Shown: positions 1 through 64,000 of the stretch, one piece after another
How positions within the stretch are numbered: position 1 is the stretch's first letter
Layout: the number at the start of each line of letters is the position of its first letter
NCBI RefSeq assembly: GCF_001282685.1
Contig: NZ_LN875035.1
Span: forward strand, 786,250 to 850,249
DNA from: Niameybacter massiliensis
GTDB taxonomy: Bacteria; Bacillota; Clostridia; Lachnospirales; Cellulosilyticaceae
DNA: 64,000 nucleotides
Direction: 5' to 3'
Notes under the pieces: generated by a model
The model's input: only the letters and a program-made list of their open reading frames with translations
The model's database searches: none
What the model was told of the DNA's origin: nothing
Made by a program: the position numbers and the translations under genes

Positions 1-2
1 GG

Positions 3-947
3 GGAATCTTACAACCAGGGTCAGGTGTAGACCTTGCACTTTTACAGGCTAATGAAGTTACTGTCTCTACAACTTCTACACAAGTTAACTTCATTGATAC
101 ATTATTAAATATGATTCCAACCAATATTTTCTCAGCCTTCACTGAAGGTAATATATTAGGTGTAATTTTCTTTGCTATTCTTCTTGGCCTTAGTATCACA
201 ATGGTTGGCGAAAAAGCAAAACCACTTCTTACACTTTTTGAAGCTGCTAATGAAGTCTTTTTGAAATTAGTACAAATCATTATGAAATTTGCACCTTATG
301 GGGTCTTTGCATTACTTGCAACAACATTTGCAAACTTTGGTCTTTCTGCACTTATGCCACTTATTAAATACGTCTTAACTGTATTGTTAGGGTTAGCATT
401 ACAACTTTTCGTGGTTTATATGGGTATGCTATTCTTCATAGGAAAATTACGTCCAAGTGTTTTCCTAAAAAAATTCATGCCAATCTTCAACATCTGTTTA
501 TCAACAGCTTCTTCCAGTGCTGCACTTCCTATGTCACTAGAGCACTCAGAAAAGTCTTTTGGTGTTTCAAGAAAGATAAGCGCCTTTACACTTCCATTAG
601 GTGCAACTATTAATATGGATGGTACAGCTATTATGCAAGGGATCTCCGTTATGTTTATTGCTCAAATCTATGGGATTCAACTAGGTTTTAGCGACTATAT
701 TATGGTTATCTTATCAGCTGTTCTTGCATCTATTGGTACTGCTGGTGTACCAGGTGTTGGTATGATTATGCTCACTATGGTTCTTGCATCTGTCAACCTA
801 CCAATCGAAGGCATTGCACTCATTATGGGTGTTGACCGTATTATCGATATGTTCCGTACAGCTATTAATGTAGCTGGTGACAATGTTTGTACACTTCTTA
901 TTGCTAAAGGCGAAAAAGAACTGGACGAAAATATTTACAACAACTAA
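3..947 (+). CDS. Dicarboxylate/amino acid:cation symporter (DAACS family), 5'-truncated
   Basis: The frame is open from the window edge, so the N-terminal part is missing; an internal ATG at 111 is not the true start because the upstream in-frame residues match the family (QPG...MIPTN). About 314 residues are visible. Family hallmarks are a serine-rich reentrant loop (STASSSAALP), the NMDGT sodium/substrate motif, a second loop with GTAGVPG, and the helix with DRIIDMFRTAINVAGD. These point to a Na+ or H+ coupled carrier for glutamate, aspartate or C4-dicarboxylates in the cytoplasmic membrane. Substrate cannot be told from sequence alone. A strong terminator follows at 979-1027, so it ends its own transcript. 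Confidence 0.93.
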   Translation, partial: GILQPGSGVDLALLQANEVTVSTTSTQVNFIDTLLNMIPTNIFSAFTEGNILGVIFFAILLGLSITMVGEKAKPLLTLFEAANEVFLKLVQIIMKFAPYGVFALLATTFANFGLSALMPLIKYVLTVLLGLALQLFVVYMGMLFFIGKLRPSVFLKKFMPIFNICLSTASSSAALPMSLEHSEKSFGVSRKISAFTLPLGATINMDGTAIMQGISVMFIAQIYGIQLGFSDYIMVILSAVLASIGTAGVPGVGMIMLTMVLASVNLPIEGIALIMGVDRIIDMFRTAINVAGDNVCTLLIAKGEKELDENIYNN

Positions 948-978
948 TAGCTTAAAGCTATATATGCTCTAAAATATC

Positions 979-1027
979 AAATCCCCTCTACAACTCATTA
1001 CTTGATATGAGTTGTAGAGGGGATTTT
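979..1027 (+). terminator. Rho-independent terminator after the symporter
   Basis: A perfect 20-bp inverted repeat (979-998 with 1007-1026, 8-base loop) is followed by T-rich sequence. It lies 32 bases after the symporter stop. The rest of the 310-base gap up to the cupin gene is AT-rich and shows nothing else I can support. Confidence 0.85.
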
Positions 1028-1257
1028 GAATTTCTTCTTCATCTATGCCTATCCCGTTATCTTTAATACATAGTCTTATTTTTTGCTAATATCTATAAGC
1101 TTTAATATCTATTTTAACTACTTCTTTGTCATTATAATTAAAATTTTTTCATTTTCTTATTTTCTACTTTTAAGCTATTTCTTTATAAAGGTAATAGCAC
1201 TCATCACCTGTCACTTGAATATAGTAAATAATACCAACTTATGAAAGGAGTTCACCA

Positions 1258-1774
<517 letters not shown>

Positions 1775-1779
1775 AAGAA

Positions 1780-1816
1780 CGATAGACTCTCAATTTCTAA
1801 GAGTTCTATCGCTCTT
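1780..1816. terminator. Bidirectional terminator between cupin and O-acetyltransferase
   Basis: The inverted repeat pairs 1780-1790 with 1800-1811, with one bulged base and a 9-base loop. CTCTTTTT follows on the plus strand, and T-rich sequence from the AAAT repeat follows on the minus strand. It sits between convergent genes and can serve both. Confidence 0.75.
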
Positions 1817-1851
1817 TTTGTATCCTCACACGACCTATTTATTTATGCAAA

Positions 1852-2454
1852 TTATTTAATATCTATCTTCATATTTTTGTAGTAGTATTCTTTATCGTGC
1901 TCATTAATTTCTCTAAGTACACGACAGGGATTTCCTACTGCAACTACATTGGCTGGAATATCTTTTGTAACAACACTTCCTGCACCAATTACTGTATTGT
2001 CTCCAATAGTTACTCCAGGTAAAACAACAGCCCCTGCACCTATCCAAACATTATTTCCGATTCTAACAGGAATATTAAATTGAGCTACCTTCATTCTTAG
2101 CTCAGGATCAACAGGATGTCCTGCAGTTGCAATGGTCACATTAGGCCCGATCATTACATAATCCCCAATATAAATATCTGTATCATCTACTAAAGTTAAA
2201 TTAAAATTTGCATAAACATTATCGCCTAGATGGGTATATCGTCCCCAGTTGGTATGAAGAGGTGGTTCAATGTAGCAGTTCTCACCTACCTCAGCTAAAA
2301 GTTCCTTTAATAAGCCCGTACGCTTCTCCCCTTCTGAAGGACGTGTATGGTTAAAATCATAAAGTTTTTCTAAACATTGTGTTTGTTCTGCTGCTAAGCT
2401 TTCATCATCACAAAAATATACTTTTTGACTTTGCATTCTTTCTTTAGTGGTCAT
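1852..2454 (-). CDS. maa: Maltose/galactoside O-acetyltransferase family enzyme
   Basis: 200 residues, the usual length for LacA/Maa/NodL acetyltransferases. Residues 1-55 are the helical Mac-type N-terminal domain. Hexapeptide repeats of a left-handed beta-helix run from about 60 to 185 (IGDYVMIGPNVTI, IGNNVWIGAGAVV, IGDNTVIGAGSVV). His113 in TAGHPVD is at the position of the catalytic His of LacA. It would move acetyl from acetyl-CoA to a 6-hydroxyl of a sugar in the cytoplasm, probably as detoxification of non-metabolised sugars. A GGAG site precedes ATG. The neighbouring glycosidase genes fit a sugar context. Confidence 0.88.
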   Translation of the reverse strand: MTTKERMQSQKVYFCDDESLAAEQTQCLEKLYDFNHTRPSEGEKRTGLLKELLAEVGENCYIEPPLHTNWGRYTHLGDNVYANFNLTLVDDTDIYIGDYVMIGPNVTIATAGHPVDPELRMKVAQFNIPVRIGNNVWIGAGAVVLPGVTIGDNTVIGAGSVVTKDIPANVVAVGNPCRVLREINEHDKEYYYKNMKIDIK

Positions 2455-2598
2455 AACTTTCTCCTTCTAAATAGTCAGTATAAGTAATTTATTTTTAAAT
2501 TATATACAAAAATTTTACTCTAATTTTAGAATATCACACTCATTCTCTCTAAACAATAAGCCCACCTCATTGTTTATGAATGAGATAGGCATTTAAAT

Positions 2599-3759
2599 TT
2601 AATCTATAGATGCTGTTACTTTATAAATAGCAGTTCCATGTGCTGGGATACTTATTGTCAATGTATCCTCTGCTTCTATATCGCAATGTTCCCAAAGATC
2701 TCTTATCTTCATAGAACCTTCTAGTCCTAATTCCCTCCAACGTACTGTCACTTCTCCTTCTGTTTCACCTCGGTTTAATAAAGCAATGGCTTTTTTGTTT
2801 GAGTGCTCACCTTCTAAGTCTTTTACCCAAATCTCTACATGACCTTGTACGCCTTCAACTCTTGCTTGTAAACATGCTGGGTCTTGATTAATGGCAATAA
2901 GCTCTGTATTTTTTATGATAGAGAGTGTTTCGTCTGATATGGTTGTTAAATCATTTCCAAGCATAAGGGTTGTAGACATCATACACCACATTGCAAAATG
3001 CGTCTTATCTTCTTCATAGCTTAACCCTCTACCTACTTGTAGCATATCTAGGTCATTAATATGCCCAGGTCCGTGGTACTTAGCAAGTGGTTTAACATCA
3101 TCAATTTGTCTTAAGACGCTGGCGAAGTCTAATCCAATATCCCCTGATACTCTCCAAGAATCTGCCACATCAACTACCCATTCTCCTGGGAACTCCCATC
3201 TACATACATTATAAATAATGTTTCTTTGCTCTTCTTCTCTAATTTTCTCGATAATATTTCCAATTTCAGTGTAGCGTGTCTTTTCATCAAGCTTCATTCT
3301 TTGTCCACCACACCAGTCAACTTTTATAAAGTCATATCCCCAATCAATGAGGTACATTCTAAGATCTTGTTCATCATAACCATATAAGCCAACGCCTACC
3401 CCATCACTATTACCATCTGGATTATCCCAAACATGGGCACATGTATTGTCTCCACCATCAGAGTAAATCCCTGCCTTTAATCCTTTAGCATGCGCATAGT
3501 CTGCAATCACTTTCATACCATTTGGAAAACGTACAGGATGTGATTTAATCATTCCCTTTTCATCACGTCCTCCAAAGAAGCCATCATCGATATTAAAATA
3601 GGTATAACCTACATCTGCAAGTCCTGTCTCAACTAATGCATCAATTTGTCTTTTAAACAAATCTTCACAAATATCTACATGGTAATGATTCCATGAAGAC
3701 CATCCCATAAGCGGTGTTAAGCGTTTAGTATATTTTTTTTCTTTTTTTAAGTCACACAT
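2599..3759 (-). CDS. GH27 alpha-galactosidase-type glycosidase (cytoplasmic)
   Basis: 386 residues without a signal peptide, so probably acting on imported oligosaccharides. The N-terminal (beta/alpha)8 barrel starts with PLMGWSSWNHY, typical of GH27. The predicted nucleophile is Asp148 in FIKVDWCGG and the acid/base is Asp207 in SWRVSGDIG. The C-terminal 85 residues form the usual beta-sandwich. GH27 retaining enzymes hydrolyse alpha-galactosides, but some members act on alpha-N-acetylgalactosaminides or beta-L-arabinopyranosides. The nearby GH51 arabinofuranosidase makes the last activity worth considering. It is divergent from an AraC regulator at 3877, and a 21-bp-spaced direct repeat lies between them. 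Confidence 0.92.
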   Translation of the reverse strand: MCDLKKEKKYTKRLTPLMGWSSWNHYHVDICEDLFKRQIDALVETGLADVGYTYFNIDDGFFGGRDEKGMIKSHPVRFPNGMKVIADYAHAKGLKAGIYSDGGDNTCAHVWDNPDGNSDGVGVGLYGYDEQDLRMYLIDWGYDFIKVDWCGGQRMKLDEKTRYTEIGNIIEKIREEEQRNIIYNVCRWEFPGEWVVDVADSWRVSGDIGLDFASVLRQIDDVKPLAKYHGPGHINDLDMLQVGRGLSYEEDKTHFAMWCMMSTTLMLGNDLTTISDETLSIIKNTELIAINQDPACLQARVEGVQGHVEIWVKDLEGEHSNKKAIALLNRGETEGEVTVRWRELGLEGSMKIRDLWEHCDIEAEDTLTISIPAHGTAIYKVTASID

Positions 3760-3796
3760 AATCGTTTCCTTTCGTTGCGTTTTTATTTATAATTAA

Positions 3797-3858
3797 ATTA
3801 TAAAACTTAAAAATCACAATTTATATACATTATTAGCTACAAAATTTATAATATTAGC
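3797..3858 (-). promoter_or_regulatory. Candidate AraC-type operator and activator-dependent promoter of the GH27 gene
   Basis: The heptamer TATTAGC occurs at 3831-3837 and again at 3852-3858, exactly 21 bases apart, the two-helical-turn spacing typical of AraC half-sites. On the minus strand a perfect TATAAT (3797-3802) lies downstream, but 17 bases upstream of it there is no recognisable -35 box; the proximal half-site lies next to that position. This layout fits class II activation by the divergently encoded AraC protein. It is inferred from pattern only. Confidence 0.45.
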
Positions 3859-3876
3859 CAAAAAAGAGGTTCTTTT

Positions 3877-4680
3877 ATGCATGCCTTTATTAATGATTTT
3901 TCCATTACTCAAATTCAATATTTTAATCACTACTTTTTTGATCACACTCATATTTTTCATGGTCATAGACATGACTGTTGGGAAATTAATGTGGTTTTAG
4001 AAGGTGAACTTGAAGTGACTTATGATGATACCATCTTCACCCTTCACCAAAATCAGGTCTTTATAGGTGAACCTAATGTATTTCATCGTAACCGTGTGAC
4101 CAAAGACCCTACCGTAGAACTTATTGTCATTCACTTTAGTAGTGCAGATCTCCCTTTTTGGGGTACCCCGCAAATCTTTTATTTAAGTGATGAAAATTTA
4201 ACACTTTTCCACTTATTAATTTCAGACTTTAAGCAATTTAAGGCGGTTCATAATATTTCTAGTGATACCGTTGATATAGCACCTTTTTCATTTAAAAAGT
4301 TACTTGAAGTTTTTACTTCTCGTATCATTAAAGAGCAGATTACACTACCTCATTCTACTCAAAAAGAAACGCTTATCTATAACAAAGCTGTTACTTATAT
4401 GAAAAATAATCTACATAAGAACTGCTCCATTACAGAAATAGCTACTGCATGCTGTGTATGTAATACCACCTTAAAAAATATTTTTAAGAAGTATACAGAT
4501 CAAGGCGTGAATACCTTTTTTATTAATATGAAGCTAGAGTCTAGCAAACAGTATTTACAACAAAATTATTCTATCGCGCAGATTAGTGAGCAACTTGGCT
4601 TTTCCTCTCAAGCTTATTTTTCACAGACTTTCAAAAAGTTCTATGGCTATTCACCTCTTCAATATAAGCAGCAACACTAA
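3877..4680 (+). CDS. AraC-family regulator paired with the GH27 gene
   Basis: 267 residues. The N-terminal part (about 20-100) has a His-rich cupin-like sugar-sensing fold (HTHIFHGHRHDCWEINVV). The C-terminal 85 residues hold the double helix-turn-helix AraC DNA-binding domain, ending with the conserved ISEQLGFSSQAYFSQTFKKFYGYSP motif region. An AGAGGT site precedes ATG. It is divergent from the alpha-galactosidase gene with a 117-base intergenic region, so control of that gene is the simplest reading. The inducer is unknown, with an alpha-galactoside or arabinose-containing sugar most likely. Confidence 0.88.
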   Translation: MHAFINDFSITQIQYFNHYFFDHTHIFHGHRHDCWEINVVLEGELEVTYDDTIFTLHQNQVFIGEPNVFHRNRVTKDPTVELIVIHFSSADLPFWGTPQIFYLSDENLTLFHLLISDFKQFKAVHNISSDTVDIAPFSFKKLLEVFTSRIIKEQITLPHSTQKETLIYNKAVTYMKNNLHKNCSITEIATACCVCNTTLKNIFKKYTDQGVNTFFINMKLESSKQYLQQNYSIAQISEQLGFSSQAYFSQTFKKFYGYSPLQYKQQH

Positions 4681-4717
4681 AGGGGCCCGTTGCCTTCATG
4701 CAACAGTCCCCTCCTTT
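4681..4717 (+). terminator. Terminator after the first AraC gene
   Basis: An imperfect inverted repeat (4681-4693 with 4700-4712, two internal mismatches) with a 6-base loop is followed by CCTTTTTA. It begins directly after the AraC stop codon and lies between convergent genes; the T-tract supports plus-strand use. Confidence 0.7.
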
Positions 4718-4731
4718 TTAACATCTATTTT

Positions 4732-6246
<1,515 letters not shown>

Positions 6247-6300
6247 CTATTCATCAACTACTATACCTTCAATCTATCACGCTCTGCCTGACAAACAAAT

Positions 6301-6333
6301 ATTTTTTCTTCCACACTATTTGATTTTTCTTCC
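6301..6333 (-). promoter_or_regulatory. Candidate AraC-type operator upstream of the GH51 gene
   Basis: The decamer TTTTTCTTCC is repeated with a 21-base offset (ending at 6312 and 6333; GGAAGAAAAA on the minus strand). It lies between the divergent arabinofuranosidase and AraC genes, upstream of the arabinofuranosidase promoter region. The half-site differs from that at 3831-3858, as expected if each AraC protein serves its own neighbour. Confidence 0.42.
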
Positions 6334-6391
6334 GATATTTATATAATGAATAATAAGAGCTATTTCATTTTATAAAAGAGGAGATGACTTT

Positions 6392-7174
6392 TTGTTCGAT
6401 CTAACTGTTACTGGCTATCATACTAAAAATTTAGATTGTGATACGATTTACCGTCCAAAGGGTAATGGGGAATTTCTATTCCTTCTCATCTTATCCCCTA
6501 TGCATTTTTACTTTGAGCATCAAAACTGTCTAGCAAGTCCTGGTGCATGTATTCTCTATGCTCCAGATTATACCCAACACTATACTGCAGAAAAAGAATT
6601 TTTTAATAGCTTTATCCATTTTAAGTATCATCCTGACTTTTTATCTGAATACGCTATCCCTACTAACCAAATCTTTTATCCTGAAGAAATTGAAGAAATT
6701 AACTGGTTCTTGAAGAAAATTCATTATGAATTTTGTATGCAGTCCTTACATAGTCACCGTATGTGTGAATCTTATTGCCACCAACTTTTTATAACCCTTA
6801 CAAGAAGCCTCTATAAGCAACACCATCCACTTACCCAAAACACAGACCTACTTGCCCTTTTTGATCAACTTAGACTCCACCTTATTTCTTCTTGTGAAGA
6901 AGATTGGAGTATACAACGCATGTGTGAATTTGTTAACTTAGAAAAAAGTCAACTTTATACCTATTATCATGCCTTATTTAAAACAACGCCTAAATCAGAC
7001 CTTATTCATGCAAGAATAGATCGTGCTAAGTATCTTCTTACTAATGAAGCTATGCAAATTAAACAAGTCTCACAAGCTTCTGGCTTTAATAATATTTATC
7101 ATTTTTCTAGGTACTTTAAACAAATATGTGGTTGTGCCCCCAGTGACTATACTAAAAATAAAAAAGTGCCATAA
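6392..7174 (+). CDS. AraC-family regulator paired with the GH51 gene
   Basis: 260 residues. The start is TTG at 6392, chosen because AGAGGAG lies 8 bases upstream and no in-frame ATG fits; the nearby ATG at 6384 is out of frame and stops after six codons. The N-terminal region resembles an AraC cupin arm (HFYFEHQ, FIHFKYHPDF) and residues about 170-256 form the two helix-turn-helix units (YLLTNEAMQIKQVSQASGF, FSRYFKQICGCAPSDY). It is divergent from the arabinofuranosidase gene and probably activates it in response to an arabinose-containing sugar. The stop codon lies inside the terminator stem. Confidence 0.85.
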   Translation: MFDLTVTGYHTKNLDCDTIYRPKGNGEFLFLLILSPMHFYFEHQNCLASPGACILYAPDYTQHYTAEKEFFNSFIHFKYHPDFLSEYAIPTNQIFYPEEIEEINWFLKKIHYEFCMQSLHSHRMCESYCHQLFITLTRSLYKQHHPLTQNTDLLALFDQLRLHLISSCEEDWSIQRMCEFVNLEKSQLYTYYHALFKTTPKSDLIHARIDRAKYLLTNEAMQIKQVSQASGFNNIYHFSRYFKQICGCAPSDYTKNKKVP

Positions 7175-7196
7175 ACCTAAGTCTATGGCACTTTTT
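7161..7196. terminator. Bidirectional terminator between convergent genes
   Basis: A perfect 13-bp stem (7161-7173 with 7184-7196, 10-base loop) has an A-run on the left arm and a T-run on the right, so it works in both directions. It overlaps the AraC stop codon and abuts the stop of the minus-strand gene at 7195. Confidence 0.85.
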
Positions 7197-8262
7197 ATTT
7201 ATAGATTTTTCTCACTTCATCTTGATCCATTTCTAGAACAATAGGACCTATAAGCATCATACTTTCCTCCTTGCCTAGGGGTGTTACACAAATAAAATTT
7301 TTACAGTACACTTGATTGCCTAATTTGAACATATTCATAGGATCATAGCCGCTTATAGCATATCTACCTTCAATGGCCTCTCTTGCTTTTTCCTTAAAGA
7401 AAGCCTCTATCTGATGGCTCTTTGCTAAGCGATTTTCTTTGACTGCTTCTTGAATCAGTATTTCATCATAGCCTACGGATACCCTTTCTTCAGACTGTAC
7501 CTTGTCACCTATTATTTGAAATACAGGTCTTCCTTCATCTTTTAGTACATGCCAAAAAGAAAGATTACATGCCTTGGCAATGGTCAAAATCACTGGCCCG
7601 CAAAAGTAACTTATACACCTTATATCCTGTTGTAAGGCATTATACGTTTCAAGCTTTTTGCAATAGTCCTCTAATCGCTCTTCATATTGATCTTTATCCA
7701 GTTGCTTTAATGCCAGGAGACCAACATATTCTGCTATGCCTTCAACTGTTTCCAGTCTATATTCATAGGTTATTATATCTCCTAGTATACGCTCACGTTC
7801 TTTACGTATACTGTAGAACTGACTGAGGAGTTCTTGCTTTACTTGCTTACTTTCTTCTCGACATGCTCTCGCTAAAATTTGATTTTCTACATATTTTAAG
7901 CCATAATTTCGCTCATCATCTGGGTAATTCAGCCCTACTAAATCCATAGGAAATCTTTTTTCTTTGTTCTCCTGTTGAAAGGCATGAAACATTTCATGTA
8001 CAATCCCCATGACAAGTTGATCCCTATTGGCAACATTCTCTTCTACGCCATCCATTTCTATATTCCATATAGCAAGATAGCTGCCTTCATAGCTTATAGC
8101 TGTACATCCCATAAAGCGTGTATCCCATGGAATCACCTTATCCTCTAAATAGACTTCTGTAGAAGTATAAAGTGCAAAGGGATAAGGCTTAAATCCCTCC
8201 CATAATATAGAAAAATCAATAGTTTCTAATCGTCTCATAACTTCTTTATATAGCGTTCTCAT
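7195..8262 (-). CDS. Putative gluzincin-type zinc metallopeptidase, function unknown
   Basis: 355 residues with the start set at the ATG ending at 8262, because AAGGAAGGGG lies just before it; an ATG 27 bases further upstream lacks a ribosome site. Residues 89-93 read HEMFH inside GIVHEMFHAFQ, an HExxH zinc motif on a predicted helix. About 80 residues later ETVEGIAEYVG offers Glu171 or Glu174 as third ligand, as in gluzincins. There is no signal peptide or membrane helix, so it is probably cytoplasmic. I do not recognise a named family or substrate. It shares no operon with the glycosidases; its promoter probably lies at 8263-8343. Confidence 0.6.
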   Translation of the reverse strand: MRTLYKEVMRRLETIDFSILWEGFKPYPFALYTSTEVYLEDKVIPWDTRFMGCTAISYEGSYLAIWNIEMDGVEENVANRDQLVMGIVHEMFHAFQQENKEKRFPMDLVGLNYPDDERNYGLKYVENQILARACREESKQVKQELLSQFYSIRKERERILGDIITYEYRLETVEGIAEYVGLLALKQLDKDQYEERLEDYCKKLETYNALQQDIRCISYFCGPVILTIAKACNLSFWHVLKDEGRPVFQIIGDKVQSEERVSVGYDEILIQEAVKENRLAKSHQIEAFFKEKAREAIEGRYAISGYDPMNMFKLGNQVYCKNFICVTPLGKEESMMLIGPIVLEMDQDEVRKIYK

Positions 8263-8343
8263 AGGTTCCCCTTCCTTTCCTACTTTCATTATATAGCCTG
8301 TTACTAGCTATACTCAATTTGAAAAGAAGCGAGTTTTTCATAC

Positions 8344-8790
8344 CTATTCTTCCATGATACATTGGTTCATAAGCTTAGAAACGACACGGGCTTCACCTTG
8401 AAAGATCACTCTTCCTATTTTGCTCTTTTTATGATAAGCAAAAGAAAATCTTATGTTTCTGCCTTTTAAAACATTTATTTTACAGATAAACTTGTCACAT
8501 AGCTCTTGTGCCTGACTTTCATTCTCACACCTATAATCATAAATCATACATGCACAGCCAGGATTGTTGCCTTCTACAAAATCATTGATTAAGGCTCTTT
8601 TTTTTATCTCTATACTTTCTTTAATATAAGGCTCCTCAAAAAAATGCTCTAGATCCGTTTCTGTAAATGACCATCCCGTTTGTCTTTTAGTTCCTTGCAA
8701 TAACCCCTTCTTAATATACGTACGAAGGGTTCTTGTTGAAAGCATGGTCATTAAAGCTAAATCATTAAGGGTATACATGAGTCTATGCAT
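8344..8790 (-). CDS. MerR-like helix-turn-helix protein
   Basis: About 148 residues from the ATG at 8788-8790. Residues from MYTLNDLALMTMLSTRTL onward form a MerR/excisionase-type winged helix (TLRTYIKKGLL), followed by about 90 residues with scattered cysteines (GCACMIYDYRCENE). The start is uncertain: AGGAGGG sits only two bases before this ATG and 14 bases before the next in-frame ATG (8776-8778). It overlaps the upstream LURP-one-like gene by a few bases, so translation is probably coupled. The C-terminal part may bind a ligand. The target is unknown and may be the same small operon. Confidence 0.65.
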   Translation of the reverse strand: MHRLMYTLNDLALMTMLSTRTLRTYIKKGLLQGTKRQTGWSFTETDLEHFFEEPYIKESIEIKKRALINDFVEGNNPGCACMIYDYRCENESQAQELCDKFICKINVLKGRNIRFSFAYHKKSKIGRVIFQGEARVVSKLMNQCIMEE

Positions 8791-9259
8791 TCCCTCCTGA
8801 GCATTTGGCTGCATCAATTGCAAGAACGATCATAAGACTCATAAGTGCATGTTCTTGCTTAGCCACCTCGATGGAATAGGTATCGGTAAAATTGAAAAAC
8901 TGTTTGGATACCCATGCGATGGCACTCCCATTGCCTTCAGTAATTTCATAATCCCATTCTAGGAAATTTCCTGCTACTTTCCACCCATTACATTCTAAAA
9001 CAAAAGAAGGTTTAAAAAAGGTAAACTCTTTTTTAATGTCCCCAACATGCACACCCCCTAGGTACATACGAAATCTTGGCATCCAAGTGAGTACTTCTTC
9101 CTTTAAGGTTGCTATATGTGCCCCACTTGCATCATAAACTTCTAGGCAATGGCCCCATGCCATTTTCCCTTTAACTGTATATAACGTTCTTCCATCTTCT
9201 CCATAAATATCATAACTATCTAACCATGAGAAAAAACGTTGTTTAAAAAGCATTTTCAT
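8783..9259 (-). CDS. LURP-one-related (YxjI/tubby-like fold) protein
   Basis: 158 residues. The pattern FKQRFFSWLDSYDIYGEDG, then VKGKMAWGHCLEVYDASG, then AGNFLEWDYEI and SKQFFNFTDTYSIEV matches the LURP-one-related/YxjI family, a 12-stranded barrel resembling tubby and phospholipid scramblase. No catalytic residues are known for the family and its bacterial role is unclear; membrane-lipid or stress binding has been suggested. A GGGGAG site precedes ATG. It is the first gene of a two-gene unit with the MerR-like gene that overlaps its end. Confidence 0.8.
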   Translation of the reverse strand: MKMLFKQRFFSWLDSYDIYGEDGRTLYTVKGKMAWGHCLEVYDASGAHIATLKEEVLTWMPRFRMYLGGVHVGDIKKEFTFFKPSFVLECNGWKVAGNFLEWDYEITEGNGSAIAWVSKQFFNFTDTYSIEVAKQEHALMSLMIVLAIDAAKCSGGNA

Positions 9260-9312
9260 AGTCTATCTCCCCTTTTAATAATATAAATTATAAGTTCTAC
9301 TCTGAGTCTTTA

Positions 9313-9507
9313 TTACCCTTTAAAGAAAAAGTCCTGTGGGTCTTCTATATTAAAGATTTGTGTGAGTAACATCATTTCTGGGTAAGTCCAATCTGTTGTT
9401 CCTTTAAATTTTCTAGTGAGTGTCTGTTTACTTACACCTAGTCTTATTGCTAATTCCTCAAATGTAACATAGTATTCTTTCATCAGTTCATTCATTTTAT
9501 CGTGCAT
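9313..9507 (-). CDS. Small Cro/XRE-type helix-turn-helix protein
   Basis: 64 residues, one Cro/C1-like helix-turn-helix: VTFEELAIRLGVSKQTLTRKF with recognition helix around SKQTLTRKF. AAGGAG lies 8 bases before the chosen ATG. No partner domain is present, so it resembles phage-like or autoregulatory small repressors. It stands alone, 53 bases before the LURP-one gene, and could regulate that cluster. There are no other phage genes nearby. Confidence 0.75.
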   Translation of the reverse strand: MHDKMNELMKEYYVTFEELAIRLGVSKQTLTRKFKGTTDWTYPEMMLLTQIFNIEDPQDFFFKG

Positions 9508-9590
9508 TCATTTTGCTCCTTATTTCTAGCCTATAAACTATTCATTTTCTATCCCTAGCATATCATTCTTTTTATAAGTCTACAACACCA

Positions 9591-9640
9591 TAGAAAGAGA
9601 GCACCTTATTCCTTCTAAGAAAAGTGGTACTCTCTTTCTA
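9591..9640 (-). terminator. Terminator of the nickel transport operon
   Basis: A 15-bp stem (9591-9605 with 9626-9640, one C-A mismatch) follows the cbiO stop by 10 bases. The loop is 20 bases and the minus-strand tail is only weakly T-rich, so efficiency is uncertain. Confidence 0.55.
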
Positions 9641-9649
9641 TTATGTCTT

Positions 9650-10396
9650 CTATGCTTTTAGTTTTATATTTTGCATACACAAAGGAAGTTCTAGTCCGTG
9701 TTGCTCCAGTAGCACCTGATCCATCAATACTTCCCTGGCTGCACCATCCTTTACTATTTTCCCATCTCCTAATAAAATAATACGCTCACACGTTTCTAAT
9801 AACATATCTAAATCATGAGAAGTAATTAACTTGGTTTGCTCAAACCCATTTAATAATTCAATTAGATGCCTACGATTTCTAGGGTCTAATGCGATGGTTG
9901 GTTCATCCATTAAAATGATTTGTGGCTTCATAGCTAATATGGTGGCTATGGCAACCAATTTCTTTTCTCCACCTGAAAGGGTATAAATAGGCTTATCTTT
10001 TAAATGCATCATGCCAACTGCATTCAATGCTTCTTCTACCTTAGCTTTTACTTGTTCCTGGCTATATCCATAGTTACGTGGTCCAAAGGCAAGTTCTTCA
10101 TACACATTGTTCATAAACAATTGGCTTTCTGAATCTTGAAAGATATAGCCAACCTTTTGTCTCATCTTCATTAAGTTGACCTTTTCCACTTTCATCCCTT
10201 CAATGATTATTTCTCCCTCTGTAGGTGTTTCAAGACCTACTAATAATCGAAGTAAGGTGGATTTACCAACTCCATTTGCGCCTACAATTCCTATTGACTC
10301 CCCTTTACGAGTAGAAAAACTAATACGTTTTAGTATCGGTTCACTTTGTTGATAATTAAAACTTACCTCTTTGAATGCCATTTGAAATGGGTTCAT
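9650..10396 (-). CDS. cbiO: ECF-type nickel/cobalt transporter ATPase
   Basis: 248 residues from the ATG at 10394-10396, which has GGAGG 11 bases upstream; an ATG 18 bases further upstream has no ribosome site. Walker A is GANGVGKST, the Q-loop has the ECF-type FQDSESQLF, the signature is LSGGEKK and Walker B is IILMDEP, followed by the switch His in SHDLD. It hydrolyses ATP to drive the CbiMNQ membrane complex. A two-base gap follows the cbiQ stop, so the genes are translationally coupled. Its pairing with hypA/hypB indicates Ni2+ rather than Co2+ as the probable ion. Confidence 0.92.
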   Translation of the reverse strand: MNPFQMAFKEVSFNYQQSEPILKRISFSTRKGESIGIVGANGVGKSTLLRLLVGLETPTEGEIIIEGMKVEKVNLMKMRQKVGYIFQDSESQLFMNNVYEELAFGPRNYGYSQEQVKAKVEEALNAVGMMHLKDKPIYTLSGGEKKLVAIATILAMKPQIILMDEPTIALDPRNRRHLIELLNGFEQTKLITSHDLDMLLETCERIILLGDGKIVKDGAAREVLMDQVLLEQHGLELPLCMQNIKLKA

Positions 10397-10398
10397 TG

Positions 10399-11169
10399 CT
10401 ACGTCATCCTCCATAAGATAAAAAATTCACTTAAGCATACTACTAAATAAAGTACATCTCTTTTTAAATAATGTCTTTCCTCTATAGGATCATATTGGCC
10501 TTGATACCCTCTAAGGGTCATACTTTCATACACCTGCTCTGCTCGGTCAATCGTCTGTATTAAAAGTTGACCGCAAAATACACCCCAAACACGAAAATGT
10601 ATGCCTTTTTGCCTTGGTGCGCGCATGGCATAAGACTCACTCATGCATTTCATCTCTTTAAGCAATACATTGATATAGCGATAGGTCATCAAGAACTGAG
10701 TCACTATAATAGAAGGTACTTTTAATCGGTACAACCCATAACCAATCGCCTCTATCGATGTGGTTGCAATTAAAAGATAAGATGCAACTATACAGAGTAA
10801 GCCTTTTAACATTAAGGTGAGCATGGATACCATCCCTAAAGTGATAACGATATGCCCTACTTGCCCTATTGGTTGACACTCAAAGAAGGGATTAAAAATC
10901 CCCATGATCAAGAGAAAAGGAAAGACCAACTTCATACGTTTTATTGCCTTCCATAAAGATAGCTGACTCAGTGCAAACATGACAACGGGATAGCTCATAA
11001 AATAGATGAGCCTTACTAAATCATATTTAGGGGTGGATACAACACTGATCATATAACCGATTGTCACAATAAGTTTAACCACTGGATGAAGCTGATTCAT
11101 CCAGTGGTTTCTATGTGTTAATCTATCCATTCTATAGAGTTCTTGTAATGCAGACTCTAGTTTACTCAT
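10399..11169 (-). CDS. cbiQ: ECF-type nickel/cobalt transporter transmembrane subunit
   Basis: 256 residues. The start is set at the ATG at 11167-11169, which overlaps the cbiM stop as ATGAGTAA; 28 upstream in-frame residues only run through the cbiM end. Several hydrophobic helices (about 45-160) precede the cytoplasmic coupling region with the EMKCMSESYAMRAPRQKG and YESMTLRGYQGQ motifs, whose Ala-Arg-Gly-type helices contact the ATPase in CbiQ/EcfT. It is the scaffold of the energy-coupling factor. The fused opening RMDRLTHRNHWMNQLHPVVKL fits CbiQ. Confidence 0.92.
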   Translation of the reverse strand: MSKLESALQELYRMDRLTHRNHWMNQLHPVVKLIVTIGYMISVVSTPKYDLVRLIYFMSYPVVMFALSQLSLWKAIKRMKLVFPFLLIMGIFNPFFECQPIGQVGHIVITLGMVSMLTLMLKGLLCIVASYLLIATTSIEAIGYGLYRLKVPSIIVTQFLMTYRYINVLLKEMKCMSESYAMRAPRQKGIHFRVWGVFCGQLLIQTIDRAEQVYESMTLRGYQGQYDPIEERHYLKRDVLYLVVCLSEFFILWRMT

Positions 11170-12160
11170 TGATTTTTCCTTTTCGTCTTGTAATGACATG
11201 ACAGGTTCCACCACAAATAAGTAAGACCATAACCGCACCACTAATGCCTGCAAAAGAGGTCCCTGCTACACTTTCACTATTTTTAAATCCATAGTCTGGC
11301 AATATAGAACATTTCTCTTGTATACGACCACTTATTCCATGTAACCCTCCCTCTTGCTCTAAGAGTTCTGTTTCTCCTGTAAGTTGTTCAATGGACCATT
11401 CTAGTCCATCTGGATGTGAAGAAGCCGCATATGATAGGATACCACCTATAAAAAGTGCTGCAATACCAAAGATAATCAGGGTTTTCTTAAAAGAAAACAG
11501 GTTGCTTTTGCTCTCTAGTGAAGCACCTTTTATAAGTTCTGGTCTTACCTCATAAACGAAAGAAATAATAGCCCCTGTAATGCCCCCCTCAACTAAACCA
11601 ATAGCAAGATGAATAGGTTGCATAGCTGTAACAAATGCAGTAAAAGGAAGAGACGTAATACCTGAAAGTGTGGTCATTACCGTTACACTAAAAGCCCCTA
11701 GCTGTAAGGCAATCACTGAGCCAAGCAAAGAACCTATCCATATTTTCTTACGGGTTACACCTCGTTTCATGATCGGTTTCCATATGCAATAATAGCCTAA
11801 GAAACAACCATAAAAAGCCATATTCCAGACATTTGCTCCTAATACTAAGAGGCCTCCATCTGCAAACAAAAGTGCTTGAATGAGCAATACACCTAATAGG
11901 GTTAAAAAGCCCGCCTGAGGTCCTAATAAGATGGTCAACATCATTGCTCCTGATAAATGTCCACTGGAACCTGTTCCTGGAATGGAAAAGTTAATCATCT
12001 GGGCTGCAAATACAAAAGCCCCCATTACACCCATTATAGGTATTTTTTTAGTGTCCTGTTCTCTATCAATGGTTCTAACAGAGTGTATTGCAACCCCTGC
12101 TGTACAAGCATACATCGTTCCTGCTACTGCTGTTGATACCAGTGCATCTGCCATATGCAT
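11162..12160 (-). CDS. cbiM: CbiM-CbiN fusion, substrate-binding subunit of an ECF nickel/cobalt transporter
   Basis: 332 residues, longer than plain CbiM (about 220-250). The N-terminal MHMADAL supplies His2, part of the square-planar metal site of CbiM/NikM, and the later ATGTGSSGHLSG-like stretch (IPGTGSSGHLSG) gives another His. After residue 230 comes a helix and then SSHPDGLEWSIEQ, the CbiN/PDGLE signature, ending with a final membrane helix. This is therefore a CbiM with a fused CbiN-like part. It sits 55 bases after hypA and couples to cbiQ. The hyp genes argue for nickel. Cobalt cannot be ruled out. Confidence 0.92.
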   Translation of the reverse strand: MHMADALVSTAVAGTMYACTAGVAIHSVRTIDREQDTKKIPIMGVMGAFVFAAQMINFSIPGTGSSGHLSGAMMLTILLGPQAGFLTLLGVLLIQALLFADGGLLVLGANVWNMAFYGCFLGYYCIWKPIMKRGVTRKKIWIGSLLGSVIALQLGAFSVTVMTTLSGITSLPFTAFVTAMQPIHLAIGLVEGGITGAIISFVYEVRPELIKGASLESKSNLFSFKKTLIIFGIAALFIGGILSYAASSHPDGLEWSIEQLTGETELLEQEGGLHGISGRIQEKCSILPDYGFKNSESVAGTSFAGISGAVMVLLICGGTCHVITRRKGKINE

Positions 12161-12214
12161 CTTTTATCCCTCCCCTAGTCTTTCTTTTCTCTTATCTCAC
12201 CTAACTTTTAGCCT

Positions 12215-12556
12215 TTAACAAGCGATTATCTCTTTAATCATAAATTCTTTTCCAGATAACAGTTCCCATTGTTGACTACCGCATTCTGGACAGATCCTTG
12301 CATGCTCAAGCAAATTAAATACTTTATGACATGTTCTACAAAGACCATTTCCTGGTATAACCTCTATCTTCAAAGTTGTATCCTGAAGTAACGTACCTTC
12401 AACTGCCATAGGATAGCATGCCTCAATATATCTAGGAATGGTAGAAGAAAGCTCTCCTATTTGTAATACTAGCGTATCGATTTGTTTTAAATGATTTTGA
12501 TGTGCAAACTTTTCTACTGTCTTAACGATCTCAATCATAATGCCTATTTCATGCAC
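12215..12556 (-). CDS. hypA: Nickel metallochaperone HypA
   Basis: 113 residues, standard length. The start is GTG at 12554-12556, giving the required M-H-E N-terminus where His2 binds Ni2+; a nearby ATG is out of frame and stops at once. AGAGGTG lies 7 bases upstream. The zinc site has Cys73, Cys76, Cys89 and Cys92 (CRTCH and CPECG). With HypB it inserts Ni2+ into a [NiFe]-hydrogenase or hands it to another nickel enzyme. It lies between the large oxidoreductase and the nickel transporter genes. Confidence 0.94.
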   Translation of the reverse strand: MHEIGIMIEIVKTVEKFAHQNHLKQIDTLVLQIGELSSTIPRYIEACYPMAVEGTLLQDTTLKIEVIPGNGLCRTCHKVFNLLEHARICPECGSQQWELLSGKEFMIKEIIAC

Positions 12557-12589
12557 ATGGATTCACCTCTTTTAAGTAGGTTCATAGAA

Positions 12590-15277
12590 CTATTTATCCT
12601 GATTATCTTTTTTCACAAAAACAGATTTAACCTTTTTACTTATAATTCTACCTTGGCGTTTAATCGCATGTTTGATCACTGCTGGTTTCATTTCATCTAG
12701 TGGTAAGCCCGAACTATCATATTTTCTTACCAATGAAATGGCATCAAACTTACATTTTGTAGTACATATACCGCATCCTACACATTGATAGTAGTCGGCA
12801 ACAACTGCACCACAACCTAGGCAACGTTCTGTTTCCTTTTTCACTTGTTCTTCAGTGAAAGTTTTACGTAAATCTTTAAAGGTTTCTTTAGACTGGCTAC
12901 TAGAAACATGACTTGCATGTTCTCTTGGTACACGATCATAGCTCTTAAAGTTTACATTTTCTTTATCAAGTTCATGATATTCACGTTCACGACCAATTGC
13001 AATATTATCCCCTTGCAAATAGCGCTGGATAGAAATAGCACCTTGTTTTCCAAGTGCAATGGCATCTATTGCAAATCTTGGTCCCGTTACAGCATCGCCA
13101 CCTGCAAAGACGTCACCTTCACTTGTTTGGAAGGTACGTGGATCAGCTTTAAGGGTTTTGTTAGGATTTAATACCATCTTAGATCCTTTTAACAGTTCTC
13201 CCCATGCCATACTTTGACCTACTGATACAAGTATATGATTCGCTTTAACAACCTTGATTTCTTTTTCATCATACTTTGGATTAAATCTTTCTGTTGCATC
13301 AAGGATAGATAAGCATCGTTTCAACTCTATACCTACAACGCACCCCTCTTCTACTAAAATTCGTTTAGGTCCCCAAGCATTATGGATAACAATATCCTCA
13401 GCTAAGGCTTCATCTATTTCTTCATCAAGGGCTGGCATCTCTTCACGTTTTTCTAGACAATACATTTCAACTGTACTAGCACCCATACGCTGGGCTGTTC
13501 GAGCCACATCGATTGCAACGTTACCGCCACCTATTACTACGACTTCCCCTTCAAGCTTCACATCTTCTTCTAAGCTGACTGCTTTAAGGAAATCTACACC
13601 TGTTTGCACACCAGAAGCTTCTTCACCTTCAATACCTAATTTTCTGCCTGCACATGCGCCTGTTGCAATATAAAATGCCTTATAACCAACATTTCTAAGA
13701 TGAGATAAAGTAATATCCTTACCTATTTCAATACCTGTTTTAAATTCAATACCTAATTCTCTTAGTACATCGATTTCTGCTTCTACAACATCTTTTTCTA
13801 ATCTAAAGGATGGTATGCCTAGTGTGAGCATGCCACCTAATTTCTTTTCTTTTTCAAATACTGTTACTTGATAGCCCTGTACAGCTAAGAAGTATGCACA
13901 AGAAAGGCCAGCTGGACCACCACCAATCACCGCTACTTTTTCTGTTCTTATTTTCATCTTCTCTGGTACAAACCGATGCTCTGCCTTTAAGTCTTGCTCT
14001 GCAATAAACTTCTTGATTTCATCAACTGCAAGAGGTTCATCAATATCTCCTCTTGTACATGCTGATTCACATTTTCTTGGGCATATACGTCCACATATAG
14101 CTGGAAATGGATTTTCCTTCTTGATTAACTCAAGAGCTTCTTTATATCTGCCTTGTGAGGCCATCTTAATATAACCTTGAACAGCTATATGTGCTGGACA
14201 GTTTGACTTACAAGGACTGGTGCCTGCTTCATCTACCATTTGGCGATGGCGATAATCCGGATTCCACTTATCTTCTCCCCACTTAGTATCATAAGGTGTT
14301 TCTTTTTCTTTAGGAGGTGTCACTGGCTTCTTGGTACATAAATTTTCGCCTAATGTCAGTGCATTGGCAGGACAGTTCTCTACACATGCCCCACAAGCAA
14401 CACATTTATCTCTATCTACTTGCACCACATAATTGGATCTAGAAAAATCAGGATTTCTAAAAAGATTGGTATTTCTAAGTCCAAAACATGAACATCCACA
14501 GCAGTTACAAATGGCTAGAGCTTCTCCTGGTCCTGATAAGTTAGGAATTTGATGCATTAACCCTTCTTTTTCTGCTTGCTGACAAATAGCAATAGCTTCC
14601 TCTCTTGTAATCTCCCTTCCTTTACCTGTGTGTACATAATATTCAGCTGCTGGCCCAAGCTGAATACACATTTCTTCAACGGTATGGCCACATCCTTCTC
14701 CTTTAACACGCATAGACGTACGACACGCACAATCTGCTACAGAGAATTTATCATGTTTATGAAGTAAGTAGCTAATCTCTTCGTAAGAAGCACGTCTTGT
14801 ATCCCCTTCAATGGCACTTTCAATAGGGATAACACGCATAACACCCATACCTACTGGAAGATTACCTGCTACTAATGGCCCTAATTTCCTCGTGTACTCT
14901 TCAAAGCATTCTGCAATAACAGGGTACTTCTCAACATTTTTTCTATTTGCAACCATATATTCCATAACACCTGGAACAAAGAGTTCAAGAAAATAAGTAT
15001 CTACACCCTCTTCTTTTTCAACTTTAATCACGCCATCTTCTGCGAGTTGTAATAAGATCTTCTCAACTTCTGCTGCTGGCCTTTTACATTTAGCTACAAT
15101 TTCGTCTAATGTTTTAGGTTTACGAATTTCTAGATGAAGCGCTACTTCTGCCATTTCATCTGTTACTACAGGCTCTAAAATTTTATACTCTGGATCTGTT
15201 GCCTTAACCTTTATGATCCCTCCTGTAATCCCTGCCCCAATTTTATTGGCAAGTTCTAATACCTTTTTCTTTACCAT
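12590..15277 (-). CDS. Large FAD- and multi-4Fe-4S NAD(P)H oxidoreductase (GltD/NfnB-like)
   Basis: 895 residues. Residues about 50-90 resemble a winged helix. Residues 181-265 hold many cysteines (DCAC, GCGH, CNCCGCSC). A ferredoxin cluster follows at 291-304 (CVACGACVENCP). Residues 350-430 match the Fe-S N-terminal domain of glutamate synthase small subunit. An FAD motif is at about 448-455 (VIGGGPAGL) and an NAD(P)H motif at about 581-590 (VIGGGNVAID). Two more 4Fe-4S motifs are at 819-842 (CLGC, CVGCGICTTKC). It probably links NAD(P)H to ferredoxin or a hydrogenase. The electron partner is unknown. It lies between hypB and hypA. AAGGAGGAG precedes ATG. Confidence 0.85.
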   Translation of the reverse strand: MVKKKVLELANKIGAGITGGIIKVKATDPEYKILEPVVTDEMAEVALHLEIRKPKTLDEIVAKCKRPAAEVEKILLQLAEDGVIKVEKEEGVDTYFLELFVPGVMEYMVANRKNVEKYPVIAECFEEYTRKLGPLVAGNLPVGMGVMRVIPIESAIEGDTRRASYEEISYLLHKHDKFSVADCACRTSMRVKGEGCGHTVEEMCIQLGPAAEYYVHTGKGREITREEAIAICQQAEKEGLMHQIPNLSGPGEALAICNCCGCSCFGLRNTNLFRNPDFSRSNYVVQVDRDKCVACGACVENCPANALTLGENLCTKKPVTPPKEKETPYDTKWGEDKWNPDYRHRQMVDEAGTSPCKSNCPAHIAVQGYIKMASQGRYKEALELIKKENPFPAICGRICPRKCESACTRGDIDEPLAVDEIKKFIAEQDLKAEHRFVPEKMKIRTEKVAVIGGGPAGLSCAYFLAVQGYQVTVFEKEKKLGGMLTLGIPSFRLEKDVVEAEIDVLRELGIEFKTGIEIGKDITLSHLRNVGYKAFYIATGACAGRKLGIEGEEASGVQTGVDFLKAVSLEEDVKLEGEVVVIGGGNVAIDVARTAQRMGASTVEMYCLEKREEMPALDEEIDEALAEDIVIHNAWGPKRILVEEGCVVGIELKRCLSILDATERFNPKYDEKEIKVVKANHILVSVGQSMAWGELLKGSKMVLNPNKTLKADPRTFQTSEGDVFAGGDAVTGPRFAIDAIALGKQGAISIQRYLQGDNIAIGREREYHELDKENVNFKSYDRVPREHASHVSSSQSKETFKDLRKTFTEEQVKKETERCLGCGAVVADYYQCVGCGICTTKCKFDAISLVRKYDSSGLPLDEMKPAVIKHAIKRQGRIISKKVKSVFVKKDNQDK

Positions 15278-15311
15278 CGCTACTCCTCCTTAATTAAAAC
15301 CCTATGATTAA

Positions 15312-15983
15312 CTATTTTTCATTCCATAGCTTCACTTCTGTACGTAGCCAGTTGGCCCACTCCTCAATCCCTTCACCTGTTCTTGCAGATATTGGAATCA
15401 CCCGAATATTAGGATTTAATTTCTTTACATGTTCCTTTACTGTTTCAAGATCAAAATCAAAATAAGGAAGTACATCTATTTTGTTAATCAATAGTACATC
15501 TACAATAGAGAACATCAATGGATATTTCAAAGGTTTGTCATCCCCTTCAGGTACGCTCAAAATCATTGCATTTTTAGAAGCACCTGTGTCAAACTCTGCT
15601 GGGCATACTAAATTCCCTACATTTTCTAAGATTGCACAATCTACATCCTCTGTTCCAAGTCCTAAAAGTCCTTGTTTTGTCATATCTGCATCTAAGTGGC
15701 ACATGCCTCCTGTATGTAATTGAATCACCTTTACGCCTGTTTTAGATATAGAATGTGCATCCACATCTGAATCAATATCTGCTTCTAAAATCCCTAAACG
15801 CATTTCATTTTTTAAAATTTCTAAGGTTTTAACAAGTGTTGTTGTCTTGCCTGCTCCCGGTGAAGACATTAAATTAAGTAGAAAAGTTTTTTCTGCTTTT
15901 AAACTTTCTCTAAGTTGGTTTGCTTGTTGGTCATTGTCCTCAAAAATACTTTGTTTAATTTCCATGATTTTAAATGGTTCCAT
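15312..15983 (-). CDS. hypB: Hydrogenase/nickel GTPase HypB
   Basis: 223 residues. The P-loop is MSSPGAGKTTT at about 39-49 and the NKxD motif appears as INKIDVLP. The conserved GTPase-domain metal ligands are Cys95, His96 (GGMCHLDAD) and Cys127 (GNLVCPAEFD). It lacks the N-terminal His-rich or CxxCGC nickel store found in some homologues. HypB hydrolyses GTP while passing Ni2+ with HypA to the target enzyme in the cytoplasm. GAGGAG lies 6 bases before ATG. It is the second gene of the nickel operon. Confidence 0.95.
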   Translation of the reverse strand: MEPFKIMEIKQSIFEDNDQQANQLRESLKAEKTFLLNLMSSPGAGKTTTLVKTLEILKNEMRLGILEADIDSDVDAHSISKTGVKVIQLHTGGMCHLDADMTKQGLLGLGTEDVDCAILENVGNLVCPAEFDTGASKNAMILSVPEGDDKPLKYPLMFSIVDVLLINKIDVLPYFDFDLETVKEHVKKLNPNIRVIPISARTGEGIEEWANWLRTEVKLWNEK

Positions 15984-16010
15984 CTTTATCTCCTCTTTCT
16001 CTTTTGACTT

Positions 16011-16991
16011 TTAATTTGAAAGTGATTTAACATCTTGATAACCTTTTAAATCTACATAAAGCTCATTACGATATGGGCTTCTCTTTCTCTTAATAGATTT
16101 GTTAATCATATAAATCAATACAAGCACATTGGCAACTAATGCAGCCAAACTAAATACAAAGAGTGGTGTTTCATTATAAGATGAGGCAACCGCAAACTTA
16201 CCTTGATCAATAAATGCTGGGAAAGTCTGTGCAAACATACACCATAAGGCTAACGTATGTGCACGATGTTGAAGCCAAGCCCCTTTACCTACTGTAAATG
16301 CACATACTGTTGGTGCTAATAAAAGTGCAAAACCGCAGTACCAAGCATGACCTGGAAGACAGTTATACGTATAAGCAAAGTTCCATAGATCATAAGCGAT
16401 AATCCAGAACCATAGCATATCTGGCCATAACATATCTTGGCTCTTATCCTTATCAGATGCTTTTCTAATACAAATACCAAACCAACCTGTAATGGTAATA
16501 ATATTTAAAATGCCTGCAAGTGCATTCATATAGTTCCAAGGTCCACCTAACACATACATGGCTTCATCTGCTAAATAGCCGCCCCCTGCATATTGCATCC
16601 CTACTTGAAGGTCACGCACCACAGCCTCCATAATGTTAATTGATAAAATAAGTGGTGGAAAACATAATATCCACTTTTTATCTGCTAGACGACACTCAAG
16701 CCCTGATACTTTACTTTTCCATTTCACATGTCTAATACACCAAAACCCGATACACCCAGCTGTAGCAGAATAAACCTTTGCTAAATGAAACCAATCTGTA
16801 TAGGTTGTATCACTTAATACAGTGAACCAAAGGATTGAAAGGATAATAGGTAGAACGACAAAACTACAAAAACCTATATATTTGTTCCGACGCGTCAGCT
16901 CATTTAGGCCAAATAGCATTAAAAAGACAATTAGCCAAACTCCCCAAACACCTAAACTTGTTGCACCCTGTTCATAGTTAAAAACGAACAT
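16011..16991 (-). CDS. Multi-pass membrane protein at the head of the nickel operon (possibly DUF5692 family)
   Basis: 326 residues from the ATG at 16989-16991, five bases after GGAGGTG. About eight hydrophobic helices alternate with short loops; conserved-looking segments are GGGYLADEAMYVLGGPWNYMN, WFWIIAYDLWNFAYTYNCLPGHAWYCG and FPAFIDQGKF. The many Trp, Tyr and His residues in or near helices could line a cofactor or metal site. I recall a Clostridia-specific family of unknown function (DUF5692) of this size, but cannot confirm it. It starts the operon with hypB 27 bases downstream, so a role linked to nickel or hydrogenase electron transfer is inferred from position only. Confidence 0.6.
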   Translation of the reverse strand: MFVFNYEQGATSLGVWGVWLIVFLMLFGLNELTRRNKYIGFCSFVVLPIILSILWFTVLSDTTYTDWFHLAKVYSATAGCIGFWCIRHVKWKSKVSGLECRLADKKWILCFPPLILSINIMEAVVRDLQVGMQYAGGGYLADEAMYVLGGPWNYMNALAGILNIITITGWFGICIRKASDKDKSQDMLWPDMLWFWIIAYDLWNFAYTYNCLPGHAWYCGFALLLAPTVCAFTVGKGAWLQHRAHTLALWCMFAQTFPAFIDQGKFAVASSYNETPLFVFSLAALVANVLVLIYMINKSIKRKRSPYRNELYVDLKGYQDVKSLSN

Positions 16992-17074
16992 CACTACACC
17001 TCCAATTGTTAAAAAAGCAACATATTTTATACTCTAATTTTACTTTTTATTCACACTAATATACAATAGACAGA

Positions 17075-17109
17075 AAAAGGAAAGTGTCGACTTTGAACAC
17101 TTTCCTTTT
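17075..17109 (-). terminator. Terminator of the TetR gene
   Basis: A perfect 13-bp stem (17075-17087 with 17097-17109, 9-base loop) lies 12 bases after the TetR stop codon. It separates the TetR transcript from the nickel operon promoter region (16992-17074). Confidence 0.75.
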
Positions 17110-17120
17110 CTTTTACTCTT

Positions 17121-17684
17121 CTATTTTTTTATAAATGCATCTACTGATCTTGGAATACTCCCTGTAATCATGATGAGTAGTCTTTCTAGCATCTTTTCTG
17201 GTTCTTCTTTCATCCCTTCGCTGACCCAATCAATCATGAGCCCATTAAAGACATGAATATAAAAATTGACAATAAAGCTTCGATCCGCCTCTTGTAATGT
17301 TACATTTAACTTTTTCTCACACTCGTCTACAACTTCTTCTAAAAGTGCTCTTGAAAGATTTCTAATATATGTACTTGCTTCTGGCCAATAAGAAGAATGA
17401 TAAACATGTAAAATCATCTTAGAATTTCTCTTTAAATAATACATGGTTGTTAGAAAACCGGCACTCCAGGTTTCAAAAGTTCTATTTTGAGCAATTTCTA
17501 CAGAAAGTTCTTCAAAGAAAATGAACTTAAAGATATTCATAATATCTGTAAAATGATTATAAAAGGTTTGCCTGTTCACACCACAGTATTCACAAAGTTC
17601 TTTTACCGTCAGCTTATCAATAGATTTTTTGTTTAATAACTCTTTATACGACTTAATGATTACATTCTTAGCACTTTGCTTCAT
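17121..17684 (-). CDS. TetR/AcrR-family regulator
   Basis: 187 residues. The N-terminal helix-turn-helix is clear: IDKLTVKELCEYCGVNRQTFYNHFTDIMNIF (about 23-54, the classic TetR TFYNHF recognition helix). The C-terminal part resembles the ligand domain of DhaS-like Clostridia TetR proteins. AAGGGGAG precedes ATG. It lies upstream of the nickel operon on the same strand but is separated by a terminator, so it may act on its own gene, on the nickel operon or elsewhere. The ligand is unknown. Confidence 0.88.
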   Translation of the reverse strand: MKQSAKNVIIKSYKELLNKKSIDKLTVKELCEYCGVNRQTFYNHFTDIMNIFKFIFFEELSVEIAQNRTFETWSAGFLTTMYYLKRNSKMILHVYHSSYWPEASTYIRNLSRALLEEVVDECEKKLNVTLQEADRSFIVNFYIHVFNGLMIDWVSEGMKEEPEKMLERLLIMITGSIPRSVDAFIKK

Positions 17685-17817
17685 TTTGTTTTCTCCCCTT
17701 ACAAAAATGAATAGTTATTTTTAGCATAGCATTGTTTCTATCGGCTTACAACCTAGCCATCATTATATTCTGACATTATCTCTTCTAAAACTGCATACTC
17801 TCTTTTAAGTTCCTATA

Positions 17818-17859
17818 AAAAAAGATGCATGAATTACAAGATCGTCTGTAATTCATGCA
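17818..17859 (-). terminator. Terminator of the TIM-barrel gene
   Basis: A perfect 13-bp stem (17826-17838 with 17847-17859, 8-base loop) is followed on the minus strand by seven T residues. It lies 18 bases after the stop of the gene ending at 17877. Confidence 0.88.
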
Positions 17860-17876
17860 CCTTAGCATTACTTTAT

Positions 17877-18596
17877 TTATTCTTTATTTTCATTTTCTCC
17901 GTAAAACTTATCATTTTCAAGTTCTCTATATAATTTCATCTTCTCTTTAAAGAGTTCGCTGTTAGTAGGTGGCGTATATGTAATACAGTTTGCACCTGCG
18001 CGAATAGTTTGCAAGATACTTTCTTTATTCGGACCACCTGTCGCAATAATAGGAATATCCGGATATTCTTTACGTATTTTTTCTACGATACGTACAGTAG
18101 CCGCACCTCCACTTACATTAATAATATCAGCGCCTGCTTCAAGTTTTTCTCCTATATCCGTAAGTTCACTTACTACGGTTATTATAACAGGAATGTCTAT
18201 TTGCTCTTTTACATGTTGGATGGTTTCATTAGGGGCTGGTGCATTTAATACCACACCTATTGCACCTTGAAACTCCGCGTGTAGTGCAATATTAGCAGAC
18301 CTGGTTCCATGTGTTAATCCACCACCTACACCACATATAACAGGTATATCTGAAACAGATAAAATAGCTTGCGTAATCGCTGGATGTGGTGTAAAAGGAT
18401 ACACGGCAATAACTGCATCTGCATTTGTATTTTTTATAATTGCAACATCTGTTGTAAAGATGAAGGACTTAATACGCTTACCAAATATACGAATACCGCT
18501 ACAATCTGCTATTTCTTCAGGTACTTTTACAAAGTTTTTTCTAAGATTGCTTGTGACTTCAGGTACATATTTACTAGGTATTTTTTTGTTTTCCAT
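17877..18596 (-). CDS. TIM-barrel (phosphate-binding) protein of unknown function
   Basis: 239 residues from the ATG at 18594-18596, which has AAGGAG six bases upstream; a TTG 18 bases earlier would place that site inside the gene. The pattern of strand-end glycines (VICGVGGGLTHG, IINVSGGAATV, IIATGGPN, GANCITYTPP) matches a (beta/alpha)8 barrel with a C-terminal phosphate-binding motif, like ThiG, HisA/HisF or NanE relatives. Homologues in Clostridia are often simply called hydrolases. No catalytic residue can be assigned with confidence. It is a single-gene transcript between two terminators. Confidence 0.62.
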   Translation of the reverse strand: MENKKIPSKYVPEVTSNLRKNFVKVPEEIADCSGIRIFGKRIKSFIFTTDVAIIKNTNADAVIAVYPFTPHPAITQAILSVSDIPVICGVGGGLTHGTRSANIALHAEFQGAIGVVLNAPAPNETIQHVKEQIDIPVIITVVSELTDIGEKLEAGADIINVSGGAATVRIVEKIRKEYPDIPIIATGGPNKESILQTIRAGANCITYTPPTNSELFKEKMKLYRELENDKFYGENENKE

Positions 18597-18795
18597 GGCG
18601 CGTCTCCTTTTCAAGTAAAAATATTGTCATAGATTCTATCGCATCAAATTAAAGGCGGTCACTCCTTAAAATATATCCTATTATAACACATTTTTCCATT
18701 GTTTCTCACATATCTCTAATAGTATTTTATCTCTTATTCGTAAAATTAATATAAAAACTGAGTTAATTTTTTGTTTAAACATCTATTAGCAAAAT

Positions 18796-18832
18796 AAAAT
18801 GCCAACCTTAATTTTATTAGGGTTGGCATTTT
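18796..18832 (-). terminator. Terminator of the histidine kinase gene
   Basis: A 12-bp perfect stem (18796-18807 with 18821-18832), extended inward by a T-G pair and four A-T pairs, leaves a tight TTT loop. The minus-strand tail is T-rich. It lies 20 bases after the kinase stop. The rest of the 18597-18851 gap shows no gene. Confidence 0.85.
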
Positions 18833-18851
18833 CTCAAAAAATTATATCTCT

Positions 18852-20846
18852 TTACTTAACGACATCCGACATTTCTGTATTTACAGTGGTATTAAGACAT
18901 GTTTGACAACTCATCTCCTTCTGGTTAGCATCATATCTGTCTGGTAAAAATACTTGAATGCTTGTCCCTTTTCCTAGATCACTGGTTACTTCTATCTTCC
19001 CATCATGTAAGGCAACCAATTCCTTTACAATACATAATCCTATGCCACTACCTTCATTAACCCGTGTCAAGGAATTATCCACTTGATAAAAGCGATGAAA
19101 AATTGTTTCTAGTCGTTCTTTTGGAATACCCATACCTGTGTCTTCTACCTCTATAACAACATATTTTTTCTCTTTTTTGACAGTTGCGCAAATTGTTCCA
19201 CCTGAAGGTGTGAATTTGATTGCATTAGATAAAAGATTCAGCACAATACGTTGAATCAGCTCTCGATCCACTGTAATCATGATCTCTTCTTCATGGGTAT
19301 CAAAAATCATTTTTATATCTTTCTTGCTGGCATAATCAATGGTCTCACTAAATATATCTTCTACAATATCTACAATATTATAATTTTGCATATTGACAGT
19401 GAGTTTACCTGACTCTATTTTTGAAATATCGATAATATTATTAGACAACTTTAAGAGACGGTAAGCATTTTGTGTAATGGTATGAAGTTTTTCTTCCAAC
19501 TGCTTTTTGCTCCATTTTTTATCTATTTCATCTAACTGTAACTTCATTACACTAACAGCTGCTAGTATAATATTGATAGGCGTTCTTAACTCATGGCTAA
19601 TATTCACCAAAAAGTCTGTTTGCATATTTTCTCTTTCTATACCTAACTGTGCTTCTCTTTTTTGTCTTCTAATTTCTTTAAAAGCATAAATTAAGTAAGC
19701 TATTAAAAAGAAAATAAAAAGCAATATAAAGCCTCCTATAACACAAAAAATTGACTTCATATAACGTGGCAAAAGGAATTGATAAGGCTTTTTATCTATA
19801 ATCGTACATTTTCTAGGTATATTATTAAGATCAATATTATACTCATAGATTGCATTATATTTTAAAAGCCACTTTGGAGAGGGGGCAAATTTACTTTCTA
19901 TAGCTACAATAGTTTCTCCTTCTATCACCCGTTTCATTGTATTAAATATTTCTTCTCCCTGTAGTTGCCCAATATCCATACATCCTCCTAAAATACCTGC
20001 TGTAAGATAAGTAGGATCATTACTATAAATAGGCCAAGGGGAATATTTTTTCATAATTTCCACAGATTCCTTAGGATCTAGAAAAACCCCAGTATCCTTA
20101 TCTTGAAACTCTCCACCTAAAAGGATTATTTCATTAGCCTTTGTATCTTTTGTAGCCGTCTGCAATGCTTGTAGTTGGAAAACAACATCTTCAATATAAT
20201 CACTTTGAATCACATTGAGTACAATCTCATTTTCTAAATGTTCCTCAATAATATTTGTTGCTTTTTCAATAAGGTTATCTCCAAATCCTGAACTTTCTGT
20301 AATGATATTAATCTGATCAATCGTATCATCTATTTGCAAAATTAAATTAAAGCATTCTAGTGTCACATCTCTTTGGTAAATACCTGTTATGTACTGTTCC
20401 TCTTCTTGTGTAAAAGTAATATTGGCATCTACACCACTAAAAAATAAAGGGACATGATACAATTCACTATTACTATTAGTTATTTCTGGTGAAATAACAG
20501 AAAAAGCTTCATCATCTATAGTATAAATCGCATCTACACTACCATGAGGATATTTTTTCTCAATTAGTTCTAGGAAGCTCGTAACATATTCTGCATCGTT
20601 CCTATTTCTAAAATCAAAATACTCTATTTTTATATTGATATTACTTTCCCCATATTCATTAGCGGCTTGCTTGAAACCTTCCATGACGTATTCTTCCCAA
20701 TGATGACCAATCTGATAAGAATTAATAATTAAAATATTAAAGGCTGAAGTGTAGTTTATGCCCTTTGCCCAACTAACTGCCTGCGTTCCCATTAAAAGTA
20801 TTAACATAATAAATAATATGTGTATTCGATTTTTACTTTTTTTCAT
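18852..20846 (-). CDS. Sensor histidine kinase with an extracellular ABC substrate-binding-like domain
   Basis: 664 residues. A signal anchor (10-27) is followed by about 330 extracytoplasmic residues of the ABC_sub_bind/TrpX-like periplasmic-binding fold (FNILIINSYQIGHHW, YHVPLFFSGVDANI, PIYSNDPTYLTAGILGG). A membrane helix spans about 364-388. The cytoplasmic half has the HisKA H-box with His418 (NISHELRTP), the N-box (NLLSNAIKF), and the G1 and G2 boxes (DTGMGIP, GSGIGL). It lacks PAS and receiver domains. No response regulator is adjacent, so its partner is elsewhere. The sensed ligand is unknown, possibly a nutrient or amino acid. Confidence 0.92.
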   Translation of the reverse strand: MKKSKNRIHILFIMLILLMGTQAVSWAKGINYTSAFNILIINSYQIGHHWEEYVMEGFKQAANEYGESNINIKIEYFDFRNRNDAEYVTSFLELIEKKYPHGSVDAIYTIDDEAFSVISPEITNSNSELYHVPLFFSGVDANITFTQEEEQYITGIYQRDVTLECFNLILQIDDTIDQINIITESSGFGDNLIEKATNIIEEHLENEIVLNVIQSDYIEDVVFQLQALQTATKDTKANEIILLGGEFQDKDTGVFLDPKESVEIMKKYSPWPIYSNDPTYLTAGILGGCMDIGQLQGEEIFNTMKRVIEGETIVAIESKFAPSPKWLLKYNAIYEYNIDLNNIPRKCTIIDKKPYQFLLPRYMKSIFCVIGGFILLFIFFLIAYLIYAFKEIRRQKREAQLGIERENMQTDFLVNISHELRTPINIILAAVSVMKLQLDEIDKKWSKKQLEEKLHTITQNAYRLLKLSNNIIDISKIESGKLTVNMQNYNIVDIVEDIFSETIDYASKKDIKMIFDTHEEEIMITVDRELIQRIVLNLLSNAIKFTPSGGTICATVKKEKKYVVIEVEDTGMGIPKERLETIFHRFYQVDNSLTRVNEGSGIGLCIVKELVALHDGKIEVTSDLGKGTSIQVFLPDRYDANQKEMSCQTCLNTTVNTEMSDVVK

Positions 20847-21139
20847 AGTCCCTAAGCTCCCTTTTAGCCATTATTAATCGATACATTTTTAAACTAAAGT
20901 TTATTTTATACATTATACATAATAAATTATTTTTTCTTGAATAGCAAGAAATTAAACTTTATCAAAAACCTCTATCTTGGCATAAGAGAAATGGATTAAA
21001 ACAACGTACACGTATAGGTCTCAGTCACTTACACCTTCAATTGTATTAGAACTATATAGTAGACTTGTGGATACAAATGCCTTTATTTACTAAGACAAGT
21101 ACGACGTAAAACTTAGAGGCATAAATGGAAATAAGCAAA
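20847..21139. other. Intergenic region with no confirmed gene
   Basis: This stretch of about 340 bases between the kinase start and the DinG terminator is AT-rich near 20880-20960. From 20986 to 21090 one plus-strand frame stays open for 35 codons with no start codon, no ribosome site and a stop soon after, which could be chance or a decayed remnant. I see no promoter or riboswitch that I can support. Confidence 0.4.
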
Positions 21140-21183
21140 AGAGCAGTAGAACCTATGTTTTCAATAGGTCTACTGCTCTTTTA
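21140..21183 (-). terminator. Terminator of the DinG-type helicase gene
   Basis: A 16-bp stem (21140-21156 with 21164-21179, one bulged A) has its left arm next to an A-run, giving T residues at the end on the minus strand. It begins five bases after the helicase stop codon. Confidence 0.8.
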
Positions 21184-21187
21184 TTTA

Positions 21188-23092
21188 CTATTCAATGATA
21201 GCGTCTTTAGGTAATGCACCTCTAACAATTTTTTCCCATGGTGTACCTAGTACTTCATCTATAAAGATAATTTGTCCTTTATCTTCCTCTGTTCGGATAA
21301 GCCTTCCACAACCTTGTTTAAGTTGAAGCCCCATTTCAGGATAATCCACAGTAACAACAGGGTCTAATCCCTGTTCTTTTGCTGCTTTTCGTTGTGCTTC
21401 TATTAATGGGTCTAACTTTGGAAATGGTAGCTGCCAAATAACAACTAATGTTAAGGCATCCCCTGGCACATCAATACCTTCCCAAAAATCTGAACCAACT
21501 AATACAGAGGTCTCTTCTTCTTTAAATCTTCTTACTAGATGACCACGATCACCTTCATCTTCATATAAAACTTCAAAAGGTAATGCCTCTCCTTTAAGGT
21601 ACTGACGTATTTTACCTACCTCACTTAATGAACGTGTGAGTATAAGTGCACGCCCTCCGTTATTTTTAAGTACAGTAATCAGTTGTTCAATACGATTTTC
21701 AAGCTCTGGTACAAAAGAAATACGTACTTGCTCTTCCATATTGAAAGGACTTCCAATGGTAGATTTTGATGGTGATTTTAATCCCATCATACGAACAAAG
21801 TAATCAAAGTCGCCTTCATTACTTAATGTTGCAGAACTAAAGATAGCTGGTAAAAGTTTTGAATATAATGCCTGATCAAGCATCTTTGTTAAATCTCTTG
21901 GCACTACACAAAAACTATCGTCTCTTTGCTCAATCCAAGCGATTGCATCTTGACCTTTATTTTTACCTAATTGAGCCAGTCCACGAATGGCATTTTCCAT
22001 TTGTCCTTCGTAGCCTTCCAATAAACTTGTAGGTATAGACTCTAAATAAAGCTCTTGCTCAATTTGTAGCTCCATAAGCACCTGATCAAGTCCTGCACGT
22101 AAAACACTGGCTGCTCTTAATAATGCATCATTGATTTCAACTGTCAGTCTTCCTTTATTTTCTCCAGTAACAACTGACTCCTGTGCAATTTCAAAGAAAT
22201 CATCTAATGCTTCCTCAAGGGCCGCTGTTGTTGTATGCAATGCATCTCTAGCACCTTGTATATCTTCTAAAGAAGCAATCATTGCTTCTATTTCTTCTTT
22301 AATTAATTGTTGACCTGCTTGCATAGCCGCTGGCAACATGATTTTGTGACCTTCATCAAAAATAACAGCTGAATACTCTGGTAAAATCGGCATATGTCCA
22401 TTTGCTATTTTTTCTTCTCTTGTCCATAAATCATGGAAAAAGGTTTCATGGTCTACAATAATTAAGTCTTGTGTTGCTCTATAGTACTCTCTTGCACGTA
22501 CTAACTTACAGTAGCCACGATTTTGGCAACTCTCACAAGACATGCTTTCATTCCAAGAGATTTTCTTCCATACCTTATCTGTAACAGTTGGTATTTCTGA
22601 ACGTTCCCCTCTTGTTGTTTCTTTTACCCATTCTTCCACTTCTTCTGGTACTTCGCCAAAGTCTTCTATACTTTCATTTGCACGTACATCACATACATAC
22701 TGTCTTGGGTCTTTTGCCATTCTAGCATCTACTTCCAAACCAAGTAGCTTAGATAATTTATGGATATCACCACTCTGGGCAGCAAGCTGCTCTTGCAAAG
22801 CAGGTGATGCACAAGAAATCACAACAGGCTTACCTGTAAACCTAGCATAAGGAATAGCTGATAATAAATAAGCAAAGGTCTTACCTGTTCCAAGCCCAGC
22901 TTCAGCTAAATGTACTTTTTGCTCACAAAAAGCATCTCCTATTTGAAATGCTGTAAAGATTTGTTCATCCCTTACTTCATACCCATGCTCAGGTAATATA
23001 TCGTATAAAACATCGCCAATCCATTCGATTAACTTCTCATGAAACTCATTTTTATTTGAATACTCAAAAGGTACTTTTAATTTTGCATGCAT
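21188..23092 (-). CDS. dinG: DinG/XPD-type ATP-dependent DNA helicase
   Basis: 634 residues. Walker A is AGLGTGKT (65-72), Walker B is DEGH (246-249), and motif VI is QGCGRLIRTEEDKG near the end. Four cysteines at 134, 186, 189 and 195 (YVCDV, SCESCQNRGYC) match the Fe-S cluster of XPD/DinG helicases. It has no exonuclease domain, unlike some Firmicutes DinG. The enzyme would unwind DNA 5' to 3', perhaps resolving R-loops, D-loops or replication blocks. It could equally be called a YoaA-type helicase. An AGGAG site precedes ATG. It is a single-gene transcript. Confidence 0.88.
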   Translation of the reverse strand: MHAKLKVPFEYSNKNEFHEKLIEWIGDVLYDILPEHGYEVRDEQIFTAFQIGDAFCEQKVHLAEAGLGTGKTFAYLLSAIPYARFTGKPVVISCASPALQEQLAAQSGDIHKLSKLLGLEVDARMAKDPRQYVCDVRANESIEDFGEVPEEVEEWVKETTRGERSEIPTVTDKVWKKISWNESMSCESCQNRGYCKLVRAREYYRATQDLIIVDHETFFHDLWTREEKIANGHMPILPEYSAVIFDEGHKIMLPAAMQAGQQLIKEEIEAMIASLEDIQGARDALHTTTAALEEALDDFFEIAQESVVTGENKGRLTVEINDALLRAASVLRAGLDQVLMELQIEQELYLESIPTSLLEGYEGQMENAIRGLAQLGKNKGQDAIAWIEQRDDSFCVVPRDLTKMLDQALYSKLLPAIFSSATLSNEGDFDYFVRMMGLKSPSKSTIGSPFNMEEQVRISFVPELENRIEQLITVLKNNGGRALILTRSLSEVGKIRQYLKGEALPFEVLYEDEGDRGHLVRRFKEEETSVLVGSDFWEGIDVPGDALTLVVIWQLPFPKLDPLIEAQRKAAKEQGLDPVVTVDYPEMGLQLKQGCGRLIRTEEDKGQIIFIDEVLGTPWEKIVRGALPKDAIIE

Positions 23093-23200
23093 CTATTTTT
23101 CTCCTATTTGATGGCGTAAATTTCTAATATCTCTCACTAACACCAACCGACATTATAACAAGAGCCATAACTTTCTTCAAGCATTAAACTTATTGAGATA

Positions 23201-23243
23201 AAAAGAGATAGTCCAAAATGAATACTTTTGGACTATCTCTTTT
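23201..23243 (-). terminator. Terminator of the Cys-rich protein gene
   Basis: An 18-bp perfect stem (23201-23218 with 23226-23243, 7-base loop) with A-run and T-run arms, 11 bases after the stop of the gene ending at 23255. Confidence 0.9.
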
Positions 23244-23254
23244 GCATACTTTTA

Positions 23255-23545
23255 CTATTTATCCAAATAGCACATTGGGCAATAGATTTCTCCTGCTTCT
23301 GCATTGCTGGCTAAAACTTTTAATTCTTTACCACATTTTACGCATTTTGAAATACTAAATGCTTCTTCTTCACAATCTTCTATATAATGCTCGCAAGTTA
23401 ATTCACAATGATCCTCATCACACTCTGAACAACTTTCTGATGGAAAACCAAACTCACAACCTTCTGTGATATCGTTGTTATCGTCATCTATTTCATCGAT
23501 TATACTTTTTAAATTTTTACAAGTGCTACAAATGCATGTACCCAT
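23255..23545 (-). CDS. Small cysteine-rich, probable zinc-ribbon protein
   Basis: 96 residues with 13 cysteines. The C-terminal CVKCG (68-72) and CPMC (89-92) form a likely zinc ribbon. The N-terminal CICSTC and the middle CSECDEDHCELTC cluster could bind one or two more metal ions. The middle is strongly acidic. No enzymatic motif is present. GAGGAGG lies seven bases before ATG, so the gene is well expressed in principle. It stands alone between terminator-flanked helicase genes. I do not recognise a named family. Confidence 0.65.
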   Translation of the reverse strand: MGTCICSTCKNLKSIIDEIDDDNNDITEGCEFGFPSESCSECDEDHCELTCEHYIEDCEEEAFSISKCVKCGKELKVLASNAEAGEIYCPMCYLDK

Positions 23546-23618
23546 GACGTCGCCTCCTCAAATTTTTTCTATCGTTATAGATTATAACAAATTCCAAGCT
23601 ACATTGTAATATCCTTTT

Positions 23619-24755
23619 CTATAAAAGGCTTTCATTCATCACTTCCAAAGACTTGCCTTGTAGATTTTCAATGGCTTTAAGCCATTCCCTCTCATCATTA
23701 CTACAGAAGGAAATAGCCGTGCCACTTTGCCCCGCTCTTCCCGTCCTACCGATACGGTGAATATAAGTTTCAGGTACATTGGGGATATCCATATTGATTA
23801 CGTGGGATAATTTATCAATATCAATCCCCCTTGCAGCTATATCCGTAGCAACTAATATTTTGATTTCCTTTTGTTTAAATAATTCCAGTACCTTCTGACG
23901 TTCTGACTGATTTTTGTCCCCATGAATCGCCTTATTCCGGATATTCGCTACATTGATTGCCTTACTCACTTTATCTGCTTTCTTCTTTGTTCTTGTAAAG
24001 ATCAATACAGACTCAAAAGCTTCTGTCTTCAAAAGTTGTAACAAACGTGCTACTTTGTCTGGTTCCTCTACGAAATACACCTGTTGCTTGACCTGGATTT
24101 CACCATCGTGGGATTTCTTCGCCTCTACCTGCACAGGATTTTTGAGTATGGTGTGGGCCAGTTTGGTCACTTCCTTTGGCATAGTTGCTGAAAATAATAT
24201 GTTCTGGCGCTTTTTGGGTAATTGATCGATGATGGTTTTCACTTGCTTAATCATCCCCACATCAAGCATTTGGTCTGCCTCATCAAGTACAAAGATTCCA
24301 ACGCTCTCCAACTTCACAAAACCTTGTTGTACCAAGTCAACTAATCTCCCTGGTGTTGCAACCAAAATCTCTGGCTCTCTTTTCAAAACCTTAATATGTC
24401 GTTTGGGTGTAACACCACCAAAGATGACACCAACTTTCATGTCTAGATGAGCCCCATAATGCTCAAACTGCTCACCAATTTGAATGGCTAATTCCCTTGT
24501 AGGTGCCAATACCAGTGCACGAACCTGCTTCCTGTCCTCTTGGTCACCTTCTCTATCTCCTTTTAAGAGATTCTGCAATATAGGAATGGCAAATGCAGCT
24601 GTTTTCCCCGTTCCTGTTTGAGCACATCCCACTAAATCTCTTCCTTTTAGTAACACGGGAATAGCTTGTTTTTGTATAGGGGTTGGCTCTTGATAATCTT
24701 GCGCCTCAACCCCTTTAATAATTGCTTGATCTAACCCAAAATCCTCAAATACCAT
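23619..24755 (-). CDS. DEAD-box ATP-dependent RNA helicase (RhlE/CshA-like)
   Basis: 378 residues, the compact core without a C-terminal RNA-binding extension. The Q motif (FEDFGLDQ...PTPIQKQAIP), Walker A AQTGTGKT (45-52), PTRELA, DEAD (158-161), SAT and HRIGRTGRAG are all present in order. It unwinds RNA duplexes, typically in ribosome assembly, mRNA decay or cold adaptation. The short C-terminus argues against DbpA/CsdA types. GAGGAG precedes ATG. No operon partner is evident. Confidence 0.93.
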   Translation of the reverse strand: MVFEDFGLDQAIIKGVEAQDYQEPTPIQKQAIPVLLKGRDLVGCAQTGTGKTAAFAIPILQNLLKGDREGDQEDRKQVRALVLAPTRELAIQIGEQFEHYGAHLDMKVGVIFGGVTPKRHIKVLKREPEILVATPGRLVDLVQQGFVKLESVGIFVLDEADQMLDVGMIKQVKTIIDQLPKKRQNILFSATMPKEVTKLAHTILKNPVQVEAKKSHDGEIQVKQQVYFVEEPDKVARLLQLLKTEAFESVLIFTRTKKKADKVSKAINVANIRNKAIHGDKNQSERQKVLELFKQKEIKILVATDIAARGIDIDKLSHVINMDIPNVPETYIHRIGRTGRAGQSGTAISFCSNDEREWLKAIENLQGKSLEVMNESLL

Positions 24756-24876
24756 TTATATCTCCTCATCTGTTTGATGTTTCATTAAAATACTATACCT
24801 CTTATCCTAACTGAATCACTCTAAACATTCAACCCACTTCTCCTTGTTCCCACCCTACTCCCCTCACTCAAAAATA

Positions 24877-24908
24877 AAAAGCTTAAAGGTTTTACACTTT
24901 TAAGCTTT
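24877..24908 (-). terminator. Terminator overlapping the GNAT gene end
   Basis: An 11-bp stem (24878-24888 with 24897-24908, one bulged T) overlaps the last codons of the GNAT gene. The minus-strand tail is T-rich at 24871-24877. Confidence 0.65.
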
Positions 24909-25509
24909 GATGACACACCATTCTCACTGGTGCAGGTAAATCAGTATTGTTATGCTCTTTTTCAACGATTTCAAAACCACTTTTTAGATAGGCATTGATC
25001 GCTTGAGCATTGTCTTTTACAACATCAAGTCCAATGGGTTTGTCTTTATGGGTTTCCTTAAAATAGTTAAGAAGCATTTTCCCAATTCCTAAGTTCTGAT
25101 ACGCTTCATCAACTGCTACATTGGATATATAGTATGCGTTTGTAAAATCTTCTCTAATTACTTTTTGCCAATAAACATCAAAAACCCCATCAAAGTATTT
25201 TGGCACTTCTATTGCTAGTTTTGAAAAAGCTTGCTTGTAAGCCTCCCTATCATTCATATAATCCTCTTCAATAAAGCAAAGCATACCTACAACAGCTTTT
25301 TCATACTCTGCCACAATTAAGTTTTTAATGCTAATATTGATTGTTTCTGTTGATATAAGTTCCTGTAGAATCCGAGCTGCACAATTTACATCACCAAACA
25401 TGGCCCCATAAATATTCAGGTCTGACGAATAGATAAGCTTTGCAATTTGTTTTACATCATCCGTTCTTACTGCTTTTCTAATTATAATTTTATTTTTATC
25501 AATCATCAT
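24892..25509 (-). CDS. GNAT-family N-acetyltransferase
   Basis: 205 residues. The acetyl-CoA motif A region is YYISNVAVDEAYQNLGIGKMLL (about 128-149, with the QxxGxG-like QNLGIGK). Motif B follows as LDVVKDNAQAINAYLKSGFEIV. It would transfer acetyl from acetyl-CoA to an amine. The substrate is not predictable, and a ribosomal-protein or small-molecule target is equally possible. Two tandem ATGs follow AAGGAG; the second (25504-25506) has better spacing. It is monocistronic, with the serine hydrolase gene next upstream. Confidence 0.83.
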   Translation of the reverse strand: MMIDKNKIIIRKAVRTDDVKQIAKLIYSSDLNIYGAMFGDVNCAARILQELISTETINISIKNLIVAEYEKAVVGMLCFIEEDYMNDREAYKQAFSKLAIEVPKYFDGVFDVYWQKVIREDFTNAYYISNVAVDEAYQNLGIGKMLLNYFKETHKDKPIGLDVVKDNAQAINAYLKSGFEIVEKEHNNTDLPAPVRMVCHQSLKV

Positions 25510-25561
25510 ATTCTCCTTCTATATAATAAGTTTCATAGGTATATTCTACTAAATTCTTCAA

Positions 25562-26746
25562 TTATTGATTGGATACAGCCTTTGTTATTGCTCTAAAAAA
25601 GGCAACCGTTTTCTTTTCCTTATCATCCTCTTCAAACTTTGAATCTGCACCTGTTTTTACAATGATTACCTCTTTGTCAGGATTGATATATATCCATTGA
25701 CCAAAAACACCAATTGCCATAAACTCATTTTCATCCCCTTCAGGTATCCACCATTGATAGCCATACCCCAACTCACTATATGGTTTACCATCCTTTGGCG
25801 CTTTTAATTGAGGAGCATTTGTTTCTACAGAATCCTTAATCCAGTTTTTAGGTATAATTTGCTTACCTTCAAAAACTCCATCATTCATATATAACCTACC
25901 AAATCTAGCATAATCCCTTAACGAAATGTGAAGCCCACCATTTGCCAGCTCTTTATTATTACTAAGTGTCCAGTATGCGTCATTCTCAACACCTATCTGG
26001 GACCATATTTTCTCCTCCATATACTTACTTAAGCTCTTACCTGTTGCATTTGAAACAATCTCTCCTAAAATATCTGTATTGATACTTGAATACGTTCTAT
26101 TTGTACCAGGCTCATGTGCAAGTCCAAATTTAACAATAGACTTCATTTTAGAGACTCCAAACATACTTGTCATAGAAATCTTACTCATATCAGACACTTC
26201 ATCAAAATCAATCCCTGATGACATTTGCAGGCAGTCTTTAATCGTTATCTTCTCCATTTCAGTATCTTTAAATGCTTCTATATACTTGCCTATAGAATCC
26301 TCCACACTGTCTATATAGCCTTCTTCTATTGCAATACCAACTAAAGCCGAAGTGAAGGATTTACATACAGAGTTTGAGGAAAAACGCGTATTCTCACCTG
26401 CACCTAAATAGTAATTTTCATATGCAATTTTATTATTGGCAACTACAAGTAACCCAGACGTTTTGGTTTCTTCTAGAAATTTATCCGTTACTAACTTTTC
26501 CCCACGAAATTCAAAGGTATCTATCATAGGAACTAGATCATACTCAAATTTTGATACACTTTCACTCTTTGATATTTTGGTTGAAGGTTGTATTTCATAC
26601 ATTGTTTGAAAGCTATGTGCCAGATTCTTCTCTTCAAAAGCATTGATGGAACGATACACTAAAAGCAGAGTATCTCCATAAATCACACCTACTGTTATAA
26701 CGGCTACAACAACCATTAAAAGTCCAATCATAAAAATTTTTTTCAT
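25562..26746 (-). CDS. Membrane-anchored serine hydrolase (class C beta-lactamase/DD-peptidase fold)
   Basis: 394 residues. An N-terminal membrane anchor (about 5-30) puts the domain outside the cell. The catalytic SxxK is S126-V-C-K129, and the second-box Tyr is Tyr219 in TYSSINTDILG. A third-box-like KTG appears near the end (IIVKTGADSKF). The layout resembles 6-aminohexanoate-dimer hydrolase/esterase relatives rather than a true beta-lactamase. Substrate is unknown; a D-amino peptide, ester or antibiotic is possible. An AGGAG site precedes ATG. Confidence 0.85.
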   Translation of the reverse strand: MKKIFMIGLLMVVVAVITVGVIYGDTLLLVYRSINAFEEKNLAHSFQTMYEIQPSTKISKSESVSKFEYDLVPMIDTFEFRGEKLVTDKFLEETKTSGLLVVANNKIAYENYYLGAGENTRFSSNSVCKSFTSALVGIAIEEGYIDSVEDSIGKYIEAFKDTEMEKITIKDCLQMSSGIDFDEVSDMSKISMTSMFGVSKMKSIVKFGLAHEPGTNRTYSSINTDILGEIVSNATGKSLSKYMEEKIWSQIGVENDAYWTLSNNKELANGGLHISLRDYARFGRLYMNDGVFEGKQIIPKNWIKDSVETNAPQLKAPKDGKPYSELGYGYQWWIPEGDENEFMAIGVFGQWIYINPDKEVIIVKTGADSKFEEDDKEKKTVAFFRAITKAVSNQ

Positions 26747-26905
26747 TATTTTCTCCTTTATCTCTTCAGATTTATTATGTTATGTCTTCATTTGCTTCCA
26801 CCATAGTAATCTGTGTTGTAACCACACGGTCAAGCATAACTTTTATAAATGCATAAGGAGAATCTTATATTCTATTTTTCCTAATTTCCAATCTATGACT
26901 ATAGG

Positions 26906-28252
26906 TTATTTTTGTTCATAAGCGCATCTCTTTTTTAGAATAATTGAAAGGACTACTACAGCACAATCTGCAATAGGTGTTGCAATAAATAACCCTATTA
27001 TTGGTAATAGACCAAAATTAGAAAAAATGGTTGGAAGCAAAAAGAGTAATGGAATCACCAAAAACACCTGTCGCGTTAAAGCAAGTAATACAGAGGCAAT
27101 CTCTTTACCAGTCACTTGCAGTAGTGTGATATTAATATAAAATATTCCTACTAAAGGGAAACCACTAAAAATGATTAACAAAATAGTTTGTGATAGAGCT
27201 AGTATTTCGCTGTTACCACCAAAAACATAAAGTAACTGTTCCCCCCATAGAACTACTATTACTAATGCTATGACACCGTAGATGGCACAATATTTTTGAG
27301 TCATTGAAGATATACGCTTTACTTTTTCTTTTTCCCCTTCTCCACTAAAATATGCAATGATTGTTTGTACACCCTGGCTTAACCCTACAATTGGCATAAG
27401 TAAAATCATATAAATACGTTGAGCAATGCTCCATGCTGCCACAGATAGGGTAGTGCCAGTATGAAGCAATTGACCATTTACAAAAAAGCCAGTACATCCC
27501 CCTAGCATTTGAATTACAGTTTGTGCAAATCCGATTTTAAACATTTCTTTTCCAAGAGCACATACCCTAACTAAATTTATCTTCTGAGTTATTTGAAGCA
27601 TGCTTTTTTTCTGTAGAAACAAAATAGATAATATCACACAAATCAATTCACTTATAAATGTCCCCCATGCCAACCCCTGTATTCCCATGTGAAAACCGAA
27701 GCTTAGTAAAGCATTGAAAAAGATATTTACCACAACTGCAACAGTAATAATCACCATTTCTGCCTTTGGGAATCCAAGTGCACGTATAGTACAAGTCATC
27801 GTATATCCTACACTACTAATGATATTACTCACTAACTGAATCTTCATGTAGACAGTTGCAAGCTGTAGTATCTCTCCTTCTGCACCTATGATTTGTAGGA
27901 TAGAAGTTAACCCAATGCCACAAAGCAAAGAAGCAATGCTAGATACAAGAATAGACATTAAAAGTCCTACAATCATAGAACTCTTTCTATTTTCTTCATC
28001 ATTAAAATATTTTGCTATCAATACACCACTTGACATTGCAAAAAGAGTCTGTAGTGCTGTAAAGACACTAAGTAATGGGCTAATCAAAGCCATAGCTGAA
28101 AGAGCACTTTCTCCTATTCTAGGAAGATTTCCTGCAAAGGCAGTATCAGTAATCCCTGTTAGCATCTCTATAACAAGTGCCAAAATAGATGGAATGCCAA
28201 ATAGTAAAATTAATTGATTGAGTGTTTTGTTTTCATATACATTATCTTTCAT
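26906..28252 (-). CDS. MATE-family multidrug efflux transporter
   Basis: 448 residues and about 12 predicted membrane helices in two six-helix halves. The N-terminal LNQLILLFGIPSILALVIEMLTGITDTAFAG-type region with two-membrane-helix symmetry is typical of MATE proteins. It exports cationic drugs or dyes in exchange for Na+ or H+. GAGGAGGG lies before ATG. It is preceded on the same strand by a WYL-type regulator, with a 17-bp perfect hairpin between them, suggesting regulated expression. Confidence 0.9.
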   Translation of the reverse strand: MKDNVYENKTLNQLILLFGIPSILALVIEMLTGITDTAFAGNLPRIGESALSAMALISPLLSVFTALQTLFAMSSGVLIAKYFNDEENRKSSMIVGLLMSILVSSIASLLCGIGLTSILQIIGAEGEILQLATVYMKIQLVSNIISSVGYTMTCTIRALGFPKAEMVIITVAVVVNIFFNALLSFGFHMGIQGLAWGTFISELICVILSILFLQKKSMLQITQKINLVRVCALGKEMFKIGFAQTVIQMLGGCTGFFVNGQLLHTGTTLSVAAWSIAQRIYMILLMPIVGLSQGVQTIIAYFSGEGEKEKVKRISSMTQKYCAIYGVIALVIVVLWGEQLLYVFGGNSEILALSQTILLIIFSGFPLVGIFYINITLLQVTGKEIASVLLALTRQVFLVIPLLFLLPTIFSNFGLLPIIGLFIATPIADCAVVVLSIILKKRCAYEQK

Positions 28253-28280
28253 ATCGTTATATCCCTCCTCAAATTAGAAT

Positions 28281-28319
28281 AGCAGATAAACACGACACCT
28301 TATGTCGTGTTTATCTGCT
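28281..28319. promoter_or_regulatory. 17-bp perfect inverted repeat between WYL regulator and MATE gene
   Basis: Arms 28281-28297 and 28303-28319 pair perfectly with a 5-base loop. It overlaps the regulator stop codon and ends 28 bases before the MATE start, leaving little room for a separate MATE promoter. On the minus strand there is no T-tract, whereas on the plus strand T6 follows. It could be an operator, an attenuator or processing site, or a plus-strand terminator. Confidence 0.5.
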
Positions 28320-28949
28320 ATTTTTTCTAAACTGACTATAACTAAGAAAGGAACGATCAAATTCTACTTCTGTCGGCTCAATGGTAGTAATTTCAGTAAC
28401 CTTCAATAATATATAATCCTGTGCATGAGCAAATAAGTATAACCCGTCACGCTTTAAGACATATTCCAAGCATGCTACATTTGAAATCCCATCCACCTGG
28501 GCAAGCACCTGTTCATCCAAACAGTAATTTATAACTTTACATATTTCTGTATCTGTATCTATTGGAGCATCCACTAAGTCAATGGAAAGATAATCTTGCA
28601 TATCTCTTTCCACTAAGGTAGTAAGACTTGAGTCTAACAAACATAGCTTTTGTATAATGGCATCTTTCCGCTGTGTAACTGTAAAGCTGTCTGCAACGCT
28701 AAGTGCTAAAATGATATGATGAATCTCTTCTGGAGTAAAAAACGAACTTGCAAACTGATATTTTTCATCCAGATATACACCGCCACCAATCCCTTGTGTA
28801 CAATATATAGGAATGCCTATTCCTGATAAACGGTCAATATCCCTCTCAATAGTCTTTTTACTTACTGCTAATAGCTCTGCCAGTTCTCCATAGGTTGATT
28901 TTCTGTATTTCAGCAAATAAATTAATAGTTCAAATTGTCTACTTTTCAG
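28311..28949 (-). CDS. HTH_11/WYL-domain regulator with a non-ATG start
   Basis: 212 residues from a CTG at 28947-28949. The HTH is STYGELAELLAVSKKTIERDIDRL; the C-terminal part resembles a short WYL domain (CLEYVLKRDGLYLFAHAQDYILLKV). No ATG fits: the frame has TTG at 28965-28967, inside or before the strong GGGAGGAG site, and CTG nine bases after it. The CTG gives a normal WYL-protein opening (KSRQFELLIYLLKY). It is shorter than typical 300-residue WYL regulators. It probably controls the MATE gene downstream. The ligand is unknown. Confidence 0.68.
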   Translation of the reverse strand: MKSRQFELLIYLLKYRKSTYGELAELLAVSKKTIERDIDRLSGIGIPIYCTQGIGGGVYLDEKYQFASSFFTPEEIHHIILALSVADSFTVTQRKDAIIQKLCLLDSSLTTLVERDMQDYLSIDLVDAPIDTDTEICKVINYCLDEQVLAQVDGISNVACLEYVLKRDGLYLFAHAQDYILLKVTEITTIEPTEVEFDRSFLSYSQFRKNSR

Positions 28950-29013
28950 TACCTTCTCTCCTCCCAAAACTTATTAACCTAAATATATTATCACAATAAC
29001 GAATATGGCTCAA

Positions 29014-29124
29014 TTAACAAACTGCCAATCCATAAAAAAGCAACTTTCTGGCTTTTATACCACTCAAGAACTTTTCTCTATCCACTTCTAAGATTCTTAC
29101 TTGTTCACTCATTAGATTTTTCAT
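29014..29124 (-). CDS. Candidate 36-residue small ORF with a good ribosome site
   Basis: ATG at 29122-29124 follows AGGGGGG by five bases. It encodes MKNLMSEQVRILEVDREK then LSGIKARKLLFYGLAVC, with a charged N-half and hydrophobic C-half. It lies between the rlmD terminator and the WYL regulator on the same strand, with no clear promoter. It may be a real small peptide, a leader, or the remnant of a lost gene. No family is recognised. Confidence 0.3.
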   Translation of the reverse strand: MKNLMSEQVRILEVDREKFLSGIKARKLLFYGLAVC

Positions 29125-29150
29125 TAAATACCCCCCTAGACGCAAAACAA

Positions 29151-29184
29151 AAGGCTTACAGGTTTTTTAACACCTATAAGCCTT
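29151..29184 (-). terminator. Terminator of the rlmD operon
   Basis: A 13-bp stem (29151-29163 with 29172-29184, one mismatch) with a T-rich minus-strand tail, 14 bases after the rlmD stop. It closes the yhaM to rlmD transcript. Confidence 0.8.
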
Positions 29185-29197
29185 GATTTTATTTTCA

Positions 29198-30550
29198 TTA
29201 TTTAACTAATTTTACAACTGTTTCAACGTGAGTCGTATGTGGGAACATATCAACTGGTTGTACTTTTTCAACTTTATAGCCTTGTTGATCAAGATATCCT
29301 AAATCTCTTCCTAGTGTAGCTGGATCACAAGATACATAAACGATTTTCTTAGGATTCATTTTCACAAGGGTTTCAAGTAATGCTTGGTCGCACCCTTTTC
29401 TTGGTGGGTCTACAACGATTGTATCTGCTGTCAGACCATTTGCATATTGTTCTGGGATCACTTCTTCAGCTTTTCCTACGAAGAACTCTACGTTATGAAT
29501 GTCATTAAGTGCTGCATTTTCACATGCATTTTCAATGGCTGGTGCTACAATCTCTACACCATACACTTTCTTTGCTTTTTGTGCTAAGAAGAGAGAAATA
29601 GTCCCAATACCGCAGTAAGCATCCCATACTGTCTCATTGCCTTCAAGCTCAGCGTATTCTAATGCTTTGTCGTAAAGCACTTTGGTTTGCTCTGGATTGA
29701 CTTGGAAGAAGGAAAGAGCAGAGATTTTGAATTTTAAATCTCCAATAGTATCAATGATATAGTCTCTTCCTTCAAGGACTTTAATCTCATGTCCTAAAAT
29801 CACATTAGTTTTTGCTTTATTGATATTGAGTAACACACTTGTTAAGCCTTCTACTGCATGTAAAGCTTCTAGTAATTTGTCGCTGTGTGGAAGCTCATTG
29901 CCATTAACCACTAAGCATACCATCACTTCTCCAGTATAGAAACCTGTCTTAATCATGAGGTGTCTAACTAAGCCTTTATGTGTTTCTTCATCATAGATAG
30001 ATATATTGTTTACTTCTAAGAAGTTTCTTACGATTTCAATGATTTGCTCGCAACGTTTGTCTTGAATCCCACAAGTTGACCAATCTACAACTTTGTGTGT
30101 ACGGCTCATATAGAAACCAATTTGTACTTTCCCATTTTCCTTGCGAATAGGGTATTGGGCTTTGTTACGATAATGTGCTGGTGCTTCCATCCCTAGGGTT
30201 GGAAGCACTTCTATATCTTTAAGTCCACCAATACGTGTAAGGGCATTATATACCTTGCTTTGTTTCCACTCAAGTTGTGCTTCATAGCTCATATGTTGAA
30301 GTTGACAACCACCGCATTTAGTTGCTACTTCACAAGTCACTTCACTTCTTCTTGGTGACGGACTAAAAATCTTTTCAATCTTTCCATAGGCTAAGTTCTT
30401 TTTCACTTTAAGTATTTTAACTTCTAACTGATCACCTGTTATCGCTTCAGGCACAAAAACAACGAAGTCATTGATTTTCCCAACGCCTTCTCCATTTGTA
30501 CCTATATCTGTAATCGTCATCTCATAAAATTTATTTTTCTCTACTGACAT
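29198..30550 (-). CDS. rlmD: 23S rRNA (uracil-C5)-methyltransferase RlmD/RlmCD
   Basis: 450 residues. An N-terminal TRAM domain (about 4-60) precedes the Fe-S cysteines (TCEVATKCGGCQLQHM). The SAM domain has WDAYCGIGTISLFLA, then VVDPPRKGC, then the catalytic Cys in IVYVSCDPATLGRD. It methylates U1939 (or U747 and U1939 in Firmicutes-type RlmCD) of 23S rRNA. GGAG lies seven bases before ATG. It ends a run with the small unknown gene, the split nuclease genes and yhaM. Confidence 0.94.
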   Translation of the reverse strand: MSVEKNKFYEMTITDIGTNGEGVGKINDFVVFVPEAITGDQLEVKILKVKKNLAYGKIEKIFSPSPRRSEVTCEVATKCGGCQLQHMSYEAQLEWKQSKVYNALTRIGGLKDIEVLPTLGMEAPAHYRNKAQYPIRKENGKVQIGFYMSRTHKVVDWSTCGIQDKRCEQIIEIVRNFLEVNNISIYDEETHKGLVRHLMIKTGFYTGEVMVCLVVNGNELPHSDKLLEALHAVEGLTSVLLNINKAKTNVILGHEIKVLEGRDYIIDTIGDLKFKISALSFFQVNPEQTKVLYDKALEYAELEGNETVWDAYCGIGTISLFLAQKAKKVYGVEIVAPAIENACENAALNDIHNVEFFVGKAEEVIPEQYANGLTADTIVVDPPRKGCDQALLETLVKMNPKKIVYVSCDPATLGRDLGYLDQQGYKVEKVQPVDMFPHTTHVETVVKLVK

Positions 30551-30567
30551 CTTTCTTCTCCTGGTCT

Positions 30568-30744
30568 TTAATGAAAACTTGGTGTTTCGCCTTCTTCATC
30601 TTTAAGTAGTGTACGAATAGCCTTGGCTATTGCTTTTTCTTCTACTTCTTGCATCTTTGTTGTAAGATTACGTTGGATGAAATGATCAAGTAAATTTGAA
30701 CGTTGTGGTTGTACTTTTTTATTAGTGTTATCTTTTTCTCCCAT
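30568..30744 (-). CDS. Small 58-residue protein of unknown function in the nuclease operon
   Basis: Starts at the ATG at 30742-30744, two bases after the nuclease subunit stop, with GAGGAAGAGG seven bases upstream. It is highly charged (EKDNTNKKVQPQRSN, MQEVEEKAIAKAIRTLLKDEE) and likely forms a helix without a membrane segment. No family is recognised. Coupling with the Cas4-like subunit and position before rlmD suggest it may help one of them. Confidence 0.5.
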   Translation of the reverse strand: MGEKDNTNKKVQPQRSNLLDHFIQRNLTTKMQEVEEKAIAKAIRTLLKDEEGETPSFH

Positions 30745-30746
30745 TT

Positions 30747-31283
30747 CTAATCCTCTTCCTCGCATTCACATACCGTATACTGGCAAATACAATTTCTGCA
30801 TTTAATATAGCTTTTTTTCTCATTTGTCTTATACTTTCCCTCTAGCATGAGGTGCATATCACGTAATGTATTTTTCACCATAAGGCGATGCTTATAGGTA
30901 TTACGTATTTTAAAAGTTTTGTTACTATAAACTAACTTACCATAAGGTGGTTTCTTGCCATACACAGCTTCTACAAGTAAAAAATACGCCAAAAGCTGCA
31001 TCATATCCCCCTCATGTGGTAAGTCTTCTTTGGCAACACCACTTTTGATTTCAAAAGGTATATAACGTCCTGTTAAAAATGTCTTAAATATATAATCCGG
31101 CTTGCCTTGTAAGTCATATTCCTCTGATACCAGCATCTTGCCACCATTCTCATCTGTATAAATCATCCGTGCAAAAGGTAAACCGACTTGCATTTTCTGC
31201 TTACAAGATATACTTGGTCTAAATAAATAGTAGCAAAGGAAAAGACCACAAGCTCCTAATAATAGTGCTTCTCCTATTTCCAT
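30747..31283 (-). CDS. Membrane-anchored Cas4/RecB-family PD-(D/E)XK nuclease subunit
   Basis: 178 residues. An N-terminal membrane helix spans about 3-21. The RecB-family core is intact: GKPD (60-63), the ExK pair Glu78-Ile-Lys80 in PFEIKSG, and the QxxxY helix Gln96-Tyr100 (MMQLLAYFLLVEA). The C-terminal Cys162, Cys165, Cys167, Cys172 and Cys174 (CRNCICQYTVCEC) match the three-Cys end of Cas4 Fe-S clusters. The N-terminal Cys of Cas4 is missing here but is encoded by the preceding gene. Its ATG overlaps that gene by 10 bases and has its own AAGGAG site, so this is not a simple frameshift. It would cut DNA 5' to 3'. CRISPR-linked work is not implied. Confidence 0.75.
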   Translation of the reverse strand: MEIGEALLLGACGLFLCYYLFRPSISCKQKMQVGLPFARMIYTDENGGKMLVSEEYDLQGKPDYIFKTFLTGRYIPFEIKSGVAKEDLPHEGDMMQLLAYFLLVEAVYGKKPPYGKLVYSNKTFKIRNTYKHRLMVKNTLRDMHLMLEGKYKTNEKKSYIKCRNCICQYTVCECEEED

Positions 31284-31552
31284 ATGCCTACTCCTTTAAA
31301 TATAAGGATTAATAGGCCGATAAGGATAATAATCCTTATAACTTTCATAATTCGATATCTGAAGTGATAAGACGTATGGTGCTTCATCCCTTTTGTAAAG
31401 TATTCCGTATGCTCACTATGCTCTATGTCTAGTGCCTCATACATCTGGGTTAAACTTTTTGCACCATATACTCTTTTGTAATACCATTGGTTAGGGCAAT
31501 ACATAAAACGATTCAGCTCGTTGGCTGAAATACGGGTACTACTTTTTTTCAT
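31274..31552 (-). CDS. Membrane-anchored Cas4 N-terminal-like subunit (split nuclease partner)
   Basis: 92 residues. Residues 8-32 read as the Cas4 opening: SANELNRFMYCPNQWYYKRVYG, with Cys19 in the YCPxxWY motif that supplies one Fe-S ligand and DNA-binding helix. A membrane helix lies at about 70-88, then the protein ends. It has no nuclease core of its own. It overlaps yhaM (ATGA) and the core subunit gene downstream, so all three are translationally coupled. Together with the next protein it would rebuild one four-Cys Fe-S nuclease facing the cytoplasm. This pairing is an inference. Confidence 0.65.
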   Translation of the reverse strand: MKKSSTRISANELNRFMYCPNQWYYKRVYGAKSLTQMYEALDIEHSEHTEYFTKGMKHHTSYHFRYRIMKVIRIIILIGLLILIFKGVGIWK

Positions 31553-32487
31553 AGCATTGAACGTCTCATATTTCTTGTTAAAATTTTGTTGTATCCTAGA
31601 CTTGGCTCATTTGGATCTGAGTTTCTAAGCATTTCTTCAAACATTTTCAGCTTAGAATCACTATAGTCTGCAAGGTGTACAATCATGGCTTCAATACATT
31701 TAGGACGTTTTGGTGAACCATATTCATATTCACCATGGTGAGAAAGAATAATATGTTTAAGAAGGAGTAACGCTTCTTGTGATAATTCTTCTATATTTGC
31801 TTTGGCTTCATTTACTTTTTCAACCCCAAGCATAATATGGCCTAGTAATTGGCCTTCGTCTGTATAATCATTCTTTGGAAAAGCTGAAAGTTCATAGATT
31901 TTACCTATGTCATGTAATAAGCACCCTGCTACTACTAAATCTACATTCACAGGTTCATAACGGCCGGCTAAAAATACACCGATTTCAGCAACGCTTACTG
32001 TATGTTCTAATAAACCACCTAAGTAAGCATGGTGTACGGATTTGGCTGCTGCTCCAGACATAAAGTATTTATAAATGATGTCATCATAAAAGATTGCTTC
32101 TAATAGCTTTTTGATACCTGGGTCTTTGACCTCATCAATTCTACTAAATAATTTTTCTTCTAGGACTTTGATATCTTTAGGTGTATGAGGAAGTAAATTT
32201 TTAAGTTCATAACTGCCTTCTTCTGCACGTTTAATCTTTCCAATATTGGCTTGTAGATTGTCTTGATATAATACAACCTCTGCTTCTACTGAAACCACAT
32301 CATCTACATTAAATTCTTCAATCCCTGGATGAATTGCCCAGATCTTGCCTTCTATTATCCCTGTTGCATCTTGAAGCTTAACAGTAAGATAGTCTTTTCC
32401 ATTTTTATTTTTAAGCATTTGCTTATATTTACATAGATAGCATCCTTGCATCTTCTCTTCTGATTTTAAGTCAACTATAAGGCTCAT
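31549..32487 (-). CDS. yhaM: 3'-5' exoribonuclease YhaM (OB-fold plus HD domain)
   Basis: 312 residues from the ATG at 32485-32487, eight bases after AAGGAG; the 22 residues upstream in frame lack support. The N-terminal OB-fold (about 1-90) has the DYLTVKLQDATGIIEGKIW pattern. The HD domain has HHAYLGGLLEHT, the HD pair in GCLLHDIGKIYE and HIILSHHGEYEYGSP. It degrades RNA or single-stranded DNA from the 3' end. The stop overlaps the split-nuclease gene (ATGA). Confidence 0.9.
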   Translation of the reverse strand: MSLIVDLKSEEKMQGCYLCKYKQMLKNKNGKDYLTVKLQDATGIIEGKIWAIHPGIEEFNVDDVVSVEAEVVLYQDNLQANIGKIKRAEEGSYELKNLLPHTPKDIKVLEEKLFSRIDEVKDPGIKKLLEAIFYDDIIYKYFMSGAAAKSVHHAYLGGLLEHTVSVAEIGVFLAGRYEPVNVDLVVAGCLLHDIGKIYELSAFPKNDYTDEGQLLGHIMLGVEKVNEAKANIEELSQEALLLLKHIILSHHGEYEYGSPKRPKCIEAMIVHLADYSDSKLKMFEEMLRNSDPNEPSLGYNKILTRNMRRSML

Positions 32488-32534
32488 TTCATCCACTCCT
32501 TTATGCCCCATTGTAACATAAATGGAAAAATTAT

Positions 32535-32565
32535 AAAAGACGATGAATGTCATTCATCGCCTTTT
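32535..32565 (-). terminator. Terminator of the mutS2-htrA region
   Basis: Arms 32535-32549 and 32551-32565 pair, with one mismatch and the innermost bases opening as a loop. A T-rich minus-strand tail follows. It lies seven bases after the htrA stop and separates htrA from yhaM. Confidence 0.8.
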
Positions 32566-32571
32566 ATGGTT

Positions 32572-34191
32572 TTATTGATTTTGACTTTGAAGCTGCGCTT
32601 GACTCTTGCCTCGAAGTTTAACATCTAAATTCACTTTTTCTGAACCACGTACTATCTTAAGAGAAACTTGATCACCTACTTGTTTCTCTAAAAGAAGTGC
32701 TTTAAGCTCTTCCATTGTAGCGATTCTTGTGCCATCAAATTCAATAATAATATCGCCTTGTTGCATACCTGCTATAGCTGCACTACTTCCTGGTTGTACT
32801 TGAACAACCATAATCCCTACTGGAATATCGTAGTAATTACCTAATTCCTCAGTTAAGTTTTCACCGACAATACCAAGTACTGGACGGTCAATACTACCAT
32901 TTTGCATCAGTTCATCTACAATAGGTTTAACATCATTGATTGGAATAGCAAAGCCCATTCCTTCAATTTGGCTATCTACTAATTTGATGGTATTAATCCC
33001 AATAACTTCTCCTGTTGGTCCCACAAGGGCCCCACCACTATTACCTGGGTTAATCGCAGCATCTGTTTGAATCAGATTAAGTTTTTGATCTGTTAAGTTA
33101 ATCTCACGGTCAAGGGCACTAATAACCCCTACAGTTACTGTATTTTCATAGGCTTCATCAATAGGTGTACCAATAGCCACTGCTAAGTCCCCTACACGTA
33201 GTGTATCATTATCACCCAGTGCAGCTGGTTGAATTTGATCTACAATATCTGTTGGTACGTCTGCTTTATTAACGGATACAACAGCAATATCTGTAACTGT
33301 ATCGTAACCTACAATCTCTGCTGGTACCTTTGTATTGCCAAGGAAGGTCACTGTTAATGAGCTTGCCCCTTCTACAACGTGTGCATTAGAAATAATGAAG
33401 ATTTTATCACCATCTGTTTTAAAGATAACCCCTGAACCAAGTCCTTCTTGATTGAATTCACCAGCCCATGTTGTCACAACCTTATTATTTTTAATAGATA
33501 CAACAGATGGTCCTACATTGGCTGCAATATCTGCTATAGAATTATTCACATAGACAGGTGCTACATAACCTGTAGATTGGGCGAAAGAACTATTGTTATT
33601 GCCTCCATTTGTTGAAGAATCACTAAATTCCATACCGTATTTATCTGTATACAGTTGTTTGGCTAAAGGTGCTGTAAATGCATAGCCTGCTCCAAGAGAA
33701 GCACCACCTACAAGACTTACAATGGTAAGACCTGCTACAAATTTACCAAATCCTCCTGAAGATTTTTTCTTACGAGGTGCCTTTTTCTCTTTAATGGTCT
33801 CATGGTAGTAGGTATTATTCTCATCCATAATAGGAGGAAGAGGATTGGTACTACTTGCCACTTTTGGCTCTTCTGTATAGCTGCCAGCTTGCCCATTTTG
33901 TGTATAATCTGTCTGACTTTGATTATTTGCTGAATTGCTAGATGTATAAGATCCTCGTTGTGATGTATGTGCAGGGTTAACTTGTGTATAGTTTGCCTGT
34001 TGTGTTACATTCCCTTGCTCCATAGTTGAAGGTACTGTTTGTTTGTCTGTATTGTTGCTATTTACATTTATAGATTCTGCTGGCTGAACTTGATCAGCTG
34101 GTATCCCTTGTGCATCTGGTATCGGTGTATAAGGAACATCTATTATTTTGTTATTTTTATTTGATTCATTTCTATTATTATTATCTTGCAT
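32572..34191 (-). CDS. htrA: HtrA/DegP-family membrane-anchored serine protease
   Basis: 539 residues from the ATG at 34189-34191, eight bases after GGAGG. Residues 1-145 are a long cytoplasmic Asn/Gln/Ser/Thr-rich tail, ending in a basic patch (KKAPRKKKSSGG). A membrane helix (about 150-175) anchors the protease outside. The S1C triad is His271 (SNAHVVEG), Asp301 (DTVTDIAVV) and Ser385 (NPGNSGGAL). One PDZ domain closes the protein. It degrades or chaperones misfolded exported proteins. It lies downstream of a two-component pair on the same strand, an arrangement like CssRS and htrA. Confidence 0.94.
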   Translation of the reverse strand: MQDNNNRNESNKNNKIIDVPYTPIPDAQGIPADQVQPAESINVNSNNTDKQTVPSTMEQGNVTQQANYTQVNPAHTSQRGSYTSSNSANNQSQTDYTQNGQAGSYTEEPKVASSTNPLPPIMDENNTYYHETIKEKKAPRKKKSSGGFGKFVAGLTIVSLVGGASLGAGYAFTAPLAKQLYTDKYGMEFSDSSTNGGNNNSSFAQSTGYVAPVYVNNSIADIAANVGPSVVSIKNNKVVTTWAGEFNQEGLGSGVIFKTDGDKIFIISNAHVVEGASSLTVTFLGNTKVPAEIVGYDTVTDIAVVSVNKADVPTDIVDQIQPAALGDNDTLRVGDLAVAIGTPIDEAYENTVTVGVISALDREINLTDQKLNLIQTDAAINPGNSGGALVGPTGEVIGINTIKLVDSQIEGMGFAIPINDVKPIVDELMQNGSIDRPVLGIVGENLTEELGNYYDIPVGIMVVQVQPGSSAAIAGMQQGDIIIEFDGTRIATMEELKALLLEKQVGDQVSLKIVRGSEKVNLDVKLRGKSQAQLQSQNQ

Positions 34192-34295
34192 CAAGATCGC
34201 CTCCATTTACAATTCGTTTTTGATAACTGTAGTATAGGTTCGGATTTTGAATAGTGTATGAATACAATGTAAAAAGAAGGTAGTATTATTTTGAA

Positions 34296-35780
34296 CTAAA
34301 CTTTAGAAAGTGTGAAGTAAAATGTAACAGGTTCACCTTCATTTGAAATAATACCTAGTTCTTCATTATGCTGACGGATTGTTTCCTTTACAATCACAAG
34401 GCCGATGCCCATTCCTGTCTTATCCTTACCCCTTGATAGATCAGACTTGTAGAATCTCTCCCAAATATTCTTTTGATCTTCTTTCGAAATACTTGGACCG
34501 CTATTTCTAATATAAACCCAAACTTTATTTTGTTTTGCTACAGTTTCTACTTCAATTGTTCCCTGATTATTAACAAATTTAAACGCATTATCTAACAAAT
34601 TTTGAACAACTCTTGCAATTTTTTCTGGATCTGCAAATACCATCTGCTCTTTTTTATCAAATAATACGTCTACCTTCACTTCTTTATCCTTTGTAATTTG
34701 TTCAAAGTTATCAAGAAGGTCTCGGATCATCTCATGTAGATTAAATTCCATTTTCTTAAGCGGTAAGTTGCCTTCTTCCATACGACTCAGTTCTAAAATG
34801 TCATTGGTCATCTTAATCATACGTTGAGATTCGTTTAAAACAATACGTAGATACTTGTCATGCTTCTCTGGTGGAATGGTGCCATCTAATATGGCTGTCA
34901 CAAAACCTTGAATAGATGTAAGAGGTGAACGCATATCGTGAGAGACATTGGCTATAAAGGCTTTACGATTGGCGTCAATTTTATCTAGCTCTTCCGCCAT
35001 ATAGTTAAGGGATTCACCAAGTTGAGCGATTTCATCTTCTCCCTCAACGTCTATACGCTTAGCAAAATCACCATTTGCAATCTTCTTAGCTACTTGGTTC
35101 ATTTCTTTAAGGGGTTTACTCATACGCTTTGAAGTATAGTAAATTAAAATAAAGATAATACCTGCTGTTACAAGGACAGCCTTTGCCAAGATACTTCTTA
35201 CTTCATCAATCAGTGTCAGAATCTGTGGCATTGGTGTATGAATAAATAGGGCAAGCTCTACTTGGCCACCTATTTCAATAGGATAGCCCACAGTGAGTAC
35301 AGGTGTAGAAAAATACTGTTCAAAGCCTGTTTCGCGAGAAATGATATTCCCTTCAAAGACTTTCTCAATGATTTCAGGATTGGCTAACTTTCGATCTAAA
35401 ATCATAGAATCTTCTTTGCCTGAGACCATTTGCATTTTATGGTCTTTACCTACTATCCAAGTTGTTGCATCTAAATAACTATCTAATACTTTAATTCTAA
35501 GTGTGACGCGGTCTAATACTGAACTAATAGATTGATGCATTTCACCAACCTTTTGATATTCTTCAGCAATCAGCTCTGCTTGCTTAATCATAATGTTTTC
35601 TGTGTAGTCCACATAGTAACGTTGAAAAGCATTAGAAAAAATAGTGAAGAAGAAAACAAACGTAACAATTAAAATACCGATATAAAGGGTTAAAAGTTTA
35701 TTAAATAAAGAAGAGAATAGGACTCTCTTCTTTACTTTTCGAACTTGTACCCTACTCCCCATACTGTTTTTATGCTCCAT
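34296..35780 (-). CDS. HAMP-type sensor histidine kinase upstream of htrA
   Basis: 494 residues. Helices at about 27-49 and 199-216 bracket an extracellular domain of about 150 residues. HAMP (217-270), HisKA with His281 (VSHDMRSP), and HATPase motifs (LLDNAFKF, NSGPSIS, GMGIGL) follow. AAGGTG lies seven bases before ATG, and the gene overlaps the response regulator by 49 bases. It is the membrane sensor of the pair and a PhoR/CssS-type role is plausible. Signal unknown. Confidence 0.93.
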   Translation of the reverse strand: MEHKNSMGSRVQVRKVKKRVLFSSLFNKLLTLYIGILIVTFVFFFTIFSNAFQRYYVDYTENIMIKQAELIAEEYQKVGEMHQSISSVLDRVTLRIKVLDSYLDATTWIVGKDHKMQMVSGKEDSMILDRKLANPEIIEKVFEGNIISRETGFEQYFSTPVLTVGYPIEIGGQVELALFIHTPMPQILTLIDEVRSILAKAVLVTAGIIFILIYYTSKRMSKPLKEMNQVAKKIANGDFAKRIDVEGEDEIAQLGESLNYMAEELDKIDANRKAFIANVSHDMRSPLTSIQGFVTAILDGTIPPEKHDKYLRIVLNESQRMIKMTNDILELSRMEEGNLPLKKMEFNLHEMIRDLLDNFEQITKDKEVKVDVLFDKKEQMVFADPEKIARVVQNLLDNAFKFVNNQGTIEVETVAKQNKVWVYIRNSGPSISKEDQKNIWERFYKSDLSRGKDKTGMGIGLVIVKETIRQHNEELGIISNEGEPVTFYFTLSKV

Positions 35781-36421
35781 GGATGATCACCTTCAAATTT
35801 GTCTCTTAACCTTTTAATGTGTACGTCAACTGTACGTGTATCGCCTACAAAATCATAGCCCCAGATTTTGTCTAAAAGCTGTTCTCTTGTAAATACTTGC
35901 TTTGGATGGCTTGCTAAAAAGTATAGAACTTCTAACTCTTTTGGTGGTAACTCTAAGATATTACCTTGATAGGTTACAGAATAGTTATCTTTATCTACGA
36001 TTAAGTCTTCAAGGACAATACGATTTTTTGTTTCAGTAGGTTCTGCTTCTTCTTTTACTGTACGACGGAGTACAGCTTTGACACGGGCAATTAATTCTTT
36101 TGGATCAAATGGTTTGGCAATATAGTCATCTGCGCCTAACTCAAGCCCTAATACTTTATCAAACACATCACATTTTGCTGTAAGCATAATGATAGGGGTT
36201 TTACTTGTACGTCTAATGTATTTACATACGTCATAACCATCCATCTCTGGTAGCATGACATCAAGTAAGATTAAATCTGGTTTATAAGATTCAAATGCAT
36301 CTACAGCTTGTTTCCCACTGTAAACTTCTTGTGTGTCATAGCCTTCCTTTTGAAGATAGAGCGAAATGAGCTCTGCAATATTGGTATCGTCATCTACAAC
36401 GAGAATTTTACTTTTGTTCAT
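35732..36421 (-). CDS. OmpR/PhoB-family response regulator
   Basis: 229 residues. The receiver domain has the acidic pair Asp10/Asp11, the phospho-acceptor Asp54 (PDLILLDVMLPEMDG) and Lys in IAKPFDPKEL. The C-terminal winged helix (PPKELEVLYFLASHPKQVFTREQLLDKIWG, TVDVHIKRLRDKFE) is OmpR-type. It acts with the kinase that overlaps its end and probably regulates htrA. It lies 40 bases after mutS2. Confidence 0.95.
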   Translation of the reverse strand: MNKSKILVVDDDTNIAELISLYLQKEGYDTQEVYSGKQAVDAFESYKPDLILLDVMLPEMDGYDVCKYIRRTSKTPIIMLTAKCDVFDKVLGLELGADDYIAKPFDPKELIARVKAVLRRTVKEEAEPTETKNRIVLEDLIVDKDNYSVTYQGNILELPPKELEVLYFLASHPKQVFTREQLLDKIWGYDFVGDTRTVDVHIKRLRDKFEGDHPWSIKTVWGVGYKFEK

Positions 36422-36461
36422 TAAGACTTCCTCCTTTGTCTCGTTTAATCTATTTCTACAA

Positions 36462-38861
36462 TTATTTAATTTCTACAACAGTTACACCCATCTCACCTTC
36501 GCCATATACACCTGGGCGATGAGAAGCAATATGTGGGTGACGACGTAACATCTGTGTGATGGCCTGTCTTAAGGCACCTGTACCTTTACCATGGATAATA
36601 GTCGCTTGTTTTAAACCTGCTAAATACGCATCATCTAAATATTTATCTACAATAGGTAAGGCTTCATCTACCATTAGACCACGTACATCTATTTCTGTTT
36701 TAATATTCATTGTTTTACTTACTGCATGAGAATTACCTGTTGCTCTTGTTCTATTTTTCTTAACTGGTGCTTTTGGTGCCTCATCTTCATCTACACGCTG
36801 TAAATTAGAAATATGCACTTTCATTGGTAAAATACCAATTTGAACTTTTGCATTGCCTGCACTGTCTGGTACTTCAAGAATCACCCCTTGTTGCATTAAG
36901 TTGGTGACAAGTACTTTTTCACCCACTTCAATGTTTTTAATTGGTTTCTTGTAAGTATGTTTTGGCCCAATAGCTCTTTGTATTTTATTTTGTCTTTGTT
37001 CAACACCTTCTGATACTTTTTTCTTCGCATCATGTAAACCTTTTTCATCAATAACAATACGTGCTTCTCTGGCTGCTTGACGTACTTCTTTTAACATCTC
37101 ATCTGTTTCTTTTTGAACGTCACGAAGCAGCTGGGCTGCCTTTTCATTAGCACGTTCCATAATACGTTGTTTGGATTTTTCAAGTTTCTTACGTTCTTTT
37201 GTAATCTCTTCTTTAAAGTGTTCAGCTTCTTTTCTAAAGGTTTCTGCTTTTTCTTTTTCAATTTCAGCCATACGTTTGCTATATTCTAGCTCAACTAAAA
37301 TGTCTTCCATTTTCACATTTTCTTTGTGCAAGAACTGCTTTGCATCTTCAATGAGATGTTCTGCTAAACCAAGCTTCATAGAAATAGCAAAGGCATTACT
37401 TTTTCCTGGTACACCTATGAGTAATTTGTAAGTTGGTCTTAAAGATTCTACGTCAAATTCACAGCTTGCATTTTCTACACCTTCTGTAGAAAGGGCATAA
37501 AGCTTCAGTTCACTATAGTGCGTGGTTGCTACTGTACGAATTTGTTGCTTACGTAAGTGTTCTAGAATAGACATAGCAAGTGCCGCCCCTTCAACAGGGT
37601 CAGTTCCTGAACCTACCTCATCTAAAAGAATCAATGAGTTTAATGTCATTTGATCTAAAATACGTACTAAGTTAGTCATATGTGCAGAGAATGTACTTAA
37701 ACTTTGTTCAATACTTTGTTCATCCCCTAAGTCTGCAAAGACATCATCAAAGACATTGACAATACTACCTTCAGCAGCCGGAATTTGCATCCCTGATTGT
37801 GCCATTAAAGTAAATAAACCTAAAGTCTTTAACGTAACTGTTTTACCACCTGTATTCGGACCTGTTATAAGAAGGGTTGTAAATTGGTCACCCACATAAA
37901 CATCAATGGGTACAACTTCTTTTTGATCTAAGAGTGGATGTCTCGCTTTCTTTAAGTGGATAAAACCTTTGTGATTAAGTCCTGGCTCACGTGCATCCAT
38001 TTTAAGCGCACATTCTGCTTTCGCAAAAATCACATCGAGGCATGTAATTTGCTCAAAGTTTACAAGGACATAAGGTGCAATATCTGCAACTAAGTTTGTA
38101 AGCTCTGTTAAAAGTTTCTCAATTTCTTCTTCTTCCTTCATATGAAGGCTCTTTAAGCTATTATTCAGTTCTACAACTGCCATTGGCTCCATAAATACGG
38201 TTGCACCTGTAGAAGATTGATCATGGACAATCCCTTTAAAAGCATTTTTGTATTCTACCTTAATCGGTACACAAGAACGCCCTTGTCGCATGGTTACAAC
38301 AGTTTCTTGAAGCATGTCTTGATATCTTGAAGAATAAAGGATACCATGAATGGTTTCTTTGATCTTACCTTCTGCAGATTTAATTTGTCTACGGATTTGG
38401 TAAAGCTCTGGCGTTGCATCATCTGCATATTCATTTGGTGCTACAATACAACGACTGATTTCACGCTCAACATCATTATAAACACCAATGGCTTCAAAGT
38501 ATTTTTCAAGATGTGGTGATTTAACTTCTTCACAATCTTCTTTATAATAATTTTTCACTCTTCTACTTGTTTTAAGTAAACTTGCTATATTTAAAAGTTC
38601 ATCTCCGCTTAAAATCGCTCCAATTTCTACACGTTTAATAGCTGTAAAAATTTCCTTTGCATTACTTAATGGGAGTTTGCCCTTTTTCACGCTCATGCTT
38701 AAAGCTTCTGAAGTTTCTTTTTGTAGTTTAGTAACCTCTTCAAATGAAGAGCTTGGTAAAAGTTGTTCAATACGTGCTTTACCTGCTTCGGTTACTGCAT
38801 GTCCAGCAAGTATCGCTCTAATTTTATGAAATTCTAATTTTATTAACGCTCTCTCGTTCAT
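36462..38861 (-). CDS. mutS2: Endonuclease MutS2
   Basis: 799 residues from the ATG at 38859-38861 with AGAGGAAG before it. The MutS-like core has Walker A GPNTGGKTVT and the signature GSGTDPVEGAALA. A coiled coil (about 510-620, Glu/Lys rich) and a C-terminal Smr domain (DVRGLMVDEAL, HGKGTGALR) follow. MutS2 suppresses recombination and rescues stalled ribosomes in Firmicutes. It lacks the mismatch-recognition domain, as is normal. It may be cotranscribed with the two-component genes downstream. Confidence 0.94.
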   Translation of the reverse strand: MNERALIKLEFHKIRAILAGHAVTEAGKARIEQLLPSSSFEEVTKLQKETSEALSMSVKKGKLPLSNAKEIFTAIKRVEIGAILSGDELLNIASLLKTSRRVKNYYKEDCEEVKSPHLEKYFEAIGVYNDVEREISRCIVAPNEYADDATPELYQIRRQIKSAEGKIKETIHGILYSSRYQDMLQETVVTMRQGRSCVPIKVEYKNAFKGIVHDQSSTGATVFMEPMAVVELNNSLKSLHMKEEEEIEKLLTELTNLVADIAPYVLVNFEQITCLDVIFAKAECALKMDAREPGLNHKGFIHLKKARHPLLDQKEVVPIDVYVGDQFTTLLITGPNTGGKTVTLKTLGLFTLMAQSGMQIPAAEGSIVNVFDDVFADLGDEQSIEQSLSTFSAHMTNLVRILDQMTLNSLILLDEVGSGTDPVEGAALAMSILEHLRKQQIRTVATTHYSELKLYALSTEGVENASCEFDVESLRPTYKLLIGVPGKSNAFAISMKLGLAEHLIEDAKQFLHKENVKMEDILVELEYSKRMAEIEKEKAETFRKEAEHFKEEITKERKKLEKSKQRIMERANEKAAQLLRDVQKETDEMLKEVRQAAREARIVIDEKGLHDAKKKVSEGVEQRQNKIQRAIGPKHTYKKPIKNIEVGEKVLVTNLMQQGVILEVPDSAGNAKVQIGILPMKVHISNLQRVDEDEAPKAPVKKNRTRATGNSHAVSKTMNIKTEIDVRGLMVDEALPIVDKYLDDAYLAGLKQATIIHGKGTGALRQAITQMLRRHPHIASHRPGVYGEGEMGVTVVEIK

Positions 38862-39007
38862 AACTTCCTCTTTTATTAATTTGACATCATTATTTTGATT
38901 ATTTTTATCCTTATTATTGCACATTTTTAACTTTTTGAAAACTATAAAGGAGACGTTACACTAAATTTAGTATGGTGTCTTCCATTTTTTTAATACCTAT
39001 AATAAAT

Positions 39008-39041
39008 AAAAGGAGGCTGTTCAATTGAACAACCTCCTTTT
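39008..39041 (-). terminator. Terminator of the NlpC/P60 gene
   Basis: A nine-bp outer stem (39008-39016 with 39033-39041), one mismatch and a five-bp inner stem close on an AATT loop. The minus-strand tail is T-rich. It touches the gene end at 39043. Confidence 0.85.
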
Positions 39042-39042
39042 T

Positions 39043-39738
39043 CTATAATACACGTATTGCTTTGACGAAGTTACGGTCATAGTATGGACTCTTAAGATTA
39101 CTAATGGTTACACCACGATCACTTTCAGAATGGATAAACTTACCGTTTCCAACATAAATTCCTACATGTGAAATATTTCCTCTATTGATGCCATTGGTAT
39201 CAAAGAAAAGCAAATCTCCTGTACGAAGCTGATTCACACCTACTTCAGGACCATCTGTAGCCTGCATATAAGATACACGACTAATATCTACATCAAATGC
39301 TTTAAATACTTGTTGAGTAAAACCTGAGCAGTCTACCCCTGCCCTTAAGTTGTTGCCACCCCATACATAAGGTGTACCTATAAACTTCATACCATATTCT
39401 ACAACTTCCTCACCCTTTACTTTTGTATAAGGGATAAGATCTTTACGGGCTACTTCAACATACTGGTTATAAACCCAACCTTCTTTATCATCTATAATTA
39501 CTTTGTACCATTCGTCATTCTTACCAACAACCTTGATGGCTTGATTACTTACCTTGCCGATTACTTCTGCTTGAATATCTGGATGGTTACGTATATTGAC
39601 TTCCTTACTGGTTACCTTACCTGTCATTCCTACAGTTTGAGGAAACAAGGCTCCCTGTTTAGTCTCAGCAGCATATACTGTGGTACACATGCAAAGTAAC
39701 ATGCTCATGACAAATATATGCAGTTTTGTTCTTTTCAT
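39043..39738 (-). CDS. Secreted SH3-NlpC/P60 cell-wall endopeptidase
   Basis: 231 residues from the ATG at 39736-39738 with AGGAGG five bases upstream. A signal peptide (about 1-24) ends near VYAAET. An SH3b domain spans about 41-95 (VNIRNHPDIQAEVIGKV, GWVYNQY). The NlpC/P60 domain has catalytic Cys137 (GVDCSGF), His191 (ISHVGIYVG) and a following His203. It would cut peptide stems of peptidoglycan, typically D-Glu to meso-diaminopimelate. It is a single-gene transcript. Confidence 0.93.
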   Translation of the reverse strand: MKRTKLHIFVMSMLLCMCTTVYAAETKQGALFPQTVGMTGKVTSKEVNIRNHPDIQAEVIGKVSNQAIKVVGKNDEWYKVIIDDKEGWVYNQYVEVARKDLIPYTKVKGEEVVEYGMKFIGTPYVWGGNNLRAGVDCSGFTQQVFKAFDVDISRVSYMQATDGPEVGVNQLRTGDLLFFDTNGINRGNISHVGIYVGNGKFIHSESDRGVTISNLKSPYYDRNFVKAIRVL

Positions 39739-39831
39739 AATTTCCTCCTGTATCTTTTCAAATCTTGCTATAGTATGCTCGACTATCAAAATCTTTATAC
39801 ATAGAGGAATTATTTTTTTATAAAATACCTT

Positions 39832-40320
39832 TTACCACTGTAAACGATGGAGTTCGCCTGTCTTTTGTAAAAGTTTATAATCTGTTTGACGAAGTGCTTC
39901 ATAAAGGACAACAGCAACTGAGTTTGAAAGATTTAAAGAACGTGCACTTTCAATCATTGGAATACGTACACAAGTGTCCTCATAGTTGATAAGAATTTCT
40001 TCTGGTATACCTGCTGATTCCTTACCAAACATGATATAAGCATCTTCTTCATATTCTACTTCAACATGTGTATGATGCGCTTTTGTTGTTGCCATAAAGA
40101 TTTTAGGGTTATTATTTTTCTCTAAAAATTCTTCGAAGTTCTTATATGTTCTAACATCTAATAAATGCCAGTAGTCAAGTCCTGCACGCTTTAAAGCTTT
40201 CTCATCAATTGAAAAACCTAATGGTTCAATAAGATGAAGTGTTGCCCCTGTTGCAGCACATGTACGTGCAATGTTTCCTGTATTTTGTGGAATTTCTGGT
40301 TCGTGTAATACAATATGCAT
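39832..40320 (-). CDS. trmL: tRNA (cytidine/uridine-34-2'-O)-methyltransferase TrmL
   Basis: 162 residues, standard for the SPOUT family. Conserved segments are PEIPQNTGNIARTCAA near the start, MFGKESAGIPEE and the C-terminal knot IPMIESARSLNLSNSVAVVLYE. It methylates the wobble base of some leucine tRNAs. It lies 42 bases after hisIE with no clear terminator between, so it may share that transcript. Confidence 0.93.
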   Translation of the reverse strand: MHIVLHEPEIPQNTGNIARTCAATGATLHLIEPLGFSIDEKALKRAGLDYWHLLDVRTYKNFEEFLEKNNNPKIFMATTKAHHTHVEVEYEEDAYIMFGKESAGIPEEILINYEDTCVRIPMIESARSLNLSNSVAVVLYEALRQTDYKLLQKTGELHRLQW

Positions 40321-40362
40321 AGTGTCATGCCTCCTTATTCTCTATGCCCATTATAGTACACT

Positions 40363-41016
40363 TTATTTTCTTTTATCAAGTTCACTTTGTATATCTCCCC
40401 AACAAACCCCTTCTTCTACCATCAATACAGTCAAATGATACATTAAATCTGCGATTTCTCCTGTCAATTCTTCTGTATTTTTATCTTTTGCAGCAATGAT
40501 GACTTCTGAAGCCTCTTCCCCTACTTTTTTAAGGATTTTATTGACACCTTTTTCAAATAGATAATTGGTATAGGAGCCTTCTTGTGGGACTAACTTACGT
40601 TCTAAGATGGTCTCTTGTAATTCGGTTAGCATATTATGCCCACTTGCTTTGCGTGCTAGTGATGCCACTTGTACATTTCCTGTACTGTCTAAGGTTGTGA
40701 AGAAGCAGGTTGCATGACCTGTATGACAAGAGATACCCCCTTCTTGCTCAATTTGAATCAGTAATGTATCCCCATCACAGTCTACACTCATACTCTTTAA
40801 ATATTGAAAATGTCCAGAAGTTTCTCCTTTAAGCCATAAACTCTTTCTTGAGCGGCTATAGTAATATACTTTTCCGGTCTCTAATGTTTTTTCTAGTGCT
40901 TCTCTATTCATATAAGCCAACATTCTTACCTTTTTTGCATGTGCATCTTGTGCAATCACAGGTACTAGACCTTTTTCATCAAATCTAATCTGATTTAAAA
41001 ATTCTTGTTGTGTCAT
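40363..41016 (-). CDS. hisIE: Bifunctional phosphoribosyl-AMP cyclohydrolase / phosphoribosyl-ATP pyrophosphohydrolase
   Basis: 217 residues. HisI (1-115) has metal-binding DCDGDTLL and HTGHATCFF motifs. HisE (118-217) has the helical EEASEVIIAAKD motif. It performs steps two and three of histidine synthesis. It is the last gene of the his operon. Confidence 0.95.
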   Translation of the reverse strand: MTQQEFLNQIRFDEKGLVPVIAQDAHAKKVRMLAYMNREALEKTLETGKVYYYSRSRKSLWLKGETSGHFQYLKSMSVDCDGDTLLIQIEQEGGISCHTGHATCFFTTLDSTGNVQVASLARKASGHNMLTELQETILERKLVPQEGSYTNYLFEKGVNKILKKVGEEASEVIIAAKDKNTEELTGEIADLMYHLTVLMVEEGVCWGDIQSELDKRK

Positions 41017-41029
41017 TTCTTTCCCCCTT

Positions 41030-41791
41030 TTATAAACGTATAGGTAAATTACGCCCTGCTAAATAAGTCTTTAACTCTTTAATGGGTAATTCTTTAAAGT
41101 GGAATAAAGAGGCTGCTAGTGCTGCATCCGCTTTCCCTGTAGTAAAGGCGTCATAGAAATGTTCTTTATTCCCCGCGCCTCCAGAAGCAATAACAGGTAT
41201 ACCTACACTTTCACTAATACGTCTTGTAAGTTCTAAGTCATATCCTGCCTTTGTACCATCACAGTCCATACTTGTAAGTAGAATTTCTCCTGCCCCGTAG
41301 TCTTCCATCTGTTTTGCCCACACAATGGCATCTAGACCTGTATTGGTTCTTCCACCATGTATATAGACTTCAAAGCCTGTTCCATCTGCTTTACGTTTGG
41401 CATCAATAGCTACAACAATACACTGGCTTCCAAAGCGCTCAGCCCCTTTTGATACAAGGATAGGGTCTTTCACTGCCTGTGAATTAATTGAAATCTTGTC
41501 TGCACCTGCATTTAAAAGATTACGAATATCTCCTAAATTTCTAATCCCCCCTCCAACTGTAAGAGGAATAAAGACTTCGCTTGCTGTTTTTTCCACCACA
41601 TCTAGCATAATATTTCTCTCATCTGAAGACGCTGTAATATCCAAAAAGACAATTTCATCTGCGCCTTCTTCGCTATAAGCTTTGGCTACTTGTACGGGAT
41701 CACCTGCATCAATTAAGTTGACAAAATTAACCCCTTTTACAACACGACCACCTGTTACGTCTAGGCAAGGTATAATACGCTTACTGAGCAT
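41030..41791 (-). CDS. hisF: Imidazole glycerol phosphate synthase cyclase subunit HisF
   Basis: 253 residues, a (beta/alpha)8 barrel. Catalytic Asp11 lies in [15 protein letters not shown] and the second Asp in VVAIDAKR. Phosphate loops end in GGGIR and GGAG. It overlaps hisA by 11 bases, with AAGGAGG before ATG. With HisH it makes imidazole glycerol phosphate and AICAR. Confidence 0.96.
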
Positions 41792-42533
41792 TGTACTTTC
41801 CTCCTTCTAGCTGTTGCTTTTCAAATAAGCCAACAGCTTCCTTAAGGTCGATTGCCCCAAGATAAAGTGCTTTACCTATAATAGCACCTTCTACACCAGC
41901 TTCTTCTACTGCCTGTAAATCTGCCAATGTAGCAACCCCACCAGAAGCTACAATCCTAAGTCCAGTTGCTTCAACCAGTCGTTTGGTCTCCTCTACGTTT
42001 GGGCCTTGCATCATACCATCTTTTGCAATATCTGTATAGATAATCGTCTTTACCCCTAACTTTTTAAGCTCTAAGCAAAAATCTACTGCACTAATATCCG
42101 TCACTTCAAGCCAACCTTCTATGGCGACACGGCCCTCTTTGGCATCTACACCTACAACAATTTTGTCACTTCCAAAACGGTTAATGGCTTCTTTGACCAA
42201 AGCCTTATCCCTTACTGCTACACTTCCTAATATAATACGATTTACACCTAAGGCTAACTTTTCTTCTATTTGAGAAAGGGTACGAATTCCGCCCCCTAGT
42301 TCTACTGGAATACCTACTGCTTCAATAATACTTTTGATGGCCGCTTCATTGATACTTCTACCTTCTTTTGCCCCATCTAAATCTACTAAATGTATGTAAC
42401 TTCCACCTTCTTTTTCCCACCTTTTTGCCATTTCACTAGGTGTATCTCCAAATACTGTCACTGCATTGTAATCACCTTGTACAAGCCTTACACACTTGCC
42501 ATCCTTTAAATCAATCGCTGGATAGAGTCTCAT
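41781..42533 (-). CDS. hisA: ProFAR isomerase HisA
   Basis: 250 residues, barrel paralogue of HisF. Catalytic Asp8 is in [14 protein letters not shown], and GGGIRT and ASGGVAT bind phosphate. It isomerises N'-formiminophosphoribosyl-AICAR ribonucleotide. It lies 48 bases after hisH, the widest gap in the operon apart from hisG-hisD and hisIE-trmL. Confidence 0.96.
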
Positions 42534-42581
42534 TTTTTCCCTCCCTTACTTGGTTTCATGCTTGATCATCTCATACTCAAA

Positions 42582-43178
42582 CTATAAGCTTGCAAAATTC
42601 TTCAACATCTGTAAGCCTACCGTACTACTCTTTTCTGGGTGAAATTGTGCCCCATAAATATTATCTTTTTGTACAGCCACCCCAAACCGCTTACCATAGG
42701 TGGTGTAGGCACTAATCATTCCCTCTGCGCCCTCCATATGATAGGAATGTACAAAATAGGCATAACTGTTATTGGGCACGCCTTCAAATATAGGTTCGTG
42801 CTTCACAATCTCCAATGTATTCCACCCCATATGGGGTACTTTTAAAGGGACTTCTAACTTCACAATATCTCCTGGTATGTAGCCTAATCCTTTATAGCTT
42901 CCATTTTCATAGCTGTTTTCAAATAAAAGTTGCATACCTAAGCAAATCCCTAAGAAGGGTTTCTCTGAATAGGCACTTTCATCAATCACTTCTCTTAACC
43001 CTGAAGCATTAATAGTATGAATAGCATCTTTAAAAGCACCCACACCTGGCAAAATCACCTTCTCACTTTGACCAATGACTTTAGGATCCGCTGTAATGAT
43101 AGACTCAACCTCTATACTTTGAAGTGCTTTATGGACATTTTTTAAATTTCCCATTCCATAATCAATAATTGCGATCAT
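42582..43178 (-). CDS. hisH: Imidazole glycerol phosphate synthase glutaminase subunit HisH
   Basis: 198 residues from the ATG at 43176-43178, four bases after GGAGGTG; in-frame residues upstream only run over hisB. The class I amidotransferase triad is Cys79 (GICLGMQ), His180 and Glu182 (QFHPEKS). It supplies ammonia to HisF. One base separates it from hisB. Confidence 0.95.
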   Translation of the reverse strand: MIAIIDYGMGNLKNVHKALQSIEVESIITADPKVIGQSEKVILPGVGAFKDAIHTINASGLREVIDESAYSEKPFLGICLGMQLLFENSYENGSYKGLGYIPGDIVKLEVPLKVPHMGWNTLEIVKHEPIFEGVPNNSYAYFVHSYHMEGAEGMISAYTTYGKRFGVAVQKDNIYGAQFHPEKSSTVGLQMLKNFASL

Positions 43179-43179
43179 C

Positions 43180-43770
43180 TTACACCTCCAACATGCCTTT
43201 TGTAGAAAGTACACCTTGAATACGAGGATTATAGCCAACAGCCTGCGCCAATGCTTTTGCAAATGCCTTACACATACCCTCTATGATATGATGGTCATTC
43301 TTGCCTCTTAAGATCTGGATGTGCAAATTCATTCCTGCCTGCACAGCTACTGCACGGAAGAATTCTTCCACCATTTGGGTTTCAAAGCTTCCTACACGCT
43401 CACTTGTAAACGGTGTATCTATATCTAAATAAGGTCTTCCTGATAAGTCTAGAGCACATAAGATCAAGGCTTCATCCATAGGTACAATACGGTCCCCATA
43501 GCGTTCAATCCCAGTCTTGTCACCTAATGCAGCTTTTATGGCTTGCCCCAGTACGATCCCTGTATCTTCAATAGTATGATGCCCATCTATATAAAGGTCA
43601 CCCTTTACTTTAACTTCTAAGTTCATAAAGCTATGTTTACCTATATGTGTCAGCATGTGGTCAAAGAAACCTATACCTGTTTCAATGTCTACTTTTCCCT
43701 CTCCATCTAGATCGAGAGCAATATAAACTTGGGTCTCTGCTGTTTTTCGTTCTATTGTACTTTTGCGCAT
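43180..43770 (-). CDS. hisB: Imidazoleglycerol-phosphate dehydratase HisB
   Basis: 196 residues, the monofunctional form with no phosphatase domain. Metal sites are FFDHMLTHIGKH and GHHTIEDTGI near the first half and IIEGMCKAFAKAL near the end. The stop of hisC is directly adjacent to its ATG. The separate histidinol-phosphate phosphatase is not in the window. Confidence 0.96.
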   Translation of the reverse strand: MRKSTIERKTAETQVYIALDLDGEGKVDIETGIGFFDHMLTHIGKHSFMNLEVKVKGDLYIDGHHTIEDTGIVLGQAIKAALGDKTGIERYGDRIVPMDEALILCALDLSGRPYLDIDTPFTSERVGSFETQMVEEFFRAVAVQAGMNLHIQILRGKNDHHIIEGMCKAFAKALAQAVGYNPRIQGVLSTKGMLEV

Positions 43771-44820
43771 TTACATCTCCCCTTTAACTTTTGACTTTAA
43801 ATCTCGCTTCACCTGCTCCATTTGTTGTTTAGTACCTATTGAAATACGGTAATAACGTTTTTCGTTATATTGAAAACGCTTCACATAGATAGAGGCGTCA
43901 CGTAAATAGTCATCCAGTGGCCATTTAGAATCTATCCATAAGAAATTGGTAGCAGAAGGATAAACTGTACATCCTAAGCTTTCTAAATAACGTTTAAAGT
44001 CCTCCCGACTTTCTACAATACTTTTTATTAACGGCATAAAATGTCCATGGTGGTTTGCTACCCAAGTTGCAATCTCTTCAGAAAAGCAATTTAAGTTATA
44101 AGGTGGCTTTACCTTACCAATCATCTGAATCACTTCTGGTGCTGCAAGGGCATAACCTACACGGCTCCCTGCTAAGCCATAAGCTTTTGAAAAGGTGCGT
44201 AATACAATCACTTGAGGGTAGTCTTTTAACAACTGAATGCCACTCTCTTCTGTAAATTCCATATAGGCTTCATCAATCACAAGGAAGCCTATTTTAAGCT
44301 TTGCTAACCTTTTAATAGCCTCTAATGCCATCTTAGAACCTGTTGGATTGTTGGGATTACAAATAAAGGTAAGCTTCGGTTTATGTGCAAGGATTGCTTC
44401 TTCCAATGTCTCCACATTATAAGAAAAATCCTCATTTAAGGGCACTTCTATCACTTCTCCATGATTAACGGTTGCACTCAACTTATACATGCTAAAAGAA
44501 GGCTTAGGTACTACAATACATTCCCCAACTTCTAAAGTACTACGCATTAAACAATCAATGACTTGGTCTGACCCTACTCCACATAAGACCCAATCGGCTT
44601 CTACGTCATAGAGCTTGCCTATTGCTTCACGTAACTTGGTACTATCTGTATCTGGATAATAATTAATAGGCATGGTTTGTGCCCACTCACTCATATGCGC
44701 TCTTAACGCTTCTAAAACAGGATAGGTATTTTCATTAGCATCTAGCTTAATGCCTTCTATAATATACGGTGCATGGTAAGGCACCATCTCTCTCACACTT
44801 TTTCTAAATAGCTGCTCCAT
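43771..44820 (-). CDS. hisC: Histidinol-phosphate aminotransferase HisC
   Basis: 349 residues, PLP fold-type I. The PLP lysine lies in VLRTFSKAYGLAGSRVGY, with NPNNPTG and DEAYMEF upstream. GGGGGAG lies five bases before ATG. It converts imidazole acetol phosphate to histidinol phosphate using glutamate. Confidence 0.95.
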   Translation of the reverse strand: MEQLFRKSVREMVPYHAPYIIEGIKLDANENTYPVLEALRAHMSEWAQTMPINYYPDTDSTKLREAIGKLYDVEADWVLCGVGSDQVIDCLMRSTLEVGECIVVPKPSFSMYKLSATVNHGEVIEVPLNEDFSYNVETLEEAILAHKPKLTFICNPNNPTGSKMALEAIKRLAKLKIGFLVIDEAYMEFTEESGIQLLKDYPQVIVLRTFSKAYGLAGSRVGYALAAPEVIQMIGKVKPPYNLNCFSEEIATWVANHHGHFMPLIKSIVESREDFKRYLESLGCTVYPSATNFLWIDSKWPLDDYLRDASIYVKRFQYNEKRYYRISIGTKQQMEQVKRDLKSKVKGEM

Positions 44821-44832
44821 CTCATCTCCCCC

Positions 44833-46140
44833 TTATTGATTCTCTTTACGTACTTTAACAGATAGGGCATGGGCATATAAGCTTTCACTTTCTGCAAAAT
44901 CAATGACTTGATCTGCCAAAGCATAAAATGATTCTGGTGTAAAAGATAATACACTGCTTCTTTTTACGTAGTCTTCTACACCTAATGGTGAGAAGAATCT
45001 TGCCGTACCACTTGTTGGTAACACATGATTAGGGCCTGCCATATAATCGCCTAAAGGCTCAGGTGTATAGTGTCCTAAAAAGACTGCACCAGCATTTTTA
45101 ATTTTGCCTAGCCATTCAAAAGGTGTAGCGACTGCTAACTCTAAATGCTCTGGCGCTATTTCATTGGCCGTTTCACAGGCTTTCTCTAAGTTTTCTTCTA
45201 TTAAAATAGCACTATAATTTTTAAGGGATTTCTTTAAAATCTCTTGGCGTGGTAATTGATTATAAAGGCGCCCTACTTCTTCTTGTACTTTTAACGCTAA
45301 AGCACGAGATGGTGTAATCAATACACTAGAAGCTAGTTCATCATGTTCTGCTTGAGATAATAAATCCGCTGCCACATAGGTTGGATTGGCACTTTCATCA
45401 GCAATGACTAATATTTCACTCGGCCCTGCTATAGAGTCAATACTTACATACCCATACACTTCTCTTTTTGCAAGTGCTACATAGATATTGCCTGGTCCTA
45501 CAATCTTATCCACTTTAGGTATGGTCTCTGTTCCAAAGGCTAAGGCTGCCACTGCCTGTGCCCCACCTATTGTATAAAGTTCATCCACACCTGCTAAGTA
45601 TGCTGCTGCCAGTACATTTTGTGGCACTTTTCCATCTTTACAAACAGCTTTAGAAATAGGTGTTACCATGACTATTTTTTCTACACCAGCTACCTTTGCA
45701 GGTACAATATTCATCAGTACAGAAGAAGGATAAGCTGCTTTACCTCCTGGCACATATACTCCAACACTAGAAAGCGGAATGACACGTTGCCCTAAGATTT
45801 CTCCATTAGGTTTCACATCCATCCAAGTATTTTGTTTTTGTTTTTCATGGAAGGCATAAATACGTTCATAAGAAAGTACCATGGCTTTTTTTAGATTATC
45901 AGGAAGTGCTTCATAGGCCTTTTTCATCTCTTCTTTGCTAGTTTGTACGTTCTCTGCGGTTACATTGGGATTATCCCATTGATGGGTATAATTAAAAAGC
46001 GCTGCGTCTCCTCTATGCCTTACATTTTCTACGATTTCTTTAACACCTAAAGCAAACTTACTTGTATCAAGATTGCCTCGTTCTTCTAATATATTAAAAA
46101 ACATTTTCTTTTCCGCTGGTTGTTCAATAATACGAATCAC
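44833..46140 (-). CDS. hisD: Histidinol dehydrogenase HisD
   Basis: 435 residues, standard size. The start is GTG (46138-46140), five bases after GGGGGGA. Motifs include GGAQAVAALAFGTETIP, VDKIVGPGNIYV, and the zinc and catalytic region AGPSEILVIADESANP with QAEHDE. It oxidises histidinol to histidine in two NAD+-dependent steps. Confidence 0.95.
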   Translation of the reverse strand: MIRIIEQPAEKKMFFNILEERGNLDTSKFALGVKEIVENVRHRGDAALFNYTHQWDNPNVTAENVQTSKEEMKKAYEALPDNLKKAMVLSYERIYAFHEKQKQNTWMDVKPNGEILGQRVIPLSSVGVYVPGGKAAYPSSVLMNIVPAKVAGVEKIVMVTPISKAVCKDGKVPQNVLAAAYLAGVDELYTIGGAQAVAALAFGTETIPKVDKIVGPGNIYVALAKREVYGYVSIDSIAGPSEILVIADESANPTYVAADLLSQAEHDELASSVLITPSRALALKVQEEVGRLYNQLPRQEILKKSLKNYSAILIEENLEKACETANEIAPEHLELAVATPFEWLGKIKNAGAVFLGHYTPEPLGDYMAGPNHVLPTSGTARFFSPLGVEDYVKRSSVLSFTPESFYALADQVIDFAESESLYAHALSVKVRKENQ

Positions 46141-46168
46141 TTGATTCCCCCCTCTTCCTATCTATTTA

Positions 46169-46813
46169 TCAATCATTTGATTGCTCTAAAACCTTTCTAA
46201 GCTGTTTTAAAAGATGGTCCACTTCTGCATGCTTCACTTTCATACTGGCGGTATTGACAATTACCCTCGCAGATAGTGGCATAATCTCTTGTAAGACGAC
46301 CAGACCATTTTCTTTTAAAGTGGCACCACTTTCTACAATATCAACAATCACATCAGATAAGCCTACAATAGGCCCTAATTCTACTGAGCCATTCAGTTTA
46401 ATAATCTCTACACTTCTGTTTTGGCTTTCAAAATATTCCTTAGCTATACGCGGATACTTGGTTGCAACACGTATCGTCTGACCAGACTCTAATAAAGCTT
46501 TTTTATGTGGTTCGCCAGCAACGGTCATTTTGCAACAACCAAACTGAAGGTCTAATACCTCATAAACATTTCGATTTTCTTCTACAATAGTATCTTTTCC
46601 TACAATCCCAATATCTGCAGCACCATAGTCTACATAGGTTGGTACATCTTGTGCCTTAGAAAGGAAAAATTGATACTTGGCATCATCACTGGTAAATAGT
46701 AATTTGCGGCTTTTATCTTCCATCTCTTTACAGGTAATGCCTAATTCTTTCAATATCTCCATGGTCGTCTTAGCTAATCGTCCTTTAGCTAATGCAAAAG
46801 TAATGGTATGCAT
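46169..46813 (-). CDS. hisG: ATP phosphoribosyltransferase catalytic subunit, short form (HisG)
   Basis: 214 residues from the ATG at 46811-46813 with GGGGGAG four bases upstream. It is the short form, lacking the C-terminal regulatory domain, and so needs HisZ for activity and feedback by histidine. The FALAKGRLAK opening and the PRPP site DIVESGATLKENGL are present. It is directly after hisZ. Confidence 0.95.
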   Translation of the reverse strand: MHTITFALAKGRLAKTTMEILKELGITCKEMEDKSRKLLFTSDDAKYQFFLSKAQDVPTYVDYGAADIGIVGKDTIVEENRNVYEVLDLQFGCCKMTVAGEPHKKALLESGQTIRVATKYPRIAKEYFESQNRSVEIIKLNGSVELGPIVGLSDVIVDIVESGATLKENGLVVLQEIMPLSARVIVNTASMKVKHAEVDHLLKQLRKVLEQSND

Positions 46814-46814
46814 A

Positions 46815-48068
46815 CTACTCCCCCTCTTCTTGAAGTGATGTAAGTGCCACTGTTTGCACCGTTCTGTCTGCCAAGTCATATACATCTACTTCTTCCTCAT
46901 TTTTAAAATGAAGTACGCCTCCTATTTCAGCTGCAATGGCATAGTCTAAGGCCTCTTCTAACCCCTTGACCACACTTTGTTCTACAACTAGCCCCTCTTG
47001 CCTAAACTGAGTTGCTATTTGCTTCATAATCTTTCTTGTCTCAGGCTCACAAATCATCAATGTCTTTGCAGGCAATGTAGGTTGCTTATTGCTTTTTACT
47101 TGCTGCAAGACTGCATAAATATTAAGTCCAAATCCTACTGCTGGTACATCTACCCCAAAATAAGCCAGGAGTTTATCATAACGCCCGCCTTCTATGACAG
47201 CTTCACCAATGCCTTCTGTATAACCTTGAAACATCATTCCTGTGTAGTAACTTGCATAGGACAATATACTAAAGTCAAACAAAATATATTCAGCTTTATT
47301 ATCTTCTACTAAGGCTTTATAAATGTTTTCAAGTTCTTCTAATGTATGTAAGGTTGCTTGAGAGAACGGCTGAGCTTTCACTTTTTCTAAAAGTTCTATA
47401 CCACCTACTTGTTGCATCAGCTTACTAATGACATCAATTAAAGCTTCTGTGGCTTGTGTATCTCTTAAAATATTTTGTACTTTTACAGCATCTTTTTTAT
47501 CAATGGCTTCATAGATATTGGCTTGTTGTGCTTTCGTTGCACCTATATCCTTTAGGAGACATTCTAAAAACTTTGCACTGCCTAAATGAATGGTGAAATC
47601 CTCTATGCCTACTGCTTCCATGGCTTCTATGGCAAGATTAATTACTTCTACATCTGCTTCTATACTAGATGCACCAATAAGTTCAATCCCTGCTTGCGTA
47701 AATTCATGTACCTTACCTTGATATCGCTCTGGATATCTAAAACTATTGCTTACATATTGATAACGTTGTGGCATAGGTCTATTACTATTTTGAGTGGCTA
47801 CAACACGGGCAATAGAACGTGTCATATCACTTCTCAGGGCAACAATTTCTCCTTGTTTATTCATCCATTTGTAGAGTTTTGGATTTTGGTAAGACTCATC
47901 TCCTAAGGTAAATACATCTAAGTATTCAAAAGTAGGTGTCTCAATCAAGTTATAGCTATAACTTGTAAATAACTTTCTCGTCTTATCTTCTATTTGTTGC
48001 TTCAAATAAGACTCTTCCCATAAATAATCTCTCACACCTTCTGGTATATGTAATACATAATTTTTCAT
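46815..48068 (-). CDS. hisZ: ATP phosphoribosyltransferase regulatory subunit HisZ
   Basis: 417 residues with a histidyl-tRNA-synthetase-like catalytic fold (IPEGVRDYLWEES, TPTFEYLDVF, ALRSDMTRSIARVVA, EGGRYDKLLAYFG) but located at the head of a his operon and lacking the full anticodon domain, so it is HisZ rather than HisS. It forms an octameric complex with short HisG. The transcript starts about 40 bases upstream. Confidence 0.93.
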   Translation of the reverse strand: MKNYVLHIPEGVRDYLWEESYLKQQIEDKTRKLFTSYSYNLIETPTFEYLDVFTLGDESYQNPKLYKWMNKQGEIVALRSDMTRSIARVVATQNSNRPMPQRYQYVSNSFRYPERYQGKVHEFTQAGIELIGASSIEADVEVINLAIEAMEAVGIEDFTIHLGSAKFLECLLKDIGATKAQQANIYEAIDKKDAVKVQNILRDTQATEALIDVISKLMQQVGGIELLEKVKAQPFSQATLHTLEELENIYKALVEDNKAEYILFDFSILSYASYYTGMMFQGYTEGIGEAVIEGGRYDKLLAYFGVDVPAVGFGLNIYAVLQQVKSNKQPTLPAKTLMICEPETRKIMKQIATQFRQEGLVVEQSVVKGLEEALDYAIAAEIGGVLHFKNEEEVDVYDLADRTVQTVALTSLQEEGE

Positions 48069-48114
48069 TTACGCCCCCTACTTCACTACTCTAAAGTGAT
48101 AATGTAATAAATAA

Positions 48115-48143
48115 ATTATAATAACTATTTGCTCAAAAATCAA
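48115..48143 (-). promoter_or_regulatory. hisZ: Sigma-A-type promoter of the his operon
   Basis: On the minus strand TTGATT (48138-48143) and perfect TATAAT (48115-48120) are 17 bases apart, a good sigma-A match. The resulting leader before hisZ is only about 40 bases, too short for a T-box or attenuator. Confidence 0.65.
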
Positions 48144-48290
48144 TAATTGTTTGTTTTTTTCTAAATAATATCCATTGTAACTTATATTTTCTACTTTACA
48201 CAATAGCGCTAAATCTATTTTCTACGCATATTCTATAGCTTATCCACATATTATTTGATAAAATAGAACTATCTAGAAGGAGGGACTTAT

Positions 48291-48809
48291 ATGGCGATTA
48301 TTAGACCTGAGAAGAAAGCTGAATATGAAATGGTTCATACCATTCATCAATCTGCTTTTAAAAGAGACATCGAGGCACAACTGGTAGATAGACTCCGTAA
48401 AACGAACTATTATCACTCTGAGCTTTCATTAGTTATCGAAGAAGATAATGACCTCTTAGGCCATCTACTCTTTACACGTGTTGTAATTAAAGACGGCAAT
48501 AAAACATTTCCTGCTTTAGCATTAGCCCCTGTAGGTATTAAAGCAGATTACCAAGGAAAAAAATTAGGTACTCAACTTGTAGAAGAAGGCCTAAAAAAAG
48601 CGAAATATTTAGGTCACAAACTTGTTATTGTCTTAGGTGACCCTAAATTCTATACACGTTTTGGATTTGAAAGTGCAGCAAACTTCGAGATTACACCACC
48701 TGCTGGTTTTCCAGAAGAGGCTTTTCTTGTTGCTAAACTATGCCCTGAAGAAATTGATATTAAGGGACAAGTTCTATATCCTGTACAATTTAATATGACA
48801 CTTAAATAA
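48291..48809 (+). CDS. GNAT acetyltransferase (YhbS-like)
   Basis: 172 residues. The family pattern APVGIKADYQGKKLGTQLVEEG followed by VLGDPKFYTRFGFE is characteristic of YhbS-type GNAT proteins. The acetyl acceptor is unknown. GAAGGAGGG lies before ATG. It is divergent from the his operon and monocistronic. Confidence 0.88.
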   Translation: MAIIRPEKKAEYEMVHTIHQSAFKRDIEAQLVDRLRKTNYYHSELSLVIEEDNDLLGHLLFTRVVIKDGNKTFPALALAPVGIKADYQGKKLGTQLVEEGLKKAKYLGHKLVIVLGDPKFYTRFGFESAANFEITPPAGFPEEAFLVAKLCPEEIDIKGQVLYPVQFNMTLK

Positions 48810-48812
48810 TAA

Positions 48813-48842
48813 AAGGTGCTCACATAGATGAGCACCTTTTAT
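48813..48842. terminator. Bidirectional terminator
   Basis: A perfect 12-bp stem (48813-48824 with 48831-48842) with a 6-base loop, A-run and T-run on either side, between convergent GNAT and lipoprotein genes. Confidence 0.88.
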
Positions 48843-48849
48843 TTTTATA

Positions 48850-49515
48850 TTATTTGCCTGTTCCTGTTCCACCACTAGCTTCGGCACCTGTACTGCCTTC
48901 TGCATTTCCACTGTTTTCTGCATTATTTGGGCTACCATCTCCACCATTATCATAGGTAGGCGCATTTTCACCTGTTGTTTCGGTACCATTATTGTCACTT
49001 TTTTGATTAGTGTTGGCTTCTCCTGTAGTACCTTGATCATCTGTAGTTGTTGTTGGATCACCATTGCCATAGTTATTAGCACTTACTTCACCATTAAAGT
49101 ATTGTTTGAAGCCTTGATCTGCCATCGCAATAAATTCTTCTGATGTTTGAGTTGCACCTGTTACAACATCTACAGCCATTGGATTTTGAACCGCGATTAA
49201 ATTTTGACGAAGAGCTTCCATTGCTTCTTTGCCACTTACCCCAGTTTTTTCTTTCATACCAGAGTTATACTCATCATCATCAGACTTTTTAGCACCACTA
49301 TCATCTACATAGTCAAAATAGATTTCTGTTAATGTATCACCAGAGAAAGTGAGACGCATATGTGGGAACCAACCATATTGGTCTTGTTGCCCTTCAATCT
49401 CTACAACTTGTCCATTTTGAGCTGCCTCTTGTTTTGCCTCATCTTTATTACAACCTGTAAGCATAACAGTTATGCTCATTCCAACTAACATGAGCATAGT
49501 CATAAACTTCTTCAT
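48850..49515 (-). CDS. Lipoprotein with FMN-binding-like domain and a low-complexity tail
   Basis: 221 residues. A lipobox ends at LTGC (Cys22). Residues 35-142 look like an FMN-binding domain of the pheromone-lipoprotein type, with AVDVVTGATQTSEEF as the flavin-attachment-like motif (Thr rather than the full SGATxS). Residues 143-221 are a repetitive Asn/Gly/Thr/Ser tail with no fold. It is anchored outside the membrane. Flavin binding is unproven. A good site precedes ATG. Confidence 0.78.
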   Translation of the reverse strand: MKKFMTMLMLVGMSITVMLTGCNKDEAKQEAAQNGQVVEIEGQQDQYGWFPHMRLTFSGDTLTEIYFDYVDDSGAKKSDDDEYNSGMKEKTGVSGKEAMEALRQNLIAVQNPMAVDVVTGATQTSEEFIAMADQGFKQYFNGEVSANNYGNGDPTTTTDDQGTTGEANTNQKSDNNGTETTGENAPTYDNGGDGSPNNAENSGNAEGSTGAEASGGTGTGK

Positions 49516-49762
49516 TTTTGTAACCTCCTAAAATAATTTGAATAAATAGTTTTTCTATAACCGTTAGTGTGCCACCATCTAAACTATTTATGCATATTTT
49601 GGCAACTAATTTGTTTACATTTTTTTATTTTCAACTCACTTCTTCTATATAAATTATCCAATAATTATTTTTTTAACAATTTTAATTTGACAATGATACA
49701 CAAGAGGATTAACATAATAGTGTAGAATTTTTCTCAAAATACTTACAGCGAGGTGTATTACG
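49516..49762. promoter_or_regulatory. Divergent promoter region with a sigma-A-type promoter toward the TauE gene
   Basis: On the plus strand TTGACA (49687-49692) and TAACAT (49710-49715) are 17 bases apart. The GTG start at 49763 follows GAGGTG by about seven bases. The minus-strand lipoprotein promoter is not obvious. No other gene is seen in this gap. Confidence 0.5.
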
Positions 49763-50548
49763 GTGTACATTATTTATTTTCTTATCTGTTTAGGTGCATC
49801 TGTCTTAGGTGCAATTAGTGGTATTGGAGGAGGCGTAATCATTAAGCCTGTTATGGATGCTATTGGAACATTAAATGTTTCAACAATTAGCTTCTTATCT
49901 GGCTGTACTGTCCTAGCAATGACAACGATGACGCTTTATCGTAATCGAAATTCAGAAGTTAAAATTGATAAAAAGAAAGGAACCTATTTAGCCGTTGGAG
50001 CTGCTCTAGGTGGATTACTTGGAAAACAAATTTTCGATACAGTCAAAACCTTAAGTGGTAATCCTAATATGGCTGGTTCTGTTCAATCTTTTGTTTTAGC
50101 CTTAGTAACTATAGGTGTATTAATCTTTACACTTAAAAAGGCTAAGATTCGTCCTATTAAAGTAGAAAGTTCTGTTGTATCTCTTATTATTGGATTTGCA
50201 CTTGGTACACTTTCTGCATTCTTAGGTATCGGTGGTGGGCCAATTAACTTAGCTGTTCTTTACCTATTCTTCGGTATGGACTCTAAGACAGCCGCTCTTA
50301 ACTCTATTTATATTATATTCTTCTCACAAGGTATGAGCGTCATCCAAACCTTATTTAAAGGTGTTCCTGAATTTGAATGGCCAGTATTCTTTATGATGAT
50401 TCTTGGTGGTATTCTTGGTGGAACAGTTGGTCCTATTATTTCAAAAAAACTCTCACTTAAAGGTGTAGACAAAATTTACATATGCATGGTTATTGGAATT
50501 ATCCTAATCAGCATTTATAATGGTATTCACTACTTAGGTATTATCTAA
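49763..50548 (+). CDS. TauE/SafE-family membrane transporter
   Basis: 261 residues with about eight membrane helices in two repeats. Each half has a glycine motif (GAISGIGGGVIIKP and GTLSAFLGIGGGPINLAVL). The family exports sulfite, sulfoacetate or other anions, though substrates are rarely proven. The start is GTG. The next gene, 45 bases downstream, is likely cotranscribed. Confidence 0.88.
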   Translation: MYIIYFLICLGASVLGAISGIGGGVIIKPVMDAIGTLNVSTISFLSGCTVLAMTTMTLYRNRNSEVKIDKKKGTYLAVGAALGGLLGKQIFDTVKTLSGNPNMAGSVQSFVLALVTIGVLIFTLKKAKIRPIKVESSVVSLIIGFALGTLSAFLGIGGGPINLAVLYLFFGMDSKTAALNSIYIIFFSQGMSVIQTLFKGVPEFEWPVFFMMILGGILGGTVGPIISKKLSLKGVDKIYICMVIGIILISIYNGIHYLGII

Positions 50549-50593
50549 ATAAATTTCATATATTTTACTTGACAATAGAAGGGAACTGATCTT

Positions 50594-51217
50594 ATGAGTA
50601 TTTGCGCAAAATGTCCTACAAGAGGATGCTTAGAAAAAAATACAGAAAAAATGCCTAAAAAATTATGCCCAAGCCGTAATGAAGATCTTCAAGAAAAAGC
50701 AAAATCTTTACATACTGGAGATGATTTAACTATTGCATTACAATCTGCATTAGTTGAATCAGAAGGTAATACAAATTGGACTCGCGTTGAAGAAACAATC
50801 CAATTTGCTAAAAAATGTGGTTTTAAACGTATTGGTCTTGCATTCTGTACAGGTTTACACGAAGAAGCAAAAACCTTTGTTAAAATTTTAGAACACCATG
50901 ATTTAGAAGTTGTATCTGTAGTATGTAAAAACGGTGCCATTCTTAAAGGTTTCTTAGGTATTGAACAACCTGAAAAAGAAACTTACGTAAAAAATGATAT
51001 TATGTGTAATCCTATTGGGCAAGCACTTCTCTTAAATGAAGCTGAAACAGACCTTAATATTTTATTTGGTCTTTGCGTAGGTCATGATACACTTTTCATC
51101 AAACACTCAGAAGCACCATGCACAGTATTTGCTGTAAAAGACCGTGTCCTTTGTCATAATCCACTTGGTGCTATTTATCAAGCAGATGGATACTACAAGA
51201 AAAAACTTTTTAAATAA
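50594..51217 (+). CDS. DUF1847-type cysteine-rich metal-binding protein
   Basis: 207 residues. The N-terminal CAKCPTRGCL and CPSRNED segments and later CVGHD and CNPIGQ, PCTVFAVKDRVLCHNPLG match DUF1847 as I recall it. Cysteines suggest an Fe-S or metal site, perhaps with a redox role. No signal peptide, so cytoplasmic. It is 45 bases after the TauE gene, suggesting a shared sulfur-related role by position. Confidence 0.75.
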   Translation: MSICAKCPTRGCLEKNTEKMPKKLCPSRNEDLQEKAKSLHTGDDLTIALQSALVESEGNTNWTRVEETIQFAKKCGFKRIGLAFCTGLHEEAKTFVKILEHHDLEVVSVVCKNGAILKGFLGIEQPEKETYVKNDIMCNPIGQALLLNEAETDLNILFGLCVGHDTLFIKHSEAPCTVFAVKDRVLCHNPLGAIYQADGYYKKKLFK

Positions 51218-51237
51218 TTAACTTTATAACATAAATG

Positions 51238-51280
51238 AAAAAGAGCAGATTTTACTTTACCTAAGTAAATCTGCTCTTTT
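51238..51280. terminator. Bidirectional terminator
   Basis: Arms at 51238-51256 and 51263-51280 pair with a single bulged T, flanked by A-run and T-run. It serves the DUF1847 gene and the convergent lipoprotein gene. Confidence 0.85.
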
Positions 51281-51294
51281 CATTTATTCCTCTA

Positions 51295-51771
51295 CTACTT
51301 TGTTAAATCATTAAACATCTTAATGCCGTCATCTTTAACTTCACCATTTAAGATGAGTAAACCTACATAAGGTCCATTAACAATGACTTCTGCTTGTTGT
51401 GCTGCTTCAACCTCATCTGGGTAGAAAGCATTACCAACTTTGTCTTCTAATAACTTTTCCATGTTAGCAACTACATTTTGAACTTGGTCAGGTTTTGCTT
51501 TTGCAACAACAATAAGGCCTGGTCCTGGGCTAATACCTGTTTCTGCAATGGCATAATCTTCTACAAGACCTAAATCAATACGATATCTTTCTTGTGCACC
51601 TACTTCATCTATTTCCATAGGCATACGTACAAAACCTTGTTCAACCATTTGTGAAACAATCTCACCTGAGGTTATAGTTGGTACTACTTCTGGTGCTGTG
51701 CCACCACCGCAGCCAGCTAGCATACTCATACATAGTATAAGAGTTACAATTAACATGATAGATTTTTTCAT
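51295..51771 (-). CDS. DUF4358-type lipoprotein
   Basis: 158 residues. The lipobox is LAGC at about residue 21. The mature part has a repeated pattern typical of Lachnospiraceae DUF4358 proteins (YAIAETGISPGPGLIVVAKAKPDQVQ, LEDKVGNAFYPDEVEAAQQAEVIV). Function unknown. It lies 62 bases downstream of the MFS gene with no clear terminator, so it may be the last gene of the siderophore operon or stand alone. Confidence 0.72.
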   Translation of the reverse strand: MKKSIMLIVTLILCMSMLAGCGGGTAPEVVPTITSGEIVSQMVEQGFVRMPMEIDEVGAQERYRIDLGLVEDYAIAETGISPGPGLIVVAKAKPDQVQNVVANMEKLLEDKVGNAFYPDEVEAAQQAEVIVNGPYVGLLILNGEVKDDGIKMFNDLTK

Positions 51772-51832
51772 CTTTGTGACCTCCTCATATTTCTTCTTAT
51801 GATTCTTGCCACTTTCAATTTAATTATACGTT

Positions 51833-53083
51833 TTAGTCACCTTCAATTTGCAATACATTCCAACGTACAAGTAAGGTTACACCAAATACTAATACTGCTG
51901 CACCATAAATAATCCAATCAATGTGTACTGCAAAGTTTTCAATAAGCCCACCAAATAGAATTTGTCCTAAAGGAATACAAAGGGTTGCAAAGGCCGAACC
52001 AAAGGCTAAAACCTTACCTAGTAATGTGCTTTCTGCCTCTTGATAAAGGTAAGCAGCACTCAGTACATTGGCAATACCTAATACGCCCATAATGACCATA
52101 CCAAAGAGTGTAAATAGCATCACACTAGTTACATTAGATCCTCTACCTGATTGGAATAGACTTATAGATATCCCCATCACAAACATAGAAATTGACGTTA
52201 AATACAGTAATCTATGTACACGTTTAATATGGAAATATAGTGGTTTCCATGTAATGATTACCCCACCCAGAATCATCCCTAAAGCAATCATTCCTTCTGC
52301 CATACCATATACTTCTGAAGATAGACCAAAAGTTACTTTGATGAGATAAGGTGCTGCTACACTAAATACAGGAACTAAAAAGAGATTATAAAATCCTGAA
52401 AAAAGTAACATACGAAAAATAATAGGATTTTTATCTTTTAAATAGATATAACTTTCTTTCATATCTCCTACAAACACTTGTAAGAAGGAATCTTGCTTTG
52501 CTCTTTTTGTATGAGGAAGGTCTAAGAATACTTCCATAAGTGCAGAGCATAGGAAACTTAACATATTGATTACAATTACACCCTTTATGCCTAACCACCC
52601 ATAAAGCATACCCGCTAAAATAGGTCCTAAGAAATTACTAAGGGATGCTACTTGCTGAATAATTGCATTGGCCTTTACTAAATGGCTTTCTGCAACAAGA
52701 ATGGGAATACACGTATTGACAACAGGCTGATAAATGGTGGAAATAGTGGATAAAAGCACCATAACAACAGCTACAATACCTACTTGGTCATTGCCTTGTA
52801 AAACAATGATCAAATACCCCAGTAACAAGATACTACTAGCTACATCTAAAAAGACCATGAGCTTTTTCTTATTCCCTCTATCTGCTAAAATCCCTGCAAT
52901 AGGCGAAATAAGAACAATAGGGATCATAGAAACAGCAAGGATCGATGCAAATAAGCTTGCTGAGCCTGTTAAATCAAGTAAGTATAAAGATAGGGCAAAT
53001 CGCTGAATGGAACTTCCAAACAAAGAGATAATTTGTCCTAGTACAAGGATATTAAAATTTTTATGATACAATTTATTGGTCAT
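51833..53083 (-). CDS. MFS transporter (MFS_3, EntS/macrolide-efflux-like)
   Basis: 416 residues from the ATG at 53081-53083, five bases after GGGAGG. About 12 membrane helices start with FNILVLGQIISLFGSSIQRFALSLYLL and include the GILADRGNKKKLM loop of the MFS_3 group. It overlaps nothing but follows the siderophore ATPase by 16 bases, so it may export siderophore or act as a substrate exporter in the same iron operon. Drug export is possible. Confidence 0.85.
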   Translation of the reverse strand: MTNKLYHKNFNILVLGQIISLFGSSIQRFALSLYLLDLTGSASLFASILAVSMIPIVLISPIAGILADRGNKKKLMVFLDVASSILLLGYLIIVLQGNDQVGIVAVVMVLLSTISTIYQPVVNTCIPILVAESHLVKANAIIQQVASLSNFLGPILAGMLYGWLGIKGVIVINMLSFLCSALMEVFLDLPHTKRAKQDSFLQVFVGDMKESYIYLKDKNPIIFRMLLFSGFYNLFLVPVFSVAAPYLIKVTFGLSSEVYGMAEGMIALGMILGGVIITWKPLYFHIKRVHRLLYLTSISMFVMGISISLFQSGRGSNVTSVMLFTLFGMVIMGVLGIANVLSAAYLYQEAESTLLGKVLAFGSAFATLCIPLGQILFGGLIENFAVHIDWIIYGAAVLVFGVTLLVRWNVLQIEGD

Positions 53084-53099
53084 ATGCGCCTCCCTTCTT

Positions 53100-53891
53100 T
53101 TAATGTGTTTTACCAATATTAAAATCTACACATATTGGATACTGTTTCGTTTCGTCTAGCTGTAATTTTGCTTGAATGCCATAAAGTGTAAAGAGGTTCT
53201 CTTCTGTAATGACATCTAAGGGTTTGCCACGAAAGACAACCTCTCCTTTTTTCATTCCAATCAGATAATCTGCAAATTTAGTGGCATTGTTTAGCTCATG
53301 TAAGACCATTACAATGGTACGGTTTTGCTCTTTATTTAATTTCTGTAATAGCAAGAGTATTTCTAACTGATGTGCCATATCAAGATAAGTTGTTGGTTCA
53401 TCTAACACGAGAATTTCTGTTTCTTGTGCTAATGCCATAGCAATCCAAGCACGTTGTCTTTGACCACCTGATAAACTATCTACAGGACGTTCGGCAAACT
53501 CACTCATTCCAGTCACCTCCATGGCCCAGTTCACTTTCTCTATATCTTCTTGTTTTAGCCCACCTAAAGCACTTTGATAAGGAAATCTTCCATAAGAAAC
53601 AAGTTCTTTCACTAAAAGACCTGAAGGGACAACGGGGCTTTGAGGTAATACAGCCATTTTTTGTGCAATTTCTTTAGGTGCTTGTGCTTTAATACTGGCA
53701 CCATCTAAGTAGATTTCTCCTTTTTTAGGTGTAATAATACGTGCAATAGTCTTGAGTAATGTAGACTTACCACATCCATTAGAGCCAATAATCATGGTTA
53801 TTTTACCTTTAGGAATCTCTATATTCATATTTTTTATAATATACTTTTGTTCATAGGCTACATCTAGGTCTGTTACTTTTATTGCTTCCAT
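53100..53891 (-). CDS. Siderophore ABC transporter ATPase (FecE/FepC-like)
   Basis: 263 residues from the ATG at 53889-53891, four bases after GGAGGG; the in-frame TTG 12 bases earlier lies on that site. Walker A is IGSNGCGKST, the signature is LSGGQRQRAWIAMA and Walker B is ILVLDEPTTYLD, with the switch His in VLHELN. The ATPase drives iron-siderophore import. The gap to the permease is 16 bases. Confidence 0.93.
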   Translation of the reverse strand: MEAIKVTDLDVAYEQKYIIKNMNIEIPKGKITMIIGSNGCGKSTLLKTIARIITPKKGEIYLDGASIKAQAPKEIAQKMAVLPQSPVVPSGLLVKELVSYGRFPYQSALGGLKQEDIEKVNWAMEVTGMSEFAERPVDSLSGGQRQRAWIAMALAQETEILVLDEPTTYLDMAHQLEILLLLQKLNKEQNRTIVMVLHELNNATKFADYLIGMKKGEVVFRGKPLDVITEENLFTLYGIQAKLQLDETKQYPICVDFNIGKTH

Positions 53892-53907
53892 CTGTCCCTC
53901 CAACTTT

Positions 53908-54909
53908 TTATTCTTTCATCATTAAATAAATGAAATAAGGTACACCTATAATAGAGATGGTAATACCAACGGGTATCTCTATTGGTGAAAATACATTTCT
54001 TGAAATTGAATCTGCTAAAATAATAATGCTACAACTTACTAGAGCTGCTAGTGGTATTTGTCTTCTATGCACCGGACCACCTAATCGTCTTGCAATATGT
54101 GGTCCAAGTAATCCTAAAAAAGCAATGTTTCCTGCAACAGATGTTGCAAGTGCAGCCAGTGCAATGGCATAGAAAAATAATGTTTTTCTTTCCTTCTCTA
54201 CTTTTACCCCCAGGCCAATGGCAATTTCATCTCCTAAGTCAAGTACATCTAAAATCTTTGCCTTCCAGATCACTAACCCTAAGAATACTAGTACAAGTGG
54301 TGTAATGAGGAAGAAGAACTTCCAACTACTCCCCCATAAGCTCCCACTAATCCAAGTGAGTACTTGGTTGTAATCTCCTTTAGACATATTCAGTTGATAT
54401 AAAGAAATCACTGCATTGATTCCAACATTCACACCTATCCCTGTTAGAATAAGCCTTGTTGGTGATACGCCTTTTTTATAGCTTAAGCGGTAAATCAAAC
54501 CACCACTAAGTAAGGCACCTATAATGGCTACAATAGGCATCATAAATAATGCCATGTCTCCCATTTTGTCATAGTAACTTGTCTGCCCATAAGAAATGAG
54601 AAAGACTACAGCTAAGGCTGCCCCTGCATTAATTCCTATCATCCCAGGTTCTGCAAGCTCATTTCGCGTCACACTTTGCAAAATACATCCTGCCGTTGAA
54701 AGACAACAGGCAACGACCATGGCAACCATAATACGTGGTAAGCGAATATCAAAAATGGTTACTTCTTGAAGGGGCGTTCCGCCTCCTATTAATGTTTTTA
54801 TAATATCTGGGAACGCTATCGTATTGCTTCCCCAGCTCACTGCTAAGAAAAAGACAGCTACCAAAAGAAGACTTGTGATGATACTTGCGATTATTAAACG
54901 TTTTTTCAT
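53908..54909 (-). CDS. Siderophore ABC transporter permease (FecCD family)
   Basis: 333 residues from the ATG at 54907-54909 with AAAGGAGAG upstream. About ten helices, and the FecCD signatures EPGMIGINAGAALA and VAGNIAFLGLLGPHIARRLGG with the L-loop to the ATPase. It pairs with the permease gene ending two bases upstream. Confidence 0.93.
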   Translation of the reverse strand: MKKRLIIASIITSLLLVAVFFLAVSWGSNTIAFPDIIKTLIGGGTPLQEVTIFDIRLPRIMVAMVVACCLSTAGCILQSVTRNELAEPGMIGINAGAALAVVFLISYGQTSYYDKMGDMALFMMPIVAIIGALLSGGLIYRLSYKKGVSPTRLILTGIGVNVGINAVISLYQLNMSKGDYNQVLTWISGSLWGSSWKFFFLITPLVLVFLGLVIWKAKILDVLDLGDEIAIGLGVKVEKERKTLFFYAIALAALATSVAGNIAFLGLLGPHIARRLGGPVHRRQIPLAALVSCSIIILADSISRNVFSPIEIPVGITISIIGVPYFIYLMMKE

Positions 54910-54911
54910 GG

Positions 54912-55892
54912 TTAACTCTCCTTTCTCACCATCCATATAAAGATTGGCACACCCACTAATGAAGTAAATAATCCGATTGGTGTTTCATAAGGTTGATTGA
55001 CAAGCCTTGCTAATACGTCTGCCCAAATCACCAATGTTGCACCACATAAAAAGGAAACAGGCATAATGACACGGTAATCTTGTCCTGTAATTTTTCTTAC
55101 AATATGTGGCACGATTAAACCTACAAAAGCAATATTTCCTGCTACTGCTACACTAACAGCACACATTGGAATAATGAGTAGTAAGGTATACATACGAATC
55201 TTAACTGGATTTTCTCCAAGTCCTATACATACATCTTCGCCTAAATTGACAATGTTGATCTTAGGCGCTAAGAATAAGGCAATCAAAGTTGTAATCCCAC
55301 CAACACCTACTACTAACTTTACACTCTCCCAAGTTGCTGCACGAAATCCACCTGAAATCCAAAAAGCTAGATTTTGTGATTTATTTGTAAGTAATGCAAT
55401 CACCGTTGCCATTGAAATAAAGAAAGTACTAAGAGCAGTACCTGCTAATAATAGTCTTGAGATATTCATATTCCTAGCATTTTTCATACTAAAGCCAAGG
55501 ACTAAAAGTCCACTAACTAATGCGCCAAGAAAAGCCGCTACTGTATTCCCAAGTAAACCATATAGTGATGAACTCGCGCCTACTAAAGCAATAGCAAAAG
55601 TAGCACCTTGAGTAATACCCATAAGTGAAGGCTCAGCTACTGGGTTTCTTGTCACCCCTTGCATCATTGCTCCCGTAATCCCAAGAATACCGCCTACAAA
55701 GGCGGTACAAATGACTCTTGGTATACGAACATCCCGGACTAATTGCATATCTAAAATATCTTCATAGTGAAAGATACTATCCCATACAGTTTGTAAAGGA
55801 ATACTCTTTGCACCTGCACAAATTGCAATAACTAGCCCCATTACTGCAACGATGCTACATCCACTAACAAGAAACGCTGTTTTCTTATTCAT
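54912..55892 (-). CDS. Siderophore ABC transporter permease (FecCD family, second subunit)
   Basis: 326 residues, a paralogue of the downstream permease. VTRNPVAEPSLMGITQGATFAI and VAGNIAFVGLIVPHIVRKITG are FecCD motifs. It overlaps the binding-protein gene by eight bases and forms a heterodimer with the other permease. Confidence 0.93.
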   Translation of the reverse strand: MNKKTAFLVSGCSIVAVMGLVIAICAGAKSIPLQTVWDSIFHYEDILDMQLVRDVRIPRVICTAFVGGILGITGAMMQGVTRNPVAEPSLMGITQGATFAIALVGASSSLYGLLGNTVAAFLGALVSGLLVLGFSMKNARNMNISRLLLAGTALSTFFISMATVIALLTNKSQNLAFWISGGFRAATWESVKLVVGVGGITTLIALFLAPKINIVNLGEDVCIGLGENPVKIRMYTLLLIIPMCAVSVAVAGNIAFVGLIVPHIVRKITGQDYRVIMPVSFLCGATLVIWADVLARLVNQPYETPIGLFTSLVGVPIFIWMVRKES

Positions 55893-56850
55893 GCATGCCT
55901 TGAAGTAATGCTTCTACTTCTTCTACAAACGCTAATCTTCCAATTGGGCTATAACCTTGATTGAAGTATGGGCTTGCTGGTAATGTTACAACATTGCCAT
56001 TTTTCACTGCCTCTGTTCCATTCCAGATACTACTTGCAGTTAAAGCTGCTAAATCTTCATCTGTTGCAATAGCAAAGATATAATCTGAATCGATTTGTGC
56101 TAATCCTTCAAAAGTTACAACTGGTAAACTAATATTTTCTTGTTCTGGCATACCTACTGGTTTTGCTAATCCCATATCTTCATAGAAGATTGTTCCGAGC
56201 CCTGCACCATCAAAGATAAATAAACTTCCACCACTTGCTAAGAAAGATAAGTAACTGCTTTCTTCACCATATGTTTCTTTAATGCTTTGACCTACTTTTT
56301 GTGCTTTTGCTAAGTAATCGTTGATCCATGCAGTTGCCTTTTCTTCTTCTCCAAATACTTGAGCAACATGCATAAAGTCTTCTTTCCAGTCCATTTGTTT
56401 CATTTCTACCATAACAACTGGCGCAACCTTTGCTAATTGGTCATACATTTTTTCTTGTACGGTTGAAATCACAATAAGGTCTGGATTAAGTGCAATAATA
56501 GCTTCTACATCCATTTCAGCTAACATACTGTATCCTAAGATGTCAGCATGTCCAAGAACATTTTCTAAGTAGCTTGGGAATTTTGTGTAATCATAGCCAT
56601 CACTATTTGCTGTACCAATGACTTCATAACCTAAAAGAGATAAAATATCACTGGCACCACTAATATCTACAATACGTTCTGGTTGTACTGGAATTTCTAC
56701 TTTACCCTTTATATCTGTTACAACGCGTGTTGCTTTTTCTTCTGGTGCTTGATTGGTATCTTGTTCATTACTTGTATTACCACTTGCACATCCTACAAGA
56801 GCAAGGGCTAATATAAATAAACTCATTAATAATAAAATAGATTTTTTCAT
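55885..56850 (-). CDS. Siderophore-binding lipoprotein (FecB/FhuD-like)
   Basis: 321 residues from the ATG at 56848-56850 with AAGGAG upstream. The lipobox is LVGC (about residue 21), followed by a Ser/Asn-rich linker. The binding fold has TDIKGKVEIPVQPERIVDISGASDILSLLG and the second lobe IDSDYIFAIATDE. It captures a ferric siderophore at the cell surface. It is the first gene of the operon. Confidence 0.92.
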   Translation of the reverse strand: MKKSILLLMSLFILALALVGCASGNTSNEQDTNQAPEEKATRVVTDIKGKVEIPVQPERIVDISGASDILSLLGYEVIGTANSDGYDYTKFPSYLENVLGHADILGYSMLAEMDVEAIIALNPDLIVISTVQEKMYDQLAKVAPVVMVEMKQMDWKEDFMHVAQVFGEEEKATAWINDYLAKAQKVGQSIKETYGEESSYLSFLASGGSLFIFDGAGLGTIFYEDMGLAKPVGMPEQENISLPVVTFEGLAQIDSDYIFAIATDEDLAALTASSIWNGTEAVKNGNVVTLPASPYFNQGYSPIGRLAFVEEVEALLQGMHE

Positions 56851-56895
56851 TTTCTTCTCCTTATCTTTCTCATAAGTTCTATACAACTTCCTTTA

Positions 56896-56952
56896 GTTAG
56901 TCTTCACTAACCACTGAAATGAATTATACATAGCCTTCCACTTTTTACACAA
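56896..56952 (-). promoter_or_regulatory. Siderophore operon promoter with a downstream palindromic operator
   Basis: On the minus strand TTGTGT (56947-56952) and perfect TATAAT (56923-56928) are 18 bases apart. Just downstream, near the expected transcript start, is a perfect palindrome GTTAGT-CTTC-ACTAAC (56896-56911). The half-site resembles the TTAGGTTAG arm of DtxR/IdeR boxes. Position and the DtxR-type gene nearby suggest iron repression. Confidence 0.6.
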
Positions 56953-57064
56953 GCTTTTCACCTTTTTTCATTATTTTGTCATCTTATAAGTTTATTTTAT
57001 AGCTTGTTTTCTTATAAAAAATCTTTTATACTTCTTTTATATTTTTAAACACGGAGAAAATACT

Positions 57065-58078
57065 ATGCATCCAATTGTTCAGTCATCAAAAGTCTTTCGT
57101 GAGACTCTATTAAAGAAACTTTCTTTTGTTCCTCATAAACATGATCACTGCATCCTTTATAAAGATCCAAACCATCCTGAAAATGGCTATTTTCTATTTT
57201 ATGAACGTCCAGGTTATTATTCTTTTGGCATTGCCGATTATACCATTCCCCATGCCTTCAAGCTTATTTTTGATAATCCAGAGCATCTGATACGTTTTGG
57301 GAGTGTATACCAAGGTGCTACCAACTTCAAATTAGAAAATCAACCTGTTTCTTCCTTTACGCCTTCCTCCTTTTTTGTTATGGAAAAAGGCATTAAAGGA
57401 CAACAGGTATGGACAAAAGGACAACATTTCCATGGGGCAGAATTTACAATACATGAGACTTACTTTACAGAGGTTCTAGAAAAGCAGCTTCATACGTCTT
57501 TTAGTTTTGATAAGTTTAACGAAAACTTCACTTACCGTTATCTCCCTCTTGATATCATGTCGCTCTTAAAAAAAATGCATGCATTAGCCAATCAGAATGC
57601 CCTGAGCCTCATTTTATTAGAAAGTTATCTTTTACAGTGTATTGCTATTCTCATGGATACCGTAAATCAATCTCCTGATAACGCTTTTACTAAGCAGCTT
57701 CATTATGGCAAAGTAAAAATTGGAACTAATAAATATCTACATTTAAGTAGTGAAGATATTAGGTCCATTCAAAAGGCACATGCGATTCTTACGGAAAATA
57801 TTCAATCGCCGCCAACTATTGAGCACTTAAGCGAACTTGTTCTCCTTAATACTCAAAAATTAAAAGCTGGATTTAGCTACTACTATCATTTACCTATTGG
57901 CCAATTTATTACCTCTACACGTATGTCTTTGGCTGCCAATTTACTCTGTACAACAGATGAAAGTATTTCTGAAATTGCTAAGCAGGTAGGGTATCCCTAT
58001 ACAAGTAATTTTATTAAAATGTTTAAGCAAACTTATCATTGTACTCCCCTTGAATATCGCCATAATAGTAGAATTTGA
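57065..58078 (+). CDS. AraC-family regulator, probable activator of the siderophore operon
   Basis: 337 residues. The N-terminal 200 residues resemble the sensing part of PchR/YbtA-type regulators (FPRPGYYSFGIADYTIPHAF-like, FHGAEFTIHETYF). The C-terminal 110 residues form the AraC HTH pair (TIEHLSELVLLNTQKLKAGFSYYY, ISEIAKQVGYPYTSNFIKMFKQTYHCTP). Divergent from the binding-protein gene, it probably responds to ferric siderophore, as PchR and YbtA do. A short tandem repeat (TCTTTTATA, 57022-57030 and 57033-57041) lies upstream of its ATG. Confidence 0.85.
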   Translation: MHPIVQSSKVFRETLLKKLSFVPHKHDHCILYKDPNHPENGYFLFYERPGYYSFGIADYTIPHAFKLIFDNPEHLIRFGSVYQGATNFKLENQPVSSFTPSSFFVMEKGIKGQQVWTKGQHFHGAEFTIHETYFTEVLEKQLHTSFSFDKFNENFTYRYLPLDIMSLLKKMHALANQNALSLILLESYLLQCIAILMDTVNQSPDNAFTKQLHYGKVKIGTNKYLHLSSEDIRSIQKAHAILTENIQSPPTIEHLSELVLLNTQKLKAGFSYYYHLPIGQFITSTRMSLAANLLCTTDESISEIAKQVGYPYTSNFIKMFKQTYHCTPLEYRHNSRI

Positions 58079-58155
58079 AACATCTTTGTAGTCATGATAT
58101 ACTAGCTTTAACAAATAATAAATGATACATTAAATAAATATAAAAGAGGTTACTT

Positions 58156-58515
58156 ATGGGTATAAATGAATCAGCAGAAAATTACTTAGAAACTATTTTC
58201 ATGTTAAGCAAAAAGCTTCCTGTTGTTCGTGCCGTTGATATAGCTAATGAATTAGGCTTCAAAAAATCTAGCGTGAGTACTGCTATGAAAAATCTTCGTG
58301 AAAATCAACATATTACAGTAACCGATGCAGGTTATATTTCTTTAACCGAATCCGGTACTGCCATTGCTGAGATGATTTATGAAAGACATGAAGTCTTATC
58401 CTATTGGCTTCAACACCTGGGTGTGGAAGAACATATTGCATTAGAAGATGCATGTAAAATTGAGCATGTCATCAGTAAAGAGAGCTTTGAAGCAATTAAA
58501 AAAAGTATTAAATAG
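58156..58515 (+). CDS. DtxR-family metal-dependent regulator (IdeR-like)
   Basis: 119 residues: winged HTH (1-62, SAENYLETIFML, RAVDIANELGFKKSSVSTAMKNL) and a short dimerisation domain. Metal residues His78, Cys100, Glu103 and His104 (CKIEH) follow the DtxR/IdeR pattern Cys-x-x-Glu-His rather than the MntR Glu-x-x-Glu-His. It lacks the C-terminal SH3-like domain. It probably senses Fe2+ and represses the neighbouring siderophore operon. It stands 77 bases after the AraC gene on the same strand. Confidence 0.88.
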   Translation: MGINESAENYLETIFMLSKKLPVVRAVDIANELGFKKSSVSTAMKNLRENQHITVTDAGYISLTESGTAIAEMIYERHEVLSYWLQHLGVEEHIALEDACKIEHVISKESFEAIKKSIK

Positions 58516-58540
58516 AACTTCATTAATCTTTTATTAGACT

Positions 58541-58585
58541 AAAAGAGGTGCCTCACTAGTTACTGACTAGTGAGGCACCTCTTTT
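58541..58585. terminator. Bidirectional terminator
   Basis: A perfect 20-bp stem (58541-58560 with 58566-58585) with a 5-base loop between the DtxR gene and convergent coaX, with A-run and T-run arms. Confidence 0.92.
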
Positions 58586-58597
58586 TATTTTACTCTA

Positions 58598-59368
58598 CTA
58601 TTTATTTTTTTCATAAATTAAGTACAGCCCTTTAAGTGTTAATAGACCATCATATTCGTCTATAACATCTGTACCATCTTTAATAATTTTTGCAAGGCCA
58701 CCCGTTGCAATAATCTTCATATCAGGGCAACCCATTTCTTCTTTAACTTTCTTTACGATATATTCCACTTGACCAATATAACCATAAACAAGGCCTGCTT
58801 GCATACTAGAGATTGTATTTTTACAATCTAATATACTCTTTGGTCTTCTAATCTCCATATCTGGTAGCTGTGCAGCACGTTGCCACATAGCATCTGCACT
58901 AATTCTAATACCGGGAGTGATTAGTCCACCAATAAACTCACCTTTTTCATTCACAATATCATAAGTTGTAGATGTGCCAAAGTCAATAGCCATACAAGGT
59001 GCACCATAGAGTTCATAAGCTGCTACACAGTTAACAATACGATCTGCGCCTACAGCTTTTGGGTTATCTGTTCGAATAGGAATACCTGTTTTTAATCCTG
59101 GTCCTACTATAAGTGGTGTTTTCTTAATATATTTCTTAATGCTATTGGTTAAAGAATACATAATGTTCGGTACCACTGAAGAAATAATAGCTGCTTCAAT
59201 CTCCTCTATATCTATTCCCTTATTTCTTAACATCTCCACCATTGTAATACCATACTCATCAGAGGTACGCGGTATTTGGGTTGTCATTCTAAAACTTACG
59301 ACTAACTCCATACCTTTCATAACACCCATCACAATATTTGTATTACCTATATCTATTGTTAATAACAT
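58598..59368 (-). CDS. coaX: Type III pantothenate kinase CoaX
   Basis: 256 residues. The phosphate-binding [10 protein letters not shown] opens the protein; [12 protein letters not shown] and the [20 protein letters not shown] pattern belong to the ASKHA fold. It phosphorylates pantothenate with ATP and is not inhibited by CoA. It is the last gene of the CoA operon. Confidence 0.95.
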
Positions 59369-59398
59369 TGCTTTCCCTCTTCCTTATATTCCGTCCCT

Positions 59399-60586
59399 TT
59401 AGTTAAAATAGTTTTTAACTTGATCCAGTATAATGTCACCTAATTCGCTTTTTGTCATTTGTGGACATGTAATCATTTCACCATTTGCTTTAATAATGGT
59501 TGCAATATTCGTATCTCCTTTGAAGCCTGCACCAGCTTGTGCAATATTATTAGCTACAATAAAGTCTAAATGCTTCTTCTCTATTTTTGCTTTAGCATAG
59601 TCAATAATATTTTCTGTTTCCGCTGCAAACCCAACCAATACTTGATGTGTTTTCTTTTCACCTAAGCTTTTTAAAATATCTGGGTTTGGTACAAGATTCA
59701 ACATTAATGTATTGCCATTTTTTTTGATTTTATGATTACTTTCTTGTTCTGGTCTATAGTCTGCTACTGCTGCTGTCTTAATAACTGCATCTGCCCATTC
59801 AAAATGTTCATGTACAGCGTCATACATCTGTCTCGCACTTTTTACATCGACACGCTTAACACCAGCTGGACATTCAAGATGAGTAGGTCCTGAGACAAGA
59901 ATAACTTCAGCCCCTCTTTTGACTGCATCTTCTGCTATACTATATCCCATCTTACCAGATGAATGGTTTGTAATATAGCGCATTGGATCAATGGCCTCAA
60001 CGGTTGGTCCTGCTGTGATGAGTATATGCTTACCTAAAAGGTCTTTTTCTTTTTCAAGTGTTTTTGTTACATAGTCTACAATGGTATCTGGTGTAGGTAG
60101 TTTTCCACTGCCTACATCGCCACATGCAAGCCATCCTGCCTCTGGTTCTATAAATAAATAGCCTTTAGATTTAAGGTAGGCTATATTTTCTTGGACTATT
60201 GGATTCTCATACATTGCGGTATTCATAGCTGGTGCAATCACTACAGGACATCTTGCTGCCATCACTGTTGTTGAAAGCATATCATCTGCTATACCATTTG
60301 CAATCTTTCCTATAATATTGGCTGTAGCTGGTGCAATAAGCATTAAGTCTGTGCGTTTTGCTAATGCAATATGCTCAACTTCCCATTTATGTGGTCTCGC
60401 AAAAGTATCCGTTACCACATAGTTATTTGTAAGAGTCTCAAAAGAAAGTGGATTGACAAATTCACAAGCATTTTCTGTCATAATCGTATTCATTTCATAC
60501 CCTAATTTTCTAAGCTTACTTGCTACATCTAATACTTTATAAACAGCTATACCACCTGTAACGCCTATTAAAACATGTTTTTTCAT
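59399..60586 (-). CDS. coaBC: Bifunctional CoaBC (phosphopantothenoylcysteine synthetase/decarboxylase)
   Basis: 395 residues. CoaC (1-185) has His75-type RPHKWEVEHIALAKRTDLM, the PAMNTAMYENP loop and the catalytic Cys in WLACGDVGSG. CoaB (about 190-395) has ITAGPTVEAIDPMRYITNHSSGKMG and KIKKNGNTLMLNLVPNPDIL. It makes 4'-phosphopantetheine from phosphopantothenate and Cys. Confidence 0.95.
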   Translation of the reverse strand: MKKHVLIGVTGGIAVYKVLDVASKLRKLGYEMNTIMTENACEFVNPLSFETLTNNYVVTDTFARPHKWEVEHIALAKRTDLMLIAPATANIIGKIANGIADDMLSTTVMAARCPVVIAPAMNTAMYENPIVQENIAYLKSKGYLFIEPEAGWLACGDVGSGKLPTPDTIVDYVTKTLEKEKDLLGKHILITAGPTVEAIDPMRYITNHSSGKMGYSIAEDAVKRGAEVILVSGPTHLECPAGVKRVDVKSARQMYDAVHEHFEWADAVIKTAAVADYRPEQESNHKIKKNGNTLMLNLVPNPDILKSLGEKKTHQVLVGFAAETENIIDYAKAKIEKKHLDFIVANNIAQAGAGFKGDTNIATIIKANGEMITCPQMTKSELGDIILDQVKNYFN

Positions 60587-60599
60587 GATTGATTTACCT

Positions 60600-61226
60600 C
60601 TAGTATAGTTTTTCTCTAAAGATACTCTTTAGTACTTTACATACAGTAGCTACAATAATGGCTGCAACTATGGCCTCAGGAATCCCATTCATTCCTACAA
60701 TCCCCATAATCACACCAAATAAGGCTTCAAAAGCTACTTCTTTAGCAGCAGCGTATTGTTGACCAAAGAATAGATAAATGCCACCCATTACTAGTATTGT
60801 ATTAGTTAATGAGCCTACAACGCCTGCTACTATATAAGCTAAAACATTACCTTTATTCATTTTACTTACCCACTTATAACTATAGAAAGCTGTAATCCCA
60901 ATAAGGGTACGTGGTACAAGTGCAATTACTAAACTCCATATATTGCCTTCGGAACCTGCTATTGTAATAAATGGTGAAAAGACAAATGAAGTAAGTGCTG
61001 GAGTCATTGTATTAATAATAACTGACATAATCCCAAAAGCTAGACCTAAAATAGCGCCTCCTACTGGTCCTAAGAATATAGCACCAATAATAACTGGGAT
61101 ATGTACGGTTGTTGCCTTAGTAAATCCTAAGGGTACAAATCCTAATGGTGTAAATGCTAGCAAAATTTCAATGGCTAACAATACCCCAAGTAATGTTAAG
61201 AACTTCGTATTTTTTAAACTTTTCAT
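60600..61226 (-). CDS. panT: Pantothenate-type ECF transporter S component (PanT)
   Basis: 208 residues with about six membrane helices. FTKATTVHIPVIIGAIFLGPVGG and EVAFEALFGVIMGIVG are ECF S-component-like. Location before coaBC-coaX supports pantothenate uptake. It needs a shared EcfAA'T module, which is not next to it. AGGAGG lies before ATG. Confidence 0.85.
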   Translation of the reverse strand: MKSLKNTKFLTLLGVLLAIEILLAFTPLGFVPLGFTKATTVHIPVIIGAIFLGPVGGAILGLAFGIMSVIINTMTPALTSFVFSPFITIAGSEGNIWSLVIALVPRTLIGITAFYSYKWVSKMNKGNVLAYIVAGVVGSLTNTILVMGGIYLFFGQQYAAAKEVAFEALFGVIMGIVGMNGIPEAIVAAIIVATVCKVLKSIFREKLY

Positions 61227-61386
61227 ATTAACCTCCTGCTATCGCTCTTCTTCATAAAAGATGCAATGCTTATTTTAACATTTTAGATTATAGCACAAGT
61301 TAAAAAAAGCGTATAGTATTATTGTTTTCAATTAGACACTTGTTATACGCTATTTCTAAATGGAGTATTTTATTGCTCACATATGA

Positions 61387-61413
61387 GAAAAAAGGACGCC
61401 CTTATGGACGTCC
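61387..61413 (-). terminator. Terminator after pyrD
   Basis: An eight-bp GC-rich stem (61394-61401 with 61406-61413, one T-G pair, 4-base loop) followed on the minus strand by T7. It lies 17 bases after the pyrD stop. Confidence 0.88.
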
Positions 61414-61429
61414 ACTTTTACAAATTGAT

Positions 61430-62344
61430 TTATTCTTGTAAAGCAGCTCTAAGTTCTGCTAAGTTTTTAAATCCGTATTGATTCATATAAGCAATGAATT
61501 CGTTTTTAATGTCTACTGGTGCTGTTGGGTTAATAAGTGCTGCTGTTCCAATAGAAACGGCATCTGCACCTGCTAAGATGAATTCTGCTACATCTTCACC
61601 TGTCATAATCCCACCAAGACCAATGATTGGTACATTGACAGCACGTCTTACTTGGTAAACCATACGTACTGCAACAGGTTTAATGGCTGGGCCTGAGAAT
61701 CCGCCCATTTTGTTGGCTACAACTGGACGCATACGATGTACATCGATTTTCATCCCAAGTAATGTATTAATAAGAGAAATTGCATCTGCACCTTCTGCTT
61801 CTACCGCTTTTGCAATTTCTGTAATATCTGTTACGTTTGGAGAAAGTTTGATAATAAGAGGTTTTTTAGAAACACGTTTCACTTCTCTTACAACACTTCC
61901 TGCTAATCCACATTGTACACCAAATCCAATACCGCCTTTTTTAACGTTTGGACAAGAGATATTCACTTCTAATGCGTCTACATCTGTTTCACTAAGCTTT
62001 TCTACAACTTCACAGTAATCTTCAATACTACGACCTGCTACGTTTGCAATCACTTTAGTACCAAATTGTTTTGCATATGGAAGTTCGTGCTCGATAAAGT
62101 AATCTACACCTGGATTTTGAAGTCCTACAGCATTGATCATACCACCATAAGTTTCTGCAATACGAGGCGTTGGGTTACCATCCCATGGTACATTGGCAAT
62201 CCCTTTTGTAATCATTGCACCAAGTTCACTTAAGTTGTAGAACTCACCGCTTTCACGTGGTGAAAATGTACCTGATGCTGTTGTAATTGGGTTATCTAAT
62301 ATAAGACCCCCACCAAGATTAACACTTAAATCTAATTTACTCAT
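61430..62344 (-). CDS. pyrD: Dihydroorotate dehydrogenase B, catalytic subunit (PyrD type 1B)
   Basis: 304 residues from the ATG at 62342-62344, which overlaps the pyrK TAA stop as TAATG; a GTG six bases earlier is less likely. TTASGTFSPRE, EVNISCPNVKKGGIGFG and LGGIMTGEDVAEFILAGADAVSIGTA are PyrD motifs. It oxidises dihydroorotate and passes electrons through PyrK to NAD+. Confidence 0.95.
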   Translation of the reverse strand: MSKLDLSVNLGGGLILDNPITTASGTFSPRESGEFYNLSELGAMITKGIANVPWDGNPTPRIAETYGGMINAVGLQNPGVDYFIEHELPYAKQFGTKVIANVAGRSIEDYCEVVEKLSETDVDALEVNISCPNVKKGGIGFGVQCGLAGSVVREVKRVSKKPLIIKLSPNVTDITEIAKAVEAEGADAISLINTLLGMKIDVHRMRPVVANKMGGFSGPAIKPVAVRMVYQVRRAVNVPIIGLGGIMTGEDVAEFILAGADAVSIGTAALINPTAPVDIKNEFIAYMNQYGFKNLAELRAALQE

Positions 62345-63105
62345 TACCACGCTACCTCGCTTCCTAAAAAGACAGGGCCGTCTTTACAAACTTTCTTTTG
62401 TTCATAGCCTACTTCGTTGGCTGCTTTTGTTTTACATACACAACCTACACAAGCACCATAGCCACATCCCATACGTTCTTCAAGAGAAACTTGTACAGGT
62501 TTGCCTTTTGCACCGCAGAAGCCAGCAAGTGCACGAAGCATTGGTTTTGGCCCACAGCTATAATAGTAATCACCTAAGATACCTTCTGATTCCATAAGCT
62601 CTACTACATTTCCTTTAAAGCCATGTGCACCACTATCTGTTGCGATATAAACTTTTACACCCAGTTCTTCTAAGCGATCTTGTAAGAAAGGTGCTTCTCT
62701 AAAGCCAATCACAGCGATTTTCTCACCTTCTAAATGTTTTGCAAGTTCTACAAGTGGTGGTACACCAATCCCACCCCCTACTAAAACATGTGTGTGAGCC
62801 TCAGCTGGTGTAAAGCCATTTCCAAGTGCTGTTGTAAGCTTAATGTCATCCCCTACATTGTAACTTGAAAACTCTAATGTTCCTTTACCTACTACACCAT
62901 ATACAAGTGTAAGTGTTTCTTCTCCAATTTCACAAATACTAATTGGTCTTGGAAGAAGCATGCTTTCTGATTTTGTGTAAAGATTTACAAACTGACCAGG
63001 AGCTGCGCTTTTAGCAGCCTCTGGTTGTTTGATGACCATTTTATAAACGTCTTTTTCTATTTGTTCATTAGATAGGACTTGGCCTAATACAACTTTTTTA
63101 CTCAT
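62344..63105 (-). CDS. pyrK: Dihydroorotate dehydrogenase B, electron transfer subunit (PyrK)
   Basis: 253 residues from the ATG at 63103-63105, which overlaps the carB stop as ATGAGTAA. FAD binding is [14 protein letters not shown] domain is [14 protein letters not shown]. The 2Fe-2S cysteines are [15 protein letters not shown] and [10 protein letters not shown]. It links dihydroorotate oxidation to NAD+. Confidence 0.95.
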
Positions 63106-64000
63106 CTTGTTTGTCTCCCATATTGAAGATACCAGTTTGTGCAATTGTTAAGTCTCTTGATGCAATGTCTGCCATAGCTGCTAATGTATCAAGTGAAGTT
63201 ACAATTTGAAGTGAAGACTCGATGGCATGACGTCTGATTTTGAATCCGTCACGTGTTGAATCATTACCTTTTGTAGGTGTGTTAACAAGTAAGTCTACTT
63301 CACCACTACGAATGAGGTCTATAATTTCGTTGCTACCTTCTGAAAGTTTGCCTACTTCTCTTACATCCATACCATTTTCACGAAGTTTTTTAGCTGTACC
63401 TTCTGTTGCAATGAACTTGTAACCAAGTTTATCGAAGCGTTTAGCAATCTCAATAAATTCATCTTGGTCATATTTTTGAATAGTTGCAAAGATTGTTCCT
63501 TGTTTGTTTGGTAGTTTTTTGCCTGCAGCAATGAATCCTTTGTAAAGTGCTTCTTCAATTGTACTACCTACACCGAGTACTTCACCTGTTGATTTCATTT
63601 CTGGTCCAAGGCTTACTTCTACTCTTGGAAGTTTTTCTGTTGAGAATACTGGTACTTTTACTGCGTAGAAGTTTTCTGGTTCTGGGTAAAGGTCTGTGCC
63701 ATAACCTAAGTCTTCTAATTTATCACCTAACATACAACGTGTTGCAAGGTCGATAATTGGTACGCCTGTAACTTTTGAGATATAAGGTACTGTACGGCTT
63801 GAACGTGGGTTAACTTCGATGATGTATAAGTCATTTTTGTACTCAATGTACTGAATGTTAATCATACCAAGTACTTCAAGTTCTTTTGCAAGCATACGTG
63901 TACACGTAATAATTTTTTCTTTGATTTCATCACAGATATTTACACTTGGGTAAAGTGTTGTACTATCTCCTGAGTGGATACCTGCTCTTTCTAAATGCTC
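63098..64000 (-). CDS. carB: Carbamoyl-phosphate synthase large subunit, 3' part (cut by window edge)
   Basis: The frame is open to 64000, about 300 residues of the usual 1070; the 5' end lies beyond the window. [18 protein letters not shown] at the edge and the ATP-grasp [18 protein letters not shown] follow. The C-terminal regulatory domain starts at about IQKYDQDEF and holds [29 protein letters not shown]. It makes carbamoyl phosphate for pyrimidines and arginine. The gene is coupled to pyrK. Confidence 0.96.

Follow-up and report, generated by a model that had tools for sequence, protein, structure and literature searches.

Two adjoining genes of Niameybacter massiliensis, one of 92 and one of 178 codons, very probably encode the subunits of a single membrane-tethered heterodimeric Cas4/RecB-type nuclease whose active site is composite and whose two chains probably share an Fe-S cluster, as sequence comparison and structure modelling together suggest. 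Judged by its motifs, the pair is one Cas4/RecB-type nuclease cut between the metal-binding histidine and the motif-II aspartate, with a predicted transmembrane (TM) helix at each cut end. Since many other bacteria and some plasmids also carry the pair as two genes, it has the look of a genuine, overlooked two-part membrane enzyme for cutting DNA.

Gene layout and division of the nuclease residues

The window, by which we mean the whole 64,000-nucleotide stretch analysed, carries the pair and the neighbours described here on its minus strand. The first gene (31274..31552) encodes the 92-residue N-half and the second (30747..31283) the 178-residue C-half; both appear in the open reading frame (ORF) list exactly where the original prediction had put them, and their frames overlap by 10 bases (31274-31283). 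The second gene had been said to possess its own translation signals, and these were found on reading the sequence: an AAGGAG ribosome-binding site (31291..31296, minus strand) lies within the N-half coding sequence, 7 nt ahead of the C-half ATG. Upstream lies a yhaM-type gene with OB-fold and HD domains (31549..32553, minus strand), whose stop runs into the N-half ATG with an overlap of 4 bases. This ORF, counted from its first ATG at 32553, starts 22 residues earlier than its relatives, and an inner ATG near 32487 is probably its true start. Its product scores 193.5 bits against a YhaM cut-off of 460 bits and is therefore a divergent member. Downstream lie a small gene (30568..30765, minus strand) and rlmD (29198..30550, minus strand), a neighbour only, which encodes a 450-residue 23S rRNA m5U1939 methyltransferase (TIGR00479, 529 bits). 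The coupling to yhaM and the presence of rlmD downstream were thus as first described, but the small gene, given as 58 residues, has 65 from its first ATG and 58 only from an inner one.

The motifs originally read in the two proteins were all recovered. The N-half presents Cys19 in YCPNQWYY, then GMKHH (G55, H59) and finally a C-terminal hydrophobic helix at about residues 71-88 (31289..31342, minus strand), and the C-half a hydrophobic helix at about residues 4-21 (31221..31274, minus strand) followed by GKPD63, E78-x-K80, Q96xxxY100, C162, C165, C167 and C172. Across the 92 unique split pairs that formed the conservation set, G55 and H59 were kept without exception and the presumed Fe-S ligand C19 in 91, while on the C-half D63 of GKPD, E78, K80, Q96, Y100, C162, C165 and C172 were present in every pair. 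The sole pair without C19 (L108) has an N-half that reads as broken, and another genome of the same genus carries an intact pair. Only four N-half columns, C19, Y24, G55 and H59, were invariant in a 56-row alignment. When the window was compared with clostridia, Bacillus and planctomycetes, the invariant residues of the C-halves (n = 10) still included D63, E78, K80, Q96, Y100, C162, C165 and C172, and those of the N-halves (n = 9) C19, G55 and H59. A fifth cysteine, Cys167, between C165 and C172, occurs in 85 of the 92 pairs and falls outside the four known Cas4 ligands.

A hydrophobicity scan of the same 92 pairs found a helix above threshold in 91 N-halves and 80 C-halves. Several members seem to be without the C-half TM helix, and some of the other threshold misses are matters of start-codon choice. 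In seven members (L022, L054, L059, L072, L075, L185, L186) the C-half helix is apparently missing and the N-half helix retained; those of the group that carry names are Defluviitaleaceae or Clostridiales drafts. A positive-inside charge bias was seen in 87 of 92 N-halves and 91 of 92 C-halves. This bias would leave the nuclease parts of the two halves facing the cytoplasm, with the two helices at the loop of an ordinary Cas4.

Profile searches divided one Cas4 between the two genes. The window C-half matched the TIGR00372 cas4 model (E 8e-17; 61.6 bits, below the curated cut-off of 65), with the match beginning only at profile position 59, and all 56 C-half relatives reached E 0.001 or lower with the same model, the strongest at 4.5e-40; further Cas4 matches came from Pfam, NCBIfam and PADLOC models. 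The window N-half gave a weak match to the first 27 positions of PF12705 (E 0.036; 14.4 bits, gathering cut-off 22), a model matched by 54 of 56 N-halves at E up to 0.1. PF12705 gave no match to the window C-half, and a Bacillus subtilis plasmid C-half passed its gathering cut-off with 30.1 bits. Since the C-half match sets in at position 59 of TIGR00372 and the N-half match covers the start of PF12705, the two genes appear to share out a single Cas4. Against a profile of 27 single-chain Cas4 proteins, hhalign returned probabilities of 99.4 for the C-half profile and 88.5 for the N-half profile, and the two placed side by side aligned end to end with a probability of 99.6. In this alignment C19 and H59 fell on their single-chain counterparts and both TM helices fell in a gap of the single-chain family, which agrees with the proposal that the split lies in a loop of Cas4.

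Structure models agree with this division. AlphaFold2 predicted the C-half at pLDDT 90.4 overall; confidence was 95-98 for most of residues 1-147 but fell to 55-66 in the cysteine tail, and residues 3-20 formed a helix. The N-half model (pLDDT 78.7, pTM 0.44) has a single helix at residues 49-91, in which the GxxxH motif with His59 runs on into the TM helix. With VIA-align, residues 36-155 of the C-half model were superposed on residues ∼60-185 of Cas4 (7mi4; Z 12.6, rmsd 2.9, 111 residues); a further Cas4 structure, 8d3l, gave Z 10.2, and MGME1, AdnA and EXO5 came next. Covariation between the halves was less telling: in a mean-field DCA of the 92 pairs (effective number 72) the top inter-half scores exceeded those of re-paired controls, but re-pairing also removes phylogeny, and the inter-half share among the top pairs was 0.40 against 0.47 expected by count.

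From these data we propose that the small subunit, anchored by its C-terminal helix, would contribute the metal-binding histidine along with the first of the Fe-S cysteines, and that the large subunit would supply D-ExK-QxxxY and three cysteines and be anchored by its N-terminal helix. Both nuclease parts would be cytoplasmic, with the two helices arranged at the ordinary Cas4 loop much as a hairpin severed at its outer turn would be. The halves would then assemble into a heterodimer, stapled by an Fe-S cluster that takes one cysteine from one chain and three from the other, and the heterodimer would cut or trim DNA at the membrane, most likely at single-stranded ends.

Recurrence of the split

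The split was followed through a sample of 392 genomes of the order, the source genome included; named contigs among the relatives point to Lachnospirales as this order and to the family of Cellulosilyticum as that of the window. A match was found in 94 of them: 86 were strong (E < 1e-40), two were contig-edge fragments (G078, G316) and six were single-chain Cas4 by sequence. In 84 of the 86 strong genomes a separate N-half adjoins the C-half on the same strand, which answers the suggested check for conserved pairing among relatives; in one genome (G065) the halves lie ∼200 bases apart. The eight further strong matches in 398 genomes of the phylum, L108 among them, were likewise all split. The pair-bearing genomes outside the class of the window are taken to be Thermoanaerobacterales from their grouping with Caldanaerobacter subterraneus and a Thermoanaerobacteraceae contig. 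After redundancy was collapsed, 92 split cases and a single fused one remained, 93 in all. The C-half start was set by rule at whichever ATG lies nearest to the stop of the N-half. So defined, it overlaps that stop in 65 of 91 pairs, and all three relative frames are represented (n = 91), which argues against a shared (programmed) frameshift signal joining the halves.

The two halves also go together in their absence. Among 24 genomes of the family of the window, 15 have the pair and 21 have yhaM; in the nine lacking a C-half, several of them incomplete drafts, the N-half was also absent (9/9), while both positive controls were found (2/2). A class-wide search with the N-half in 392 genomes matched three, two of them real and one chance-like, and is of little weight.

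Two strong genomes depart from the rule. G083 encodes both halves in a single 275-residue ORF with a membrane hairpin, directly after yhaM. A fused homologue in a relative had been named beforehand as a sign of a frameshift, and this one, from another family of the order, was the only case seen; it is nested inside the split clade and thus reads as a secondary fusion. In a tree of C-halves and single-chain Cas4, the paired C-halves form one clade (support 100/99), and G083, a long branch, falls within the order's split clade (99/97); the probable sequence is therefore fission first and fusion second. A 64-row tree that includes the plasmid C-halves places all paired C-halves on one side of a branch from the 27 single-chain Cas4 (99/98), a result to be read with caution for long branches. 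For the planctomycete C-halves the single-chain profile gives slightly higher scores (57.5 and 51.8 bits) than the split profile (49.8 and 47.6 bits). In the second exception, G228, the halves stand on separate contigs, each as an open frame. The N-half there follows yhaM and precedes an inverted MATE-like gene (L228), and the C-half lies between a tRNA-Gly gene and rlmD (L227). Either a rearrangement ran through the middle of the pair or the genome is misassembled, the latter being possible because it is a draft with 5% contamination.

Genomic context and possible roles

Of 55 named contig loci, 51 carry yhaM ahead of the pair in the same orientation and 47 carry rlmD after it. Six genomes of the family have yhaM without the pair; rlmD follows yhaM directly in one of them and a short gene resembling the 65-residue ORF in two. 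In these two (G004 and G010; loci L213 and L214) the short gene has 50 codons and is followed by a gene other than rlmD. As the short gene persists where the pair is absent, it is not part of the pair. In C. subterraneus the pair stands elsewhere, before a pdaA-type deacetylase gene and a flippase-like gene, and the layout in its relatives is similar by eye. The YhaM query, which matched 21 of 24 genomes of the family of the window, found no match in the eight pair-bearing genomes on the Caldanaerobacter side, so YhaM is not an obligate partner and the yhaM/rlmD operon context is lineage-specific.

Copies of the pair also occur on plasmids. When 72,556 plasmid records were searched by tblastn, relatives of the C-half turned up on three B. 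subtilis plasmids. On CP120602.1 an 81-residue ORF with ISASEIN...YCPHSW, GTKYH and a C-terminal membrane helix precedes the C-half gene, whose product itself opens with a membrane helix, and NZ_OX419568.1 has the same gene layout. A DinG/YoaA-type helicase gene lies upstream beyond a 77-residue ORF and an hfq-like gene lies downstream, and the helicase and nuclease genes look like one module. On both plasmids (L230:1333-4654 for CP120602.1; L231 for NZ_OX419568.1) the order is helicase, 77-residue ORF, pair and hfq-like gene, then thermonuclease and toprim genes. With the C. subterraneus query, the same pair was found on two planctomycete plasmids, its halves overlapping by ATGA: beside a DNA methyltransferase gene in Paludisphaera, and near relaxase and methylase genes in Singulisphaera, whose plasmid was typed as conjugative MOBF. 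A third planctomycete copy, on plasmid pPL62-2 of Planctomyces sp. SH-PL62 (L234:3837-4336), is broken and lies behind an IS701 transposase. The same query also matched two Pseudanabaena records annotated cas4.

An association with CRISPR was rejected. The statement that no array is nearby held, with no direct repeats of at least 22 bases within 200 bases of each other at window positions 22000-42000 and no Cas1 match in the source genome, and among relatives there was no link to Cas1, which occurs in six of 22 pair-bearing genomes and 16 of 37 others.

For Niameybacter we tentatively place the pair in chromosomal nucleic-acid processing or clearance beside YhaM, a role whose probability we put somewhat below even; the retained yhaM/rlmD operon, the missing Cas1 link and the lack of phage matches point to a chromosomal role in this lineage. 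That DNA would be the substrate is suggested by analogy, from the homology to Cas4 and the DinG-type helicase next to the B. subtilis plasmid copies. The main alternative is action on DNA entering at the membrane, to which the membrane location and the plasmid copies point. A broader proposal, less likely than not, is that heterodimeric membrane nucleases of this kind make up a distinct family spanning several phyla, whose bridging Fe-S cluster would switch assembly on and off and whose Cas4-type blade would stand on the cytoplasmic side, at points of DNA entry or exit.

Somewhat less probable again, at about one chance in a few, is that the pair serves mainly as a device for defence or transfer control, with DNA crossing the membrane in phage infection, conjugation or transformation as its target. 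Membrane location, homology to PADLOC Cas4 models and the plasmid copies would fit such a device, including those beside conjugal-transfer genes (annotated on NZ_OX419568.1), on the MOBF plasmid of Singulisphaera and by the Paludisphaera methyltransferase gene. However, all three B. subtilis plasmids were typed as non-mobilizable by MOB-suite, the pair in the order of the window mostly occupies one conserved chromosomal operon with housekeeping genes, and the Cas1 counts do not favour it. Three queries of 50,697 phage records and three scans of viral contigs limited by peptide patterns found no match to the pair. ComEC, present in 22/22 pair-bearing genomes and 33/37 other relatives, is near universal and so uninformative on a link to competence. 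In PMC6560143, yhaM itself is placed among the late-competence genes of pneumococcus.

The frequency of yhaM and rlmD as neighbours also raises the idea that the pair acts on RNA together with YhaM in membrane-side RNA turnover. We consider this unlikely, given the Caldanaerobacter-side genomes in which the window query found no YhaM, the DNA helicase of DinG/YoaA type beside the B. subtilis plasmid copies, and the DNA cleavage by characterised Cas4 proteins described in PMC4176176.

A little less likely still is a C-half that works as a self-sufficient, perhaps homo-oligomeric, membrane nuclease, with the N-half as a separate regulator or anchor that is Cas4-like only by descent. The halves are indeed separate chains, the remote similarity of the N-half is short, and the C-half core folds confidently alone. 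Yet C19 and H59, the very Cas4 residues missing from the C-half, are among the N-half invariants, the poorly modelled part of the lone C-half is its cysteine tail, both halves are absent together, and a fused ORF exists. The reading of a split Cas4-type nuclease is thus supported by the residue partition, the profile alignment, the fold, the strict pairing, the joint absence and the one natural fusion. A frameshift, sequencing error or decaying pseudogene, for which only the fused homologue might speak, has a negligible probability and is ruled out as the explanation by fully conserved catalytic residues and by a split that, as first argued, is no sequencing error, being the rule in the order and recurring in another order and on plasmids.

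Comparison with known nucleases

The C-half already figures in public plasmid annotation, under the names "Dna2/Cas4 domain-containing protein" or "PD-(D/E)XK nuclease family protein"; its partner is entered there as a "hypothetical protein". Literature searches, in the portions of text they returned, turned up no Cas4 described as split or membrane-anchored, and in the available text of PMC5704561 "split" is absent and "membrane" occurs once as a word start. That text reports solo-Cas4 in most Thermoanaerobacteriales, which may, at a guess, be the C-half described here. Surveys that count the C-half as a solo Cas4 would miss a partner gene carrying part of the active site.

The closest family is Cas4 (TIGR00372/COG1468/PF01930), especially solo-Cas4, with which the pair has in common the RecB motifs, one plus three cysteines, the core fold and the lack of a CRISPR tie. 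Published Cas4 structures have one N-terminal and three C-terminal cysteines and His, Asp and Glu as metal ligands, according to the parts consulted of PMC4176176, which also give 171-221 residues as the length of the single DUF83 polypeptide. All the RecB motifs of Cas4 (the metal His, Asp, ExK and QxxxY) are present in 92/92 pairs, divided over two chains, and the cysteine pattern is completed across the pair, with C19 (91/92) in the N-half and C162, C165 and C172 (92/92) in the C-half. Cas4 proteins in the consulted text of the cited papers are single chains, whereas here two genes were found in 84/86 strong genomes of the order, with a TM helix at each cut end and the active-site and presumed cluster residues divided between the chains. 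Nor was the setting of a CRISPR-associated Cas4, beside cas1/cas2 in a genome with CRISPR, found here. The single-chain Cas4 proteins of the same phylum (L116-L136, L190-L194, L197), relatives found by search, align over their full length with the N-half plus the C-half; unlike the pair, each is one chain without membrane helices at the cut, and they form a separate clade. If the proposal is true, a conserved natural split in which two membrane-anchored chains have an active site and presumed Fe-S cluster in common would add a new architecture to a nuclease family. It would also provide a genetic handle, as one His change in the 92-residue partner should stop the enzyme and one Cys change should remove the cluster. 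According to PMC4176176, Cys mutants of two archaeal Cas4 proteins lack the cluster yet remain active nucleases, so cutting may not depend on the cluster; activity was lost in a third archaeal Cas4.

Beyond Cas4, the nuclease domains of AddAB/AdnAB/RecB and of MGME1/EXO5 have a similar core fold (Z about 5-10), but by their structure titles they belong to large helicase chains or single chains, unlike the split pair. The C-half fold also resembles Finegoldia DinG (9kqh), which we take to be an EndoDinG, at a middling Z of 7.9. In the portion seen of PMC11981726, EndoDinG is a DinG helicase with an N-terminal PD-(D/E)XK domain. The likeness lies in a RecB/Cas4-like nuclease linked to a DinG helicase; EndoDinG, however, is a fused single chain, whereas here the helicase and each nuclease half have a gene of their own, and these genes stand together on the B. 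subtilis plasmids only.
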